This document shows positions 1 through 64,000 of a stretch of 64,000 bases of DNA, in pieces. The position numbers were made by a program, and so were the translations under genes. Source of the DNA: Faecousia sp. (lineage in GTDB: Bacteria > Bacillota > Clostridia > Oscillospirales > Oscillospiraceae); contig JARIBV010000133.1 in the NCBI GenBank assembly GCA_029257335.1, forward strand, positions 1 to 64,000. Direction: 5' to 3'. The notes beneath the pieces are model-generated. The model saw nothing but the letters and a program-made list of their open reading frames with translations. It had not been told where the DNA came from and searched no databases. Within the stretch, counting starts at the first letter, position 1. Every line of letters begins with the position of its first letter.

Positions 1-1
1 C

Positions 2-178
2 CTGACCGGCTATACCGATGCCGAGCAGATCAGCACCTATGCACAGGAGGCCATGGCCTGGGCCGTTGGTGCCAAGATCATGGAGGGCGTGTCTGAGACC
101 ACCCTGGCTCCCGGCCACAACGCCAACCGGGCACAGGTTGCTACCATGCTCATGCGTCTGGCTAATCTCAACAAGTAA
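2..178 (+). CDS. C-terminal end of S-layer homology (SLH) domain protein, truncated by window start
   Basis: Open frame from the window edge: LTGYTDAEQISTYAQEAMAWAVGAKIMEGVSETTLAPGHNANRAQVATMLMRLANLNK*, typical SLH repeat pattern. Confidence 0.8.
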   Translation: MTGYTDAEQISTYAQEAMAWAVGAKIMEGVSETTLAPGHNANRAQVATMLMRLANLNK

Positions 179-314
179 GTCCTGATACAATGGGGCTGCC
201 CACCGTATTGGTGTGGCAGCCCTGTTTTTTTATGGAAATCAGGAGAAAAACTGACTCTTTCTTTTTTTGGCATCATCTAGTACAATAAGGGAAATTGAAA
301 CTTGAGGTGATAAA

Positions 315-1616
315 ATGCTCCCACAGGCATTTTTACAGCGAGTCCGGCAGCAGCTGGGCCCGGAATATGAAGAATTTCTTGCATCCTATGATCTGCCCCG
401 GGCGGTGGGTCTGCGGCTCAATCCTCTGAAATGGAAGGGACAGACCTTGCCCTTTTCCATGGAGCCTGTCGCCTGGGCAGAGTACGGATTCCGATATGAG
501 CCGGGCCAGCGTCCGGGCCTTCATCCCTGGCATGAAGCCGGGCTTTACTATCTCCAGGAGCCCAGTGCCATGGCACCGGCAGAGCTTCTGGACCCGCAGC
601 CGGGTGAGCGGATTTTGGATTTATGTGCGGCTCCCGGTGGAAAATCCACGCAGATTGCGGGCAAAATGGGGGGAACAGGCTTGCTGGTGTGCAATGAGTA
701 CAGCCCCAAGCGGGCCAAGGTCCTCTCCCAGAACATAGAGCGCATGGGAATTTCCAATGCGGTGGTGCTCAATGAGACCGTAGAGCGGTTGGCGGCGCGG
801 TTTCCCGGCTGGTTTGACCGAATCATGGTGGATGCTCCTTGTTCCGGGGAGGGGATGTTCCGCAAAGAGGCGGCGGCCCTGGAGGACTGGAGCCCCGAAA
901 ATGTGGAGCTGTGCGCCCGGCGGCAGGCGGGGATTCTGGATGCCGCCGCCAGGATGCTGGCCCCCGGCGGCAGGATGGTCTATTCCACCTGCACCTTCGC
1001 TCCGGAAGAGGACGAGCTGACAGTGGCCGCATTTTTGGGCCGGAACCCGGAATTTTCCATTGCCCAAGTGGCGGCCCCCTGGTTTGCACCGGGCAGCAAG
1101 GAGGCCCCCGGCACCTTCCGCCTCTGGCCTCACAAGCTGAGAGGGGAAGGCCACTATGCTGCCGTTCTGGTGAAAAATCAGGGACATGAGGAAGAACCTG
1201 CCCTGTGTAAGGGGGAGAAACTGCCCCGGCAACTTACGGACTTTATGAAGGAACTGGGGCTGAAGCTCCCGGAGGGAAAAGCCGTGGCCTTCGGAGATAC
1301 CTGGTACTGGGCACCGGTCCAATGTCCCGAGCTCAAGGGCCTGAAGGTCCTAAGACCCGGTCTGGAGCTGGGACAGTGCAGGGCAAACCGCTTCCAGCCT
1401 GCTCATGCCCTGGCACTGTGGTCCGGGGTGACAGGACCTGTGCAGGAGCTGACTTTGGATGAGGCCTATTTGTACCAAGCAGGGGAGACCCTGCCGGCAA
1501 GCCAGCGGGGCTGGCTCCTTGCATGCCTGGGTGGGGTGCCTCTGGGCTGGGCAAAGGGAGCCGACGGGATGCTGAAAAACCACTATCCCAAGGGCTTGCG
1601 GCGACGGAATGGATAA
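315..1616 (+). CDS. RsmB/NOP-family rRNA (cytosine-C5) methyltransferase, RsmF-like
   Basis: 433 aa; SAM motif DLCAAPGGKSTQIA, catalytic motifs VDAPCSGEGMFRK and YSTCTFAPEEDE. Confidence 0.9.
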   Translation: MLPQAFLQRVRQQLGPEYEEFLASYDLPRAVGLRLNPLKWKGQTLPFSMEPVAWAEYGFRYEPGQRPGLHPWHEAGLYYLQEPSAMAPAELLDPQPGERILDLCAAPGGKSTQIAGKMGGTGLLVCNEYSPKRAKVLSQNIERMGISNAVVLNETVERLAARFPGWFDRIMVDAPCSGEGMFRKEAAALEDWSPENVELCARRQAGILDAAARMLAPGGRMVYSTCTFAPEEDELTVAAFLGRNPEFSIAQVAAPWFAPGSKEAPGTFRLWPHKLRGEGHYAAVLVKNQGHEEEPALCKGEKLPRQLTDFMKELGLKLPEGKAVAFGDTWYWAPVQCPELKGLKVLRPGLELGQCRANRFQPAHALALWSGVTGPVQELTLDEAYLYQAGETLPASQRGWLLACLGGVPLGWAKGADGMLKNHYPKGLRRRNG

Positions 1617-1740
1617 AATCTGAGGGAAACCTTGGGAATCCAAACTTATTTCTTTACAATTATCCCAATTTATGTTATAATAATGATTGGCCCTTTGCGT
1701 ACTCAGTAAGGAGGCACGATTCATAGGAGAGGTAAACTCC

Positions 1741-3006
1741 ATGACTAAGTATCAAATTGAAGGTGGCCATCGCTTAGAAGGCACCGTTACCATCAGCGGC
1801 GCGAAGAATGCCGCTGTGGCGATTATCCCTGCGGCCCTTCTGGTGAAGGGTGTTTGTAAAATTGAAAATGTACCGGACATCTCCGATGTCCAGATTCTCC
1901 TGCAGATCCTGGAGCAGATGGGTGCATCTGTCCGGCATCTGTCCAGCAATACGGTGGAAATCGACTGCTCTCAGGTGGATTATGTGGAGCCCAATCCCGA
2001 TCTGGTGCGGCGCATCCGTGCGTCTTACTACCTCATCGGTGCGCTCTTGGGCCGTTTCGGCCGGGCCAAGGTGGCAATGCCCGGCGGCTGTAACTTTGCC
2101 CCCCGTCCCATTGACCAGCATGTGAAGGGGTTTGAGGCCCTGGGGGCGGATGTGGAGGAAAACAGCGAATATGTCATTGCGCAGGCCCAGGGGGATGCCC
2201 TGCAGGCCGGCCGTGTCAATCTGGATGTGGTGTCGGTTGGTGCTACCATCAACATCATCATTGCCGCTGTTCTGGCCCCCGGTCAGACCATCATCGAAAA
2301 TGCCGCAAAAGAGCCCCATATCGTGGACCTGGCCAATTTCCTCAACACCATGGGTGCCAGAATCTCCGGCGCCGGTACGGATGTTATCAAGATCAAGGGC
2401 GTCAAGTCTCTGCGGGGTGGCTTCTATTCCATCATTCCGGACCAGATCGAGGCCGGCACCTACATGGCTGCGGTTGCGGCCGTGGGCGGCAATGTGTTGG
2501 TTAAGAATGTGATCCCCAAGCATATGGACTGCATTTCCGCCAAGCTCCGGGAGATGGGAGCAAAGGTGACGGAATACGACGATTCCATTCGGGTGGAAAA
2601 GGTGCGTCGTCTGCGCCGTGCTACGGTGAAGACCCTGCCTTATCCCGGCTTCCCCACAGACATGCAGGGCCAGATTGGCGTGTGCATGACCCTGGCGGAG
2701 GGAACCAGCCGCATCACGGAGAGCATCTATGAGACCCGGTTCTTTGCCTACTGCCAGGAGTTCCGTGCCATGGGCGCTATCATGGAGGTCAACGGAAAGA
2801 CTGCGGCGATTACAGGCGTAGAATCCTTGCATGGTGCCACCGTGCAGGCTCACGACCTGCGGGCCGGTGCGGCTCTGGTGATTGCCGGTCTGGCGGCACA
2901 GGGAGAGACTTTTGTGGAGAATATCCATTACATTGAGCGTGGATACGAAAACCTCATCGGAAAACTTACAGCCCTGGGTGCACAGATCAGGCGTGTAGAA
3001 GATTAA
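1741..3006 (+). CDS. murA: UDP-N-acetylglucosamine 1-carboxyvinyltransferase
   Basis: MTKYQIEGGHRLEGTVTISGAKNAAVAII...; MurA/EPSP fold motifs; start at 1741 chosen over upstream ATG of the track ORF. Confidence 0.95.
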   Translation: MTKYQIEGGHRLEGTVTISGAKNAAVAIIPAALLVKGVCKIENVPDISDVQILLQILEQMGASVRHLSSNTVEIDCSQVDYVEPNPDLVRRIRASYYLIGALLGRFGRAKVAMPGGCNFAPRPIDQHVKGFEALGADVEENSEYVIAQAQGDALQAGRVNLDVVSVGATINIIIAAVLAPGQTIIENAAKEPHIVDLANFLNTMGARISGAGTDVIKIKGVKSLRGGFYSIIPDQIEAGTYMAAVAAVGGNVLVKNVIPKHMDCISAKLREMGAKVTEYDDSIRVEKVRRLRRATVKTLPYPGFPTDMQGQIGVCMTLAEGTSRITESIYETRFFAYCQEFRAMGAIMEVNGKTAAITGVESLHGATVQAHDLRAGAALVIAGLAAQGETFVENIHYIERGYENLIGKLTALGAQIRRVED

Positions 3007-3050
3007 AAAATTCCTGTCCCGGCACTACGGCCCGGAGACAGGAATTTTTT
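3004..3050 (+). terminator. Rho-independent terminator after murA
   Basis: aaaaaattcctgtcc...ggagacaggaatttttt stem with U-tract. Confidence 0.8.
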
Positions 3051-3459
3051 ATATATCATGTCTATGCGTTCCTGCTTGAATGTGCTATACTTGGTGACAT
3101 CATTGAACTTAGCGGAGAGTGAATTTATAAAAAAAGTAAACAGTTTGCAGCGGCAGTGTCAAAAAAGAGAAATCCTCATATATACAGGGGGTGAAGACCA
3201 GCGTGCTGCGGATTTTACCGGAAATGTGCTGTATTCGTGTGAGAATGGACACCGGAAGAAGTTGTGAAGATTCCGCTCTGAGTTTTACAAAATAGCAAGG
3301 ATATAAATGCCGGAGCGTAAGCAACTTCAATGCGATCCGGCTTTTTATGACGGTTCGGCACCGTTGTCCATACTGCGAAAAAAGGGGGGAGGTTCGGAAA
3401 CCGCCATCCCCTGTGGAAAAACTCTGCTCAAGTGGGTGGGCAGAGGGAAAGGAGGGAGT

Positions 3460-3996
3460 ATGAAGAAAAAGAAAAACCTTGTAATCATTATGCTGCTTTT
3501 GCTTGTGACCCTGGTGCTTTCGTTGGTGGCCTTCTCCCATCGGCCCCATCGGGGGGACACGGTGGAAAGCCGCCAGATCCTGCTGGACCGGCAGACGGGA
3601 AACGGCATAGGATGCCACTGGACCATTGTCACGGAACGGGAGGTGGAGGGATATCTGATCTGCGGGGCCTACAGCACGGACCATCAGGCGGCCATTGCGA
3701 TTTTTAAGACCACCGGAAAAAACACCTATGAGGTCATGGCCTTTGCCAGCCATGATCAAAACGAGGTCATGGTGGAGACTGCGGTCATGGACGGCCGTGT
3801 TTATGATCTCGTTTGGTTCTGCGGAGCGCAGACCACACACGCAGAAATTACCTGCACCATAGACGGTCAGGAGCAGAGCCCCGCTGTGTATGACACAAGC
3901 GAAATGGAACTGATCTGCCGGGAAGCTCCGGCGAAGGAATACGCCATCCGGGCGGTCTATTTTGATGAGGCTGGAACCCGGTACGAGTCCCGCTGA
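3460..3996 (+). CDS. small membrane-anchored/secreted hypothetical protein
   Basis: RBS aaaggaggg then ATG; MKKKKNLVIIMLLLLVTLVLSLVAF signal/TM. Confidence 0.65.
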   Translation: MKKKKNLVIIMLLLLVTLVLSLVAFSHRPHRGDTVESRQILLDRQTGNGIGCHWTIVTEREVEGYLICGAYSTDHQAAIAIFKTTGKNTYEVMAFASHDQNEVMVETAVMDGRVYDLVWFCGAQTTHAEITCTIDGQEQSPAVYDTSEMELICREAPAKEYAIRAVYFDEAGTRYESR

Positions 3997-4058
3997 AACA
4001 GGAGGCCCGGCGCAATGGCTGCGCCGGACCTCAGTCAACAGGCAGGAGATGAAACGCC

Positions 4059-4544
4059 ATGAAAAAGAAGATAAAAGTGATTGGAGCCGGGATTGTATGT
4101 CTTGCTGCTCTTTGCTGGCTTATCTGGCGGTTTATGCCGGTTTGCGTTCTTCAAAAACTGGACCCCAAAGAGGTGGCCGCGATTGAAGTTCTGAATCGAT
4201 CCAACGGGAATGCCTTCAAAATCACGGACCCGGGGGAGATTACCTTCCTTGTCGGCGGCATCCAGCAGATCACATTCCGGGAAAAAACCATTGCCGGCAA
4301 TGTTCCGCACTGGTATGTTCTGAATTTTTTGGATGAAAACGGCCGGTCGCTACGCTCCTTGTTCCTGCAAAACCATCATAACATTCGAGTGGAGCTTACC
4401 GAGAATCGGGCAATATTTCTCGCCTGCGAGGAAGGTTTGGAGAAAATTGCCGATGAGTTGGAGCGCCTGGAAGCGGCCCGGTTTCCTGACAGCAACCGGG
4501 ACCCGGACTTTTCGGGAAGCGGAATGAGGCACAAAAGGAAATAG
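4059..4544 (+). CDS. hypothetical membrane-anchored protein
   Basis: 161 aa; N-terminal TM MKKKIKVIGAGIVCLAALCWLIW. Confidence 0.65.
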   Translation: MKKKIKVIGAGIVCLAALCWLIWRFMPVCVLQKLDPKEVAAIEVLNRSNGNAFKITDPGEITFLVGGIQQITFREKTIAGNVPHWYVLNFLDENGRSLRSLFLQNHHNIRVELTENRAIFLACEEGLEKIADELERLEAARFPDSNRDPDFSGSGMRHKRK

Positions 4545-4548
4545 AAAA

Positions 4549-4579
4549 ATCAGGCCGTTCCCATTGGGAACGGCCTGAT
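4549..4579. terminator. hairpin terminator between convergent genes
   Basis: atcaggccgttccc attg ggaacggcctgat perfect stem. Confidence 0.75.
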
Positions 4580-4610
4580 CGATCGGTGAAAAAAAGTGTA
4601 AGAGGGTCTC

Positions 4611-4985
4611 TTACTTGATCTCGGCGGTAGCGCCCGCAGCCTTGAGCTCCTCGACCATCTTCTCGGCATCTTCCTTGGAGATGGCTTCCTTCAGGGTCTT
4701 GGGGCAGTTGTCAACGATTTCCTTAGCTTCCTTCAGGCCCAGGCCGGTAGCAGCACGGACAACCTTGATAACAGCGATCTTGTTAGCGCCGACATCCTTC
4801 AGGACGACATCGAACTCGGTCTTCTCCTCAACCTCAGCAGCAGCAGCGGTAGCGGGACCGGCAACAGCAGCGGCAGCGGCAGAAACGCCGAAAACTTCCT
4901 CCAGAGTGTGAACCAGCTCGGACAGCTCCAGAACGGTCAGACCCTTGACTTCCTCAACGAGAGCAGTGATCTTTTCACTAGCCAT
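4611..4985 (-). CDS. rplL: 50S ribosomal protein L7/L12
   Basis: [47 protein letters not shown]. Confidence 0.98.
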
Positions 4986-5035
4986 TGTAATTTCCTCCTA
5001 AAATACGTTCAAATTAAAAATAAATAAGTGGATGA

Positions 5036-5560
5036 TTAGGCCTCTGCAGCTTCTGCAGCGGGGCCTTCCTTCTGAGCACGGACCTGATCCAGGACAAATG
5101 CCAGGCTGGAGATAGGAGCCAGGAAGGTACCCAGAACCTGAGCGACCAGAGCGCTCTTGTTGGGCAGCTCGCCGAAGCCGTTCAGCTGCTCAGCAGTCAG
5201 GACAGCGCCTTCAACCAGGCCGCCCTTGATGGTCAGGGTGTTCTTGTTCTTCTTGGCGAACTCGCAGATAATACGAGCGGGTGCGATAGGATCGCCGGTG
5301 GTGCAAGCCATGGCAGTGGTGCCATTGAGAAGCTCGTCAAACTGGTTGTAGCCGGCCTTGTTGGCGGCGAAACGAGTCAGAGTGTTCTTCACAACAGAGT
5401 ACTCCACGGAAGCGTCCCGGAACTGCTTACGCAGATCGGTATCCTGAGCAACGTTGATGCCCTTGTAGTCTACGAAGACCACAGAAGTAGCGCCGGAGAT
5501 CTTACCGGTCAGCTCCTCAACGATTGCCTTTTTGCTCTCAAGAACCTTTGCGTTGGGCAT
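5036..5560 (-). CDS. rplJ: 50S ribosomal protein L10
   Basis: MPNAKVLESKKAIVEELTGKISGATSVVFVDYKGINVAQDTDLRKQFRDASVEYSVVKNTL. Confidence 0.98.
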   Translation of the reverse strand: MPNAKVLESKKAIVEELTGKISGATSVVFVDYKGINVAQDTDLRKQFRDASVEYSVVKNTLTRFAANKAGYNQFDELLNGTTAMACTTGDPIAPARIICEFAKKNKNTLTIKGGLVEGAVLTAEQLNGFGELPNKSALVAQVLGTFLAPISSLAFVLDQVRAQKEGPAAEAAEA

Positions 5561-5745
5561 GAAAGTGTCACCTCCGATAAAAATAAATGCCTCATGCCAA
5601 AAGACATGAGGACACAGAAAATGTATAACAAGTTCTGCAAACCTCGGCAGGATGGAAAAACCATTATGGCAAATGCCTCCTGCTGTCTCTGGCAGCCCTC
5701 TTATTATACCAAAGCTTCGCCAAAAGTCAAGCACTTTTTTCACAA
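5561..5745 (-). ncRNA. L10 leader (ribosomal protein autoregulatory leader)
   Basis: Structured leader directly upstream of rplJ, including gccagagacagcaggaggc...cctgccgaggt and a cctcatgtcttttggcatgagg hairpin before the RBS. Confidence 0.8.
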
Positions 5746-5754
5746 TTTTTAAAG

Positions 5755-5780
5755 GGGGCTGTGGAAAACTCCACAGCCCC
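5755..5780 (-). terminator. terminator downstream of glgB
   Basis: ggggctgtggagttttccacagcccc followed by U-rich tract on minus strand. Confidence 0.75.
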
Positions 5781-5797
5781 TGAGAACACCGATAAAA

Positions 5798-7786
5798 TTA
5801 TGTTCCCCACTGTTCCATTCCAACAGGGGCCAGCACCATGGCGCTTCGGCTGGGAAGATACAGCCGCAGCACATGGCCCGGGGTGGGGTAGGGCACATGA
5901 CCGGTGCGGCCCTGACCGCCGAAGGGCAGGTCATCGGTAGACAGCTGCACCTCATAATCCACTCCATGAGGAACATGGATGGGATAATCCACAAAGGATT
6001 TTGTGGGATGGAAGTTGAACACAAACAGAAGGTTGTTTCTGGTGAAGGCCAGCACATGGTCGGCATTGTGCACCATGACCAGGTCGGCCATGGACTGGTC
6101 AAAGATCCGGTATTTTTTGGAAAGGCGCAGCATCTGCCGGTCAAAGGCCCCCAGTTCTTCATATTTGAGGAAGTGATTGTCCAGCAGGCTCCACTGGCGG
6201 CGGCAGTACTGGAAGCTCCAGCCGTTGCCCTCTCTGGGAAAATCGATCCACTCCGGGTGTCCGAATTCATTGCCCATGAAGTTGAGATAGCCTTCTCCGC
6301 CTCCGGCCAGGGTCAGAAGGCGGATCATCTTGTGCAGGGCCGTGGCCCGGTCGATCACCATGGTGTGACAGGATTTGTTCATGTCGGTATACATGGCCGC
6401 ATCTGCCAGCCGGAAAATCATGGTTTTGTCACCCACCAGGGCCTGGTCGTGGCTTTCTACATAGGCGATGGTCTTTTCTCCGGGGCGGCGCAGGCACATG
6501 GAGCTCCAGATCTGCTCCAGGTTCCATTCCTCGTCGGACTGCTCCTTCACCAGACGAATCCACATGTCGGGAAGCCCCATGCCCAGACGGTAGTCAAAGC
6601 CGATGCCGCCGTCTGCAATGGGCAGGCACATGCCGGGCATACCGGACATGTCCTCTGCAATGGTGACGGCTCTGGGATTCACCTGCCGGATCAGTTCATT
6701 GGCCAGCTGAAGGTAGGTGACGGCCTCGGTGTCGGTGTTGAGGGAAAAATATTTCCGGTCAGAGTCAAAGCTGGTGCCCAGGCCGTGGTCGTGATAGAGC
6801 ATGGAGGTGACCCCGTCGAAGCGGAAGCCGTCAAAGTGGTATTCCGTCATCCAGAATTTCAGGTTGGACAGCAGGAAGTGAAGGACTTCATTTCGGTCGT
6901 AATTAAAGCATTTGGTGCCCCAGGCCGGATGCTCGCCTCTGCCGCCGGTGTGGAAAAACTGCTCCGTGGTGCCGTCAAAGAGGTGGATGCCCTCGGCGGT
7001 GTTCTTGACGGCGTGGGAATGGACCACATCCAGCAGCACCCGGATCCCCATGCCGTGGGCCTTGTTCACCAGATATTTGAGATCCTCCGGACAGCCGAAC
7101 CAGCTGGAGGCCGCAAAGAAATTGGAGACCTGATAGCCGAAGGAGCCATAATAGGGGTGCTCCATAATGGCCATGAGCTGAATGGTGTTGTAGCCTGCGT
7201 CCAGGATCCTGGGCAGGGTCAGGTCCGCAAACTCCCGATAGGTGCCGATTTTGGGCGCCTCCTGGGCCATGCCCACATGGGCCTCATAGATATAGAGGGT
7301 GTCCCCGGGGACAAAGTCCTGGTCTGTCCAGGGAAACGGTTCGGTGCCCCAGACCTCGCAGCAGAACTGATGGGTCTGCGGGTCCTGCACCACCCGGCGG
7401 GCGTACAGGGGAATGTGCTCGGTGCAGCCCCCCTGATGCTGCACCAGGGTTTTGACCCGACTTCCTTCCTCCAGGGCATCCAAAGGCAGCTGAATCTGCC
7501 AGACACCGGCTGCCCTGTCGATGCAGGTCAGGGGATGGGATGCCCGGTTCCAGTGGTTAAAGTCTCCCGTAAGGAACAGGGCTTCCGCCTTTGGGGCCCA
7601 CTCCCGGTAGATCCAGCAGTCTTTGGACCGATGAAATCCAAAAAACAGATGGGCGTTGGCAAATTCGCTGAGGCTCTGCCCATCTTTTAAAAGCTGGGCC
7701 TTTTTACGGCTGTAATTGTCCATGCGAAGCTGAATGTCAGCGGAAAAGGGAACCAGCTGGGGATTTAATTCCAAAATACGATACAT
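5798..7786 (-). CDS. glgB: 1,4-alpha-glucan branching enzyme (GH13)
   Basis: DVVHSHAVKN, FDGFRFDGVTSMLY, AEDMSGMPG, YVESHDQALVGDKT motifs; start MYRILELNPQLVPF. Confidence 0.92.
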   Translation of the reverse strand: MYRILELNPQLVPFSADIQLRMDNYSRKKAQLLKDGQSLSEFANAHLFFGFHRSKDCWIYREWAPKAEALFLTGDFNHWNRASHPLTCIDRAAGVWQIQLPLDALEEGSRVKTLVQHQGGCTEHIPLYARRVVQDPQTHQFCCEVWGTEPFPWTDQDFVPGDTLYIYEAHVGMAQEAPKIGTYREFADLTLPRILDAGYNTIQLMAIMEHPYYGSFGYQVSNFFAASSWFGCPEDLKYLVNKAHGMGIRVLLDVVHSHAVKNTAEGIHLFDGTTEQFFHTGGRGEHPAWGTKCFNYDRNEVLHFLLSNLKFWMTEYHFDGFRFDGVTSMLYHDHGLGTSFDSDRKYFSLNTDTEAVTYLQLANELIRQVNPRAVTIAEDMSGMPGMCLPIADGGIGFDYRLGMGLPDMWIRLVKEQSDEEWNLEQIWSSMCLRRPGEKTIAYVESHDQALVGDKTMIFRLADAAMYTDMNKSCHTMVIDRATALHKMIRLLTLAGGGEGYLNFMGNEFGHPEWIDFPREGNGWSFQYCRRQWSLLDNHFLKYEELGAFDRQMLRLSKKYRIFDQSMADLVMVHNADHVLAFTRNNLLFVFNFHPTKSFVDYPIHVPHGVDYEVQLSTDDLPFGGQGRTGHVPYPTPGHVLRLYLPSRSAMVLAPVGMEQWGT

Positions 7787-7929
7787 AAACGGAACTCTCC
7801 TTTCATGAAACGGGTGCCGGCGCAGAGCGTTCTGCAAGAGATAGGTATGATACTACTATAGTGCAGAATGAAATAAAAAGCAAATCCATTTTTCAGGATT
7901 TGCCTCTTGAAAAGGGGAATAGAAAAATA

Positions 7930-7956
7930 CCCTCCCGGCGAAGGGGCCGGGAGGGA
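7930..7956 (-). terminator. terminator downstream of the EamA gene
   Basis: ccctcccggcgaaggggccgggaggg hairpin. Confidence 0.6.
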
Positions 7957-7962
7957 AGGGGG

Positions 7963-8859
7963 CTAGGAATTGGCTTTGGAGGCGAACACCTCCAGAAGCA
8001 CCACACTGGTCAGGATGATGACACCGCCCAGAACCATGTTTTTGGTGAGGGGCTCCATGCCCAGCACCACGGAGAAGAGACTTCCGAAAAGACCTTCGGT
8101 GGAAAGCAGGACACCGGCCTGGGCCGGGGTGGTCCAGCTCTGGGCAAGAGTCTGGAGGAAGTAGCACAGGCAGGTGCTGAACAGTCCCAGAAAGATCACC
8201 GCCGGCAGTCCCCGTCCCAGATCTGCCTGAGAAACGGAGGACAGATCCGTGAACAAAAACAGAAGGGCGGAAATTGCGGCAGAGGTGGTGAGCTGGGCCA
8301 GATTCACCACCAGCACATCCCGCCCCTGGGTGGCTTTGCCCAGGGTGGTGATGTGCAGGGCAAACAGCAGGGCACAGACCAGACAGAGGGCATCGCCCAG
8401 CTGAAAGTGCAGACTGAAGCTGCCGGGGGTGATGCTGAGCACCCCGATGCCGCAAAGGGTCAGGGCGGTGAGCAGAAAGGTACTCACCGGGGGGCGTTTG
8501 CGATACAGGGCCCATAACAGGAAGGGCACCATGACCACATTGGTGGCGGTGAGGAAGGCGCAGTGGGACACGGTGGTGTGAGACTGGCCCAGGATCTGGG
8601 TATAAAATCCGCCGAAGAGGAAGATTCCCGGAAGGATTCCGGCTTTAAAATCCTGAAACCGCCTTTTTTTCCAGCCGGGGAGGCAGACCAGGACCATGGT
8701 GAGGGCCGCCAGGGAAAATCGCAGGGTCATAATGAGCAGGGCACTCATGTGCGCTTCCAGGGCAAGCTGGCTTGCGATGAATCCGGTGCCCCAGATGGCG
8801 GCCACCACCAGACACAGGCCGTCAGCCAATAACATTCTCTTTTTATTCGTTTTTTCCAT
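7963..8859 (-). CDS. DMT superfamily (EamA) transporter
   Basis: 298 aa, ~10 hydrophobic segments, EamA-like GTGFIASQLALEAH...LRFSLAAL. Confidence 0.85.
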   Translation of the reverse strand: MEKTNKKRMLLADGLCLVVAAIWGTGFIASQLALEAHMSALLIMTLRFSLAALTMVLVCLPGWKKRRFQDFKAGILPGIFLFGGFYTQILGQSHTTVSHCAFLTATNVVMVPFLLWALYRKRPPVSTFLLTALTLCGIGVLSITPGSFSLHFQLGDALCLVCALLFALHITTLGKATQGRDVLVVNLAQLTTSAAISALLFLFTDLSSVSQADLGRGLPAVIFLGLFSTCLCYFLQTLAQSWTTPAQAGVLLSTEGLFGSLFSVVLGMEPLTKNMVLGGVIILTSVVLLEVFASKANS

Positions 8860-8881
8860 GAAGCGGGGTTCCTTTCGATGT

Positions 8882-11800
8882 TTATTTCAGATACCCCAGA
8901 GCCCGGCGGCCGTTCTGCGCCGGGGTCAGGGCGTTGTCCACAGGGGCGAAGGCCAGGGACCATTCATAGGCTATGGGGTAGGCCTTGTAAGCTTGCAAAG
9001 CTGCCGGGCCGCAGCTTCCGCTGCCCAGACCGGAATTGCGATAGTCCAGATGGAGATAGAGCCTGTGGCTGTCATGCACCAGATCGCAGGCATGGGCCGT
9101 GGAGCGGAGCATTTCGTCGCTGTAGGGGCGCAGGGCCATGTCAATGGGTCTGCTTGCTGCCACGGAAAGACCGGAGCCGTCCGGCCCGGAAAGGACCAGC
9201 CAGCGGACCCCGGTGCGGTTGCCGTTTTCCTGGGGGCAGGAGTAATCAAAGCCCATGTTATGAGGGTCCCCGGACCAGATGCCGTCGGCCTGGGCCTGCT
9301 TGCTGTCGCAGTAACATTCGCCGGGGCCGTAGCCACGATAGACCACCGACCGGATCTCGGCAGGAAGGAAGGACTGGGTGCCGATTTTGGGCAGCTCGGT
9401 GGGAGGCGTTCCATAGAACTCCCCCTGGAAGGAAACCGAGACGGCACCATTATCCCAAATATGGTAGGTCATCTTCACATGGGTGCCCCAATCCAGAGCC
9501 GCAGGGGCAAAATCGCCCCGAACGGTAATTACCAGGGCGTCGGTTTCCGTGGCCCAGTCCAGTGATTTTACGCACATCTTCATGGAGTGCAGATGCTTCC
9601 GGTTCCACTCCTCTGCGTGGCATTGATCGTTGTCCGTATAAGGACGGTTGTAGTTCAGAAACGGACTTTGCTCCAGAAGCAGACGGCCATGGACCCGATA
9701 GTCCCGGATGCACCCGGTGACCGGGTCCAGAATACAGGAAAAATCAGAACCGGAAATGTGCAGGGTGTGGCCCACCAGAGTGCAGGCGGCAGGCTGTTTG
9801 GGCTCTGCCGGGGCCGTGGATTCTTCCCGTACAACGGCTGTGGCCCGTCCTGCGATCCAACCAATCGGCTGCTTTCCCACAGGGGCTGTGGATAAAAACT
9901 CCACTTCCAGGGTGACAAGTCCCTCCCGGGGGAGGTCCTCCAACATAGAGGCGTCGATGGAAAGGTCTGCTTTCTGCCGGGGACCGATGGGCGGCAGGCC
10001 GAAGGAATGGGAGCTTTGCACAGTTCCGTCATACAATACCGTGAGTTTGCAGGAAAATAGGGACAAATCCAGGAAGTCAAAGCGGTTTTTCAGGGTGAAC
10101 CTTCTGGTTTTTAGATCAAATTGTTCCACATGGATGGGTTCTGCCACCCGTGCGTATTCCCAAAAACCGGGACTGGGAACGCCGTCGGAGCGGACCAGAC
10201 CATCCATGCAGAAATTGCCGTTGTGGAAAGCTTCGCCGAATTCTCCGCCGAAGCGGTAGCGAACCTTACCATCCGAGCCCTCTTCATAGACGCCGTGATC
10301 CTTGAATTCCCAGACGAAAAGCCCCTGGATCCGTTGGGATTCCTCGCAGACCTTGAAATATTCCTCGAGTCCTCCGGGGCCGTTGCCCATGGCGTGGGCG
10401 AATTCGCACAGAATGTGGGGCCGCTTGGGGTCCTGCTGCAGATCCAGCTCCTTCAGTCTGCCGATGGTGGAATACATGGTGCTGGAAACATCCACCGACT
10501 GATTGTGAAAATCCCCTTCATAGTGGACCGGTCTGCTGGGCTCATGCTCCTTGCACCACCGGTACATGGCCCGGAAGTTGGAGCCATAGGCAGATTCGTT
10601 ACCCAGAGACCACATGATGACGCAGGCCCGGTTCCGGTCCCTGCCCACCATCCGCCGGATGCGGTCCAGATAGGCCTCTTTCCAGTGGGGGTCGCTGCAA
10701 AGCCGGGTTTCCGTTCCCAGAGGCTCAAATCCATGGGTCTCCAGATCGCATTCGTCAATGACATACAGACCCAGTTCATCGCACAGGTCATAGAAGAAGG
10801 GATTGTTGGGATAGTGAGAGCAGCGGATGGCGTTGAGTCCTGCGTCTTTGATCGTGGCAAGCTCCCGGGCGGTCTGCTCTCTGGTGATGGCCCGGCCTGT
10901 TTTGGGATTGTACTCATGGCGGTTGACGCCACGCATGAAAATGGGGCTGCCGTTGACCTTCAGGACCCCGTCTTCTATGGAAATGTGACGAAAGCCGATG
11001 CGCTGACAGGCAGCTTCCGTGCACCGTCCCTGTTCATCCAGCACCTGCGCCACCACGGTATAAAGCGCCGGGGTCTCCGCAGTCCATGGCTGTACCCCGG
11101 AAATCCGCAGTTCTGCCTGGCCTTTGGTTTGCAGAAGAGCGCCGGAAGCGTCATAGACCTCCAGTCGGACCGAAGCCGGGCCGGACACAGGCACCATGGG
11201 CCACAGGATTCCCTCTCCGGTCTGCACATCATAATCAGGATTCAGAATGAAGTCCAGCAAATGATTCTGAGGCCGCCGCAGGAGCAGAACCTCCCGGGTG
11301 ATACCGCCCAGCCACCACATATCCTGATCTTCCAGATAGGTTCCGTCGCAGTACTGATATACCACCACCGCCAGCTGATTTTCTCCCGGGTGTACCAGAG
11401 CGGTCACATCAAATTCGCTGGGCATACGGCTTCCCTGGGAATATCCGGCCTGGGTGCCGTTGACAAAGAGATGAAAGGCACTTTCCACTCCTTCAAAGCG
11501 AAGGAAGGTTTTCATGGAATCCTCCGAGTCCACATGGAAGGCCCGGCGATACACACCGGTTTCGTTCTCCATGGGCACATGGGGCGGATCTGCCGGGAAG
11601 GGATAGAGCAGGTCCGTGTAGCAGAATTTGCCGAATCCTGCGTACTGCCAGTTCATCGGCACGGAAATGGAGGGGGCTTCCGGGTCATAGGGGGTGTGCA
11701 GCAGCAGATCCGGCACCTCCAGAGGGGAAGAAAACCAGTTGAAATTCCACAGGCCGTTGAGAGATTCCACCCGGTCGGAAAAAGCCCGGTTTCCCGACAG

Positions 11801-11905
11801 AGCGGCGGACTTGTGAGCATAGGGGTAAAAGTGGACCCGTGGGGCACAGCGGTTTTTGGACAGGACGGTTTGGGTATTCCAATCGAAGGCGGTAAAATCA
11901 ATCAT
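8882..11905 (-). CDS. lacZ: beta-galactosidase (GH2)
   Basis: RHEYNPKTGRAITREQ, DECDLETHGFEPLG, IMWSLGNESAYGSN, CEFAHAMGNGPGGLEEY. Confidence 0.93.
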   Translation of the reverse strand: MIDFTAFDWNTQTVLSKNRCAPRVHFYPYAHKSAALSGNRAFSDRVESLNGLWNFNWFSSPLEVPDLLLHTPYDPEAPSISVPMNWQYAGFGKFCYTDLLYPFPADPPHVPMENETGVYRRAFHVDSEDSMKTFLRFEGVESAFHLFVNGTQAGYSQGSRMPSEFDVTALVHPGENQLAVVVYQYCDGTYLEDQDMWWLGGITREVLLLRRPQNHLLDFILNPDYDVQTGEGILWPMVPVSGPASVRLEVYDASGALLQTKGQAELRISGVQPWTAETPALYTVVAQVLDEQGRCTEAACQRIGFRHISIEDGVLKVNGSPIFMRGVNRHEYNPKTGRAITREQTARELATIKDAGLNAIRCSHYPNNPFFYDLCDELGLYVIDECDLETHGFEPLGTETRLCSDPHWKEAYLDRIRRMVGRDRNRACVIMWSLGNESAYGSNFRAMYRWCKEHEPSRPVHYEGDFHNQSVDVSSTMYSTIGRLKELDLQQDPKRPHILCEFAHAMGNGPGGLEEYFKVCEESQRIQGLFVWEFKDHGVYEEGSDGKVRYRFGGEFGEAFHNGNFCMDGLVRSDGVPSPGFWEYARVAEPIHVEQFDLKTRRFTLKNRFDFLDLSLFSCKLTVLYDGTVQSSHSFGLPPIGPRQKADLSIDASMLEDLPREGLVTLEVEFLSTAPVGKQPIGWIAGRATAVVREESTAPAEPKQPAACTLVGHTLHISGSDFSCILDPVTGCIRDYRVHGRLLLEQSPFLNYNRPYTDNDQCHAEEWNRKHLHSMKMCVKSLDWATETDALVITVRGDFAPAALDWGTHVKMTYHIWDNGAVSVSFQGEFYGTPPTELPKIGTQSFLPAEIRSVVYRGYGPGECYCDSKQAQADGIWSGDPHNMGFDYSCPQENGNRTGVRWLVLSGPDGSGLSVAASRPIDMALRPYSDEMLRSTAHACDLVHDSHRLYLHLDYRNSGLGSGSCGPAALQAYKAYPIAYEWSLAFAPVDNALTPAQNGRRALGYLK

Positions 11906-12048
11906 ATGGATTCTCCCTGAACACATTAAAATTTAGATTTCGGTGCAGTGAAGCAATGTAAATTCACTCTTATATGGCAGGATACCATATTCTTTCCCGT
12001 TCGTCAATGGAAAGGCCGGGAGAAAATGCGCAGGTTCGGGGAAACGAA

Positions 12049-12082
12049 GCGCACCGTCTCACGGCTTGGTGAGGCGGTGCGT
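12049..12082 (-). terminator. terminator downstream of PLD-like gene
   Basis: gcgcaccgtctcacggcttggtgaggcggtgc hairpin. Confidence 0.5.
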
Positions 12083-12095
12083 TTACATATGAAAG

Positions 12096-13460
12096 TTACA
12101 TGAGATGCCGCACGGGGAGAAGAAGGACCCGCAGGACATTGTATAAGATCTGTTTTCCCGTGGTCAGCTTCAGTGCCTCACACCGGGGCCCCGGCTCCTG
12201 GGTACCGTCGGGAAGGTTCCGGCGGCTCTGGTCCATACAGTCCTGAAGGGTCTGGCGAAGCTGGGCGTTGAGCTGGGGACTGTGGATTACCAGCATAAGC
12301 TCGGTATCCAGATAGGCGCTTCGCATATCAAAATTAAAGCTGCCCACAATGCTGATGTCTTCGTCGATCAGCACGGTTTTTGCATGAGAAGAGCGCTGGC
12401 CCTGAAATTCATAAAGGGTCAGGCCCGTGCGCAGCAGCTTGTTTTTCTGGTTCAGATAGTCTACGCAGCCAAAAAGATTGGCGCCGGTTTCCACGGAGTT
12501 GGTGACTACTTGCAGGTGCTTTCCGGCGTCGCACAGACGACCCAGATCCTCATACATGGGACGGTTGCAGATAATATAGGGGGTCTGAATGAGAATGTCC
12601 TGTCCCTGCGCCATGAGCTGCTGCAAAGAGGCCCACAGCCGGGGTGCCTTGTTGGCTGCCTCAATAGGGTTGGACAGCAGGGTGATTCCCTGGGTGGGGA
12701 GAGTCTGGGCCTCCCAGCCGGGGGTGATGAAGGCTTCGGGAAGCCGCTGCCGGAGGGTTTCATAGTGGCGGCATAGCTCCCCGGGGTCCTTCTTACTAGG
12801 ATGGAAAGGAGAAGAGATCTTCCAGATCCGTTCAAAATAATCCCTTACTTCCGTCAAAGAGCCCTGTCCCCGGGGGTCCGGCTGATATACCAATACATCC
12901 CGGTCATAGTCCTTTGCCCCATGGTAATCCCCCAAAGAGAGGTTTTTGGTGTTCCTTCCTCCCAGAAGATAGAGGTCATTGTCTGCAATCAGGTATTTGT
13001 CGTGCATCCGGTAATTGAGCTTCCAGGGGGTCAGAAGATTGACGGGGTTATAAAATCGCACCTGCACATTGGGCTCGCTTGCCAGAGCCTGAAACCCGGA
13101 GCTGCTCTGTACATTGGAAAAGCCGGATACGCCATCCACCACAATGCGTACCTGCACGCCCCGCCGGGCTGCCTGCAAGAGGGCAGAGGCCACATCCCGG
13201 CCGCTTTCGTCGTCTCTGTATTTGTATGTAGCCAGCTCCAGCCGGTCCTGAGCGGACTCGATGACACGAAGCCGCCATAAAAGAGCATCCTGATTGTCCT
13301 CGATGCACAGCACCCGTTCCGTGCTGTCCCTCTGATAGACAGTCTGGGGCTGGGCCTTGTGCTTCTGAAACAGAGGAGGCACCACACAGGACACCAGAAC
13401 AAACAGCAGAAACAGACCTGCTGCAATCCATATGCATTTTAACAATTTTATCTTTTTCAT
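12096..13460 (-). CDS. phospholipase D / cardiolipin synthase-like protein
   Basis: Two HKD motifs: MHDKYLIADNDLYLLGGRN and SHAKTVLIDEDISIVGSFNFD. Confidence 0.88.
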   Translation of the reverse strand: MKKIKLLKCIWIAAGLFLLFVLVSCVVPPLFQKHKAQPQTVYQRDSTERVLCIEDNQDALLWRLRVIESAQDRLELATYKYRDDESGRDVASALLQAARRGVQVRIVVDGVSGFSNVQSSSGFQALASEPNVQVRFYNPVNLLTPWKLNYRMHDKYLIADNDLYLLGGRNTKNLSLGDYHGAKDYDRDVLVYQPDPRGQGSLTEVRDYFERIWKISSPFHPSKKDPGELCRHYETLRQRLPEAFITPGWEAQTLPTQGITLLSNPIEAANKAPRLWASLQQLMAQGQDILIQTPYIICNRPMYEDLGRLCDAGKHLQVVTNSVETGANLFGCVDYLNQKNKLLRTGLTLYEFQGQRSSHAKTVLIDEDISIVGSFNFDMRSAYLDTELMLVIHSPQLNAQLRQTLQDCMDQSRRNLPDGTQEPGPRCEALKLTTGKQILYNVLRVLLLPVRHLM

Positions 13461-13994
13461 GGCAATCCTCCTGTTTCATTATGTTTGCGATTTTTGAAAT
13501 ATTCCCTTTGGTATCAAGCAATTATAGGCTTGTTTTGTAAAAAGTCAACGATTTTTGGAAGGTTTTACACTCTGTTCACAAACAGATGCCATTGATGGAA
13601 ATGGGCCCCAAAACAGTGTGATCTTCCTTGACTGTGCGGAACCCATGGAGTCGGCGGGGATGGGGTTGGTAAAAAAATATAAAAAATGAAAGAAACGGAA
13701 AAATGTCTTTTGTTTGAAAATTCCAATGGAAAAATGGGGGGAATTATGGTAGAATAATCTGGCACCAGCGAATTTCCAGGATACAAACAGACAATGTATC
13801 CTGGCATTGCGAGTCCCGGCCCTTGTTTGGTCGGGAATATATAATCAGCTCCCGCTGTATGTGGGTCCTGACAGGTGAAAGACCGATGATGTTCAGGTGG
13901 AAAACTGCCCCAATGTCGTCGGCTTTTGTTTTATATGATTTTCTGTGCTTGACAGCGTGATATATAAAGAAAATGAGAAATAAGGAGAAATGGT

Positions 13995-16253
13995 ATGACA
14001 ATTATTAAAAAGAACAAAATTGTATTTGTACTGTTTGCCTTGTCAATTATTGGGATCGTAGTGTCATTTTTCTCCTATCAGCGTGCGGTTGAGGGAGTAG
14101 AAATGGAAAACTTCAAGGAATCTGTACGGGATTATACCAAGGTGAGACTGGGAAGCACAAAGGAATATATCAGCGACATGGTGTATGATTTGAACGCACT
14201 GTCACAGACGGTGGCAGAGCGTGGAACTATATGGGAGCCTCATGTGCAAGAGATCCTGAAAGTGGCAAACCAGATGAATATGTTTTCTTTTACCGCAGTG
14301 GCAGACCGGGAGGGCAATGGATATACAGATACGGGTAGCCCTTTAAGCATTGCAGATCAAGAATATTTTAAGACAGCCATGCAGGGGACGGTGGCATTTT
14401 CGGAGGTGCAGCAATCCAATGTCCTGTATGGCAAGAAAATCCAAATCTTTGCCAGCCCCATCAGATCGGAAAGGCAGCAAGTGATCGGTGTGGTGTTGGG
14501 GGTGCTGGATTTAGAGAAACTAAACGAGACCATTAAGAGCAAGCATGCCGATGGAGACGGAAATTTGTATATTGTGGATTCCAATGGCAGTTACATCAGC
14601 TGCTTTCAGGTAGATCGCAACACCAGTGAGTATGTAAACTTCTGGGAAGATGTGCAGGCCCTGTCCTCTTTGGATAAAGATATCGAGGAAATACGATCAG
14701 ACTTTGAAGAACGAAGAGAAGGGGAGTTTTCTTATTGCGACAATGGTCAGCGACGCTATGGCTGTTATATGCCAATCGGTACCCGCAACTGGCAGATTGT
14801 CTATACCATCAGAGATTCTTCTGTGGATAAAACCCTGGATACTCTGCTTCATATTGATTTGAACCACATTGTTTTTGTCAGTGTATGCTATTTTGTCTGG
14901 GTATTTTGCGTTGCTTGGTACTTCATAAATGCTAATAAAGAAATTAAACATGCCAATGAAGAAGTAAAAAAGAACATGGAGATTCTCCACGTTGCGCTGG
15001 AATATTGCAAACAGCCAATTTTTACATATCATCCTGAACACCGGGAACTGATTCCTAAAACAGATTTTGCCAATCCATTCTTCCAGGGAGTCTGTGACAG
15101 GGTTACACCGGAGAGCTTTGTGGAAAGAAAAATCATTGCTCCTGACAGCGTGGAGAATTTTAAGCAGCTGTTTCAAACAATCCAGACCCAGCAGGATGCA
15201 AAAGCAGATATCCAGATCAACAACGACAAAGAGGGCAACTGGTGGAGGATCACCCTGCACAATATCTATGAGAATAAGGTCATTGTAAGTACCGTTGGTT
15301 TTTTGGAGGACATTACAGAACTGAAGCGAATTGAATGGCAGACAAAGAGAAAACTGGAACTCCAAGAGGCTTTGATTGCAAAGGCCCTGATGTATGCAAA
15401 AGTGGATATAGATGCACAGCGGTTGCTGGAAATGAACGGGGAAGAGTCCCAAATTCCGTTTGAAGAATTCCTACAGCAGGTGACTTCCCGCGTTCGACGT
15501 GAGGATCGTGAGCATGTGGTCCGGGAATTGTCCCTACGCACTCTGAACAGTAAGTTCCAGAAAGGGGTCGATACCGTAGAAACCCAATTCCAAATGGATT
15601 TTGAAGGAAAGGACAGATGGGTGTCCTGTATGGGGTATTGCAGCCCTGTGAAACCGTCAAAACTGATTTTGATTATCAGTGATATTGACAGAAAAAAGCG
15701 TCAGGAGATCGCGCTGAAAAGCCGGGCAGAGCGAGATGGCCTCACCGGGCTTTACAATGCGGCAACTGTCCGGGCGAAAATAGAAGAAGCGCTGGCTTAT
15801 GGCTACCTGTCCGGGGAGAAGCAGATTTTTATTTTACTGGATTTGGATAATTACAAGCTGATTAACGATACCTTCGGCCATAGCAGCGGGGATCAGGTCT
15901 TGATGGAAATGGCGCAGAGACTGCAAAAGCGCTTCCGGTCCAGTGATATCATCGGAAGGATAGGCGGCGACGAATTTGTGATCCTGCTGAGAAACATCAA
16001 TACCGATCAGTATGCTGAGACGCTGCTTCGGGAACTGTGTGAAATGCTCCATCAGACCTATACAAGGAACAAAGAAGAAGTTACCCTGTCGGCTTCCATA
16101 GGAGTTGCGTGGGCACCGGAGGATGGACATACCTTTGCAGAGCTATACCAGAAATCGGATATTGCCCTGTATCAGGTGAAGAAGCAGAACAAAAACGGCT
16201 ATAGGCGTTATGATGGTGCGGAAGATTTGAAAATGCAATGGCTGAATCAGTGA
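13995..16253 (+). CDS. dCache-PAS-GGDEF diguanylate cyclase
   Basis: Two TM segments around a dCache-like region (ADREGNGYTDTGSPLSIADQEYFKTAMQG); C-terminal GRIGGDEFVILL, intact GGDEF. Confidence 0.88.
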   Translation: MTIIKKNKIVFVLFALSIIGIVVSFFSYQRAVEGVEMENFKESVRDYTKVRLGSTKEYISDMVYDLNALSQTVAERGTIWEPHVQEILKVANQMNMFSFTAVADREGNGYTDTGSPLSIADQEYFKTAMQGTVAFSEVQQSNVLYGKKIQIFASPIRSERQQVIGVVLGVLDLEKLNETIKSKHADGDGNLYIVDSNGSYISCFQVDRNTSEYVNFWEDVQALSSLDKDIEEIRSDFEERREGEFSYCDNGQRRYGCYMPIGTRNWQIVYTIRDSSVDKTLDTLLHIDLNHIVFVSVCYFVWVFCVAWYFINANKEIKHANEEVKKNMEILHVALEYCKQPIFTYHPEHRELIPKTDFANPFFQGVCDRVTPESFVERKIIAPDSVENFKQLFQTIQTQQDAKADIQINNDKEGNWWRITLHNIYENKVIVSTVGFLEDITELKRIEWQTKRKLELQEALIAKALMYAKVDIDAQRLLEMNGEESQIPFEEFLQQVTSRVRREDREHVVRELSLRTLNSKFQKGVDTVETQFQMDFEGKDRWVSCMGYCSPVKPSKLILIISDIDRKKRQEIALKSRAERDGLTGLYNAATVRAKIEEALAYGYLSGEKQIFILLDLDNYKLINDTFGHSSGDQVLMEMAQRLQKRFRSSDIIGRIGGDEFVILLRNINTDQYAETLLRELCEMLHQTYTRNKEEVTLSASIGVAWAPEDGHTFAELYQKSDIALYQVKKQNKNGYRRYDGAEDLKMQWLNQ

Positions 16254-16338
16254 AATTATTTTCACAAGAAACTGAATGTGTCGAAAGAACACACGGATGT
16301 ACTGAAAATGGAACCAAACAATATAACGGAGGGAAGCG

Positions 16339-18931
16339 AGTGCATAGCAGAAAAGAAAACAATATGGTTAAGAAGAATAGCCAAACAATAGCGGAAAAAC
16401 TGCAACAGTATATTGAGGCGGTGCAGTTTTTTGATGTCAGCAATGACGATTATATGTATATTTATGATCTCACCGCACAACGGGTTTATTTAACGGATAG
16501 AATTCGGGAAAAATTTCCAATTCCTCCGGCGCAAGAGGACGGAAACGACTTCAGCGCTTGGAACGATATTGTATATCCCAAGGACCGGAATCTCATGGAC
16601 CACTACCGAAACCTGCTGATTCAAGAGAAGATAAAATCCTTTAATATTGCATACAGGATTTTAGATCGGGCCGGGAATAAGGTCTGGGTCCGGGTCAAGG
16701 GGACTCTGCATAAGCAGGAGGATACACAGACTCTGCTGATTGCAGGGCGCATCTCAGAAATTGTCCGCGGGCGTATGATGGACAGCGTTACAGGTCTGTG
16801 CTGTACGGAAAAGCTTATGGAGGATTTGAAGCAGCACCTCAAAACATCAGACGGTTATCTGATGCTACTGAATCTGGATGACTTCAAACAACTGAATCTC
16901 ACACAGGGGCGTGCCTTCTGTGACGAGATCCTGAAGAAGGTTGCTGCCATCTTGGAAGAATGTGCCCAGGAACCCATGGAGCTGTACCGACTGGAGGGAG
17001 ATAGCTTTGCGGTAAGCTTTCTGGAAAAGAGAAAGGAGGATGTGGAGGCCTTTTACAGTGCCGTGCAGAAAAGATTGGAAAATATCTGCACAGCCTCGGC
17101 GGGTGTGGTAAACTATCAGTGCAGTGATGCCACAGACAGCGATACTATCTATCTGTATGCGGAAAATGCCCTGGATCGAGCCAAAAACGAGGGCAAAAAC
17201 CGAATGATCTTCTTCTCTGAAGATGACTACCGGAAAAATCTGAAGCAGATGGAGCTGGGGGCAAAAATGAAAGCCTGCATTGAGGATCATTGCAGAGGGT
17301 TTCATCTGGTGTATCAGCCCCAGATCAACAGCCGGGACTTCAGCCTTTACGGGGTGGAGGCTTTACTGCGGTATGAATCCCCCACCGGTGAAAAAATCAG
17401 TCCGGTGGAATTTATCCCTATCTTGGAACAGACTGGGCTGATCTGCTCCGTGGGAGAATGGGTGCTGCGGACGGCAGCTGCCCAGTGCAAAAAATGGCGG
17501 GAGTATCTGCCGGATCTGCATGTGAGCGTGAATATGTCCTATATCCAGCTGCAGCAGGACGGGGTGGCAGACATGGTGCTCAATGTGCTCCATGAGGCCG
17601 GGCTGCCGGGAGAGGCTCTGACTCTGGAATTGACCGAAAATGTACAGCTGCAAAATTATCACCATTTCAATAAAATATTCTATCGCTGGAAGCAAAGCGG
17701 CATTCGGATTTCCATTGATGATTTTGGAACCGGATATTCCAGCCTCAGCTACCTCAAAAGTATTGCAATCGATGAGGTAAAAATCGACCGGTGCTTTGTG
17801 AATCATGTTTCCTATAATGCCTATAATTTCAGACTTTTAAGCAATATGATCGAGCTGGCCCACAGCGCAAAGATCAAGGTGTGCTGCGAAGGTATGGAGA
17901 CCCTGGAGGAGCTGATGGCGTTACAGGAGCTGCATACGGATCTTTTGCAGGGGTATTTTTTTGCCAGACCCTGCACGGTGAATGCCTTTGAGGAAACTTA
18001 TATTCGTTCAGAATCGGAAGCCTACCAGGAACGAAAAGCAAAAGAGGCTAATCTGAACCTGCTGGATGCTGAACAGTGCAAGGAGTTTCTGGAGGAACTT
18101 CGCAACGAAGAGATCGGCAACATTACGGAGAGTATGGACGAAGTGGTCTATGTCAGCGACACGGAGACCTATGAACTGTACTATCTCAATGCTGCGGGAC
18201 GGCGTATGACCGGCGTGTACGACTACAAGGGTTGTAAATGTTATAAGGTGCTGCAAGGCAGAGATACGCCCTGCGAGTTTTGCAGCAATTCTTTGCTGTG
18301 CAAGGATGAATTCCTCATCTGGGAGCGGGAAAATACATTTTTTAAGCGGCACTTTATCCTAAAAGACAAGCTCATCCCCTGGAAGGGCAAGATGGCCCGG
18401 GTGGAAATGGCCATCGATATTACGGAAAAGGAAATCCTTAGCCAGGCTATTCAGAAAAGACTGAATTTTGAGCGCGCCATTGTGGATTCCTGCAAAATAC
18501 TGGTGGCAGAGCCTGATACGGAAAAGTCTTCCCACGAGGTGCTGAAAATCATGGGGGAGTTCTGTCAGGGAGACCGGGCCTATATCTTAAAGCCATGCCC
18601 GGATGCAAAGCGGTGGAATCTGTACTGGCAGTGGTGCGCCCCGGGGGTGGCACCTATTCAGGGGATTGCTCCCGGAGATTTAGAGCAGCCTTTTGAGGAA
18701 GAGACAGAACGGATACTACATCCCATCGTACGGGACAATAAAATCGTGGGGTATGTAGGCATTGATCACGCATACCATGCAGAAGTGGGAAAAGAACTTG
18801 TGAAAACCATGTCGTATTTCCTGGGCTATACCAGCCTGGGAGAAGAGCTGCCGGCAAGCTCCCGGGAGCCACAGAATTCAAAGAAAGCTTCGGCAGACCC
18901 TGAGTCCTTTTTGCAAGACAAATCCAATTAA
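16339..18931 (+). CDS. PAS-(degenerate GGDEF)-EAL-PAS-GAF-like cyclic-di-GMP phosphodiesterase
   Basis: YRLEGDSFAVSF (degenerate GGDEF), GVEALLRY (EAL), DDFGTGYSSLSYL; the GTG at 16339 preceded by ggaggg is a plausible start (track ORF opens at 16238). Confidence 0.85.
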
Positions 18932-18989
18932 ATATGGCAAATCCGTCAGGTCGCCCAGGCGAGCCTGACCGGAGGACCTGAAACAGATC

Positions 18990-19045
18990 AGATCCCCCTA
19001 AAGCAGATTCGGCTCGTTCCGCAGTTTGCTTTAGGGGGATTTTTG
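18990..19045 (+). terminator. Rho-independent terminator after the EAL gene
   Basis: atccccctaaagca...tgctttagggggat stem followed by ttttt. Confidence 0.8.
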
Positions 19046-19300
19046 CCATAAAAAAGGGCATCAGGTCCGGCTTTTTATGGCGCAGAATTTGGAATTCACA
19101 AAAAATTTATAAAAATATTTGAGTTCGGCACGGAATTGTCTGAAATGTAATGCCTTGTGTAATGGTGGGTTTAGTATAATACAAAATATAAAGAACATTT
19201 GAGAGACGGACTTCGTCGAAGGGCCTTGAGCCTGCTTCGCAAGAGGAGCCGGTCTCAGCATTATAAATCCATATTTGTGATATGACAGGTGAGATGGGAT

Positions 19301-19714
19301 ATGGCAGAGAAAGAACTGAAAAAGCTGAAACGCTCTGATTTGCTGGAAATTCTGCTGCAGCAGAACCGGGAGATGGAACGGCTGCAAAAGGAGCTGGAGG
19401 ACGCAAAGAAACAGCTTTCCAGCCGGGAGATCCTCTTGGCAGAGTCCGGCTCCATTGCGGAGGCTGCAATGGGACTCAACGGTGTTTTTGCTGCGGCCCA
19501 GGCGGCCTGCCAGCAGTATGAGGAGAATATCAGACGCCGCAGCGAGCAGCAGGAAACAATGTGTGCCCGGATGGAACAGGAAACAAAAGAAAAATGCGAC
19601 CGCATGGTGGCTGAAGCCCAGAAACAGGCGGATGCCTATTGGCAGGAAGCGGAACAAAAAATACAGCAGGTATTGCAAGAGACAGAGGGCTTAAAAAAGC
19701 TGCTGTCCATTTAG
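19301..19714 (+). CDS. cytoplasmic coiled-coil protein, first gene of pilus locus
   Basis: MAEKELKKLKRSDLLEILLQQNREMERLQKELEDAKKQL...; heptad-rich, no signal peptide. Confidence 0.7.
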   Translation: MAEKELKKLKRSDLLEILLQQNREMERLQKELEDAKKQLSSREILLAESGSIAEAAMGLNGVFAAAQAACQQYEENIRRRSEQQETMCARMEQETKEKCDRMVAEAQKQADAYWQEAEQKIQQVLQETEGLKKLLSI

Positions 19715-19732
19715 ACAGAAAAGAGCAGGCGT

Positions 19733-20314
19733 ATGAACAAACAAGATCTTCAACTCCCCAGCACCCAGGCCCTGGAAACGGAACTGAAAAGAGTGCAGCA
19801 TCAGAAGGGCCGCCAATCTGCCCTGAAGCGCACCGGATATATCCTGATTACAGTTGCGGCCATTGCGGTTTTGCTGGTGACACTGTTCTTTCCGGTAATG
19901 CGTATTTATGGCACCTCTATGGCCCCTACCTTTGAAAGCGGCGATGTAGTGGTGGCAATTAAGAATGGCAAAATAGACCACGGGGAGGTCATTGCGTTTT
20001 ACTACAACAACAAGGTTCTGGTAAAGCGGGTGATCGGATGTGCCGGAGACTGGATCGACATGGACGAATCCGGCAAAGTCCTGGTCAATGGGCAGGAGCT
20101 GGAGGAACCCTATCTCACCAGCCGGGCCTTTGGAGATACCAACATCGAGCTGCCGTATCAGGTGCCGGAGGGCAGATATTTTGTAATGGGAGATCATCGG
20201 GAAAGCTCTGTGGACTCACGCAATACCCTGGTGGGTACCGTCAGTCAGGAGCAGATCGTGGGCCGGGTATGGTTCCGCGTCTGGCCCTTCGCCCATATTG
20301 GCCCTATTTCATAG
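19733..20314 (+). CDS. lepB: signal peptidase I
   Basis: YGTSMAPTFESGDVV (Ser box), NKVLVKRVIGCAGDWID (Lys box), MGDHRESSVDSR. Confidence 0.93.
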   Translation: MNKQDLQLPSTQALETELKRVQHQKGRQSALKRTGYILITVAAIAVLLVTLFFPVMRIYGTSMAPTFESGDVVVAIKNGKIDHGEVIAFYYNNKVLVKRVIGCAGDWIDMDESGKVLVNGQELEEPYLTSRAFGDTNIELPYQVPEGRYFVMGDHRESSVDSRNTLVGTVSQEQIVGRVWFRVWPFAHIGPIS

Positions 20315-20329
20315 GAAGGAGAAACATCC

Positions 20330-23300
20330 ATGCACAATAATCAACAAGGATATACATGGAAGACCGTTGTAACGGTGCTGGCCTGTCTGGTTGCGCTGTC
20401 TACAGTCTGCGCAATGATCCTGCCCGCCGTGGCCATGGATCAGAAATGCGCTCTGGAAGAGCATCAGCACAGTGAGCAGTGTTACACCTGGATTGCTGAC
20501 AGCGTGGAAACTCCTGCCGAGGAAGATGAGCCAACCCCGGAGCCTCTGCCTTCCGAGCAGGCGGCGACAGTGAGTGAGCAGGAAGATGCACGGGGCCATT
20601 GGGAGCTGACCTGTGAGATCCCCGAGCATACCCATACGGATGCCTGCCTGAATCAGCAGGCGCAGACCCCGGAGATCTCTGAATCTCCGGAGACCACTGA
20701 GACCACCGACACCACCGAGCAGACCGTGGAGCCCACCCAGTCCGCTGACGGGTCCGAATCCACCGAGCCCACCCAGTCCACCGAACCTTCCCAGCCTGTG
20801 GAGGGAGAACAAGAAGAGACGCCGTCCGATGTACAGACCCCGCAGGCCAAGAAGGCCATTGCAGTGGAATCCTATGTGGAAACGGCTGTTATGAAGTATA
20901 AATCCAAAGCCGGTCCGGATTCCGATGCATGGCAGGAAATGGAACAGGGTGTGCCCATCCCGGGGGATGCCAAGCTCCGGCTGGAAGTAAAGTATGACCA
21001 TGTTTCGATTACAAATCTCGTGCAGAATGGATGCCAGATGACCTTCGATATCCCGGAAATCATGCGAAATCCAGAGGCACAGGGTGACATTACGGATGAT
21101 AACCACAATACAGTGGGAACCACTACGGTAGATCACGGTGTGCTGACCATGACCTTTCAGAGAGAATGGCTGGAGCGCATATTGAACACCGAAGGAGACC
21201 GGCTCTACGGTAGTTTCTTCGTGGAAAGTGACATTAACCTTTCTTTGATTCCCGGAGATCATGGAGCAGTGCAGATCATCATCGGTGAGGTAAAACTGGA
21301 TCTCATCTTCGACAAGGATGTATCTGCCAAGCACGGAAATTTGGAAATTGTAAAAAGCGTCTCCAATCAGGTCATTAAAGAAGCAGACGGTCAATATCTG
21401 GAATACACCCTGACAGCAACTGCGGGAACAGATGCTCTGCCGGATGTGAAGGTTGTGGACCGTTTTATTGAAAATGCGCAGTATATTGAATATGTAAATA
21501 TCATGCCACAGCCTGCACCTCTGAACGATGATGGTGCGGTGCATCCCAGAGAGATTGTCTCCCAAGGCAAGAAACACGGAACGATTTATAAAGGTGCGAT
21601 GCCGACCCAGGAGGCCCCCATTCCCGAGGCAAATGCAACGGACATTGCAGAGCCGGGCAGCTTGGTATGGAATATCGGTGATATGGAAGCCAACGAAATG
21701 CGCACCCTGATTTACCGGGTGAAGCTGAAGGATCACTACACGGATCTGGTTCAGAAAAATGAGCGCCTGCGCAATGAGGCGATCTCTTATAGTAAGATCT
21801 ATCAAAAGGATAGTGGTCAGGCGGATTTTAAACCGAAGGCAGCAGTTATGCTGAATAAGAGCAATCAGCAGATCCAGCGGAATCCTCAGGATGGAAGCTA
21901 TCTGATTCGCTATACAGTTTGGTTGGAAGCCAACCGGGACAACACCTATACAATCGAGGATGTGAAGATTTCTGACAGGCTGAACCATCCGGATCATCCA
22001 ACGGATCCTACCATCCTGAACTATGTTCACTATGTAAGAGGCTCCTTGCAAGTGTTTGACAACAAACATGCCTTAGGCGATCCAGTGGAACTGAATGCCA
22101 TCAACGAAGTCCCTCCGACGGTGGAATATAATGAGGATCAAAAGGGCTTTGTCCTGTCCGTGGGCAAGCTGGCACCGGGACAGAGCTACAGTTTTCAGTA
22201 TGAAGTGAAGGTGGATGCTGCGGCCTTCGGTGCAGCAAATACCCAGAAACTGCAAGTAAAAAACCGGGCCGTTGTAACGGCCAAAAATGCTTCAATGCCA
22301 TCTAAGGATTTCCTCAATGCCTACAGTCACACCTGTAACTTAGAATATCAGCGCTGGATCCACAAGTCGATGAGCGGGGCGCTGAAGGCGGATGAAACAG
22401 TGGCACTTACGGGGGCTGTGTATGATGCTACCAATGGGGAAATCGTGGAAGAGATCAACCATCCTGAGAATTTTTTGGTTCCGGCAGGCAGCTATCCTTA
22501 TACCGTAACCCTCAATGAGCTGGGGGACTGGGACATAACTAAGGCTGATATCCGGGATATATTGAAAACAGACTACCTGCGCTATGCGGGCTACCTGAAG
22601 GTAGAGGCCTTTGACACCAAAACGCCTGTTCAGGGGGCTCTGGGTACCCTAGCGGAAACCCGCTGGATGAAGATTGACGGAAAGCAATCCTTCGCATTGC
22701 AGCTCACGCAGATCGGTCTCACGGAGAACACCTATGCTTACCGCCTGTCCTATTACGCCAGACCCGTGAATATGGGAAATGTGAGTCATGTGGTGGCCGG
22801 AAACAATGTACAGATCAGCGGAACTGCGGGGATCAACGGACAAGAGATTCAGCTGAAAGGTTTTCAGGCGGAGACACAGATGACCATGGAGGGCGGCCAT
22901 AGCTTTGAGTCCACCAAATATGCTTGGTACTATGAAAAACCTATGGTTGCCAGAGGGGCCTGGTCCAATGGTGCCATTTATTGGGGCATCAAGGTGAATG
23001 GCACCCAGCTCCACGCAGGTACATTCATCCGCGACTTCGTGAAGAACGAGGGAGGACACCCCGAGCGGGGCAAGATCACCTTCCACGATGACTCCTTTGT
23101 GGGTGTATACAAAGGAGCGCTGCCGGACGGAATGAATTTCAACAGCTACAGCGATCTCAACGATCTGCTGAGCAATACTTCTGTGGTCCGACTGGATGAT
23201 TCCGTTGCCAAGGCGACCTATGGCAATCGTCTGAATTTCCCCGGGGAAAACGCCTACAGTGAAGTTATTGTGGAGGTGCTGCATACCATCCCTATTGAAC

Positions 23301-25300
23301 AGGATGAATCCGTGTTCCTGATTTTCAAGAGTGAGCCGGATCCCATCCCCACAACAAACAGAACAAAAAAACTGTTTACCAATTATCACAGCACCAGTGA
23401 TAACGGAATCGACTGGCTTGAAAAGAATCAGGCCACCAAGACGCTGTATGGTGGCCAGAACATTTTGAAGGAATTCGGAAAGTTCTTTTCCTTTGATGGA
23501 ACAAATATAAAAGATCTGACCACAGGAATGGGAGGCCTGATTCCGCAGGGGGCCCTGAAAGAGCCGGGACATTATATTGCCTGGGCATCCAAGGTCAACT
23601 TTGGTGGAGATTTGGCGGGACGCTACCGCATTGTGGATGTGATTCCACAGGGGACGGAGATCGCCTTTGCCCGTATGAAGTGGCTGGGAGCCGGAACACG
23701 GAACAACAATGTTCAGATGTGCCGGATCGACAATTATCAGCAGGCTTTGGGTGACGGCTGGACGGAACATACTGTCACTGCACCTCTGGATGAAAATCTG
23801 GGCAATGTTACCAGCTACTATTACACAAAAGACAACATGGTGCTTTGGGATGTGGAAAACCTCATTGCAGGACATCAGGGAGATAATTTTGCAGTAGACT
23901 TTCAGATCGTCTGCCGGGTTGCGGACCCTGAGGTGCTCCAGGGCGGCCAGAGCAAAGAATTTGTCAATGAAATTTATCTGCAGAACCATCTGGGGGAACT
24001 GCTGGACGGCGATACCAGCGGCGTATCGGTAAGCGCCAGTAATGTGGATAAATCTTCTGTGCGGGATGGAAACACTGTTAAATACACCATCCATGTAAAT
24101 CCTCTGGGAGAGAATCTGGTGCCTGGCAACGACGAAGTGACCCTGATGGATGATATGAGCGAAAACCTGCGTCTGGATTTGAACAGCTTACAGGTAGTCA
24201 ATACCAACACCAAAGAAAAAGTGGAATTCCGTGCCTTTAAGGAGGATGAAGCCCTGGGCATTGTACTGCCGGACAGTACGCCCATCACCATCTGTTATAC
24301 GGCTAACATCGTGGCGGTTCCTGGGACCAAAATCACTCTTTCCAACAAAGCTTATTGGAGAGGACATGCCCAGGAAGGCGGTGATGACGACCGCATTGAA
24401 AACTTTTATTATACGGTCGGCGGTTCCGCAGGCGGAGCGAAGTTCCCTAGTGTGGTCATCCTCAAATATGACGAGAAGGACATTATGCAGCGTCTGCCAG
24501 ATGCGCAGTTCCTGATGGAGGAGGGAACCATGCAAAATGGTGTCTTTGTGCCTAATGGGAAAAATTGGAAGGGAACCACCGCACAGAACGGAGAACTGCA
24601 CTTCGGCACCAGCAGTGCAGAAGGAAAGCGTATGGAATATAATACGGTCTACCGTGTTACGGAAACCAAGGCGCCGGAGGGCTACCTGCTGGATGGAACC
24701 CCGTATTATTTCCTAGTGGCTGAAAAGAAAGGTGATACCTATCCAGCTTATCCCGATGGTGTGGATGTCCACTATGCATCTGCGGTTTATACCCTGCGAT
24801 TTCCCAACGGAAAGGCCAAGGCCTATGTGGAAAAGGCATTTCAGAAGGTGGACGGCACGGCGGTGGATCGGATTTCCGGTACCTATCGATTCGGTCTCTT
24901 TGACAATCCTCAGGGAACAGGGGAGCCCCTGCAAGTGGTTTCTCTGACGGTGACCGACACCACAACAAGCAACCGGGAGGAATTTGTGAATCTGGAAAAG
25001 GGAAAGGCCTACTATGTGTTTGAGCTGGATGACAGTTCCAAGCCCATTCTGCCGGATAGCCTTTCCTATGTGGATTCCAGACCGTTCCAGGTGAGCTATC
25101 AGTCTGATTCCGGCCGAGAAGTTAATGCGGTTATCGGCGGCTCCACAGTCACAGTGACCAATCGGCTGGCGATGGACAGCCTGCCGGAGACCGGCGGCAT
25201 GGGTACGGGCCCCTTCACCGTGGCGGGACTGCTGTTCCTGTGCGCCGGATTGTGGATGGCATATTGCCGCCTGAAAGAACAACCCCATTCAAAACAGTAA
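20330..25300 (+). CDS. large LPXTG-anchored pilus adhesin/tip protein with Cna-B/SpaA-like domain
   Basis: 1656 aa; signal sequence; T/E/P-rich stalk; YRVTETKAPEGYLLDG (SpaA E-box); C-terminal LPETGGMGTGPFTVAGLLFLCAGLWMAY + KEQPHSKQ. Confidence 0.9.
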   Translation: MHNNQQGYTWKTVVTVLACLVALSTVCAMILPAVAMDQKCALEEHQHSEQCYTWIADSVETPAEEDEPTPEPLPSEQAATVSEQEDARGHWELTCEIPEHTHTDACLNQQAQTPEISESPETTETTDTTEQTVEPTQSADGSESTEPTQSTEPSQPVEGEQEETPSDVQTPQAKKAIAVESYVETAVMKYKSKAGPDSDAWQEMEQGVPIPGDAKLRLEVKYDHVSITNLVQNGCQMTFDIPEIMRNPEAQGDITDDNHNTVGTTTVDHGVLTMTFQREWLERILNTEGDRLYGSFFVESDINLSLIPGDHGAVQIIIGEVKLDLIFDKDVSAKHGNLEIVKSVSNQVIKEADGQYLEYTLTATAGTDALPDVKVVDRFIENAQYIEYVNIMPQPAPLNDDGAVHPREIVSQGKKHGTIYKGAMPTQEAPIPEANATDIAEPGSLVWNIGDMEANEMRTLIYRVKLKDHYTDLVQKNERLRNEAISYSKIYQKDSGQADFKPKAAVMLNKSNQQIQRNPQDGSYLIRYTVWLEANRDNTYTIEDVKISDRLNHPDHPTDPTILNYVHYVRGSLQVFDNKHALGDPVELNAINEVPPTVEYNEDQKGFVLSVGKLAPGQSYSFQYEVKVDAAAFGAANTQKLQVKNRAVVTAKNASMPSKDFLNAYSHTCNLEYQRWIHKSMSGALKADETVALTGAVYDATNGEIVEEINHPENFLVPAGSYPYTVTLNELGDWDITKADIRDILKTDYLRYAGYLKVEAFDTKTPVQGALGTLAETRWMKIDGKQSFALQLTQIGLTENTYAYRLSYYARPVNMGNVSHVVAGNNVQISGTAGINGQEIQLKGFQAETQMTMEGGHSFESTKYAWYYEKPMVARGAWSNGAIYWGIKVNGTQLHAGTFIRDFVKNEGGHPERGKITFHDDSFVGVYKGALPDGMNFNSYSDLNDLLSNTSVVRLDDSVAKATYGNRLNFPGENAYSEVIVEVLHTIPIEQDESVFLIFKSEPDPIPTTNRTKKLFTNYHSTSDNGIDWLEKNQATKTLYGGQNILKEFGKFFSFDGTNIKDLTTGMGGLIPQGALKEPGHYIAWASKVNFGGDLAGRYRIVDVIPQGTEIAFARMKWLGAGTRNNNVQMCRIDNYQQALGDGWTEHTVTAPLDENLGNVTSYYYTKDNMVLWDVENLIAGHQGDNFAVDFQIVCRVADPEVLQGGQSKEFVNEIYLQNHLGELLDGDTSGVSVSASNVDKSSVRDGNTVKYTIHVNPLGENLVPGNDEVTLMDDMSENLRLDLNSLQVVNTNTKEKVEFRAFKEDEALGIVLPDSTPITICYTANIVAVPGTKITLSNKAYWRGHAQEGGDDDRIENFYYTVGGSAGGAKFPSVVILKYDEKDIMQRLPDAQFLMEEGTMQNGVFVPNGKNWKGTTAQNGELHFGTSSAEGKRMEYNTVYRVTETKAPEGYLLDGTPYYFLVAEKKGDTYPAYPDGVDVHYASAVYTLRFPNGKAKAYVEKAFQKVDGTAVDRISGTYRFGLFDNPQGTGEPLQVVSLTVTDTTTSNREEFVNLEKGKAYYVFELDDSSKPILPDSLSYVDSRPFQVSYQSDSGREVNAVIGGSTVTVTNRLAMDSLPETGGMGTGPFTVAGLLFLCAGLWMAYCRLKEQPHSKQ

Positions 25301-25348
25301 AATGAAATAAAAATAAATAATAGAAGGAACTGAAAGGAAAGAAAAAGT

Positions 25349-26824
25349 ATGAAGCGTATCGTTAGTTTACTCCTGGTCCTGAGCGTGGTCTTCGCTCTGG
25401 GCATGACCGCCATGGCTGCGGAGGAGAAGGCAGCCCCGGAGGCTCCCAAGTACACCATCACCATTCAAAATCCCACCCCCGGTCACACCTACGAAGCCTA
25501 TCAGATCTTCGCAGCCACCCTCTCCAAGGACGGAAAAATTTTGTCCGATGTGAAGTGGGGTACCGGCGTGACCCAGGAAGTCCAGACTGCCATGGGCAAC
25601 GCCGCAGACAAGGTATTGGAACTTACGGACGAAGGAAAGGCTAAGAACTTTGCCAAGGAAGTGGCAAAGTATTTAAACAGCGCAAATGCCAAGAAGAGCA
25701 GTGCTGTTGACGGCAACAACTACACCATCGGAAACCTGGAAGCTGGCTACTATCTGGTGAAGGACACGGACGGCTCCGTTACAGGTCACGACTCCTACAC
25801 TGCCTACATTATGCAGGTGGTGGGCGATAAAACCGTATCGCCCAAGTCCGGCGTGGCACAGGTAGAGAAGAAGGTCAAGGACATCAACGACACCACAGGT
25901 GCAATGACCGAGTGGCAGGATTCCGCGGACTATGATGTAAACGACGAGATCCCCTTCCAGCTGAAGGCCACTCTGGCCCCCAATGTGGACGCTTACAATA
26001 CCTACAAGGTGGTATTCCACGATACCCTGTCTGAGGGCCTGACCTATAAAAATGTGCAGAAAATCACCATTGACGGCAACGAAGTGACCAGCCACTTTAC
26101 TGTTACACACACCCCCGAAGGCAACAAGCTCACCATCTCCTGCGACGATGTCAAGGCACAGGGAGCAAGGAACGATTCTGTGATTATTGTAGAATACACC
26201 GCAACCCTGAATGACAAGGCTGTGCTGGGTTCCAAAGGCAACCCCAACACCGTACATCTGGAGTTCTCCAACAACCCCAACTATGCAGGAGAGGCAGCTG
26301 CCAGCCCCATGGGCAAGACCCCTGAGGACAAGGTCATGATCTTTACCTATCAGGTAGAGGTCAATAAGGTCAACGAGAAGGATCAGCCCCTGCAGGGCGC
26401 AGGCTTCACCCTGTACAAGAAGTACAAGGACGAAGCTGAAAACGAAGGTTACCGCAAGATCGGTGAAGAAAAGACCGGCGGTACCACCTTTAACTGGACG
26501 GGTCTGGACGACGGCGAGTACAAGCTGGTGGAAACCACCACTCCCGACGGTTACAACACCATGAAAGATGTTCTGTTCACCATCGATGCTGCCCATGACG
26601 AAGTCAGCGAGAATCCCGCACTGAACACGCTGACCGGCGGCGATACATTCACCGGCGCTGTGGACACTGGCAAGCTGACTGCACAGATCGTCAACAAGCC
26701 CGGCGTGCAGCTGCCCAGCACCGGCGGTGTGGGTACCACCATCTTCTACATCGCAGGCGGCGTGCTGGTCCTGCTGTCCGGCGTGGTGCTGCTGACCAAG
26801 AAGCGCAGCTACGAGCAGGCATAA
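25349..26824 (+). CDS. major (backbone) pilin, SpaH/FimA-type with isopeptide domains
   Basis: IQNPTPGHTYEAYQIF; candidate pilin lysine in VVGDKTVSPKSG; E-box YKLVETTTPDGYN; LPSTGGVGTTIFYIAGGVLVLLSGVVLLTKKRSYEQA sorting signal. Confidence 0.92.
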   Translation: MKRIVSLLLVLSVVFALGMTAMAAEEKAAPEAPKYTITIQNPTPGHTYEAYQIFAATLSKDGKILSDVKWGTGVTQEVQTAMGNAADKVLELTDEGKAKNFAKEVAKYLNSANAKKSSAVDGNNYTIGNLEAGYYLVKDTDGSVTGHDSYTAYIMQVVGDKTVSPKSGVAQVEKKVKDINDTTGAMTEWQDSADYDVNDEIPFQLKATLAPNVDAYNTYKVVFHDTLSEGLTYKNVQKITIDGNEVTSHFTVTHTPEGNKLTISCDDVKAQGARNDSVIIVEYTATLNDKAVLGSKGNPNTVHLEFSNNPNYAGEAAASPMGKTPEDKVMIFTYQVEVNKVNEKDQPLQGAGFTLYKKYKDEAENEGYRKIGEEKTGGTTFNWTGLDDGEYKLVETTTPDGYNTMKDVLFTIDAAHDEVSENPALNTLTGGDTFTGAVDTGKLTAQIVNKPGVQLPSTGGVGTTIFYIAGGVLVLLSGVVLLTKKRSYEQA

Positions 26825-26893
26825 GAAAAACAGTTATCAGTTCTGTTCCCGGGGAGCCCGGCTCCCCGGGAGGACAGGCGTAAGGAGATCCCA

Positions 26894-27709
26894 ATGAAAA
26901 AGAAACTCTCTACCCTTATTTTGATCTGCATATTTTTGATTGGTGTGTCCTTACTCCTGTACCCCACCGTCAGCAACTATTGGAATCAGCGCCATCAGTC
27001 TCAGGCCATTGCCGTCTATGAAGAGCAGGTGCACAACTTGCAGGAGGACCGGTATCAGCAGATCTGGGAGGAAGCCCGGGCCTATAATGAACAGATGAAG
27101 CACCGGGAAAACCTGTTTTTGCCTGATGAGGAGCAGAAGCAGGAATATGAGCAGCTCCTGAATGTGGGTGGAACCGGTGTGATGGGATATGTGGAGATTC
27201 CCTCCATTGATGTAAAGCTGCCCATTTATCACGGAACCGACCACGGCGTTTTGCAGGTGGCGGTGGGCCATCTGGAATGGTCCAGCCTGCCCGTTGGCGG
27301 TCTTGGGACTCACAGCGTCCTGTCCGGCCACAGAGGCCTGCCCAGTGCCACCTTGCTCACGGATCTGGACAAGATGGTGGAAGGGGACCTGTTTTATGTG
27401 CGGGTGCTGGATGAGGTCCTCACCTATCAGGTGGATCAGATCCTGATCGTGGAGCCGGAGGATACCAAGCCCCTTCTGGCCGAGCAGGGCAAGGATCTGT
27501 GCACACTGGTTACCTGTACCCCCTATGGAATCAACTCCCACCGCCTGCTGGTTCGGGGACAGCGCATCGATACGGTGCAGGAGACTAAGACCTATGTCAC
27601 TGCGGATGCAGTGCTCATGGATACGAAAGTAACCGCGGCCATTGTGGCAGCTCCCTTTGTGGTGGTACTGCTGATTGTGTTTGCGGTGCCCAAGCGTAAG
27701 AAAAAGTAA
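26894..27709 (+). CDS. class C (pilin-polymerising) sortase
   Basis: YHGTDHGVLQVAVGHLEWSSLPVGG...VLSGHRGLPSATLLTDLD; TLVTCTPYGINSHRLLVRGQRI. Confidence 0.93.
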   Translation: MKKKLSTLILICIFLIGVSLLLYPTVSNYWNQRHQSQAIAVYEEQVHNLQEDRYQQIWEEARAYNEQMKHRENLFLPDEEQKQEYEQLLNVGGTGVMGYVEIPSIDVKLPIYHGTDHGVLQVAVGHLEWSSLPVGGLGTHSVLSGHRGLPSATLLTDLDKMVEGDLFYVRVLDEVLTYQVDQILIVEPEDTKPLLAEQGKDLCTLVTCTPYGINSHRLLVRGQRIDTVQETKTYVTADAVLMDTKVTAAIVAAPFVVVLLIVFAVPKRKKK

Positions 27710-27722
27710 GGAGGCATATGCA

Positions 27723-28397
27723 GTGAAAAAACGAATTTCATCTTTTCTGTTTGTCTTGTTTCTGCTTTGCGTCCTGAGCGCCGGGGCGCTGGCCCACGAC
27801 GTTCCCGATTTGGGCCGGTCCGGCTCCATCACCGTGCATTTGCAGGATGACGGAAAAAAGCTGTCCTCCGGGAGCCTGACCTTTTATCGGGTGGGACAGA
27901 TCGTAAATCGGGACGGAAACTATGAATTTTGTCTCACGGAGTCCTTTGCAAACAGCGGGGAGTCTTTGGAAAATGTCCATTCGCCCGATTTGGCAAAAAA
28001 GCTTCTGAACTATGGGGAAAAGCAGCAGATTCCCGGAAAGACCCTGCCCATCCGGGACGGGGTGGTTTCCTTCCGGGCAGGTACCGGGGAACTGGGCCTG
28101 TATCTGGTGGCGCAGAAGGAGCCCTCTCAGGGATATGCCCCCATTGATCCCTTCCTGATTGCCGTACCCAATGTGGAACAGGATGTATATGTATATGAAG
28201 TGGATGCCACCCCTAAGGTGGATCTGGAGACGGCACCTCCCACAGAGCCGCCTTCTCCCCCTCCTTCCGGGCCGAAGCTTCCCCATACAGGCCAGTGGAA
28301 ATATCCCGTTCCCATATTGGCCATTCTTGGCCTGGGCCTCATAGGCGGCGGACTGCTGCTGCGCCGGGGCGACAAAAAGGAACACCATGAAAAGTAA
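27723..28397 (+). CDS. minor pilin with LPHTG sorting signal
   Basis: GTG start after aaggagg; signal peptide; LPHTGQWKYPVPILAILGLGLIGGGLLLRRGDKKEHHEK. Confidence 0.85.
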   Translation: MKKRISSFLFVLFLLCVLSAGALAHDVPDLGRSGSITVHLQDDGKKLSSGSLTFYRVGQIVNRDGNYEFCLTESFANSGESLENVHSPDLAKKLLNYGEKQQIPGKTLPIRDGVVSFRAGTGELGLYLVAQKEPSQGYAPIDPFLIAVPNVEQDVYVYEVDATPKVDLETAPPTEPPSPPPSGPKLPHTGQWKYPVPILAILGLGLIGGGLLLRRGDKKEHHEK

Positions 28398-29043
28398 GAT
28401 TTCCGGAATCCTGATAGGCTGCGGCGGTTTGCTGGTGCTGGCGGCTCTGGTTCTGTTTGGCTATAACCAGCAAGAGGGGCTTCAGGCCCGGAAAACGGCG
28501 GAGGCAGTGCTGCCGCAGCTGGAGGTGCAGATGGAGGCCAGACAGCGCCCCGGGCAGGAATCTCCCGTGAGGGAAGAACCGCTCCCGGCTCAACCCTACT
28601 CCACCCGGATGGACACGGTGACCATAGACGGATATGCCTACATCGGCACCCTGACCATTCCGTCCCTGAATCTCCGGCTGCCGATTATGGACACCTGGAG
28701 TGACGAGCAGCTGAAGATGACCCCCTGCCGTTATGCGGGCTCATTGAACGGGGACGATCTGGTGCTCATGGGGCACAACTATGTCTATGGCTTCGGTCAG
28801 CTGGACCGGCTGGAGGTGGGACAGACCCTGTATTTTGAGGATGTAAATGGGATTACCACCACCTATGAGGTGGTACTGACCGATGTGCTGGGAGAGGAAG
28901 CGGTGGAGGAAATGGTGAACGGTTCTTCCGACCTCACCCTTTTCACCTGCACTTATGACGGCAGAGACCGGCTGACCATTCGGGCGGAGAGACAGGCCCG
29001 TGCTCAGGCCTCCCATAGCCCCGTGGAACACACGATTCCATAG
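28387..29043 (+). CDS. second sortase, non-class C
   Basis: GTLTIPSLNLRLPIMD..., LVLMGHNY (His), LFTCTYDGRDRLTIRAER (Cys, Arg). Confidence 0.88.
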   Translation: MKSKISGILIGCGGLLVLAALVLFGYNQQEGLQARKTAEAVLPQLEVQMEARQRPGQESPVREEPLPAQPYSTRMDTVTIDGYAYIGTLTIPSLNLRLPIMDTWSDEQLKMTPCRYAGSLNGDDLVLMGHNYVYGFGQLDRLEVGQTLYFEDVNGITTTYEVVLTDVLGEEAVEEMVNGSSDLTLFTCTYDGRDRLTIRAERQARAQASHSPVEHTIP

Positions 29044-29085
29044 AAAAAAGGCCCTGACATCCTGGTGGTGTCAGGGCCTTCGGTA
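29044..29085 (+). terminator. terminator ending pilus operon
   Basis: aaggccctgacatcctggtggtgtcagggcctt stem. Confidence 0.75.
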
Positions 29086-29098
29086 TTGACAAGGGAAA

Positions 29099-30316
29099 TT
29101 ATTTGGAGACGGGTTCCCCCTCTGTTACGGAAAAAACACTGTATTGCGTATATTTTTTCCAGGATTTGTGTTCCTTGGCGAAGCGGTCCAGAATGCGTTC
29201 GTAGATCATCTGGCAGTTGTCTGCACTGGCACCTACCAGCATAATGAGGAACTGGCTGGGGCTGTATTTTGTAAAGCAGTCCCCACGACGCAGGCTGCTG
29301 CGGATGGCTTTGTGCAGATTCTGAGACAGGACCTCCAGCTTTTCCTTTTCTTCCAGAGGATGCCCGTATCCGTCCGTGAGAGAGCAGATCATGACCTGAG
29401 CCGAAAGACTCATTCGATTGATGAGACGACGGATCAGACGGTAATTGTCCCGGAAGCTGGGAAGTGTGCAGTAAAAGGCTCCGGTTTCGTGCTCCGAAAT
29501 GGACAGAAGCTTCTGAATGTCCCTTGTATTCTGATAGCTGCGCCCCATTTTGACGCTCATTTCCTGAAAGAGATTCATCATTTTTTCTGACGGGCTGATG
29601 CCAAGCTCCTCAAAGAGCATCTTTGAGGTTTCTTCGTAATACTGAAGTGCTTCCCGGTAACGGTTCAGAGAAATCAAAGCATCGATTTTGATGGACTGCC
29701 ATTCTTCAAATGGGTACATCTGTACGGCAACAGTGGACAGATCCAGAATCTTTTCATACTCCCGATTATCCTTGAGATAGTCACACAGGTACAGAAAGGC
29801 CTGCGTATACAGATTTTTGTATTTGATGCTGTTTACAATGACCCAGTCATCCTCCGACAGGGCAGGCAGAAACACCCCGCGATACAGGGTGAAGGCCTGC
29901 TCGTAAAGACCGGCCTGGGCTTCGTGGGTCGGGGCCTCCTTGGCAGAGACGATCAATTCTTCCAATTCCTGCACATCCAGCCTGGTTGGCATAGGGCTGT
30001 TCCAGCGGTAAATGCCATCTATCACCTGAATATAGTCGTATTCCGGCAGACCGGCCTCGATCAGGAGCTTTTTGAGACGGTGGGCGGTGACACGAAGATT
30101 GTTTGCCACATCGCACAGCTCCTCCTGATAATACAGTTCTTGCAGCAGCTGGGTTCGGGAGATCCCGCCGTTGATTGCGGTCATATACAGCAGAATCTGC
30201 AACAGCCGCATGGATTTTGTGGTGGTTTGGGGCTTAAAGGAAATGGGGCGATCCCCATAGGTCATGGAAAATCTTCCGAGCATCGTAACATACAATATGG
30301 GCTTTCTCTGTTCCAT
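29099..30316 (-). CDS. SARP/AfsR-type regulator: winged helix + BTAD, C-terminal degenerate GGDEF-like region
   Basis: N-terminal wHTH, BTAD signature REALQYYEETSKMLFEELGISPSEKMMNLFQEM; C-terminal LHKAIRSSLRRGDCFTKYSPSQFLIMLVGASADNCQMIYERI. Confidence 0.78.
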   Translation of the reverse strand: MEQRKPILYVTMLGRFSMTYGDRPISFKPQTTTKSMRLLQILLYMTAINGGISRTQLLQELYYQEELCDVANNLRVTAHRLKKLLIEAGLPEYDYIQVIDGIYRWNSPMPTRLDVQELEELIVSAKEAPTHEAQAGLYEQAFTLYRGVFLPALSEDDWVIVNSIKYKNLYTQAFLYLCDYLKDNREYEKILDLSTVAVQMYPFEEWQSIKIDALISLNRYREALQYYEETSKMLFEELGISPSEKMMNLFQEMSVKMGRSYQNTRDIQKLLSISEHETGAFYCTLPSFRDNYRLIRRLINRMSLSAQVMICSLTDGYGHPLEEKEKLEVLSQNLHKAIRSSLRRGDCFTKYSPSQFLIMLVGASADNCQMIYERILDRFAKEHKSWKKYTQYSVFSVTEGEPVSK

Positions 30317-30787
30317 GGAACCTCCTTATCAAATTTCCGTGGGTCCCCCATGAAAATGAGGAACCTGTTACCGTTGTTCTGACCGAAACAGGGCAATGCT
30401 TTGCTTGTTATGGTTGGCAGGGGATAGGGAATTTTCGGGTATTCCCATTTAATAAGTACCCATTATATTCCAAGAACCGGGATGTTACAAGTATCATATT
30501 CCACAAATGACATAATAAAACAAATTTTGAAGATTTTTCCTCCCTTAAAAGGAAAAAACAGGGCCGGCCACGGCGGGAGGATTTTGAATATTCTGTAGTA
30601 AAATGAGCCTCGATGTGATATAATGGTGTATCCTGTGGGAAACGCTGAGAAACACCACAGAAGCGGTCTGATGCAAGGATGTGGCAGATCAAGCTGAAAA
30701 TAGAGGATGGGACGGCCATCCGCCCCATGGGAGCAGGGATGCGGTCTGCTTTCAGGGGGAGCGTGAAGCATTGAGGAGAATCGTAAG

Positions 30788-31252
30788 ATGAAGAAACTAT
30801 TGTTTATCTGCCACGGCAACATCTGCCGTTCCCCTATGGCGGAGTTTATTTTTCGGGATCTGGTTGAAAAACGGGGGCTGGCTTCGGACTTTGAGATCGG
30901 GTCCGCCGCCACCAGCCGGGAGGAGATTGGCAATCCCATCTATCCCCGGGCCAAAAGCGAGCTGAATCGCCACGGAATTTCCTGCCAGGGCCACAGGGCC
31001 AGACAGGTCACCCCGGAGGATTATGCCCATTATGACTATCTGGTGTATATGGAGCAGTATAATGAGCCCCGGCTCATGAAGATCCTGGGCCGGGACCCGG
31101 AGGGAAAGTGCCGCAGATTGATGGACTTTTCCGACCGGCCGGGAGACATTGACGACCCCTGGTACACCGGGGATTTTGCCGGAGTGTTTCAGCAGATTTC
31201 CTACGGCTGTCAGGCACTGCTGGAGAAAGTGGGGGAAGATCATGGATTTTGA
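30788..31252 (+). CDS. low-molecular-weight protein tyrosine phosphatase
   Basis: KKLLFICHGNICRSPMAEFIF (CX5R-S). Confidence 0.93.
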   Translation: MKKLLFICHGNICRSPMAEFIFRDLVEKRGLASDFEIGSAATSREEIGNPIYPRAKSELNRHGISCQGHRARQVTPEDYAHYDYLVYMEQYNEPRLMKILGRDPEGKCRRLMDFSDRPGDIDDPWYTGDFAGVFQQISYGCQALLEKVGEDHGF

Positions 31253-31775
31253 GAAGCTGGAAGAGGGACTGGCAGAGCTGCCCCTTTACGGATATTTTTT
31301 TCTGGAAACCAAGGACCTTTGTTTTACTGAACGGGTTCGCTATATTTGCAGCCACGAGTGCCAGATGTACGGCAAGACCTGGGCTTGTCCCCCTGCGGTG
31401 GGGACCGTGGAGGAGTGCAAAGCCAAATGTATGGAGTATCCCCAGTATCTGCTTTTGTGCACTGTCACGGAGGTGGAGGATATATCCGACATCGACGGCA
31501 CCCTGGCCACCCGGGCCGACCATGAGGAGATCACCCGGCAGGCAGAACAGATGGTGAAGGAGCAGGGCTTTGAGGTCTATACGCTGTCCACGGAGGCCTG
31601 TTCTCTGTGTCAGACCTGCACCTATCCCCACGGACCCTGCCGCCACCCCGACCGGATGCACCCCTGCATCGAGAGCCACGGCATTTTGCTGACGGAAACG
31701 GCGGAGCAGTGCGGCATTCCTTTTCAGTACGGGGGCAATGTGGTGACTTGGTTCAGCATGATCTTTTATAAGTAA
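31242..31775 (+). CDS. DUF2284 Cys-rich putative metal-binding protein
   Basis: CSHECQMYGKTWACPPAVG ... CSLCQTCTYPHGPCRHPDRMHPCIESHG. Confidence 0.8.
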   Translation: MDFEKLEEGLAELPLYGYFFLETKDLCFTERVRYICSHECQMYGKTWACPPAVGTVEECKAKCMEYPQYLLLCTVTEVEDISDIDGTLATRADHEEITRQAEQMVKEQGFEVYTLSTEACSLCQTCTYPHGPCRHPDRMHPCIESHGILLTETAEQCGIPFQYGGNVVTWFSMIFYK

Positions 31776-31815
31776 AATAAAAATCCGCATCTGCAAGGGG
31801 AGCTTGCAGGTGCGG

Positions 31816-32055
31816 CTAGGAACAACTGAGGAAGGCGCAGGACTGAGAACGAAATTCTTCAAATTCCGTATCGTTGCAGTTCATTTTGACATGAAGGGGA
31901 TTTTCCAGGTCCAGACTAAACATCCCCATGAACGACTTGGCGTTGACGCACTGCCAATCCGTGCACACAGACACCTCAAAGGGCTGGACAGTGGCGAGCT
32001 GGACAAATCGTTTGATTTCATCCATGGTGGACAGACGAATTAAAAATTCATGCAT
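31816..32055 (-). CDS. HPr-like protein lacking the phospho-His motif
   Basis: MHEFLIRLSTMDEIKRFVQLA...VNAKSFMGMFSLDLENPLHVKM; RBS ggaggtg upstream. Confidence 0.65.
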   Translation of the reverse strand: MHEFLIRLSTMDEIKRFVQLATVQPFEVSVCTDWQCVNAKSFMGMFSLDLENPLHVKMNCNDTEFEEFRSQSCAFLSCS

Positions 32056-32210
32056 ATACGGTGCACCTCCACAGTGGTGGGCCGGGGAAATCCCGTAGAT
32101 TTTACCCAGCAAAGTATACGATTATTATAGTGCACATTCGGCTGGTTTTGCAAGTGAGAGTATAGGCCAAGAAAATATGTATAGTACAGTTGAAATTTGG
32201 TGATTTTTAC

Positions 32211-33503
32211 ATGAAGTTTGCTTTTTATACCTTGGGCTGCAAGGTAAACCAATACGAGACCCAGGCCATGGAGCAGAAGCTTCGTTCCATGGGGCATACC
32301 ATCGGCCACTTTGAAGAGGTCTGCGATGGCTACATTATCAACACCTGCACCGTCACGGCGGTGGCAGATAAGAAAAACCGGGCGGTGATCCGCAGATGCC
32401 GCCGGCAGAACCCCCAGGCCGTGGTGGGGGTCTGCGGCTGCTATGCCCAGGTCAGTCCGGAGGACATCCGGGCCATGGAAGTGGATGTGATTTCCGGCAG
32501 CGCACAGCGGGAAGCCTTTCTGGATATGATGGTGGATGCCGTATCGGACCGCCACAGAAGAGAGCATCTGGATGAGGCACTGAAGCGCAGAGCCTTTGAG
32601 GTGCTTCCCGCAGGAGGACTGGAGCAGCGCACCCGTGCCATGCTGAAGGTACAGGACGGCTGCAACAACTTCTGCTCCTACTGCATCATTCCCTATGCCA
32701 GAGGGCCGGTCCGGTCCGCTCCCTTGCAGGAGGTCCTGACCCAGGCCGGAAGCCTCCGGGAGGCGGGCTATCGGGAAGTGGTGATTACGGGCATCGAAAT
32801 TGCCTCCTGGGGCTGGGACTTCAAAAACGGAGAGGACCTCACGGACCTCATTGAGGCCCTGTGCCGGGAGCTGGAAGGGGTCCGGGTGCGTCTGGGATCG
32901 CTGGAACCCAGAATCATCACGGAGGAATTCTGCCGCAGGCTGTCCGGGTTTTCCAATCTGTGTCCCCAGTTCCATCTGAGCCTGCAATCCGGCAGCGACA
33001 CGGTGCTGCGCCGGATGCGTCGGAAGTATGATTCGGCCCGGTATTATGAAAGTGTGGAGCTTCTCAACCGGTATTTCCCCGGCTGCGCCATTACCACGGA
33101 CCTGATCGTGGGCTTTCCCGGGGAGACGGAGCAGGAGCTGGAGGATTCTCTGGCCTTTGCCCGGAGGTGCCGGTTTGCGGCCATGCACATTTTCCCCTAT
33201 TCCCGGCGGCCCGGCACCCCGGCGGATGCCATGCCCGGCCAGCTGTCCAAACAGGAGAAGGAAAGCCGCTCCGCAAGAGCGGTGACGGTGGCCAAGGCCC
33301 TGGAGCAGGACTATTTGCAGGCCCTGGTGGGCACGGTGCAGGAGGTCCTCTTTGAAGAACCGGCAGGGGAATCCCTCTTTACGGGCCACGCCCCCAACTA
33401 TGCCAAGATCTACGCAAATGGCCGGGAGCTGCACAACCAAATCCGAAGGGTAAAGGTGATGGAGCTGTATGAAGACGGCCTTTTAGGAGAAATAGAGCCA
33501 TGA
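32211..33503 (+). CDS. mtaB: tRNA t6A37 methylthiotransferase, MtaB-type radical SAM
   Basis: MKFAFYTLGCKVNQYETQAM; QDGCNNFCSYCIIPYARG radical SAM CxxxCxxC. Confidence 0.9.
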   Translation: MKFAFYTLGCKVNQYETQAMEQKLRSMGHTIGHFEEVCDGYIINTCTVTAVADKKNRAVIRRCRRQNPQAVVGVCGCYAQVSPEDIRAMEVDVISGSAQREAFLDMMVDAVSDRHRREHLDEALKRRAFEVLPAGGLEQRTRAMLKVQDGCNNFCSYCIIPYARGPVRSAPLQEVLTQAGSLREAGYREVVITGIEIASWGWDFKNGEDLTDLIEALCRELEGVRVRLGSLEPRIITEEFCRRLSGFSNLCPQFHLSLQSGSDTVLRRMRRKYDSARYYESVELLNRYFPGCAITTDLIVGFPGETEQELEDSLAFARRCRFAAMHIFPYSRRPGTPADAMPGQLSKQEKESRSARAVTVAKALEQDYLQALVGTVQEVLFEEPAGESLFTGHAPNYAKIYANGRELHNQIRRVKVMELYEDGLLGEIEP

Positions 33504-33508
33504 CCAAA

Positions 33509-33537
33509 CAAAGCTCCCCGGCATCCGGGGAGCTTTT
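33509..33537 (+). terminator. terminator after mtaB
   Basis: aaagctccccggcatccggggagctttt. Confidence 0.75.
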
Positions 33538-33638
33538 GTGCGCCGCAAACGAAACTTCGTTTGGAATTTGGAGAAATCTGTGCTATAATGATACAGTGTT
33601 TCAAAACCCTTTATGAAGGAAAGAGAGGATCTGCGGAA

Positions 33639-35354
33639 ATGTCATTATCCACTACGGCACCCTGGCTGGCCTATTACGGCAATATGCCAAAGACCATCGA
33701 CTACCCTCACAAGACCATGTACCAGCTTTTGGCAGACAATGCCAGACAGTACCCCAAGAACATTGCCTATCACTTTCTGGGGAAGGAAACCACCTATGAA
33801 ACCTTCCTGGAAAGAATCCATACAACCGCCAAGGCACTGGTGGCCCTGGGGATCCATCGGGGAGACAAAGTCACCATCTGTATGCCCAACACCCCACAGG
33901 CGCTGGACTGCTTCTATGCCCTGAACCGCATCGGTGCCATTCCCAACATGATCCACCCTTTGTCGGCTTCTCAGGAAATCGCGTTTTATCTCAATGCCTC
34001 CAACAGCAAGGCGATTTTGACGCTGGATCAGTTCTATTATAAGGTGGCGGAGATCCTGCCGGAGCTGAAAAACCCCTGCCATATCATCATCGCAAAGATC
34101 CGCACGGAGCTGCCCGGCCTGAAAAAGCTGTTGTTTCCCCTGACTGCCACCGCCCGGGCGGTACAGAAGCTGCCCAAGTCCGGCTATATCCTCTGGGAGG
34201 ATTTTCTCAATGCCGGGCGCAAGAGGACCCTGCCTCCGGATGAGGGAAGCTTTGAGGACTGCGGCGCCATTCTCTATTCCGGCGGTACCACCGGCACCAC
34301 CAAGGGCATTATGCTGTCCAATCTGAATTTCAACGCTTTGGGCCTGCAAACCATTGCGGCCTCGGGCTATCCCAATGTCATCGGCATGAAGATGCTGTCG
34401 GTCATGCCGGTGTTCCACGGCTTCGGTCTGGGCATCGGCATCCACACGGCCCTCATTGGAGGCGCCACCTGCGTGCTGCTGCCGCAGTTCAACATCAAGA
34501 CCTATGCCCAGACCCTCAAGCACCAAAAGCCCAACCTGATTCCCGGTGTGCCCACCCTCTTTGAGGCCCTGCTTCGCACCGAGGATCTGAAGGGCGTGGA
34601 TCTGAGCTTCCTGAAGGGCATTTTCTCCGGCGGCGATTCCTTGTCCCCGGAGCTGAAAAAGAAGGTGGACCAGTTTCTGAAGGAGCACAACTGCACCGAG
34701 CAGATTCGGGAGGGCTACGGTACCACCGAGTGTGTCACGGCCTCCTGCCTGACCCCCAAGGAATACGCCCGCTCCGGCTCCATCGGCGTGCCCTTCCCCG
34801 ATACCTTCTATAAGATCGTGAAGCCCGGCACCACCGAGGAGCAGCCTGCCAATACGGAAGGCGAGATCTGCCTGTCCGGCCCCACCGTCATGCTGGGCTA
34901 TATGGACAATCTGGAGGAGACCATGCAGACCCTGCGCCGCCATACGGACGGCAGGATCTGGCTCCATACCGGCGACCTGGGCCAGATGGACCAGGACGGC
35001 TTCGTATACTTCCGCCAGAGAATGAAGCGAATGATTATTACCTCCGGCTACAATGTCTATCCCTCTCAGCTGGAAAACATCATTGACGGCCATGAAAAGG
35101 TGCTTCTGTCCTGCGTCATCGGCGTGAAGGACCCCTATCGGGTGCAGAAGGTGAAGGCCTATGTGGTCCCCATGCCCGGCGTGGAGCCTACCGAGGAACT
35201 GAAGCAGGAGCTGCTGGCCTACTGCTCCAAGCACATCGCCAAATACGCCATGCCCAGAGAGATCGAATTCCGCAAGGAGCTTCCCAAGACCCTGGTGGGC
35301 AAGGTGGCCTATCGGGTCCTGGAGGAGGAAGCCAACGAACAGGTGGCCCAATGA
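33639..35354 (+). CDS. AMP-dependent acyl-CoA synthetase/ligase
   Basis: ILYSGGTTGTTKGIMLSN, REGYGTTECV, WLHTGDLGQMDQDGFVYFRQRMKRMI. Confidence 0.9.
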   Translation: MSLSTTAPWLAYYGNMPKTIDYPHKTMYQLLADNARQYPKNIAYHFLGKETTYETFLERIHTTAKALVALGIHRGDKVTICMPNTPQALDCFYALNRIGAIPNMIHPLSASQEIAFYLNASNSKAILTLDQFYYKVAEILPELKNPCHIIIAKIRTELPGLKKLLFPLTATARAVQKLPKSGYILWEDFLNAGRKRTLPPDEGSFEDCGAILYSGGTTGTTKGIMLSNLNFNALGLQTIAASGYPNVIGMKMLSVMPVFHGFGLGIGIHTALIGGATCVLLPQFNIKTYAQTLKHQKPNLIPGVPTLFEALLRTEDLKGVDLSFLKGIFSGGDSLSPELKKKVDQFLKEHNCTEQIREGYGTTECVTASCLTPKEYARSGSIGVPFPDTFYKIVKPGTTEEQPANTEGEICLSGPTVMLGYMDNLEETMQTLRRHTDGRIWLHTGDLGQMDQDGFVYFRQRMKRMIITSGYNVYPSQLENIIDGHEKVLLSCVIGVKDPYRVQKVKAYVVPMPGVEPTEELKQELLAYCSKHIAKYAMPREIEFRKELPKTLVGKVAYRVLEEEANEQVAQ

Positions 35355-36064
35355 AAAAGCAGCGTATCTGGGAATTAGACGCCTTTCGGGGCCTGTGCAT
35401 CCTGGGGATGGTGCTGGTGCATCTGGTCTATGACATCCGGGAGCTGTATCATCTGGCAGACTTCGCCCTGCCCGCCTGGTTCCTTCTGGTGATGAACTGG
35501 GGCGGCGTGCTGTTTTTCCTCCTGTCCGGAACCTGTGTCACCCTGGGCAGCCACCCGGTCAGGCGGGGGCTGATCGTCTTTGGAGCGGGCATGGTATGCA
35601 CCCTGGTGACCTATGGGCTGTATGCGCTGAACATGGCAGGCACCGAGGTGCTGATCCGCTTCGGCGTGCTCCACTGTCTGGGCGTGTGTATGCTCCTGTG
35701 GCCCCTGTGCAAGAAACTGCCCGTCTGGGCCATGGGGGTGCTGGGCGCTGTGGTGTTGGGCCTGGGTTACTGGTTCAAGACCTTTACGGTGTCCGTCTCC
35801 GGGCTGTACTGGCTGGGCCTGGTGAAAGCGGGCTTTTACTCTGCGGACTTTTTCCCGCTGCTTCCCAATGTAGGCTGGTTTTTGCTGGGCGCGGTGCTGG
35901 GAAGGGCTTTGTACAGAGAAAAAAAGACTCTGTTTCCCAAGGTGCCTGCCCAGGCGGCGCCTATCCGCTTTCTGTCCTGGTGCGGGCGGCAGTCCCTTTT
36001 CATCTATCTGCTGCACCAGCCGGTTTTAACATTACTCATGGAACTCTGCCTCTCCCTGGTTTAA
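35351..36064 (+). CDS. heparan-alpha-glucosaminide N-acetyltransferase-like (DUF1624) membrane protein
   Basis: RIWELDAFRGLCILGMVLVHLVYDI...; multi-TM; ATGA overlap with preceding gene. Confidence 0.75.
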   Translation: MKKQRIWELDAFRGLCILGMVLVHLVYDIRELYHLADFALPAWFLLVMNWGGVLFFLLSGTCVTLGSHPVRRGLIVFGAGMVCTLVTYGLYALNMAGTEVLIRFGVLHCLGVCMLLWPLCKKLPVWAMGVLGAVVLGLGYWFKTFTVSVSGLYWLGLVKAGFYSADFFPLLPNVGWFLLGAVLGRALYREKKTLFPKVPAQAAPIRFLSWCGRQSLFIYLLHQPVLTLLMELCLSLV

Positions 36065-36085
36065 CCGGGGGAGGCAATTTTTTAT
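36046..36085 (+). terminator. terminator
   Basis: ctgcctctccctggtttaaccgggggaggcaatttttt. Confidence 0.65.
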
Positions 36086-36201
36086 GTCCTTAGATGACCG
36101 TTCCAGAATGTACTCTGTGGAAAACCGTTTGCGTCAGGGTGCTTGCACCTAGATAGATTTCGTTACTCGATATATTTTTAATGTTTTACAATAAAAAATG
36201 G

Positions 36202-36230
36202 TTGACAAACAAAAAATCCTGTGTTATGTT
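36202..36230 (+). promoter_or_regulatory. sigma-A-like promoter for ABC exporter 1
   Basis: TTGACA - 17 nt - TATGTT. Confidence 0.6.
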
Positions 36231-36287
36231 TGAGATACATCTCGTATGATGTGGGGATCATAAAATTACCGGAATGGAGGAATCCGG

Positions 36288-37271
36288 ATGAACAGGAAAA
36301 GCGTTTTCGCAATCCTATGCACAATCCTGATGCTTGTGGCGGTGGGTCTGGGTGTTTCGATTATTTACTCGGACTATCTGTACAATCCCACCGGGGGACT
36401 CGGCTCAATTCAGGTCCAAAGCGGCAGGGAGCCCGGAACCCCTTCCATGCATGATGCGTCGGGGAGTGCCCTGCTTCAGAAGCTCGGGCAGTGGGCGCAG
36501 GAGGAGCAGGCCACCGTGTTTTTCAAGGATGTAACCACTGCCGGGTGCGGGTTTTATGGGTATTCCGACTGGATGAAGAAACATATGGGCATTGAAACGC
36601 CCAATCATCAGGGCGTTTATATTGCAGATGATCCCGCAATTCAGGAAGCTTATGTGAGCGGTGATGTGTTCCTGCCGGGGCGTGCGGGGCTGGAAATTCA
36701 GGGAATGTATGACAGCTGGGACCTGCCTCCCATCCTGGAAGGTGTTGATTTTCTTTATCCGTTGTCTATTGGTGTCAACACAGAAGGAATGTACTTTACG
36801 GATGCAAAGGATATGCGGAAACTGGTATCCCTGTTTGAAGACAATGGGTATTCCGTCTGGGTTTCCAGGGAGACAGAGACAATGGCACTGTGGCAGCTGC
36901 CGGGACGGTTGATTTCAGATGGCTTTTTGTCCCGGGCGGTGCTGTGTGCAATGCTGGGCCTCACCTTCTGCTTTGTGTATACCATTACCATGCTGTACAA
37001 GGACAATGGCCGCAAGCTTTGGATTCATTATGTATTCGGCTTGTCCAAAAAACGGATGATGCTTGCAATTCTACTATGGATGGCAGGAACCATACTGACA
37101 GCGGCCTTGCTGTTTTATGTGCTGCTGTCAAACGGACTGACCTATATGAGCCGGGGGGATCTCCAAAGAATTCTGGTCAGTACCTTGTGTGTTTATACGG
37201 TTCTGACGCTGTTGGGAAACGGCTTTGGAGTGCTTCACTTGTCCCGTCAGTTTCGATTGCGAGGTGAATGA
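36288..37271 (+). CDS. ABC exporter permease-like membrane protein
   Basis: N-terminal TM, extracytoplasmic domain, three C-terminal TMs. Confidence 0.65.
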   Translation: MNRKSVFAILCTILMLVAVGLGVSIIYSDYLYNPTGGLGSIQVQSGREPGTPSMHDASGSALLQKLGQWAQEEQATVFFKDVTTAGCGFYGYSDWMKKHMGIETPNHQGVYIADDPAIQEAYVSGDVFLPGRAGLEIQGMYDSWDLPPILEGVDFLYPLSIGVNTEGMYFTDAKDMRKLVSLFEDNGYSVWVSRETETMALWQLPGRLISDGFLSRAVLCAMLGLTFCFVYTITMLYKDNGRKLWIHYVFGLSKKRMMLAILLWMAGTILTAALLFYVLLSNGLTYMSRGDLQRILVSTLCVYTVLTLLGNGFGVLHLSRQFRLRGE

Positions 37272-37272
37272 T

Positions 37273-38406
37273 ATGAAGCTGATGAAACAGGTTATATCCG
37301 ATCTGGTGAAGGAAATCGGCTGGGTGATTCTGTATGGCTTCCTGACGGCAATGGTCATCATGGCGTTTGTGTTAATCAGCCTCAGCTATACCCATGTTGC
37401 GGCACAGAATGAGGCAATCGGCCGGTTCGTGAAAAACGATATTGCTATGCTGCGGCTGAAATCAACAAACTATAGCATTGCGCCGAAGGATGCTCCGGTT
37501 CCCTATGATCCGGCCCAGGTGGAGACATTGGACGAATACTACGCCGATGTCTTTTCTAAGGATGGAAACGCAGGAACCTTTGTGGAGATGGCCGGCCGCT
37601 GCGGGTATCAGCGGGTCATGCTGATACTGGGTGTTTACGCAGACTTGACCCCGTTTTCCGGGCCGCAGTCAGAGCCAGTGACATTTGTTGTATCCCCGGA
37701 CAAAAAGGATGCCCAGGGAGATACCATCACCCTGGGGGGAACCGAGTATCCCGTACAGGTGGCACCTGCCCATATGGAGATCTATCACCCGCTCAATTAT
37801 ATGGATGGGGAGTCCGGAATGCTGGAAGATACCCTCTATGTCTTTTCCCATGATTTATACGCAGTGAAAGAACTCTTCCCCGGCACAGAATATTGGGAGT
37901 TGCGCGGAGACCCGTATTTTGGGCGATTGATTCTGAAAGCCCCAAGGGAACAGGATCTTGTGCGGGTGCGAAATGTGATCTCCAAAAATGTAGGCGGCTA
38001 TGTCAGTGTGGAGACCATGGCTGATGTTCTGAGAAATTCCCAAGAGGGCGGAGAGAGGACCCATCAGACCTATATGCTGTTCTATGTCACGGCCTCTTTG
38101 GTGCTGCTGGGCGCAATGATTCTGAATATTTACAATACCCTGAAAAGAAAAATCCCCGACTATGCAACCCATCATCTGTTCGGAGCCTCCGGCTGCTTCC
38201 TCTTTGCCAGGATGTTTCTGTTTACGCTGCTGTACCACGCCATTCCTCTGGGCGGTACAATGTACATTATGCAGCTCAATGAACTGGCGACCCCGGGCAA
38301 CATTGCGGTTGTGATCCTGGTTGTGTTGTGCATTCTGTTTGCGGTTACAGGGGCTGCGTACCGACATTTTTGCGTGCAGTTTGCACAAGGTTTAAGGAGG
38401 GAATGA
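37273..38406 (+). CDS. ABC transporter permease (FtsX/MacB-like)
   Basis: MKLMKQVISDLVKEIGWVILYGFLTAMVIMAF; C-terminal 3 TMs. Confidence 0.7.
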   Translation: MKLMKQVISDLVKEIGWVILYGFLTAMVIMAFVLISLSYTHVAAQNEAIGRFVKNDIAMLRLKSTNYSIAPKDAPVPYDPAQVETLDEYYADVFSKDGNAGTFVEMAGRCGYQRVMLILGVYADLTPFSGPQSEPVTFVVSPDKKDAQGDTITLGGTEYPVQVAPAHMEIYHPLNYMDGESGMLEDTLYVFSHDLYAVKELFPGTEYWELRGDPYFGRLILKAPREQDLVRVRNVISKNVGGYVSVETMADVLRNSQEGGERTHQTYMLFYVTASLVLLGAMILNIYNTLKRKIPDYATHHLFGASGCFLFARMFLFTLLYHAIPLGGTMYIMQLNELATPGNIAVVILVVLCILFAVTGAAYRHFCVQFAQGLRRE

Positions 38407-38407
38407 T

Positions 38408-39082
38408 ATGCCACAGATCACAGTGAAGGATCTTTGTAAAAGCTATCACACCAATCATTACACGGTAAACGCAGTAGACCATGTGACCCTGACCATTTCA
38501 GAAGGAGAAGCGGTTGCGATTGTGGGGCCGTCCGGCTCCGGCAAATCCACGCTTCTCAATATGATTGGCCTGATCTTGCAGCCCGACAGCGGCAGTATCC
38601 GAATTGATGAGCAGGAGGCTGTAAAGCTGAACGACAGCAGCAAAAGTGCCCTGCGAAACCGGATGTTTGGATATGTGGTTCAAGATTTCGCACTCCTTGA
38701 CGACGAAACCGTTTATAGCAATATCCGGATTCCTCTGCTCTACAATCAGGAGATTAAATGCCGGGAGTATAAAAGTCGCATCCATGCCGCTGCGGAATGT
38801 CTTGGCATTTCCGACAAGCTCCATCGCAAGGCAGCAAAGCTTTCCGGGGGAGAACGGCAGCGTGTGGCAATCGCAAGGTCCATTGTCTGCGATCAGCCCA
38901 TGATCCTGGCGGATGAACCCACCGGGTCTTTGGATGCGGCAAACAAAGAGAAGGTCATGTCCATTTTGATGAAGCTTTGCAGAGAAAAGAAAAAGACATT
39001 GATTGTTGTGACCCATGACAGGTCGGTTGCGGAGCAATGCGACCGAATCATTCAGATGAAGGACGGAAAAGTGACCGTTTAA
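38408..39082 (+). CDS. ABC transporter ATP-binding protein (MacB/LolD-like)
   Basis: VGPSGSGKSTLLNMIGL; LSGGERQRVAIARSIVCDQPMILADEPTGSLD. Confidence 0.93.
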   Translation: MPQITVKDLCKSYHTNHYTVNAVDHVTLTISEGEAVAIVGPSGSGKSTLLNMIGLILQPDSGSIRIDEQEAVKLNDSSKSALRNRMFGYVVQDFALLDDETVYSNIRIPLLYNQEIKCREYKSRIHAAAECLGISDKLHRKAAKLSGGERQRVAIARSIVCDQPMILADEPTGSLDAANKEKVMSILMKLCREKKKTLIVVTHDRSVAEQCDRIIQMKDGKVTV

Positions 39083-39112
39083 AGATACGGCACAGAGGCT
39101 TCGGAAGATAAA

Positions 39113-39175
39113 CATAACCTCCAACGATACGGCGGCAGCGGTTTAACCCATTGCCGGGATCGAAGGAGGTTATTT
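39113..39175. terminator. bidirectional terminator between exporter 1 and histidine kinase
   Basis: ataacctcc...ggaggttat inverted repeat. Confidence 0.6.
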
Positions 39176-39184
39176 TCTGAGCCG

Positions 39185-40476
39185 TTACAGGGGAAATTGC
39201 ACGATATGATGGAACTGCTTTTGCGAAGCATTGTAATACATGGAGGCAATGCCGCCATATTTGTCCACCACCCGCTGAATGCTTTTTAACCCCATGCCGT
39301 GGCTGCCCGGCTTATTTGTGCGGAACTGCCCGTGGGTGTCCGGAATGGGGGCAATGTCACAGGAATTTTCCATGGAGACCAGGACGATTTGCTGTTCCGG
39401 GTGGTAGATGACGGACAGCTCGATCATCCGCTGGGCGGAACGGTCCGCTGCCTCCACGGCGTTGGAAAGCAGATTGCTGTAGAAGGTGGTCAGGCTGGGG
39501 GCGTCCATGAAGGAGAAGCAGTGTTCCCTTATGTCACAGTGGAAGCGAATCTGCTTATTTTGGCAATCCTCCCGGGTGCGCAGCAGGATCATATTTACTA
39601 TGGGGTCGGAGCACAGCCGAACCTGCTGGGCAGGAGTCAAGGTTTCCTCCAGCCTGGCCAGATAGTCTGCAATGGCAGAGCAGCTGCCCGATGCGGCAAG
39701 ACTCTCAATGGTGTGCAGGTGGTTCTCGATATCGTGAATGAGAATTCGTTGGTTTTCGGATTGTTCCTGCAACGCCTGATAGTAGGCAGTGTCGGCCTCC
39801 TCCCGCTGCAAGCTGAGCTCCAGGGCCAGCTGTTCGGCGTGTGTTTTCTGGAGATGATGGTACAGGATCAGAACGATCACATTGGCAGCCAGCAGCACCA
39901 GGGTGTTCATCACCATCAGTAGTCTGGTGGAATCGTTCATGTGGCCGGATATGCCGATGGAAACAATGATGATGCACAGAACCACCGACAGAAGGGGAAA
40001 TACATAAAACAAAGGGGTAAGCCGGGGGGAAGCTCCGGCTGTTTTGGAAAAGAGGCATCTTGCCCCCAAAAGGGAAACGGCCAGATACAGCAGTTTGCTG
40101 ATAACGGCCACGGCCACCATGATCGGAAGATCGTGGATATAGGCATCAAAGCGATACCCCCAGGCGGTAACCAGCAGAACCGATGCAATCTCGGTGATGC
40201 ACATGGCGGCGCTTAGAAATGCGCAGTGGAGAATGGCCCCATGCCGGCTGGTGACATAATTCAGGCGGAACAGTAAAACATTCCCGGTGAAAAAACAGAC
40301 CGTGTTGAGGATGGGGAGCTTCCACTGCGCAATGCCTCCCAAGAGGCCGTATAAGAGGAAAAACTGGAGCAAAATCGTTCGGATGGTTTTTTGCGGTAAA
40401 ATAAATGCTCCACATAGAGCCAGGCGGTGATTCCTTCCACCAGACAGACTGCGGCGTAACAGATCAAATCTTCCAT
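39185..40476 (-). pseudogene. GHKL-domain sensor histidine kinase (AgrC-like), apparent 1-nt frameshift
   Basis: Main frame 39185..40372 (HDIENHLHTIESL; HGMGLKSIQRVVDKYGG); N-terminus MEDLICYAAVCLVEGITAWLYVEHLFYRKK lies in another frame ending at an A6 tract (40387-40392 on +). Confidence 0.8.
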
Positions 40477-41188
40477 TATTTCACACTTTCCAGATACGCC
40501 AGATAGGCCTCTTTGAAGGAGCTGTATTTTCTCTTGGTCAGATAGGCGGTTTTTCCGTGGTGCCCCATTTGAGAAAAACAGCGTCCTTCTGAATGGAATT
40601 GACAAAGCGCATATTGATGATAAAGCTGCGGTGGGGAACGGAAAAGCAGGGAAGGGTCAGAATCTGCCGCCAATCCTCCATGGTCTGGGTGCTTTGCAAA
40701 AGACCCTCGGTTGTGTAGACCATGGTTTTTCGCTGTGCGGCCTCCACACAGACGATTTCTTCTGCCCGCCGCAGAAAGACGCCCTGACCGGTTAGGACGG
40801 GAAATTCTTTGGTTTCCATATGATACTGGTAAAGTGCATCTTTCAGATTGCGAAACAGGCGGTCTTTGTCGATGGGTTTGGACAGATAGCGAAAGACCTG
40901 AAACCGCATGGCCTCGTCCAGATAATCGGGATAGGCGGTGACGATAAAGAGCTTGATGTGGGGATTGTAGGTTTTCAGGGCGGCCCCCACCTGGATTCCA
41001 TGGATTCCGGGCAGTTTCACATCCAAAAATGCAAGATCCGCTTTTCGCTCCGCAGCCAGAAGGGCTTCCCCGCTGGTGTATGCGGCAAACTCCGGCGGTT
41101 TGCATCCCAGAGAGACAAAATACTCCCTTACATAGGACTGAAGCTGTTCGATGATTGCGGCCTCGTCATCGCAGAACAGAATTCGCAT
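40476..41188 (-). pseudogene. LytTR-family response regulator (AgrA-like), apparent 1-nt frameshift near the C-terminus
   Basis: MRILFCDDEAAIIEQL...LAFLDVKLPGIHG...VTAY; LytTR core VPHRSFIINMRFV; frame breaks at A5 tract (40550-40554), continuation GKTAYLTKRKYSSFKEAYLAYLESVK in adjacent frame. Confidence 0.82.
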
Positions 41189-41388
41189 GGAAGATCACCT
41201 GCCAAAATCGTAATGATGTGATTATAACACAAATAGAATGTGTTGTCACGAGATAATTTTGTACAAAGTGCTTCTTTTTCAGGGCTGCCCTGACAGCCCT
41301 GAAAAGCAGCCGGCAAGGGGAACGCAATGCCCGGAAAAGAGGTCAATGACCAAAACGGTATGATTTTTGTTGTTTCATGCAAATGGGA

Positions 41389-41417
41389 TTGCAAATAATA
41401 ATTCTGTAAGATATAAT
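41389..41417 (+). promoter_or_regulatory. sigma-A-like promoter for ABC exporter 2
   Basis: TTGCAA - 17 nt - TATAAT; upstream gcaaat direct repeats. Confidence 0.6.
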
Positions 41418-41533
41418 ATTAGCGCAGGTATGTAGATGATTGACTGATATGATAAATTGTTTTACACAAAGCATCAAACAGAAAGCGGCTGTGCCGTGTT
41501 CCGTACAGCTGCCTCAGTGTTATAAGGGGGCGT

Positions 41534-43414
41534 TTGAGAATGAATCTAATGCTAAAACAGGCAATCCGAAAGCCAATCTTTACCATGCTTATGGTGCTGC
41601 TGCTCAGCCTCTCCGATGCATTGTCCTGCATCGGTTATTCCGCCCTGATTAGTGCAAGACTTCAGCAGAAAGCCATTACCACAGAGTACACCACCGTTGC
41701 CATTCCCAAACATCCGGAGGCGTCGGACCCATATTCGGATGAACTGGGAGTGGCATTGCAGAAATGTCTCTATGCGGACAGGGCGGCTCAGGAAGCCCAC
41801 CAGCTGGAGATGGTTGACCGAAGAGGGTATCTGGCCGGACATATTCCCGGAAGCCGTTCCCTGTCGTCCAGCAGTGTTGAATTTGGGGAATATAACCGTT
41901 CGTTTGATGAGGAGCCATATTCTCTGTCGGTGTTCGCCCTTCGATGCGAAAGTATTACCGCTGAGGAAACAAAGAATGAGCGTACATACACTGGTACATT
42001 TACGGTAGAAGAAGTGGTGGCCCTGTCTCCGGCCTACGATTGCTTCCCGGATCCGGATACCATTTGTATTTTTGGAAATATGTACCGGGAGGATGGCTCC
42101 GTTCCGTTCCAACAGGGAAAGACTTATCTGGTTTTCGGAACTTACTATGATAAAAGAGTGGTCAATGGGCGTGGGATCCTATTGCATGAGGATGGAACAC
42201 ACACAACGGAAACCTATCGTCAGGTGGAAACAGATAGTCGTACTTTGGTGCCCTTTCCGTTCCTTAGCAGTCAGGTAACCGCTGAACCTTCCAGTTTGGC
42301 GGAGGCAGACCTGAACGGGATACCCTATTATTATCCTTCGGAAGGACAGCTCCCATGGATGGCCGAATACGAAGGTTCGGTGGAGGAATTTCTATCTAGT
42401 GAGGAAGGACAGGTCTGGAAAGAAGAGATTCTGCCCATGTGTCAGTACAACTATGAATCCGCTGCGGTGATTCTGACGGATAAAGTGACCAGTATGTACT
42501 CCTTCAACAATGGCGATGCCAGTCTGGTGTCCGGCCGCTTCTTTACCCAAGAGGAGTACGATCGGGGAGAGGCGGTCTGCATCGTCAGTGCCGCCTATGC
42601 GGAACTCAATGGCCTGAAGCTGGGAGATACTCTGGAAATCGATTATTACGATTCCGGTTTTGCAGATTGGATGAACGGCGGACACGTCAATTCCATATTC
42701 GAGACAGAAGACCCCGGCCCATTTCGGCAAAGAGGCTGTCTGATGCTGGAAGATGCAATCGGGGTTCGCAAACAATATACCATTGTAGGCATGTATACCG
42801 GGGCACGGTTTGCTTTTGGTATCTATCACTTTAATGCGGATACGATCCTGGTTCCCAAGAAGTCGGTTCCCAATGCACAGGCGTATGAAAAATCGGCCAA
42901 TTCTCTGCTGAATACCTTTGTCCTGAAAAATGGCACCGAGCAGGAATTTGAACAGTACATGGAAGAACAGGACTTGGGAGGCCAGTTCCTTTATTTCAAT
43001 CAGGAATTTACCGCCGCCCAGGGGGCTTTGGAGGCTTTGGAGCAGAACGCTCTGCGGCTGTTCTGCCTGGGGGTCGGCGTGTTCCTTTTGGTGGGGGCGT
43101 TGTTCCTGTTCCTGAATTTCCGCCGGATGAAGCCTGTCATCCGAACGGCCAGAGGGCTGGGCCGGTCGGCAAAGAAGATTTGGGGCGAAATTCAGGTGCT
43201 GCTTCTGTTCCAGGTGGGCATGTCCGCCCTTTTGGGAGGGGTGCTGGGGGCAGTCCTGTATAGAACCATTACCAGAAGGGTGCTGTCGGAGGCTCTGATC
43301 CTTCGGCCCGCTGCATTGGCAGAGGCGGCACTGCTTTTGTTTGCAGCACTGTTTGTTGCCGCTTCCTGTTGGGCTGCATGGGCGGTCAGCCGGAAGCTCA
43401 TGAAGGGGAAATAA
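41534..43414 (+). CDS. ABC transporter permease (FtsX-like)
   Basis: 626 aa; large extracytoplasmic domain with C-terminal TMs. Confidence 0.75.
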   Translation: MRMNLMLKQAIRKPIFTMLMVLLLSLSDALSCIGYSALISARLQQKAITTEYTTVAIPKHPEASDPYSDELGVALQKCLYADRAAQEAHQLEMVDRRGYLAGHIPGSRSLSSSSVEFGEYNRSFDEEPYSLSVFALRCESITAEETKNERTYTGTFTVEEVVALSPAYDCFPDPDTICIFGNMYREDGSVPFQQGKTYLVFGTYYDKRVVNGRGILLHEDGTHTTETYRQVETDSRTLVPFPFLSSQVTAEPSSLAEADLNGIPYYYPSEGQLPWMAEYEGSVEEFLSSEEGQVWKEEILPMCQYNYESAAVILTDKVTSMYSFNNGDASLVSGRFFTQEEYDRGEAVCIVSAAYAELNGLKLGDTLEIDYYDSGFADWMNGGHVNSIFETEDPGPFRQRGCLMLEDAIGVRKQYTIVGMYTGARFAFGIYHFNADTILVPKKSVPNAQAYEKSANSLLNTFVLKNGTEQEFEQYMEEQDLGGQFLYFNQEFTAAQGALEALEQNALRLFCLGVGVFLLVGALFLFLNFRRMKPVIRTARGLGRSAKKIWGEIQVLLLFQVGMSALLGGVLGAVLYRTITRRVLSEALILRPAALAEAALLLFAALFVAASCWAAWAVSRKLMKGK

Positions 43415-43432
43415 AAGAAAGGGGGCATTGCT

Positions 43433-44584
43433 GTGAGTTCCTTGAGCGGTGTGACCTGGAGGGCAATGTGGCGGCGCTGGGTTTCCGCTTTGCTCCTGAT
43501 TGCGGTGGCAGCAATGGGAGCCTGCGGGGCGGTGGTACTGCAAAATCTCACCGTGCGGCAGGAAAACGCATGGAACGATACGGTTTCCAACACAAAAATC
43601 AACTGCGTTGTTACCAACGCCAGAGGAACCGACTCCGGAAATCTGCAAATGCTCTCGGCCTTTGTGGAAATGCTGGAGGGGAAACGGCGGGAACGGGGCT
43701 GCTATTTGGATGACTATGTGACCAATGTCCGGGCCAAGGCCACCGTTTCTCTGGAATACCCCAAAGGAGCCGCTTTGCGGCGGATTCTTTCCATTGATTC
43801 CGACCCGGCACTGCACCAGGTGGAAGGGGCTGTGGTTACCTTTGCGGAGGGATGGACGGAAGCGGCATTGCGGGGAAAGGAACAGGTTTGTCTCGTCTCT
43901 TCCGATTTGCAGACCCAGGGGGATTCAATCACCATTTCCGAAAGTGAAGAGCAGAAAATCGACCTCCACATCATTGGTACGGTGGCGGGAGGCCCGGGAA
44001 ATACCATTTACTGCCCCTATTTTATGCCCTATACCCAGGGAGAATCCGTTGCATTTATGACGCAAAGCTGCTCCTTTGACATCCGGGACAATGCCCGTCT
44101 GGAAGAAACCAAGGAGGAACTCTATCAGTGGTTTGTTGAGCCGAAGTTCAGCAATCAGATGGACGGGTTGACCTTTGGCGTTTTGGTGCAGGACGAAATT
44201 TATCAAAAGACCTTGTCGGAAATCCGGGACAATCTGGCCATGCTGAGACTGATGCAGCCGATGCTGTTCGTCCTGTGCGGCGGGATCGGATTCTTTGCCA
44301 GCTATCTGGCCACCCGGGGCAGAACCAAAGAATTCGCAGTGATGCGGTGCATCGGCATGAGCCGGGGCAGGGTCTTTGGCCTGGTCATGGCGGAATTGGT
44401 GGTGCTGGCGCTGTTTGGCGCGGTTTTGGGAACCGCTGCGGGATTCCTGGTGGAAGGGAAGATTTTGCTCCGTGCTCTCACAAGAGCGGCGCTTATTACG
44501 GGGATCTTTGTTCTTGGTTCTGCCATTGCCGCAGTCCGTATCACAGGGGTCAATGTGATGAAATTGATGAAAGTGGAGGATTGA
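43433..44584 (+). CDS. ABC transporter permease (FtsX-like)
   Basis: RGRTKEFAVMRCIGMSRGRVFGLVMAELVVLALFGAVLGTAAGF. Confidence 0.8.
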   Translation: MSSLSGVTWRAMWRRWVSALLLIAVAAMGACGAVVLQNLTVRQENAWNDTVSNTKINCVVTNARGTDSGNLQMLSAFVEMLEGKRRERGCYLDDYVTNVRAKATVSLEYPKGAALRRILSIDSDPALHQVEGAVVTFAEGWTEAALRGKEQVCLVSSDLQTQGDSITISESEEQKIDLHIIGTVAGGPGNTIYCPYFMPYTQGESVAFMTQSCSFDIRDNARLEETKEELYQWFVEPKFSNQMDGLTFGVLVQDEIYQKTLSEIRDNLAMLRLMQPMLFVLCGGIGFFASYLATRGRTKEFAVMRCIGMSRGRVFGLVMAELVVLALFGAVLGTAAGFLVEGKILLRALTRAALITGIFVLGSAIAAVRITGVNVMKLMKVED

Positions 44585-44586
44585 AC

Positions 44587-45258
44587 ATGAAAAGTCTGGC
44601 TGCAAAGGATGTTACTTATGAATATCGGAATTCCTTCCAGACCGTCAGGGCCGTGAACGGCGTGACCTGCGAGTTTCAACAGGGCGTGGTCTATGCCATT
44701 GTGGGCAGCTCCGGCAGCGGAAAGACGACCTTTCTGTCCCTCCTGGCGGGATTGGATGTACCTACCTCCGGTTCCGTTGAACTGGACGGAGAATCCACGG
44801 CAAATGCCAACCGGGATGATTACCGGCTGAACCATGTATCGGTTATTTATCAGAATTTCAATCTGTTTTACCATTTGACGGTGCTGGAAAATGGAGCATA
44901 TCCCCTTTATGTGCGCAATATGCCGAAAAAGAAAGCGAACGAACTGGCACGGGAGAGACTGCTGCAAGTGGGGTTGCAGGAAAGCCAGTTCAAGCGGCTT
45001 CCCAATATGCTCTCAGGAGGCGAGCAGCAGCGTGTGGCCATAGCCAGGGCACTGGCTTCGGGCAGCGAGATCATTCTGGCGGATGAACCTACGGGGAACC
45101 TGGACAGCACCAACAGCCGCAACATTGTGGAAATTTTGCAGCGGCTTGCCCACGAGGAAAAACGCTGCGTCATCATCGTGACCCATGACCCGTCAGTGGC
45201 AGAGGCTGCGGATGTGGTGCTGCAAATGAAGGACGGGGTCCTGACCCAGCCGGAATAA
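44587..45258 (+). CDS. ABC transporter ATP-binding protein
   Basis: VGSSGSGKTTFLSLLAGLD; LSGGEQQRVAIARALASGSEIILADEPTGNLDS. Confidence 0.93.
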   Translation: MKSLAAKDVTYEYRNSFQTVRAVNGVTCEFQQGVVYAIVGSSGSGKTTFLSLLAGLDVPTSGSVELDGESTANANRDDYRLNHVSVIYQNFNLFYHLTVLENGAYPLYVRNMPKKKANELARERLLQVGLQESQFKRLPNMLSGGEQQRVAIARALASGSEIILADEPTGNLDSTNSRNIVEILQRLAHEEKRCVIIVTHDPSVAEAADVVLQMKDGVLTQPE

Positions 45259-45310
45259 AGGGTGGGAACCGGGCTGCTCCGGGCAGGAGCGCCGGAACGC
45301 AAATCGGTGA

Positions 45311-45354
45311 AAAACAAGGCTGACTGCCGGAGCGGTCAGCTTTGTTTTTTATGG
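45311..45354 (+). terminator. terminator after exporter 2 operon
   Basis: aacaaggctgactgccggagcggtcagctttgtttttt. Confidence 0.75.
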
Positions 45355-45453
45355 GGGCTGTGGAAAAAACTGGGTTGTGTGGGACATCTCGACTATTTCC
45401 CGTTTTTGTGCTACAATAAAACCCATCTATCATTCCGGAAGGGGGCATTTGAT

Positions 45454-48081
45454 ATGGGCAAGCAGGTGGAGGAAGCGCCACGCAAAAAAATATGTGTGGG
45501 TCTTTTGGCCCATGTGGATGCGGGAAAAACCACCCTGTCCGAGGCAATGCTGTATCAGGCGGGGGCCCTCAAAAAGCTGGGAAGGGTGGACCATGGCAAC
45601 GCCTGCCTGGACACCCACGAGCTGGAGCGGAGCCGGGGCATCACCATTTTTTCCAGCGGCGCAGCCATGCGGTGGGGAGAGCTGGATGCAACCCTGGTGG
45701 ATACGCCGGGCCATGTGGACTTTTCCACGGAGACCGAACGGACCTTGCAGGTGCTGGACTACGCCGTTATGGTCATTGCCGGCCCCGACGGGGTCCAGGC
45801 CCACACGGTGACCCTGTGGGAGCTTCTGCGGCAGTACCATGTGCCCACCTTCCTGTTCGTGAACAAAACCGATTTGCCCGGGCCGGGGGAAGAGGCCATT
45901 ATGGAGGACATTCGGAAGAATCTCTCTGCCAACTGTGTCAGCTTCAGCCAGCCGGTGGAGGGCATCTATGAGGAGGCTGCCACGGCGGAGGAGACGGCGC
46001 TGGAAGAATATCTGGAACGGGAAACCCTGTCCCGGGACACCCTGTGCCGTCTTGTGAAGGAGCAGACCCTGTTTCCCTGCTTCTTTGGCGCCGCTCTGAA
46101 ATTGCAGGGGGTGGAAGCGCTGCTGAACGGCCTGGAAATGCTGACCCGGCCTGCTTCCTTCGGGGAGGGCTTTGGAGCGAAGGTGTATAAGATTTCCAGA
46201 GACCCACAAGGGGTGCGCCTGACCTGGATGAAGGTCACAGGAGGAACCCTGCAAGTGCGATCCCCCGTTTCTTACACCCTGCCGGATGGCGAAAAGGTGG
46301 AGGAAAAGGCCAAGGAGCTGCGCTTGTATCAGGGGGACCGATACATCCAGTCGGAGCAGGCAGAGCCGGGCACCATCGTGGCGGTGGCGGGGCTTTCCAA
46401 AACCCGGCCGGGACAGGGACTGGGGCTGGAACCGGATGGAATCACCCCAAAGCTGGAGCCGGTCATGACCTTTGGGCTGGAGCTTCCCCAGGGTGTGGAC
46501 CCGGCCCGGATGATGCCAAAGCTTCAGGAGCTCTGTGAGGAGGACCCCCAGCTTTCCATTGTGTGGGACCAGCGGCTGCAGCAGATCCAGGCCCGGCTGA
46601 TGGGGACGGTACAGTGTGAGGTGCTGAAAAGCGTCATCATGCAGCGCTTTGGGGTGGAGGTCCGCATCGGAACAGGCCGGATCTTGTACAAAGAGACCAT
46701 CAAGGCCCCCACAGAGGGGGTGGGCCACTATGAGCCCCTGCGGCATTATGCGGAGGTCCATGTGCTTTTAGAGCCTCTGCCCAGAGGCAGCGGCCTGGAA
46801 TTTGGGGTCAGCTGCAAGGAGGACCAGCTGGACCGGAACTGGCAGCGGCTGATTCTCTGCCACCTGATGGAAAAGACTCATCGGGGCGTTTTGACCGGGT
46901 CGCCGGTTACGGATCTGCGGATCACCCTGATTTCCGGCCGTGCCCATGTGAAGCACACGGAAGGAGGCGACTTCCGGCAGGCCACCTATCGGGCTGTGCG
47001 CCAGGGACTCATGGGAGCCGAAAGCGTGCTGCTGGAGCCCTGCTATCAGCTGCGGCTCACGGTGCCCCTGGCCCAGGTTGGACGAGCCATGCAGGATTTG
47101 CAGACCATGGGGGCAAAGACGGAGCAGACCCAGGTGGGAGATACGGCCCTTTTTACGGGGACGGTCCCGGTTTCCGGACTGGGAGATTATGCCGCCCAGG
47201 TGGCCTCCTATACCCATGGACAGGGCAGGCTTTTCTGCCGTCCCGGGGGATATGTGGTGTGCAAGGAGGCGCAGCAGGTCATTGAGGCCATGGACTATGA
47301 CCCGGAGGCGGATTTGGAAAATACCCCGGACTCTGTATTCTGCGCCCACGGGGCGGGATTTCATGTGAAATGGAATCAGGTTTCCCAATATATGCACCTG
47401 CCGGCCCTGCTTGCCCCCAAGCCTCAGCCCAGGGCGGAGCGGCCCAGAGCGGACAGAGAGGATCTGGAACTGGAAAAAATCATGGAGCGGGAATTTGGCC
47501 CCATCAAGCGGCCGGTCTATACGCCGCCCAGAGTCCGTTCCTCTCCCATCACGGCCCCGGCGCCTGCTGCCAGAACGGAATATCTGCTGGTGGACGGCTA
47601 CAACATCATTTTCGCCTGGCCGGAGCTGAAGGAGCTGGCCCGGGAGGATCTGGAGGAGGCCAGAAACCGGCTCATGGACATCCTGAGCAACTACTGCGGC
47701 TTTTCCCACCGGGAGGTGGTGCTGATTTTTGACGGCTACCGGGTCAAGGGAAATCGAGGGGAACGATTTTTGTACCACAACCTGCTGGTCATCTATACCA
47801 AGGAAAATGAGACCGCAGACGCCTATATTGAGGCGCTGGCCCTGTCCATCGGCAGAAACGAGCGGGTCTATGTGGCCACCTCCGACAATCTGGTGCGGCT
47901 GTCTGCCTTTCGCAGCGGCATTTTGCGGGTGTCGGCACAGGAATTGCAGGCGCAGGTGGAGGCCTGCAAAAAGGACATGCAGGCCTATTTGAAAAAACAG
48001 TCTGCCGAGGATCGATATAAAGAGCAGCAGGCCAGAAATCAGACCTGGAGCCGAATGCTGAAAGATCTGAAACTGCCCTGA
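45454..48081 (+). CDS. EF-G/TetM-like translational GTPase fused to C-terminal NYN (YacP/Rae1-like) nuclease domain
   Basis: AHVDAGKTTLSEAML, RGITIFSS, DTPGHVDF, VNKTD; domain IV LISGRAHVKHTEGGDFRQATY; C-term EYLLVDGYNIIFAW...EVVLIFDGYRVKGN...TADAYIEALALSIGRNERVYVATSDNLVR. Confidence 0.88.
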   Translation: MGKQVEEAPRKKICVGLLAHVDAGKTTLSEAMLYQAGALKKLGRVDHGNACLDTHELERSRGITIFSSGAAMRWGELDATLVDTPGHVDFSTETERTLQVLDYAVMVIAGPDGVQAHTVTLWELLRQYHVPTFLFVNKTDLPGPGEEAIMEDIRKNLSANCVSFSQPVEGIYEEAATAEETALEEYLERETLSRDTLCRLVKEQTLFPCFFGAALKLQGVEALLNGLEMLTRPASFGEGFGAKVYKISRDPQGVRLTWMKVTGGTLQVRSPVSYTLPDGEKVEEKAKELRLYQGDRYIQSEQAEPGTIVAVAGLSKTRPGQGLGLEPDGITPKLEPVMTFGLELPQGVDPARMMPKLQELCEEDPQLSIVWDQRLQQIQARLMGTVQCEVLKSVIMQRFGVEVRIGTGRILYKETIKAPTEGVGHYEPLRHYAEVHVLLEPLPRGSGLEFGVSCKEDQLDRNWQRLILCHLMEKTHRGVLTGSPVTDLRITLISGRAHVKHTEGGDFRQATYRAVRQGLMGAESVLLEPCYQLRLTVPLAQVGRAMQDLQTMGAKTEQTQVGDTALFTGTVPVSGLGDYAAQVASYTHGQGRLFCRPGGYVVCKEAQQVIEAMDYDPEADLENTPDSVFCAHGAGFHVKWNQVSQYMHLPALLAPKPQPRAERPRADREDLELEKIMEREFGPIKRPVYTPPRVRSSPITAPAPAARTEYLLVDGYNIIFAWPELKELAREDLEEARNRLMDILSNYCGFSHREVVLIFDGYRVKGNRGERFLYHNLLVIYTKENETADAYIEALALSIGRNERVYVATSDNLVRLSAFRSGILRVSAQELQAQVEACKKDMQAYLKKQSAEDRYKEQQARNQTWSRMLKDLKLP

Positions 48082-48084
48082 ACC

Positions 48085-48128
48085 AGGAAACGCCTTCTCT
48101 GCATTGGTTTGCGGAGAAGGCGTTTTTG
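48085..48128 (+). terminator. terminator after GTPase-NYN gene
   Basis: aacgccttctctgcattggtttgcggagaaggcgttttt. Confidence 0.75.
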
Positions 48129-48282
48129 CTGATTCTTCGGCGGTGCTTCCGCCGTGTTTTGATTTGGCTTCCGGGATGCCATGCATATTGAAAAGTTGCT
48201 TTTTTGCTTGCAAAATGATATTGAAAAGTTGTACGGGAGGGAATTCCGGATAAGCTCTATTGCAAAAGAGTAAGTGCTTTCG

Positions 48283-48501
48283 TTTTTCTTTGGAGTTCTT
48301 AAAACAGAATTACTCTGTTTGCAGGGTTTCCGGTCCATGGAACACTGCAAACAGGAACGGATTGAATCCCTGGACTATTACAACAACAGAAGAATCTAGG
48401 CAAAATGAAAGGGCTTGCTGTCTGCACAGACAACAAGCCCTTTCGGCAGCTTGAACAGTTTCTGCTTCCCAATATGGTCCGACTTTTTGGGTCCGCTGGG
48501 G
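48283..48501 (+). pseudogene. decayed IS3-family transposase (OrfB) 3' end with IR-like terminus
   Basis: FFGVLKTELLCLQGFRSMEHCKQERIESLDYYNNRRI*AK(fs)KGL...CLHRQQALSAA* across frames; IR-like tggtccgactttttgggtccgctgggg at 48475-48501. Confidence 0.75.
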
Positions 48502-48564
48502 AGACCGACAAGCCGGGCCTGTTTTTACTGTTCGAATTTGCGCAGCTTATGGGATCTTATCGGG

Positions 48565-48879
48565 TTATGCGGGGCGCTTCATTTCGTTGACGGCCGCTTC
48601 CAGCAGGGGGCGGAGCTCTTCCGGGGATGTGGGAATGCCGTAGCGGCTCAGAAGAGATGAGGCCTCTTGCAGCGCCTTTTCATATTTGGCAGGGCCGTCC
48701 AGATCCTGATAGACCTGCTGGACAAAGCGCACAACGGTGCCGGCTACCTGCACCTTGGTCTCGCTGTCCAGAAATTTTCTGGTCATGGTCTTGAGGGCAA
48801 TGCCCAGATAACCGAACAGTATGCTGACAAGAGCAGCCAGAAGCTCCAGCCCGTACTGCTGCAAAAATTCTGCAAACAT
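48565..48879 (-). CDS. phage holin (LLH-type)
   Basis: MFAEFLQQYGLELLAALVSILFGYLGIALKTMTRKFLDSETKVQVAGTVVRFVQQVYQDLDGPAKYEKAL. Confidence 0.8.
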   Translation of the reverse strand: MFAEFLQQYGLELLAALVSILFGYLGIALKTMTRKFLDSETKVQVAGTVVRFVQQVYQDLDGPAKYEKALQEASSLLSRYGIPTSPEELRPLLEAAVNEMKRPA

Positions 48880-48880
48880 A

Positions 48881-49156
48881 TCAATTTCCTCCTGATTCGC
48901 AGCGGATGCTGCTGCGTTCTTCCAGATGGTCGATCCGGTGGTTGATGACCTTGATCTGCTCCTCCAGAACCGGCATCCGGCGGGCAAAGCCATTGTGCTC
49001 CCGCACCTCCCGGGCCAGCTCTTCCAGCTTTGTCTCCGTGACGGCCTGGGTCTTTTCCAGACCGTGCTGGATGCGGCGGCTGCCGGAGACATTGGTGAAA
49101 ATTACACCAATCAGAGCAAGACCACCGGTAATGATGGCGGCCAAAATGCTCTCCAT
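48881..49156 (-). CDS. phage membrane/coiled-coil protein (XhlA-like)
   Basis: MESILAAIITGGLALIGVIFTN...TETKLEELAREVREHNGFARRMPVLEEQIKVINHRIDHLEE. Confidence 0.75.
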   Translation of the reverse strand: MESILAAIITGGLALIGVIFTNVSGSRRIQHGLEKTQAVTETKLEELAREVREHNGFARRMPVLEEQIKVINHRIDHLEERSSIRCESGGN

Positions 49157-49171
49157 TGCGTGTCCTCCCTT

Positions 49172-49870
49172 TTAAAAAATCTCCAGCCGGTCCAGAATCA
49201 CCAGAGTCCGCATCAGATCATAGCTCAGGTTCAGGCCCGTTCCCGTTCCTTCCAGGACGCCCCGGGAAAGCAGCTTGTCAACGGTGGGCTTTGCCCACCG
49301 GGGGATGGCTTCCGGCTCTTTGAGATCCCGGGCCACATCCCGGCGGAAGTCGGACATGGTTTTGTTGTGGCGCCGGAACCAGTGGGCCACATCTCCGTGG
49401 TTGGAAGCAATGCCCAGCATGTGGCCCTCGGCATGGTCGATGAGGACCCCCGGGGTTTCGGGGTTCAGGTCAAACTTCCGGCACAGCTCCACACAGACCG
49501 CCCGGGCCGTCTCATACACCTCCTCAAAATAGGCGGGATCTTCCAGATTGTCCTCACACAGCTCAATGGAAATGTGGGTATCATTGCCGCTGCTGCCGCA
49601 GTGCCACCCCCGCATGGTAAAGGGCAGGGTCTGATAGCACCGGACAGAGCCGTCCTTTGTCCTGCCGATAAAGGCATGGACGCAGACATCCAGACCGGGA
49701 TGGTTCCAGTGGTTGTCGTAGATATTTTCTCCTAAAATTCCGTCATCAGGGCCTACATACCGCCTGAGATTGGGATTGTTGGCACCTGTGGAATGGAGCA
49801 TAATGCCCTTGGGGGTCATGGGGGTACCTCGCCGGTAGCAGTCGTTGTTGGTCAGAAGCAGAGTATTCAT
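49172..49870 (-). CDS. N-acetylmuramoyl-L-alanine amidase (endolysin)
   Basis: GIMLHSTGANNPNLRRYVGPDDG...NHWNHPGLDVCVHAFIGRTKDGSVRCYQTLPFTMRGWHCG...HAEGHMLGIASNHGDVAHWF. Confidence 0.88.
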   Translation of the reverse strand: MNTLLLTNNDCYRRGTPMTPKGIMLHSTGANNPNLRRYVGPDDGILGENIYDNHWNHPGLDVCVHAFIGRTKDGSVRCYQTLPFTMRGWHCGSSGNDTHISIELCEDNLEDPAYFEEVYETARAVCVELCRKFDLNPETPGVLIDHAEGHMLGIASNHGDVAHWFRRHNKTMSDFRRDVARDLKEPEAIPRWAKPTVDKLLSRGVLEGTGTGLNLSYDLMRTLVILDRLEIF

Positions 49871-50295
49871 GGCAGTTCCTCCTTTTGAACTTCTTTGACA
49901 TAGAGACCTGAGAGGTCTTTGAGCGGATGGGATACGGGCAGGCCCGTATTGCGGATACACAGATAAACGGTGCCCTCCTGACGGTAGCACAGCCCACGAT
50001 GCAGAGCCATCTCGCCGGGGAAGGGGATGGGGTCGGTGCAGGTGCCCAGATGGGCCTCCGCCACCTCCTCCCAGAGGTTGGGAGCCTTGTCCGGCTCTCG
50101 TCCCTTTTTAGGGGTGTGGGCCTGTCGGCAGCGGTAGACCCGGCCCTCATAGCACACTGCCTCGCCTGCCTCATAGGGGTTGCTCCGACCCCAGCGGGGA
50201 CACAGCCGCCGGAGCACCGGGCACAGCTTCTCCTCCACGGACCGGAGGGCAGCTTCCACACAGGCCCCATAAAAGGGAGCTTGGGGTGGGGGCAT
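49867..50295 (-). CDS. phage protein with carbohydrate-binding (ChtBD3-like) motif
   Basis: NPYEAGEAVCYEGRVYRCRQAHTPKKGREPDKAPNLWEEV. Confidence 0.6.
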   Translation of the reverse strand: MPPPQAPFYGACVEAALRSVEEKLCPVLRRLCPRWGRSNPYEAGEAVCYEGRVYRCRQAHTPKKGREPDKAPNLWEEVAEAHLGTCTDPIPFPGEMALHRGLCYRQEGTVYLCIRNTGLPVSHPLKDLSGLYVKEVQKEELP

Positions 50296-50362
50296 GAGAG
50301 AGTTTCCCGCAATGGCAGGGAGGCTCTGTGGGGCGGAAGATCGTATGGGTTCCCGAATCTTT

Positions 50363-50932
50363 CTACACCCCCCAGGTCAGCACATATTCATAGGTGATGG
50401 ACGGGTCCAGCGCGACGGGCAGACCCACATTGAAGCCGGTGGGCCACATGGCCACCGCAAGCTTCTGAGCGTCCATGGGGTCAGCGTCCATGATCCACAG
50501 GGGATTGTAGGCACATTCAAAGCTGGAACCATCCATGGTACGGACGCTTAAATTGGGGGTGTTGTCGATGGTGCTCAAGGAATTGTTGGGGCCGAAGGTG
50601 AGGTCCGTGCCGTCGGGGGTGACGGAGGGGACATAGAGCTGGACTTTGTAGACCATGTCTCCGGAGGAATTGGGGAATTTCGTACCCTTGGGATACATGC
50701 AGAAGGAAAAGGGCTTCAGCTGCCCCAGATTGTGGACCAGCTTCAGGATCAAAGGCTCCCCGCCGCCTCCGGCTACGGTATACTGGCCCCGGTGCACCAG
50801 ATTGGAAGACTGGTAGCCTGCAAAGAGTGTCTTCATGGCGCTGGAGAGATCGGGATGCTGCGTGCCGGTGATGTTGTTGGAGATGCGCAGCAGATTTTGC
50901 AGTTTTTCGATCACAGCTTGGGCTGTGGCCAT
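50363..50932 (-). CDS. phage hypothetical structural protein
   Basis: 189 aa ORF in collinear late-gene cluster; precedes lysis genes. Confidence 0.6.
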   Translation of the reverse strand: MATAQAVIEKLQNLLRISNNITGTQHPDLSSAMKTLFAGYQSSNLVHRGQYTVAGGGGEPLILKLVHNLGQLKPFSFCMYPKGTKFPNSSGDMVYKVQLYVPSVTPDGTDLTFGPNNSLSTIDNTPNLSVRTMDGSSFECAYNPLWIMDADPMDAQKLAVAMWPTGFNVGLPVALDPSITYEYVLTWGV

Positions 50933-50934
50933 GG

Positions 50935-51618
50935 TTAGTTCCCTCCAATCAGCCGGTCAATGGCATTCACGGAGCCTGCAAGCAGGGAATCCACGTATGC
51001 CTTATTGACGGCATCGGTATTTTTTAGGGGATTTGCCAGAGGGCCCACACGGATGGGCTGGCTCTGACCTCCCAGACGGATGGTGCTGTCCGGATCGGTG
51101 GTGGCAGCCAGGGGAAACAAATCGGCTCCGTTGCGGGACTGAAACCGGACACAGCCGCCGCGCAGCCGCAGATCTCCCTGCAAGGTACCGTCGAAGGTGC
51201 CGTCCCTGCCGTTTTCCACGGTGTAGGTCCAGGAGGTGCCGTCGGTGTAGGTGATGGTATAGGTGTCGGTTTTTCCCTGGGTGCCGGTTTTGGCAATGCT
51301 CTGGATGCCCCGGTTTTTAAAGGACCCCACATTCTGGGTCACACCGTCGGTATAGGCCAGCATCAGGTGATCTCCTTCCATATAGGCGTGGGAAATGCCC
51401 CGGCCCCGGATGGAGCCTACGTTCTGGGTGGTGCCGTCGGAAAAATGGAGAATGAGATCATCGCCTTTTACCTGGGCCAGGGTAATGCCCCGGCCTGCCA
51501 CGGTGCCCAGATTCAGCTGGGTCCCGTCTGTGAGGGTCACATGCAGACGGCCGCCTTTGACCTCCACCTGGGCGATGCCCCGCTGGATGACCCCCTTTAC
51601 ACTTGCTGTAATATTCAT
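50935..51618 (-). CDS. phage tail-fibre-like repeat protein
   Basis: Three ~30-aa repeats DGTxxNxGxxxxRGI plus TYTITYTDGTSWTYTVENGRDG linker. Confidence 0.65.
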   Translation of the reverse strand: MNITASVKGVIQRGIAQVEVKGGRLHVTLTDGTQLNLGTVAGRGITLAQVKGDDLILHFSDGTTQNVGSIRGRGISHAYMEGDHLMLAYTDGVTQNVGSFKNRGIQSIAKTGTQGKTDTYTITYTDGTSWTYTVENGRDGTFDGTLQGDLRLRGGCVRFQSRNGADLFPLAATTDPDSTIRLGGQSQPIRVGPLANPLKNTDAVNKAYVDSLLAGSVNAIDRLIGGN

Positions 51619-51622
51619 CGGT

Positions 51623-51901
51623 TCACCTCACGATCAAAGGCTGGTCCGTGACCACAGTGGTCCATTGGCTGTTGTGGCGGACACGGATGCGGTAGTGATA
51701 TCGCCCCTGGGGAAGATCGCCCCGGAGGGGCAGGGAAATGCGGTGGCTCTGCGAGGCCGTCACTTTGAGAACCACCTGCCGGGAGCGGTTGAAGAGGGTC
51801 AGCTCCACCTCCTCGGAGGTACCGGGGGAAACGGGGGTCCCGTCCTGATCCCGAAGCTCCAGGGAAAAGTCGATAGAGCCTGTATCTCCGGCGCAGCACA
51901 A
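51623..51901 (-). CDS. phage hypothetical protein; the true start may lie upstream
   Basis: 92 aa beta-rich ORF; frame open upstream to a non-ATG start after aaaggagatg. Confidence 0.5.
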   Translation of the reverse strand: MCCAGDTGSIDFSLELRDQDGTPVSPGTSEEVELTLFNRSRQVVLKVTASQSHRISLPLRGDLPQGRYHYRIRVRHNSQWTTVVTDQPLIVR

Positions 51902-52054
51902 AATCTCGCCGGATTCAATGCAGGGGGAAAGCCCGGAAGAGGGGATATTGGAATGATCCAGAGGGGGTCATCTCCTTTCTGTGCGAAAATAGTGGGATGG
52001 GTTCCGGCGGGAAGAAGGCAGGCGGCGTTTTGGCAGCGCCGCCTGCGCCTCTTT

Positions 52055-52888
52055 TTAATAAGGGGTGTTGACCCGGTCCATGAGATGGGGAGGGGCCTTG
52101 GGGTGGTCCTTCTTTTCCCGTTCGGACTCCAGATCCGCAATGATGCGGTTGAATTCGGCCAGGGCTTCCCAGGGATAGCCCTCGGCCTTGAGGAACCGCC
52201 AGCGATCCGTGGGGCCTTTGCCCTGGCGCAGCCACTCCTCTGCCAGCACATAGAGATAGGGGTCGGAGTCGGTCTCGAAGGTTCGGCGGGGTTTTCCACC
52301 GCTTCGGCCGCCGCCGCTTCGGCTGCCGCCGGCTGAGGCGTTTCGCAGGGCCTGGGCCTGATCCCGGTCGAATTCCTGCTGCCACTGGTGCTGCTTGCTG
52401 TCAAATTCCTTCTGCCAGTTCTCCTGCTGCTGCTTGCGGTCCTGCTCCTGCATGGCAAGGCCGTATTCTTCCAGCCAGTTGCGGTAGGCATCCTGCCAGC
52501 GGGAGTAGTCGGCAGACTCCTGCTGGGTCTTTAACTGGTACAGGTCCAGAAGATCCTGTCCTTCCCGGTCATAGACGCTGTGGGCCTGGGCGTACAGCTC
52601 CGGCACCAGTTGATTGAGCTGCTCCAGATAGGCGTTGTAGGCCTGCTGTCCCACATTCTGGCTGTAGGAGGTGCTGTAGCCTCCCGTGAGGCCGGCGGCC
52701 TTGCCCTGGGTGTCCGCCATGGCCTGTCGGCCCAGATTGATATACTGGTTTTTATACTGCTGATACAGGGAATTTTCGTCCAGATCAAAGGTAAAGGGCT
52801 TTCTGGTGGTGATCTTTTCATAGATCTGGTCCAGCTCTTCTTTGTGCTGGGACTGATATTGCTGTGGTTTTTTCTTAGTTTCCATCAC
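52055..52888 (-). CDS. phage hypothetical structural/internal protein
   Basis: 277 aa, Gln/Tyr-rich, in collinear cluster. Confidence 0.6.
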   Translation of the reverse strand: MMETKKKPQQYQSQHKEELDQIYEKITTRKPFTFDLDENSLYQQYKNQYINLGRQAMADTQGKAAGLTGGYSTSYSQNVGQQAYNAYLEQLNQLVPELYAQAHSVYDREGQDLLDLYQLKTQQESADYSRWQDAYRNWLEEYGLAMQEQDRKQQQENWQKEFDSKQHQWQQEFDRDQAQALRNASAGGSRSGGGRSGGKPRRTFETDSDPYLYVLAEEWLRQGKGPTDRWRFLKAEGYPWEALAEFNRIIADLESEREKKDHPKAPPHLMDRVNTPY

Positions 52889-52997
52889 GATCCTCCCGAT
52901 TCAGTTGTGCAATGAGAAGAAACAGATACCGATACAGGGCTTGGACCTGTTCCTGTGTGGTGCCCTGGGGCCGTGGGGGCTGGGGCAGAACATTCAT
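52875..52997 (-). CDS. small 40-aa phage protein (not in ORF track)
   Basis: MNVLPQPPRPQGTTQEQVQALYRYLFLLIAQLNREDRDGN*; ATGA overlap with upstream gene stop, overlaps start of next gene. Confidence 0.6.
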   Translation of the reverse strand: MNVLPQPPRPQGTTQEQVQALYRYLFLLIAQLNREDRDGN

Positions 52998-54718
52998 GGG
53001 GTGTCACTTCCTTGTTCGTAGATTCTGGTAAGGGTGTAGATCTCCACCTGTCCATGGCCCTCCAGCCGCAGCCGCAGATGGTCGCAGCGCCGGGGGAAGA
53101 TCACCACCTGATGGGTGATGAGGCTGCCGTCCCCCTGCACATGGCTCACATGGTGCCAGGTCTCCTGGTCGTCATAGGACACCAGCACATCTGCCCAGGC
53201 ACCGGGACTGGGCCGCAGCCGCAGAAGGAGCCGCCGCAGGAACTGCCGGTGCTCCGTGGCCAGCTCAAAGGCGCCGGATTCTGCCCACCAGGACACGGGT
53301 TCCTGCCCGGCCTCCACCTCATAGATGCTGTCCTTTGTGGAAAATACCAGGGTGTTGGTGTCTCCGGCAAAATGGCGGATCTGGGGGCTGTCCTCCCGGT
53401 GCCAGATGCCGAGAGCGGTGTCAAACACATACAGTCCGCCGGGAATGGACAGATACAGCTTGTCTCCCAAAGCCCCGGCCAGGGCCTTGGTGCAGGAAAG
53501 AGGTCCCAGCGCCTGGGAAACGGTCTTGGGATAGGAGCCGTCATAGGCCACCACTTCTCTTCCCGTGCAGTAGTACAGCACCTCCTGACACACCGCCAGA
53601 GAGTCGGGCACGGGGCCCCGGCAGTTGGCCACGGAAATCTGATGGGCACCGCCGGAGGAGGGGTACACGGTTTCCATGGAGTTGGCCTTGAAGAAGACGG
53701 GCCTTCCCTGATAGGTCACGGCTCCGGTCCAGGGGCCCTGAGAGCCCCGAGAGGCCACATAGCTGTCCGTGGAGAGCCCTTCAAACTTGTTCCAGTTTTT
53801 GAAATCCCCCAGAGCGCAGGCATAGATCTCGTTGACCAGGGTGCCGTCTTTGTGGGAAGGGCCGTAGCGGCAGCCCCAGAGGCGGTTTCCTGCCTCCACC
53901 ACATAATCCAGCTGAGGACACTGCCGCAGGACCCGAAACACCCCTCTGGTCTGGACCGTGGTTCTGGGCAGGATCCCCGGCACGATGAGGAAGTTGTCGC
54001 CCACCTCCGTCAGGGTGCAGCAGGGATTGACAACCGCACCGTCAGGCAGCGTCAGGCCGTCCAGCGTTACGCCGTCTCCTCTGGAAAAGCCGTCTCCCAG
54101 ATGAGGGGCGGACAGCTTTACATAAGTGTCGGCAACGGCAGTCCAGCTTTTAAGGCCGGAGTCCCACTGCTTGAGACACAGAGGGCCGCTGCCATCCAGC
54201 CAAAGGGTGCCTCCGGAGGGGCTTGCGGGGGGCTCCGACTGGGGGGTTACGGAGTACACCGTTCCTTCCCGATTGCAAAGCTCCATTTTCAGATTCACAT
54301 TGGCGGTGGAAAAGCCGATGAGGTTGTCCACCAGACCATAGTCCTGGGGATCTGCGGTGTTGAGATAGGAGGGGGACATATACATGCCCAGATGGAAGAA
54401 CAGGAGATAGGACCCCATGGACAAAATGGTGATCTCGTCGGTTCCGCCGATGGTGAGGGGGTGGATTTTCCCCCCCACCACAATGTGGTTGTCCGTCACA
54501 TAGACCGGGCCGTCCATCCAGCCCAGTCCCCGGAGGTTCTGGCCGGAAATGCGCCGGACCCTGCTTTTTCTGGGGCACAGCAGGGGATAGCGGTGGGAGG
54601 AGAGATTCTCCTCCCCCTGCATCTCTCCCTCCCCGATGCGGCTGGCCCGATTGAGGCCCCCGAAGGCCTGTAGGGTCTTGCGGATCTCTCTGGGCACCGT
54701 CAGTTTGGGATAGAACAT
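52994..54718 (-). CDS. phage structural (tail/appendage) protein
   Basis: MFYPKLTVPREIRKTLQAFGGLNRASRIGEGEMQGEENLSSHRYPLLCPRKSRV; ~574 aa beta-rich. Confidence 0.65.
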   Translation of the reverse strand: MFYPKLTVPREIRKTLQAFGGLNRASRIGEGEMQGEENLSSHRYPLLCPRKSRVRRISGQNLRGLGWMDGPVYVTDNHIVVGGKIHPLTIGGTDEITILSMGSYLLFFHLGMYMSPSYLNTADPQDYGLVDNLIGFSTANVNLKMELCNREGTVYSVTPQSEPPASPSGGTLWLDGSGPLCLKQWDSGLKSWTAVADTYVKLSAPHLGDGFSRGDGVTLDGLTLPDGAVVNPCCTLTEVGDNFLIVPGILPRTTVQTRGVFRVLRQCPQLDYVVEAGNRLWGCRYGPSHKDGTLVNEIYACALGDFKNWNKFEGLSTDSYVASRGSQGPWTGAVTYQGRPVFFKANSMETVYPSSGGAHQISVANCRGPVPDSLAVCQEVLYYCTGREVVAYDGSYPKTVSQALGPLSCTKALAGALGDKLYLSIPGGLYVFDTALGIWHREDSPQIRHFAGDTNTLVFSTKDSIYEVEAGQEPVSWWAESGAFELATEHRQFLRRLLLRLRPSPGAWADVLVSYDDQETWHHVSHVQGDGSLITHQVVIFPRRCDHLRLRLEGHGQVEIYTLTRIYEQGSDTP

Positions 54719-54735
54719 AGGCAGCCTCCTTTCTG

Positions 54736-55110
54736 CTAGAACAGCTTCAGACTCACCGCCCCCTTGGGGGGGCAGGTGCGGTTCACGGCATCCATATAGG
54801 TGAGAAGGGCGCTGTGGTACTGGGCGGCGGCATTGTTGCACAGAAGCGTCTCTCCCAGGACCTCGGCGGTTTTCATCTCCAGATAGGGTCCATAGAGGGT
54901 GTCATAGGGAAACGGGACCAAAAGGGGAGTGGAAAGATCCGTGTCCCCGTCATAGGGGAGAAAGAAGGTCTCATCCGCTATATAATGGGTTTGCAGAAGC
55001 TCTTTGTGCATGGCCCCGTCCAGGTGGGACAGCCACTGCACCATGACCTCCGCCGGAACCACCGCCCCGAATCGGCGGCGGGAGGCGGTGATCGCTTCGC
55101 CGATGGTCAT
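54736..55110 (-). CDS. phage head-completion/connector-like protein
   Basis: 124 aa, follows capsid genes in late-operon order. Confidence 0.5.
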   Translation of the reverse strand: MTIGEAITASRRRFGAVVPAEVMVQWLSHLDGAMHKELLQTHYIADETFFLPYDGDTDLSTPLLVPFPYDTLYGPYLEMKTAEVLGETLLCNNAAAQYHSALLTYMDAVNRTCPPKGAVSLKLF

Positions 55111-55119
55111 GCAATCACC

Positions 55120-55314
55120 TCAATCCTGACTGTTTTCCTGAAGGAAGGCGTCGTTTTTCTCCTGGGCGGCCCGGGCATTGGCCAGGACCTCTGCCACGGC
55201 ATCGTCCACCTGGACCTCCACGCCCCGCTGGATGCGCCAGCCCTGTCCGTTGACGCCCACAAAAATATCGGCTTCCTGGCCCTTCTGGGCTCTGGGTAAA
55301 AATACGGTTTTCAT
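55120..55314 (-). CDS. small phage head-region protein
   Basis: 64 aa MKTVFLPRAQKGQEADIFVGVNGQGWRIQRGVEVQVDDAVAEVL. Confidence 0.6.
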   Translation of the reverse strand: MKTVFLPRAQKGQEADIFVGVNGQGWRIQRGVEVQVDDAVAEVLANARAAQEKNDAFLQENSQD

Positions 55315-55328
55315 AGTCGGTTACCTCC

Positions 55329-56363
55329 TTAGTTGGCTTCGTCTACAGAAGAGAAGGAAGAGCCGCTTTCCACGCGGACCATTCTCTCCTGATAGAGGAT
55401 CTGGGTTGCGGATTCAAACTTATAGCCCACGGTGGAGAACTGGTTCAGAGGACCGCCCACCTGAGACTTGTCCTTGATGATCATTTCCAGGCCCATGCCC
55501 TCCGGGTCCACCACGCCAAAGGCGTTCTTGCCGAAGAACAAGGTGGCGTAGACCATGGCGCCTCCTGCGCCGCCGGTCATGACCGGGGCCTCCGTGGACT
55601 CGATGAAGCGGCAGCCACGGAGCTGGCCGATTTCGCCCTTGAAAATATCGGTGACGGCGGCATACTTGTGGGCTTCCACCCACTCCTGACTGGCGGTGAG
55701 GTCATAGGCAACGGAGGGGTGGATGACAGCCACATACCACTTGCCGTCAAACTTGGGCGCCTTGCACTTTTTCAGCCAGGTTACGGCCTTGTGCACCACA
55801 TCGGGAGTGAGCTTGCACTCGGCGGTGAGGGTGGCACGGGAGGTGTTGGGGGTGCTGCCCTTGGGGGCGTACATCACATTGGTGCCGGTGAGAAGCACAT
55901 TGCGGACCAGGGTGTCTGCGGTGGCGCCTGCGGCGGCACCCATTTCCTCGGTGGCACCCAGAATGATGGGGTCCACGGCGTGCAGGTCCAGCTGGTCGGA
56001 GATAGAGGTGTAGTCACCGAACTGCTGCACCTCAACGGAGGTGGAAGTCATGCCGAACTGCTTGCCGGTGGGGATGACCGCCTCTACCAGAGGGGTCATG
56101 GCCTTTTCAAAGGTGTTGAACTTTCTCCACTGGACGGTCTTGCCGTGGTTCCGGGGGAGGATCTGCTTTCTGCCCAGCTGGGTGAACACCAGCTGAGGAC
56201 GGGAGTTTTCCAGAAGCTCCGTGTCATAATAGGTTTTCATGGTGTGGCTCATGCCGTTGTTGGTGGTAGTGGTTCCCTTGTAGGCATCGGAGGTGCCGGT
56301 GGTGGTGTTGACCAGGGTGCCGCCTTCGGCAAAGAGCTGCAAATCCAGAATATCGTTCATCAT
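55329..56363 (-). CDS. major capsid protein, N4-gp56 family
   Basis: MNDILDLQLFAEGG...TYYDTELLENSRPQLVFTQLGRKQILPRNHGKTVQWRKFNTFEKAMTPLVEAVIPTG. Confidence 0.85.
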   Translation of the reverse strand: MMNDILDLQLFAEGGTLVNTTTGTSDAYKGTTTTNNGMSHTMKTYYDTELLENSRPQLVFTQLGRKQILPRNHGKTVQWRKFNTFEKAMTPLVEAVIPTGKQFGMTSTSVEVQQFGDYTSISDQLDLHAVDPIILGATEEMGAAAGATADTLVRNVLLTGTNVMYAPKGSTPNTSRATLTAECKLTPDVVHKAVTWLKKCKAPKFDGKWYVAVIHPSVAYDLTASQEWVEAHKYAAVTDIFKGEIGQLRGCRFIESTEAPVMTGGAGGAMVYATLFFGKNAFGVVDPEGMGLEMIIKDKSQVGGPLNQFSTVGYKFESATQILYQERMVRVESGSSFSSVDEAN

Positions 56364-56476
56364 ATACATTCTCCTTTTCCTGTGTGACAGATTGTGTTAC
56401 GGACGGATGAGGCACAGCGAAAGCTGCGTCGCAGAGAATCCTACATGCACATCCCCCCCTTTCTGCGGGACATGGG

Positions 56477-57100
56477 CTAAAAGATCACCCGTTCCCCCCG
56501 CATGGCCCGGTTGCGGTAGTCCTGCCGCTGCTGCTGGGTGAAATAGCGGGGATCCCGGATGCAGACGCCCCCCTGGGCACCCCCCAGGGCGCCCTCTCTG
56601 GGACGAAGGCTGCCGGACTGAAGGGCCTGGGTCATCTCCAGGGCGGTCTGCCGGGCCACCTGTGCCATGGCCCTGCCGATCATCTCCTTGAGATGGATCA
56701 GCTCATAGGCGGTTTCCACGGGAAAGCCTGTGGCAATGAGACGGCCAAAGGCCGGATTCTCCATTTCCTTCACCAGATCCAGCTGGGGAAACCGTTTCCG
56801 GGCCTGCTGAAACTGGCGGTAGACCGTGTCCCAGGGATGCTCGGGCGGCTTGGAAGGCTCCGGGTCAGAAGCGGCCTCGTCCTGCTTCGGTGCCTCAGAG
56901 GCGGGGTCCTGCTTCGATGTCTCAGAGGCGGGTTCCTGCTTTCGGTCATGGCAGGGGGGCTTCTCCCGGGTCTTGGCAGGAGCATCTTGCTCCTGCGGGG
57001 AAAGAGTAAGCTCTGCACGGGTCTTCTCCTGGACCTGCTGCTGGATCCGTGCCAGCTTCTGCTTGTCCGGCTGTCTGCCGGAGGTGGGGGTTTTGTCCAT
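56477..57100 (-). CDS. phage scaffold-like protein
   Basis: Charged, low-complexity N-terminal half, between protease and capsid; KQEPASETSKQDPASEAPKQDEAAS repeat. Confidence 0.6.
   Translation of the reverse strand: MDKTPTSGRQPDKQKLARIQQQVQEKTRAELTLSPQEQDAPAKTREKPPCHDRKQEPASETSKQDPASEAPKQDEAASDPEPSKPPEHPWDTVYRQFQQARKRFPQLDLVKEMENPAFGRLIATGFPVETAYELIHLKEMIGRAMAQVARQTALEMTQALQSGSLRPREGALGGAQGGVCIRDPRYFTQQQRQDYRNRAMRGERVIF
56880..56933. repeat. 2 x 27-bp imperfect tandem repeat within scaffold gene
   Basis: tcctgcttcggtgcctcagaggcgggg / tcctgcttcgatgtctcagaggcgggt. Confidence 0.8.
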
Positions 57101-57401
57101 AGGTATCTCCTTTCTTCCCTTGGGTTATGGAAATTTCGGCAGGATAGATGCGGGAAAGAAGCTCCAGCCCTGCCGCCACAAAGGACACTGCCTGCCGGGA
57201 AACGGTTCCCGGCGTGCCCACGATGTGGGCGTAGCCCGGCTCTAAAACGGCGGTTTGCAGGCATTGATCCTGCCGAAGCCGTGCCGCCATGGCGCACACC
57301 AGCATACTCACCGCCGCACAGACCAGATCCTGCCCCTTCGGGGCCACCCCTGCGTGGCCTCGCAGCTCCACCTCATAGGTGGTATAGATCCCCCGGATCA
57401 T
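56946..57401 (-). CDS. Prp-like (ribosomal-processing cysteine protease family) phage protease
   Basis: GHAGVAPKGQDLVCAAVSMLV: His/Cys dyad spacing of Prp family; ATGA overlap with portal stop. Confidence 0.78.
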   Translation of the reverse strand: MIRGIYTTYEVELRGHAGVAPKGQDLVCAAVSMLVCAMAARLRQDQCLQTAVLEPGYAHIVGTPGTVSRQAVSFVAAGLELLSRIYPAEISITQGKKGDTYGQNPHLRQTAGQAEAGTDPAAGPGEDPCRAYSFPAGARCSCQDPGEAPLP

Positions 57402-59074
57402 CGGGGCTTTGCTCCGTCCCGGGCCTGGGCCCTGGCATTGGCCAGATACGCAGGTTCTTTTCGGGCAGGAGGAGGGAGCTTTGCCTTGCCGGGAGGGGGT
57501 GGAGCGGGCAGGAGCAGGGCATTTTTCTCCACCAGCTGCAAAAGCTTCTCCTTTCCCTTGAAATCCATCATCTGCAAAAGTCCTCTGGCAGCGGCGGCAT
57601 TCTGGGGCTGGAATACCCCCAGCTGATAGAGCTGGATGGCCAGCTGGTTGGCACTTTCTCTGGAATAGGGGCTTTCGGCCTGAATCTGCACCTCGATGTC
57701 AAACACCGGGAGTCTGGCTCCCATGCCAAGCGCCTGGGGCCGCAGATGGGCGTTGGAATAGCGGCAGAAGCTGAGCCCGTCTTCTCCCACAATGCGGAAG
57801 GTGCGGGGAATGTCATAAAACTGCCGGATAAGCTCGATGCAAAGCTCAATGATGTGCCGGAAGGTGCGGTAAGACCCTGCAATCATGTCCCGGCTCAGTC
57901 CGTTTCCTGCCTCCTGCAAGGCCACGATGGCAGAGGCGGCAGTGACGGAGGCAGCACCGCCGTTGTTGATGTCCCGGTTGCCGGAGACCTCCTTGATCTC
58001 GTTGATCTTCATTTGCATATATTCCACGGCATTGCCCGGCATGGGGCTGGTCTGGATTTGCAGGATGCTGTCGGCATCCACCCGGCCCTGCACATGGACG
58101 AACTTCTTGGTGAGGTCGGCGTATTCCTCTTCGTTCACGCCTCCGTCGGCCCGGACGAACCACCGGGGGGTGGAGGCCGCCACGGCGGACTGGACAAAGC
58201 AGTTGTTGAGAATGTCCACGATTTTCTGGGGGTCCTTGCACAGATCCACATAGCCGTATCCGCAGCCGGGGTAGCCCTCCTCCGGGAAGAGGGGATCAAA
58301 CAGGAAGGGGTACTGGCCGTGGTCATAGAGGCCCCGTTCCCAGAGCAAAGGGTCCTCCTCCGTGGCGTAGAGCACCACATCGTTCACATATTTGCAGTAA
58401 TGCAGCACTCCCCGAACTTTGTAGTACACCTCAATCACCGGGCTTTTGCCCTGGGTGGAGATGTTCTCGTCATAGTGGTACCGGCGCACAGGGGAGCTGC
58501 CGCTGCCAAGATGCCCCGCAAGGCCGGGATACTGGGCCAGCAGGACCTCATTGTCCTGCAAGGTCACATGGAACACATATCGGCTGTCCTGCAACCGGGA
58601 AACCCCGGGCTCCCAGAAGAGGTTCAGAATATCCACCTTCTGGATGGAGATGTCCCCCAGGCCGCCGTTTTTTTCCGCATCCCAGAATACGCCGTAGACA
58701 CCGGTGCCGGATTTGAGCTTGTACCACCACACATCGGACCAGACCTGTGCAAAGTCGTTTTGCTGTAGGATCACAGGCAGGATGGTGCTGAGCATTTTGG
58801 CCTCCTGCTGATCCTGGGCCTCTCTGGGCAGGCACAGGGCTTCGGGATAGGCGTCCACCGCATCGGAGTGCTTGGAGAGAATGGCGTTGACCAGCCAGCC
58901 GGAGGCGGGTTCCGGCTCGTCGGGGTTTTTGTCCCGGATGGAACGCCAGTGCCGCAGCTTCCAGAATTCCTCCGCCTCCACAATGCGTGACTCAATGGCC
59001 TGCTTGCCCCGGCGATATTCCTCCAGGGTGTTGGAAAACACCATGAGTCTGTCCTGATCGATTTGTTGATTCAT
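57398..59074 (-). CDS. phage portal protein
   Basis: 558 aa upstream of protease/scaffold/capsid; portal-like RDINNGGAASVTAASAIVALQEAGNGLSRDMI. Confidence 0.8.
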   Translation of the reverse strand: MNQQIDQDRLMVFSNTLEEYRRGKQAIESRIVEAEEFWKLRHWRSIRDKNPDEPEPASGWLVNAILSKHSDAVDAYPEALCLPREAQDQQEAKMLSTILPVILQQNDFAQVWSDVWWYKLKSGTGVYGVFWDAEKNGGLGDISIQKVDILNLFWEPGVSRLQDSRYVFHVTLQDNEVLLAQYPGLAGHLGSGSSPVRRYHYDENISTQGKSPVIEVYYKVRGVLHYCKYVNDVVLYATEEDPLLWERGLYDHGQYPFLFDPLFPEEGYPGCGYGYVDLCKDPQKIVDILNNCFVQSAVAASTPRWFVRADGGVNEEEYADLTKKFVHVQGRVDADSILQIQTSPMPGNAVEYMQMKINEIKEVSGNRDINNGGAASVTAASAIVALQEAGNGLSRDMIAGSYRTFRHIIELCIELIRQFYDIPRTFRIVGEDGLSFCRYSNAHLRPQALGMGARLPVFDIEVQIQAESPYSRESANQLAIQLYQLGVFQPQNAAAARGLLQMMDFKGKEKLLQLVEKNALLLPAPPPPGKAKLPPPARKEPAYLANARAQARDGAKPR

Positions 59075-59101
59075 TGGATTCCTCCTGTCTTAAAAATGGG
59101 G

Positions 59102-60475
59102 TTACCACCGCCCCAGGGGGTCCAGACTCAGACTGCCGGGGGAAGCGTCCTCCGCCTGAGGCCGGATGGGGCGGGCCATGCACATATAGCGCACTTCGTC
59201 GGCCACATGGTCTTCTCCCTCCGTGTCCAGATCTTCGGGCCGATGCTTGTCAAACTGCAATAGGGGAATGGTGCGGATGAAGGCCTTGCAGGAGGGAAAA
59301 ACATAGAGATTGGCATAGCCGTTTTCATCGAAGGCCAGCCGATAGTGGACCTGCATCCAGCCGGGGATCCGGTCGTTGACACCGGGGGTGAAGTACAGGC
59401 CGTATTTCATGGCGGTATCCGCCACGCTGTCGCCCCGGCTGCCGTCCCAGATGGAGGGGTCGGCAACCCCTCGGATCTCCCGGCCCTTGAGCATTGGGTG
59501 GGTCTGTTCCAGCCGCCGGGCCTCCTGCATCTGCTTTTCCACGGTCCAGCGGACCCCTTGATTGGGGGTGTCGGTGCAGCCGTACAGCTCCAGGATCCGA
59601 TAGAGCACCCCGTCATAATCCACCGCCCACCAGCCGAAGGAGAAGGGCTTGCCATAGCCCCAGTCATAGGAGCGATAGACAGTCCAGCTCTTCGGAATGT
59701 CAAAAGGCTCGATGACATGGCACCATCTGCGCTGTCTGCGCAGGGTCTGGGGATCTCCCTTGTCAGGGGGAGGGTCCGGGTGAAAGTCCTCGAAAAACTG
59801 CCCTTCGTACACATCCCATCGGCCGAAAAGCCAGGCCTCTTTCAGCTTGGGAGGGAGCTTTTCCAGACTCTTGATGTATTCCGGCTGCTGAGACAGCAGA
59901 GCTTCATTGTCCGTGACCAGGGCCTGAATGAAGGCGTAGTCCTTGGGGTCCTCTCCCGGACGAAAGCGCCGGTCGATAAACAGCCGCTTAAAATAGCCGT
60001 GGGAGGGGCCGCCGGGGTTCAAAGTGTAATAGGTACGCTTGGGAAAGTGGTTGGCCCCACGGACGCAGGCATCGATCTGGGTGAGCCAGCTCTCCTGGAA
60101 CTGCCCGGCCTCGTCAGCGAACCACACATCGTATTCTGCACCCTGATACTGGCCCAGATCCCCTTCGCCGTCACAGTAGCCGAACCAGATGGAAGAGCCG
60201 TTGGGAAAGCGAAAGCATTTGTCCGTTCGGTGGAACCGGCACACAGAGCCCAGCATCTGCTGCAAGGGGATGATGTGGTTATTGGTCAGCTCCTTGTAGG
60301 TCCGCCGGGTAATCAGGATCTTGATGCCGGGATACCGGGCGCACAGCAAAACTGCCTTCCACCGGACGAACCAGCTCTTTCCGCCGCCCCGGGCACCGCC
60401 ATAGGCCACATAGCGGTGGTTGTCCGACAGGGCCAGGCGCTGTTTTTCGTTTGGTTTTGGCATATGGATCCTCAT
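59102..60475 (-). CDS. phage terminase large subunit
   Basis: YVAYGGARGGGKSWFVRWKAVLL (Walker A), YDVWFADEAGQFQESWL (Walker B). Confidence 0.9.
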   Translation of the reverse strand: MRIHMPKPNEKQRLALSDNHRYVAYGGARGGGKSWFVRWKAVLLCARYPGIKILITRRTYKELTNNHIIPLQQMLGSVCRFHRTDKCFRFPNGSSIWFGYCDGEGDLGQYQGAEYDVWFADEAGQFQESWLTQIDACVRGANHFPKRTYYTLNPGGPSHGYFKRLFIDRRFRPGEDPKDYAFIQALVTDNEALLSQQPEYIKSLEKLPPKLKEAWLFGRWDVYEGQFFEDFHPDPPPDKGDPQTLRRQRRWCHVIEPFDIPKSWTVYRSYDWGYGKPFSFGWWAVDYDGVLYRILELYGCTDTPNQGVRWTVEKQMQEARRLEQTHPMLKGREIRGVADPSIWDGSRGDSVADTAMKYGLYFTPGVNDRIPGWMQVHYRLAFDENGYANLYVFPSCKAFIRTIPLLQFDKHRPEDLDTEGEDHVADEVRYMCMARPIRPQAEDASPGSLSLDPLGRW

Positions 60476-60882
60476 GTGCAGTACTCCCCGGGCATGTCCT
60501 CCAGAACGATCTGGGCGGAGACCGTCTCCTTTTTCTGGGCGGCCAGAGCCAGTCTTGCCTCGTCCAGGGCCTTCTTGTGGGCCAGAGCGGGGCCGTCCAG
60601 ACCGTACAGGTCCCGCAAAATGGCCAGCAGCTCCTTGAGGACATTGGACATTTCCTTCACGGCCTTGGTGTCCAGCTTGTCCAGACGCACCAGCTCCGAC
60701 CAGGTTTTGCGGCTGATGAGATTGCCGGTGCCGTCGTCCACAGGGTCTTTGTAGGTTTCGCTGCGGTGCAGGACATACTGGTAGAACTGTTCGGAATCCG
60801 TGAGGGCGGCGGCCACAATGTCACACAGCCGCTGCACCCCCAGGGCCAGGGCCTCCAGCTTCGGTTCAACGGTATGATTCAA
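60472..60882 (-). CDS. putative terminase small subunit / packaging-adjacent protein
   Basis: 136 aa, overlaps terminase large start (ATGA). Confidence 0.55.
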   Translation of the reverse strand: MNHTVEPKLEALALGVQRLCDIVAAALTDSEQFYQYVLHRSETYKDPVDDGTGNLISRKTWSELVRLDKLDTKAVKEMSNVLKELLAILRDLYGLDGPALAHKKALDEARLALAAQKKETVSAQIVLEDMPGEYCT

Positions 60883-60891
60883 AAAATCACC

Positions 60892-61092
60892 TCACTCGTA
60901 TTTTTCGTTGATGGCATGGTACAGAGGGCAGTCTTTGTAAAAGCTTCGGCAAAAGGCATCTTCCACCTCCTCCCGTTCTTTTCTGTTGAAGAACTCGGTA
61001 CGGTTCCGGCATCGGGTAAAAACCCCTTCGCAGAACAGCACATTGTTTTGTCCCTTGGTGTAGAAGGGACACTCCGGCAGATTGGTTTTCAT
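60892..61092 (-). CDS. small Cys-rich phage protein (putative metal binding)
   Basis: MKTNLPECPFYTKGQNNVLFCEGVFTRCRNRTEFF...FCRSFYKDCPLYHAINEKYE. Confidence 0.6.
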   Translation of the reverse strand: MKTNLPECPFYTKGQNNVLFCEGVFTRCRNRTEFFNRKEREEVEDAFCRSFYKDCPLYHAINEKYE

Positions 61093-61130
61093 GGGAATCC
61101 TCCTTTCCAAGAATGTCTGAGACCAGGGGG

Positions 61131-61880
61131 TCAGGGGCGGCTGCTTTCCGGGGTGTCCACCTGGCTGTCCTGTTTCCACCAGCGAAGGATGGTTTTGTAG
61201 TGGTTCCTGACCTGATAGCCGGTGGAGCTTAAATAGTTGGCAAGCTTTTGCACATACTGGTCAAACACATCCACCCCCAGCTTGTCCAGCAGGTCCTCCA
61301 TCTGGTGGTCGGTCAGCATGACCAGGCCCTGTCCCAGCTCCCCGCGAAGCAATTCCAGCTTTTCTTTCTCGCGTGTGGGGGCGGGCACGGGCACGGGCAG
61401 GCCCGTGTCCACCTCTTTGTTAAAAGAGGTGGCTTCTTTTCTTTCTTTTCTTTCTCTTCTTTTCTCTTCCTTCGGCAGAGGGTGCAAAGAGGAGAGAAGG
61501 GCGGACTTTTCTTCCCACAGGGTCTGATAGCCTGCTTCCCGGTGATCGGTATAGACCCCGTCGGGGCGGAGATAGAGCTGCTTTGCCACTTCCGGCAGCC
61601 GGGGCAGATGGAGCTGCCGCAATTTCTGGATGGAATTGTGGAGCCTGCTGTGCTTGATGACCACCCAGGGCCCGACCAGAAGGACGAAACGCATCTGGGC
61701 CAGCTCCTGTAAGGCCTGGTTGGAAAGGCCCAGACTGCCCAAAATGGCCCTGGAGCTGTTGACCACGCCGTCTTCATCGGCTCCCAGCACCATGTGGAAG
61801 TATAAAAGCTGGGCCTGATGGCTCATGGACAGAAATACATCACTGGAGGTGATCTCCGAATTGATTGGCTTCTTTCCCAC
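61131..61880 (-). CDS. phage replisome organiser / DnaD-like replication protein
   Basis: SDVFLSMSHQAQLLYFHMVLGADEDGVV...SSRAILGSLG; typical N-terminal wHTH pattern. Confidence 0.7.
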   Translation of the reverse strand: MGKKPINSEITSSDVFLSMSHQAQLLYFHMVLGADEDGVVNSSRAILGSLGLSNQALQELAQMRFVLLVGPWVVIKHSRLHNSIQKLRQLHLPRLPEVAKQLYLRPDGVYTDHREAGYQTLWEEKSALLSSLHPLPKEEKRRERKERKEATSFNKEVDTGLPVPVPAPTREKEKLELLRGELGQGLVMLTDHQMEDLLDKLGVDVFDQYVQKLANYLSSTGYQVRNHYKTILRWWKQDSQVDTPESSRP

Positions 61881-62997
61881 GGCGCATCACCTCCAAGGGG
61901 CCGGTGCCGGTCACCAGGCGGATGCACTGGCCGGGATAGTCGATCTGCTCCGTGAGGGCCTCGGCGTTGTCCACAAAGCAGGGCAGGCACAGATCCGTGA
62001 CCTCTGCCAGCCGGGAGGCAAGCATCAGATCCACCCGGATCTTCTGTCCGGTGCTGAGATTGCTGTAGGGGATGCCCTCATAGAGCAGCTCGCAGCAGTC
62101 CTCGAAGCCTCCGTCCAGCAGGGGCCGCCTGAGACGCAGCACCAGGGGAGACAGAAGCTGCCGGAGGGAGGATTCCAGACAGGCGGACTTTCGCTGGGTG
62201 AGTTTCGAGAGCAAAAACAAAGATTTTTCAGTTTCCTCCATGTTTCGCTGGTTTTCGCAGAGCTGAGCGTGTATCATTTCTACTCGTTGGGACAGGATTC
62301 GTATGATCTCCCGTGTTTCTTCCAATTTGGCGTTGAGATTGGCTCTCAGCCCTGCGTACTGGCTTTTCTGCCTGCTGTAGTGCTGGCGCAGACTCTGGGC
62401 GCTGTCGGACTCCATCTGGGACAGCAGAGCCGCCATGGAGGGGTCAGACTCCATGAGGGCCCGGTCCGAGGGGGTCTGGGCAATGCTGCACAGAAGCTCC
62501 CGCCGCTGTTTCCAGTGCAGATCCTGACACAGCCGCACCACTCCGGTCTGGAGCTGGCCCAGACAGGAGCGGAACAGAGACTGGGTCACCTCCTCAAACC
62601 GGCTGCGGCGCACCGGCATCCCCTGATAGAAGAAACGGAACCGGTTGCCCTCCAGCCGGGGGACCGTGTCCCCTTTGGGGACACTCCACTGCTCAAACAT
62701 CTCCTTTTTCAGGACCAGAGGGCGGCCGTCCATGGTGCAGGAAAGCTCCACGGAGGTCACGGCCTCCCGGTCCCGGGTGGTGCCCCGGTCCGTGAGGGGT
62801 TTGACCTGGATGGTTTTCTCTCCGTGGCCCTGACTGTCGGTGCCGTACACCAGCCAGGCAAAGGCGTCGAATACCGTGGTTTTTCCCACGCCGTTGGACC
62901 CGGTGAGCGTGGCATTTTCCAGGCCGAAGTCTCCCTGAAAATAGGAGACTCCCTTGAAGTTTTGCAGAGTCAGGGTTTTGATTTTCAGATACTTCAT
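61840..62997 (-). CDS. phage SMC/Rad50-like AAA ATPase (compact)
   Basis: LTGSNGVGKTTVFDAFAWLVYG; LSTGQKIRVDLMLASRL; LPCFVDNAEAL. Confidence 0.85.
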   Translation of the reverse strand: MKYLKIKTLTLQNFKGVSYFQGDFGLENATLTGSNGVGKTTVFDAFAWLVYGTDSQGHGEKTIQVKPLTDRGTTRDREAVTSVELSCTMDGRPLVLKKEMFEQWSVPKGDTVPRLEGNRFRFFYQGMPVRRSRFEEVTQSLFRSCLGQLQTGVVRLCQDLHWKQRRELLCSIAQTPSDRALMESDPSMAALLSQMESDSAQSLRQHYSRQKSQYAGLRANLNAKLEETREIIRILSQRVEMIHAQLCENQRNMEETEKSLFLLSKLTQRKSACLESSLRQLLSPLVLRLRRPLLDGGFEDCCELLYEGIPYSNLSTGQKIRVDLMLASRLAEVTDLCLPCFVDNAEALTEQIDYPGQCIRLVTGTGPLEVMRRGKEANQFGDHLQ

Positions 62998-63229
62998 ATA
63001 GCTCCTTTCTAAATGACCGATTAAACGGACAGTTGTTGTGATATGCTCGAACCGGGCAGCTTGCAGATGGTTCCGGCAATCTAGAGGGGCTTGCGCTTTC
63101 CGGCCCCCCGGACGGATCGCTGTGGTCACCGTACAGGCCTGTCTGTCGTTGAAGCTCCGTATGGACCCACAGAACAAAGTCCTTTCCGGTCATATCGACT
63201 TGCCTCCTTACGAAATCTTTCGTTGACAA

Positions 63230-63387
63230 GTACCCGGCTTGGTACTATAATAAGAATGTGAGATACTTGTTTAAGTACTTTGCATGGCCCTATTATAATA
63301 CTCGTACGAGTACCTTGTCAAGGCCTTTAGTACTTGATTTAGAACTTTTGTGAAAGATATATAAAAAGGAGGTACTTGTATGGGTAC
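63230..63387. promoter_or_regulatory. prophage immunity region with five 16-bp RTAC-N8-GTAC-like operators
   Basis: Sites at 63230-63245, 63263-63278, 63298-63313, 63330-63345, 63372-63387. Confidence 0.75.
63292..63321 (-). promoter_or_regulatory. strong early promoter with operator in spacer
   Basis: Minus strand TTGACA - 18 nt - TATAAT; spacer contains tactcgtacgagta palindrome. Confidence 0.75.
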
Positions 63388-63721
63388 TCTATATGAGCGA
63401 ATTGCCGAACTTTGCCAAGAAAGAGGCATCAAAGGCGGCAGGATGTGCAGCGATCTGAAGATCAGCAAGGGACTGCTGACAGACCTGAAAATGGGCCGAC
63501 GCTCCGGGGTTTCTGCCGTGACGGCGCAAAAAATTGCGGACTATTTTGGCGTAACGGTTGGTTATCTTTTGGGGCAGGAGCCGCGGCTGGAGCCGGAAGA
63601 CGAGCAGGACCTCTGTTTGGATGGGGTAGATTTTGCCCTGTATGGGGAGGTACGGGATCTGACCCAGGCGCAGAAACGAGATGTGCTGCGCTTCATACAA
63701 TTTATTAAACAAAAGGACTGA
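63380..63721 (+). CDS. CI-like HTH (Cro/C1) repressor
   Basis: MCSDLKISKGLLTDLKMGRRSGVSAVTAQKIADYFGVTVGYLLGQ. Confidence 0.88.
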   Translation: MGTLYERIAELCQERGIKGGRMCSDLKISKGLLTDLKMGRRSGVSAVTAQKIADYFGVTVGYLLGQEPRLEPEDEQDLCLDGVDFALYGEVRDLTQAQKRDVLRFIQFIKQKD

Positions 63722-64000
63722 TGGTGATGCTTCTCCCGTGGCATATATATCAGGAGGCGGAATCAGACGGAATCGGCGTACACTTTATGACGATGGAGAG
63801 CTGTTCCTGCCTCTCCGTTCCCGGACACTTGGCAGTTGACCCGGCAAAGCTCCGCACGACCTCAGAAGAAACCACAGCGGTGGCCCACGAGCTGGGTCAC
63901 ATCGCAACTTCCAGTTTTTACAATGTACATTCTCCCTTTGACGAGCGGAAACGGTGTGAAAACCGGGCAGACCGGGCCGCTATTTTGCGCCACATCGACA
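63721..64000 (+). CDS. ImmA/IrrE-family metallopeptidase, truncated by window end
   Basis: TTAVAHELGHIATSSFYNVHSPFDERKRCENRADRAAILRHID; TGATG overlap with repressor. Confidence 0.88.
   Translation, partial: MVMLLPWHIYQEAESDGIGVHFMTMESCSCLSVPGHLAVDPAKLRTTSEETTAVAHELGHIATSSFYNVHSPFDERKRCENRADRAAILRHID

Follow-up and report, generated by a model that had tools for sequence, protein, structure and literature searches.

A translational GTPase fused to a YacP/Rae1-type NYN ribonuclease domain in Clostridia, with a possible role at the ribosomal A site

Introduction

In the window analysed here, a stretch of 64,000 nucleotides from Faecousia sp. (contig JARIBV010000133.1, assembly GCA_029257335.1; family Oscillospiraceae, class Clostridia), one long open reading frame had been read from the letters alone as a TetM/EF-G-like translational GTPase fused to a YacP/Rae1-like NYN ribonuclease. 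The locus raises the questions whether one protein is encoded and whether that protein would act in rescue, surveillance or mRNA cleavage on the ribosome, as the original prediction had it, or in antibiotic resistance. Rae1 has been characterised as an endonuclease of A-site mRNA (PMC6613710, PMC12320835), the message being cut within the A site of the ribosome (PMC12320835), and the inventory of nucleases that cleave mRNA on bacterial ribosomes is said to be incomplete as yet (PMC12320835). The architecture is already known: a 2015 survey (PMC4342817) reported, in ten Clostridiales species, Tet proteins to which a YacP-like NYN domain had been added. It suggested a role in antibiotic resistance for them and did not test function; architecture and bacterial group are the same as for the fusion described here. 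The present analysis adds how prevalent the fusion is, that it replaces stand-alone YacP, that it stands apart from the resistance proteins and that it has lost the C-terminal motif of Rae1.

Results

The fused gene and its flanking signals

The region 45454-48081 of the forward strand is a single stop-free frame, flanked by the following signals:

45389-45417, forward strand: promoter-like TCGACT-17-TACAAT with an extended -10 (9 of 12 matches; chance matches are common)
45437-45445, forward strand: Shine-Dalgarno-like sequence GGAAGGGGG, preceding the ATG at 45454
45454-48081, forward strand: fused translational GTPase-NYN gene, 875 aa (translation, Pfam, homologous loci)
48086-48127, forward strand: intrinsic terminator hairpin of 18 pairs

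The list of open reading frames contains an earlier GTG start (45262, giving 939 aa); the relatives align from about residue 11 onwards, counted from the ATG start. The predicted leader of the gene is ∼30 nt, too short to encode an attenuator peptide like that of tet(M), and the neighbouring genes form no obvious operon with it. Since the full-length form recurs in 40 fetched loci (43–60% identity), the fusion is not an assembly artefact or a chance event, and the prediction of one protein was borne out by the frame, the Pfam domains and these loci. A conserved internal ATG was sought in the linker between the two halves and none was found; the linker lacks methionine in 21 of 37 fused proteins, which argues against two separate products from a conserved internal ATG start. 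An N-terminal extension of ∼500 aa in one relative (L054) has no Pfam domain and is probably open frame upstream of the true start.

Domain organization

The following parts were delineated in the 875-aa protein:

45490-46137, forward strand: G domain, aa 13-228 (Pfam GTP_EFTU, 3e-45), with AHVDAGKTT, RGITI, DTPGH (H87), NKTD and GAAL
46177-46671, forward strand: EF-G domains II and III, aa 242-317 and 335-406 (Pfam EF-G_D2, a match slightly below the Pfam cut-off, and EFG_III)
46675-47019, forward strand: EF-G domain IV, aa 408-522 (Pfam EFG_IV), with a GVGHxEPLRHYAEVH motif
46942-46974, forward strand: loop III of domain IV, AHVKHTEGGDF, aa 497-507, differing from TetM and EF-G
47026-47271, forward strand: EF-G domain V, aa 525-606 (Pfam EFG_C)
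47260-47397, forward strand: conserved Cys/His tail, aa 603-648 (C603, C630, which is invariant, and H648)
47401-47577, forward strand: disordered linker, aa 650-708 (alignment, AlphaFold2)
47455-47496, forward strand: short conserved helix around LELEKIMEREFG, about aa 671-682
47584-48051, forward strand: YacP/Rae1-type NYN ribonuclease domain, aa 711-866 (Pfam NYN_YacP, 1e-45)

With G1–G5, the histidine of DTPGH and domains II–V, the protein belongs to the EF-G/EF2 superfamily. The GTPase motifs, including H87, were invariant in 37 fused sequences, and the motifs quoted in the original prediction are present. The assignment of the N-terminal ∼690 aa to an EF-G/TetM-like GTPase was right as to motifs and domains and too generous in length: the body of the GTPase ends near residue 606-650 and is followed by the Cys/His tail and then by a poorly conserved linker of ∼60 aa. 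The tail (C603...SVFC630...MH648), which could be a metal site, is common to the fused proteins and their non-fused sister proteins and missing in TetM/O/S/Q. Among the fused proteins domain IV is the best-conserved domain and the linker, save for the extreme C terminus, the least conserved part. The short helix within the linker (consensus DKEL-x-x-I-x-ER-x-[FY]G) is found in most f1 relatives and is a possible docking motif.

The AlphaFold2 model (mean pLDDT 83.5, pTM 0.63) was confident for the GTPase body and the NYN domain and of low confidence for the linker, so that it is to be read for the separate parts and not for their relative placement. A single-sequence model of the NYN domain was discarded (pLDDT 49). 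Foldseek matched the predicted structure to EF-G structures, and in overall fold the protein resembles EF-G/EF-G2 (PDB matches, E down to 3e-53). What sets it apart from EF-G are its domain-IV motifs, its tail and its NYN domain, all of which EF-G lacks.

Comparison of the NYN domain with Rae1

The NYN_YacP match scored 156 bits against a cut-off of 24.6. Alignment to Rae1/YacP of Bacillus subtilis (PDB 5MQ8, 5MQ9), the comparison on which the nuclease assignment had been staked, placed D714, D760, D789 and D811 at the catalytic aspartates D7, D53, D81 and D104 of Rae1; all four were invariant in 37 fused sequences. The fusion also shares the NYN fold with Rae1, along with the motifs ETAD and TSD. 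B. subtilis Rae1 differs in being a free-standing protein of ∼170 aa that ends in FEKLRR, whereas the fusion lacks that end and has the GTPase. More generally, a C-terminal motif of the LEK[IL]R[KR] type was present in 20 of 21 stand-alone Rae1-like proteins versus 1 of 42 fused proteins, the one fused match to LEK-x-R apparently being due to chance. The last residue of the B. subtilis motif is R166, and R166P is one of the loss-of-function mutations in rae1 that were recovered as suppressors of an efp deletion (PMC6613710). A loss of function by R166P, taken together with the missing motif in the fusions, fits a transfer of targeting to the GTPase; judged from the alignments, the GTPase may have replaced a putative targeting or stabilising element, the C-terminal motif of Rae1.

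On balance we favour the reading that the fusion stands in for Rae1 as a ribosome-associated endonuclease of A-site mRNA, with the EF-G-like GTPase as delivery and targeting module. The earlier proposal of a ribosome-targeted cleavage or rescue factor stands to this extent, as the intact motifs and the conservation of the unit point, at the level of sequence, to such a factor; its view of the architecture as functionally undescribed does not, the fusion and a proposed resistance role being already in PMC4342817.

Distribution of fused and stand-alone YacP

In the host genome (assembly 82% complete) the fused gene is the only NYN_YacP match. In the survey of domain architectures proposed at the outset, NYN_YacP was found in 139 of 201 family genomes and, in 134 of these 139, in open frames of at least 700 aa, which were taken as fused; fusion was checked directly in the 40 fetched loci and deduced from frame length in the other genomes. 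In three genomes (G110, G159, G195) the GTPase part is encoded on a different contig or in an adjacent frame, and these apparent splits are consistent with contig breaks and frameshifts. Among the genomes listed for the class sample, 83 had the fused form only, 59 the stand-alone form only, 1 both, and 6 were ambiguous; three further genomes had two NYN_YacP matches. The phylum sample contained 8 genomes with the fused form, about 62 with the stand-alone form and 0 with both. A few genomes have fused and stand-alone YacP together (Fisher ∼1e-11, a figure that describes the pattern only, as the genomes are not independent). In the family, and across a large part of the class, the fusion is the usual form of YacP and hardly ever occurs beside a stand-alone YacP, an observation that is new here, and the replacement of stand-alone Rae1 by the fusion in these Clostridia is well supported by comparison.

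About 30% of the family genomes have no NYN domain at all, and in most of those tested the GTPase part is missing too, which indicates that the two halves are gained and lost together and that the function is dispensable. These data bear on two alternatives. The first is a factor for ribosome assembly or RNA maturation, in which the GTPase would bind immature subunits and the NYN domain trim rRNA or tRNA. A part in the maturation of rRNA and tRNA was the first function proposed for NYN domains (cited in PMC4342817), and in B. subtilis rae1 shares a transcript with yacO, the gene for a 23S methyltransferase (PMC6613710); however, a gene missing in such a fraction of the family is hardly a core maturation step, and Rae1 itself is described as acting on A-site mRNA, so we regard this alternative as unlikely. 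The second is an uncoupled fusion, an elongation or recycling GTPase of the EF-G2 type and an independent Rae1 nuclease joined for convenience. The long, poorly conserved linker would suit it, as would the occurrence of non-fused GTPase relatives with and without stand-alone YacP. It is nevertheless improbable given that the fusion was kept across many genera, that both halves are absent jointly and that the Rae1 C-terminal motif was lost in the fusion only. A Rosetta-stone argument from the joint occurrence of non-fused GTPase and stand-alone YacP was set aside, the difference (5/16 versus 2/25, Fisher p 0.09) not being significant.

Genomic context

In 39 fused loci no conserved gene neighbourhood was found, just generic ABC transporters, and there was no conserved antitoxin or defence partner. 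This weighs against a conditional shut-off factor that would cut mRNA on all engaged ribosomes in stress, hibernation or phage response. Such a factor would have a precedent in the RelE-family toxins, which also cut A-site mRNA while bound to the ribosome (PMC12320835), and would fit the patchy presence among the family genomes. The gene shows no sign of belonging to the prophage that adjoins it, which as far as examined lies beside this copy only, and we consider a shut-off role very improbable. The prophage occupies 48565-61000 of the window on the minus strand and includes, on that strand, genes for an endolysin-type amidase (49175-49990), a P22-like portal (57401-59074) and a terminase large subunit (59105-60475). 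On the other side, at 39185-45258, a GHKL histidine kinase and a LytTR response regulator face an ABC ATPase and two MacB/FtsX-like permeases, an arrangement typical of modules for peptide sensing or peptide resistance.

Relationship to tetracycline protection proteins

The resistance role proposed in 2015 would make the fusion a protein that protects the ribosome against tetracycline or another A-site antibiotic and also uses RNase activity. Like TetM and TetO, the protein has domains I–V, the GTPase motifs and a loop III of equal length; its GTPase part scores higher with the tet_protect profile than with the EF-G profiles, and one fused relative has been annotated by NCBI as TetM/TetW/TetO/TetS-family. 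The score with NCBIfam tet_protect (NF012153) was, however, 406 bits, about half the cut-off of 775 that TetM (876) and TetO (851) pass. The tips of domain IV differ consistently, reading EPLRHYAEV and KHTEGGDF in the fusion versus PNPFWAS and SPVSTPADF in TetM-type proteins, and the fusion has the conserved Cys/His tail and the NYN domain in addition. The letters of loop III were dropped as proof against protection, since the SPV of TetM is replaceable: TetM with S508A, P509A and V510A stays active if the conformation is kept (PMC4750697), and because of this tolerance the sequence alone leaves protection possible.

In the GTPase tree the fused proteins and their non-fused SVFC-tail relatives formed a clade with a support of 100, apart from TetM/TetO/TetS/TetQ, of which the sampling was small. 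The label TetM-like thus holds for the EF-G/TetM-type domains and not for TetM proper, the clade being a distinct sister. The fusion gene is furthermore widespread and single-copy, with neither a leader of attenuator length nor a shared mobile neighbourhood. In contrast to the account in PMC4342817, the present data separate the GTPase from the TetM/O/S/Q clade and show a widespread fusion in the place of stand-alone YacP. The evidence disfavours a resistance role, and we judge protection doubtful as the function of the fusion. TetM/TetW/TetO/TetS-family annotations in Clostridia may denote ordinary translation factors, which bears on counts of resistance genes.

Origin of the fusion

The GTPase and NYN trees contain matching subclades, and a single fusion clade was not rejected on the NYN tree (AU p 0.378). 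The sister group consists of non-fused TetM-like SVFC-tail proteins of 640–700 aa, with 38–48% identity (for example WP_164920261.1 of Ligilactobacillus salivarius pMP118), which have the domain-IV motifs and the tail of the fusion but no NYN domain. The non-fused L. salivarius protein grouped with the fused clade on the GTPase tree; it could have lost its NYN domain or represent the ancestral condition. On pMP118 (L111:2526-4917) the non-fused sister GTPase is annotated as tetracycline resistance and adjoins a gene for ribosomal protein S14. A stand-alone YacP (L049, genome G408) grouped among the fused NYN domains and is 55% identical to the NYN domain described here; G408 has a separate non-fused GTPase, and the sequence relationships could indicate a secondary split or a transfer.

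Proposed mode of action

For an A-site endonuclease delivered by its GTPase, the following course may be envisaged. The GTPase part (domains I–V) would dock at the factor site when a 70S ribosome has paused, placing domain IV in the A site, after which the NYN domain, tethered by the flexible linker of ∼60 aa, would cut the A-site mRNA as Rae1 does in Bacillus. GTP hydrolysis would then free the factor and leave the truncated mRNA for rescue by tmRNA. In this scheme the binding to the ribosome, the cut, its coupling to GTP hydrolysis and the signal that is recognised are inferred. Since the A site would be required by the EF-G-like factor and by the Rae1-like domain alike, the order of events given here is provisional, a point against the scheme. 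More tentatively, the GTPase cycle might time the NYN cut; such a GTP-gated A-site endonuclease could be the normal mRNA-cleavage step of rescue in much of the gut Clostridia, a class of quality control not described so far. Many gut bacteria would be affected. How Rae1 finds the ribosome is little understood, and a lineage that swapped the C-terminal end of Rae1 for a translational GTPase provides a natural experiment on targeting. The host genome has tmRNA, and a normal EF-G gene is present elsewhere in it.
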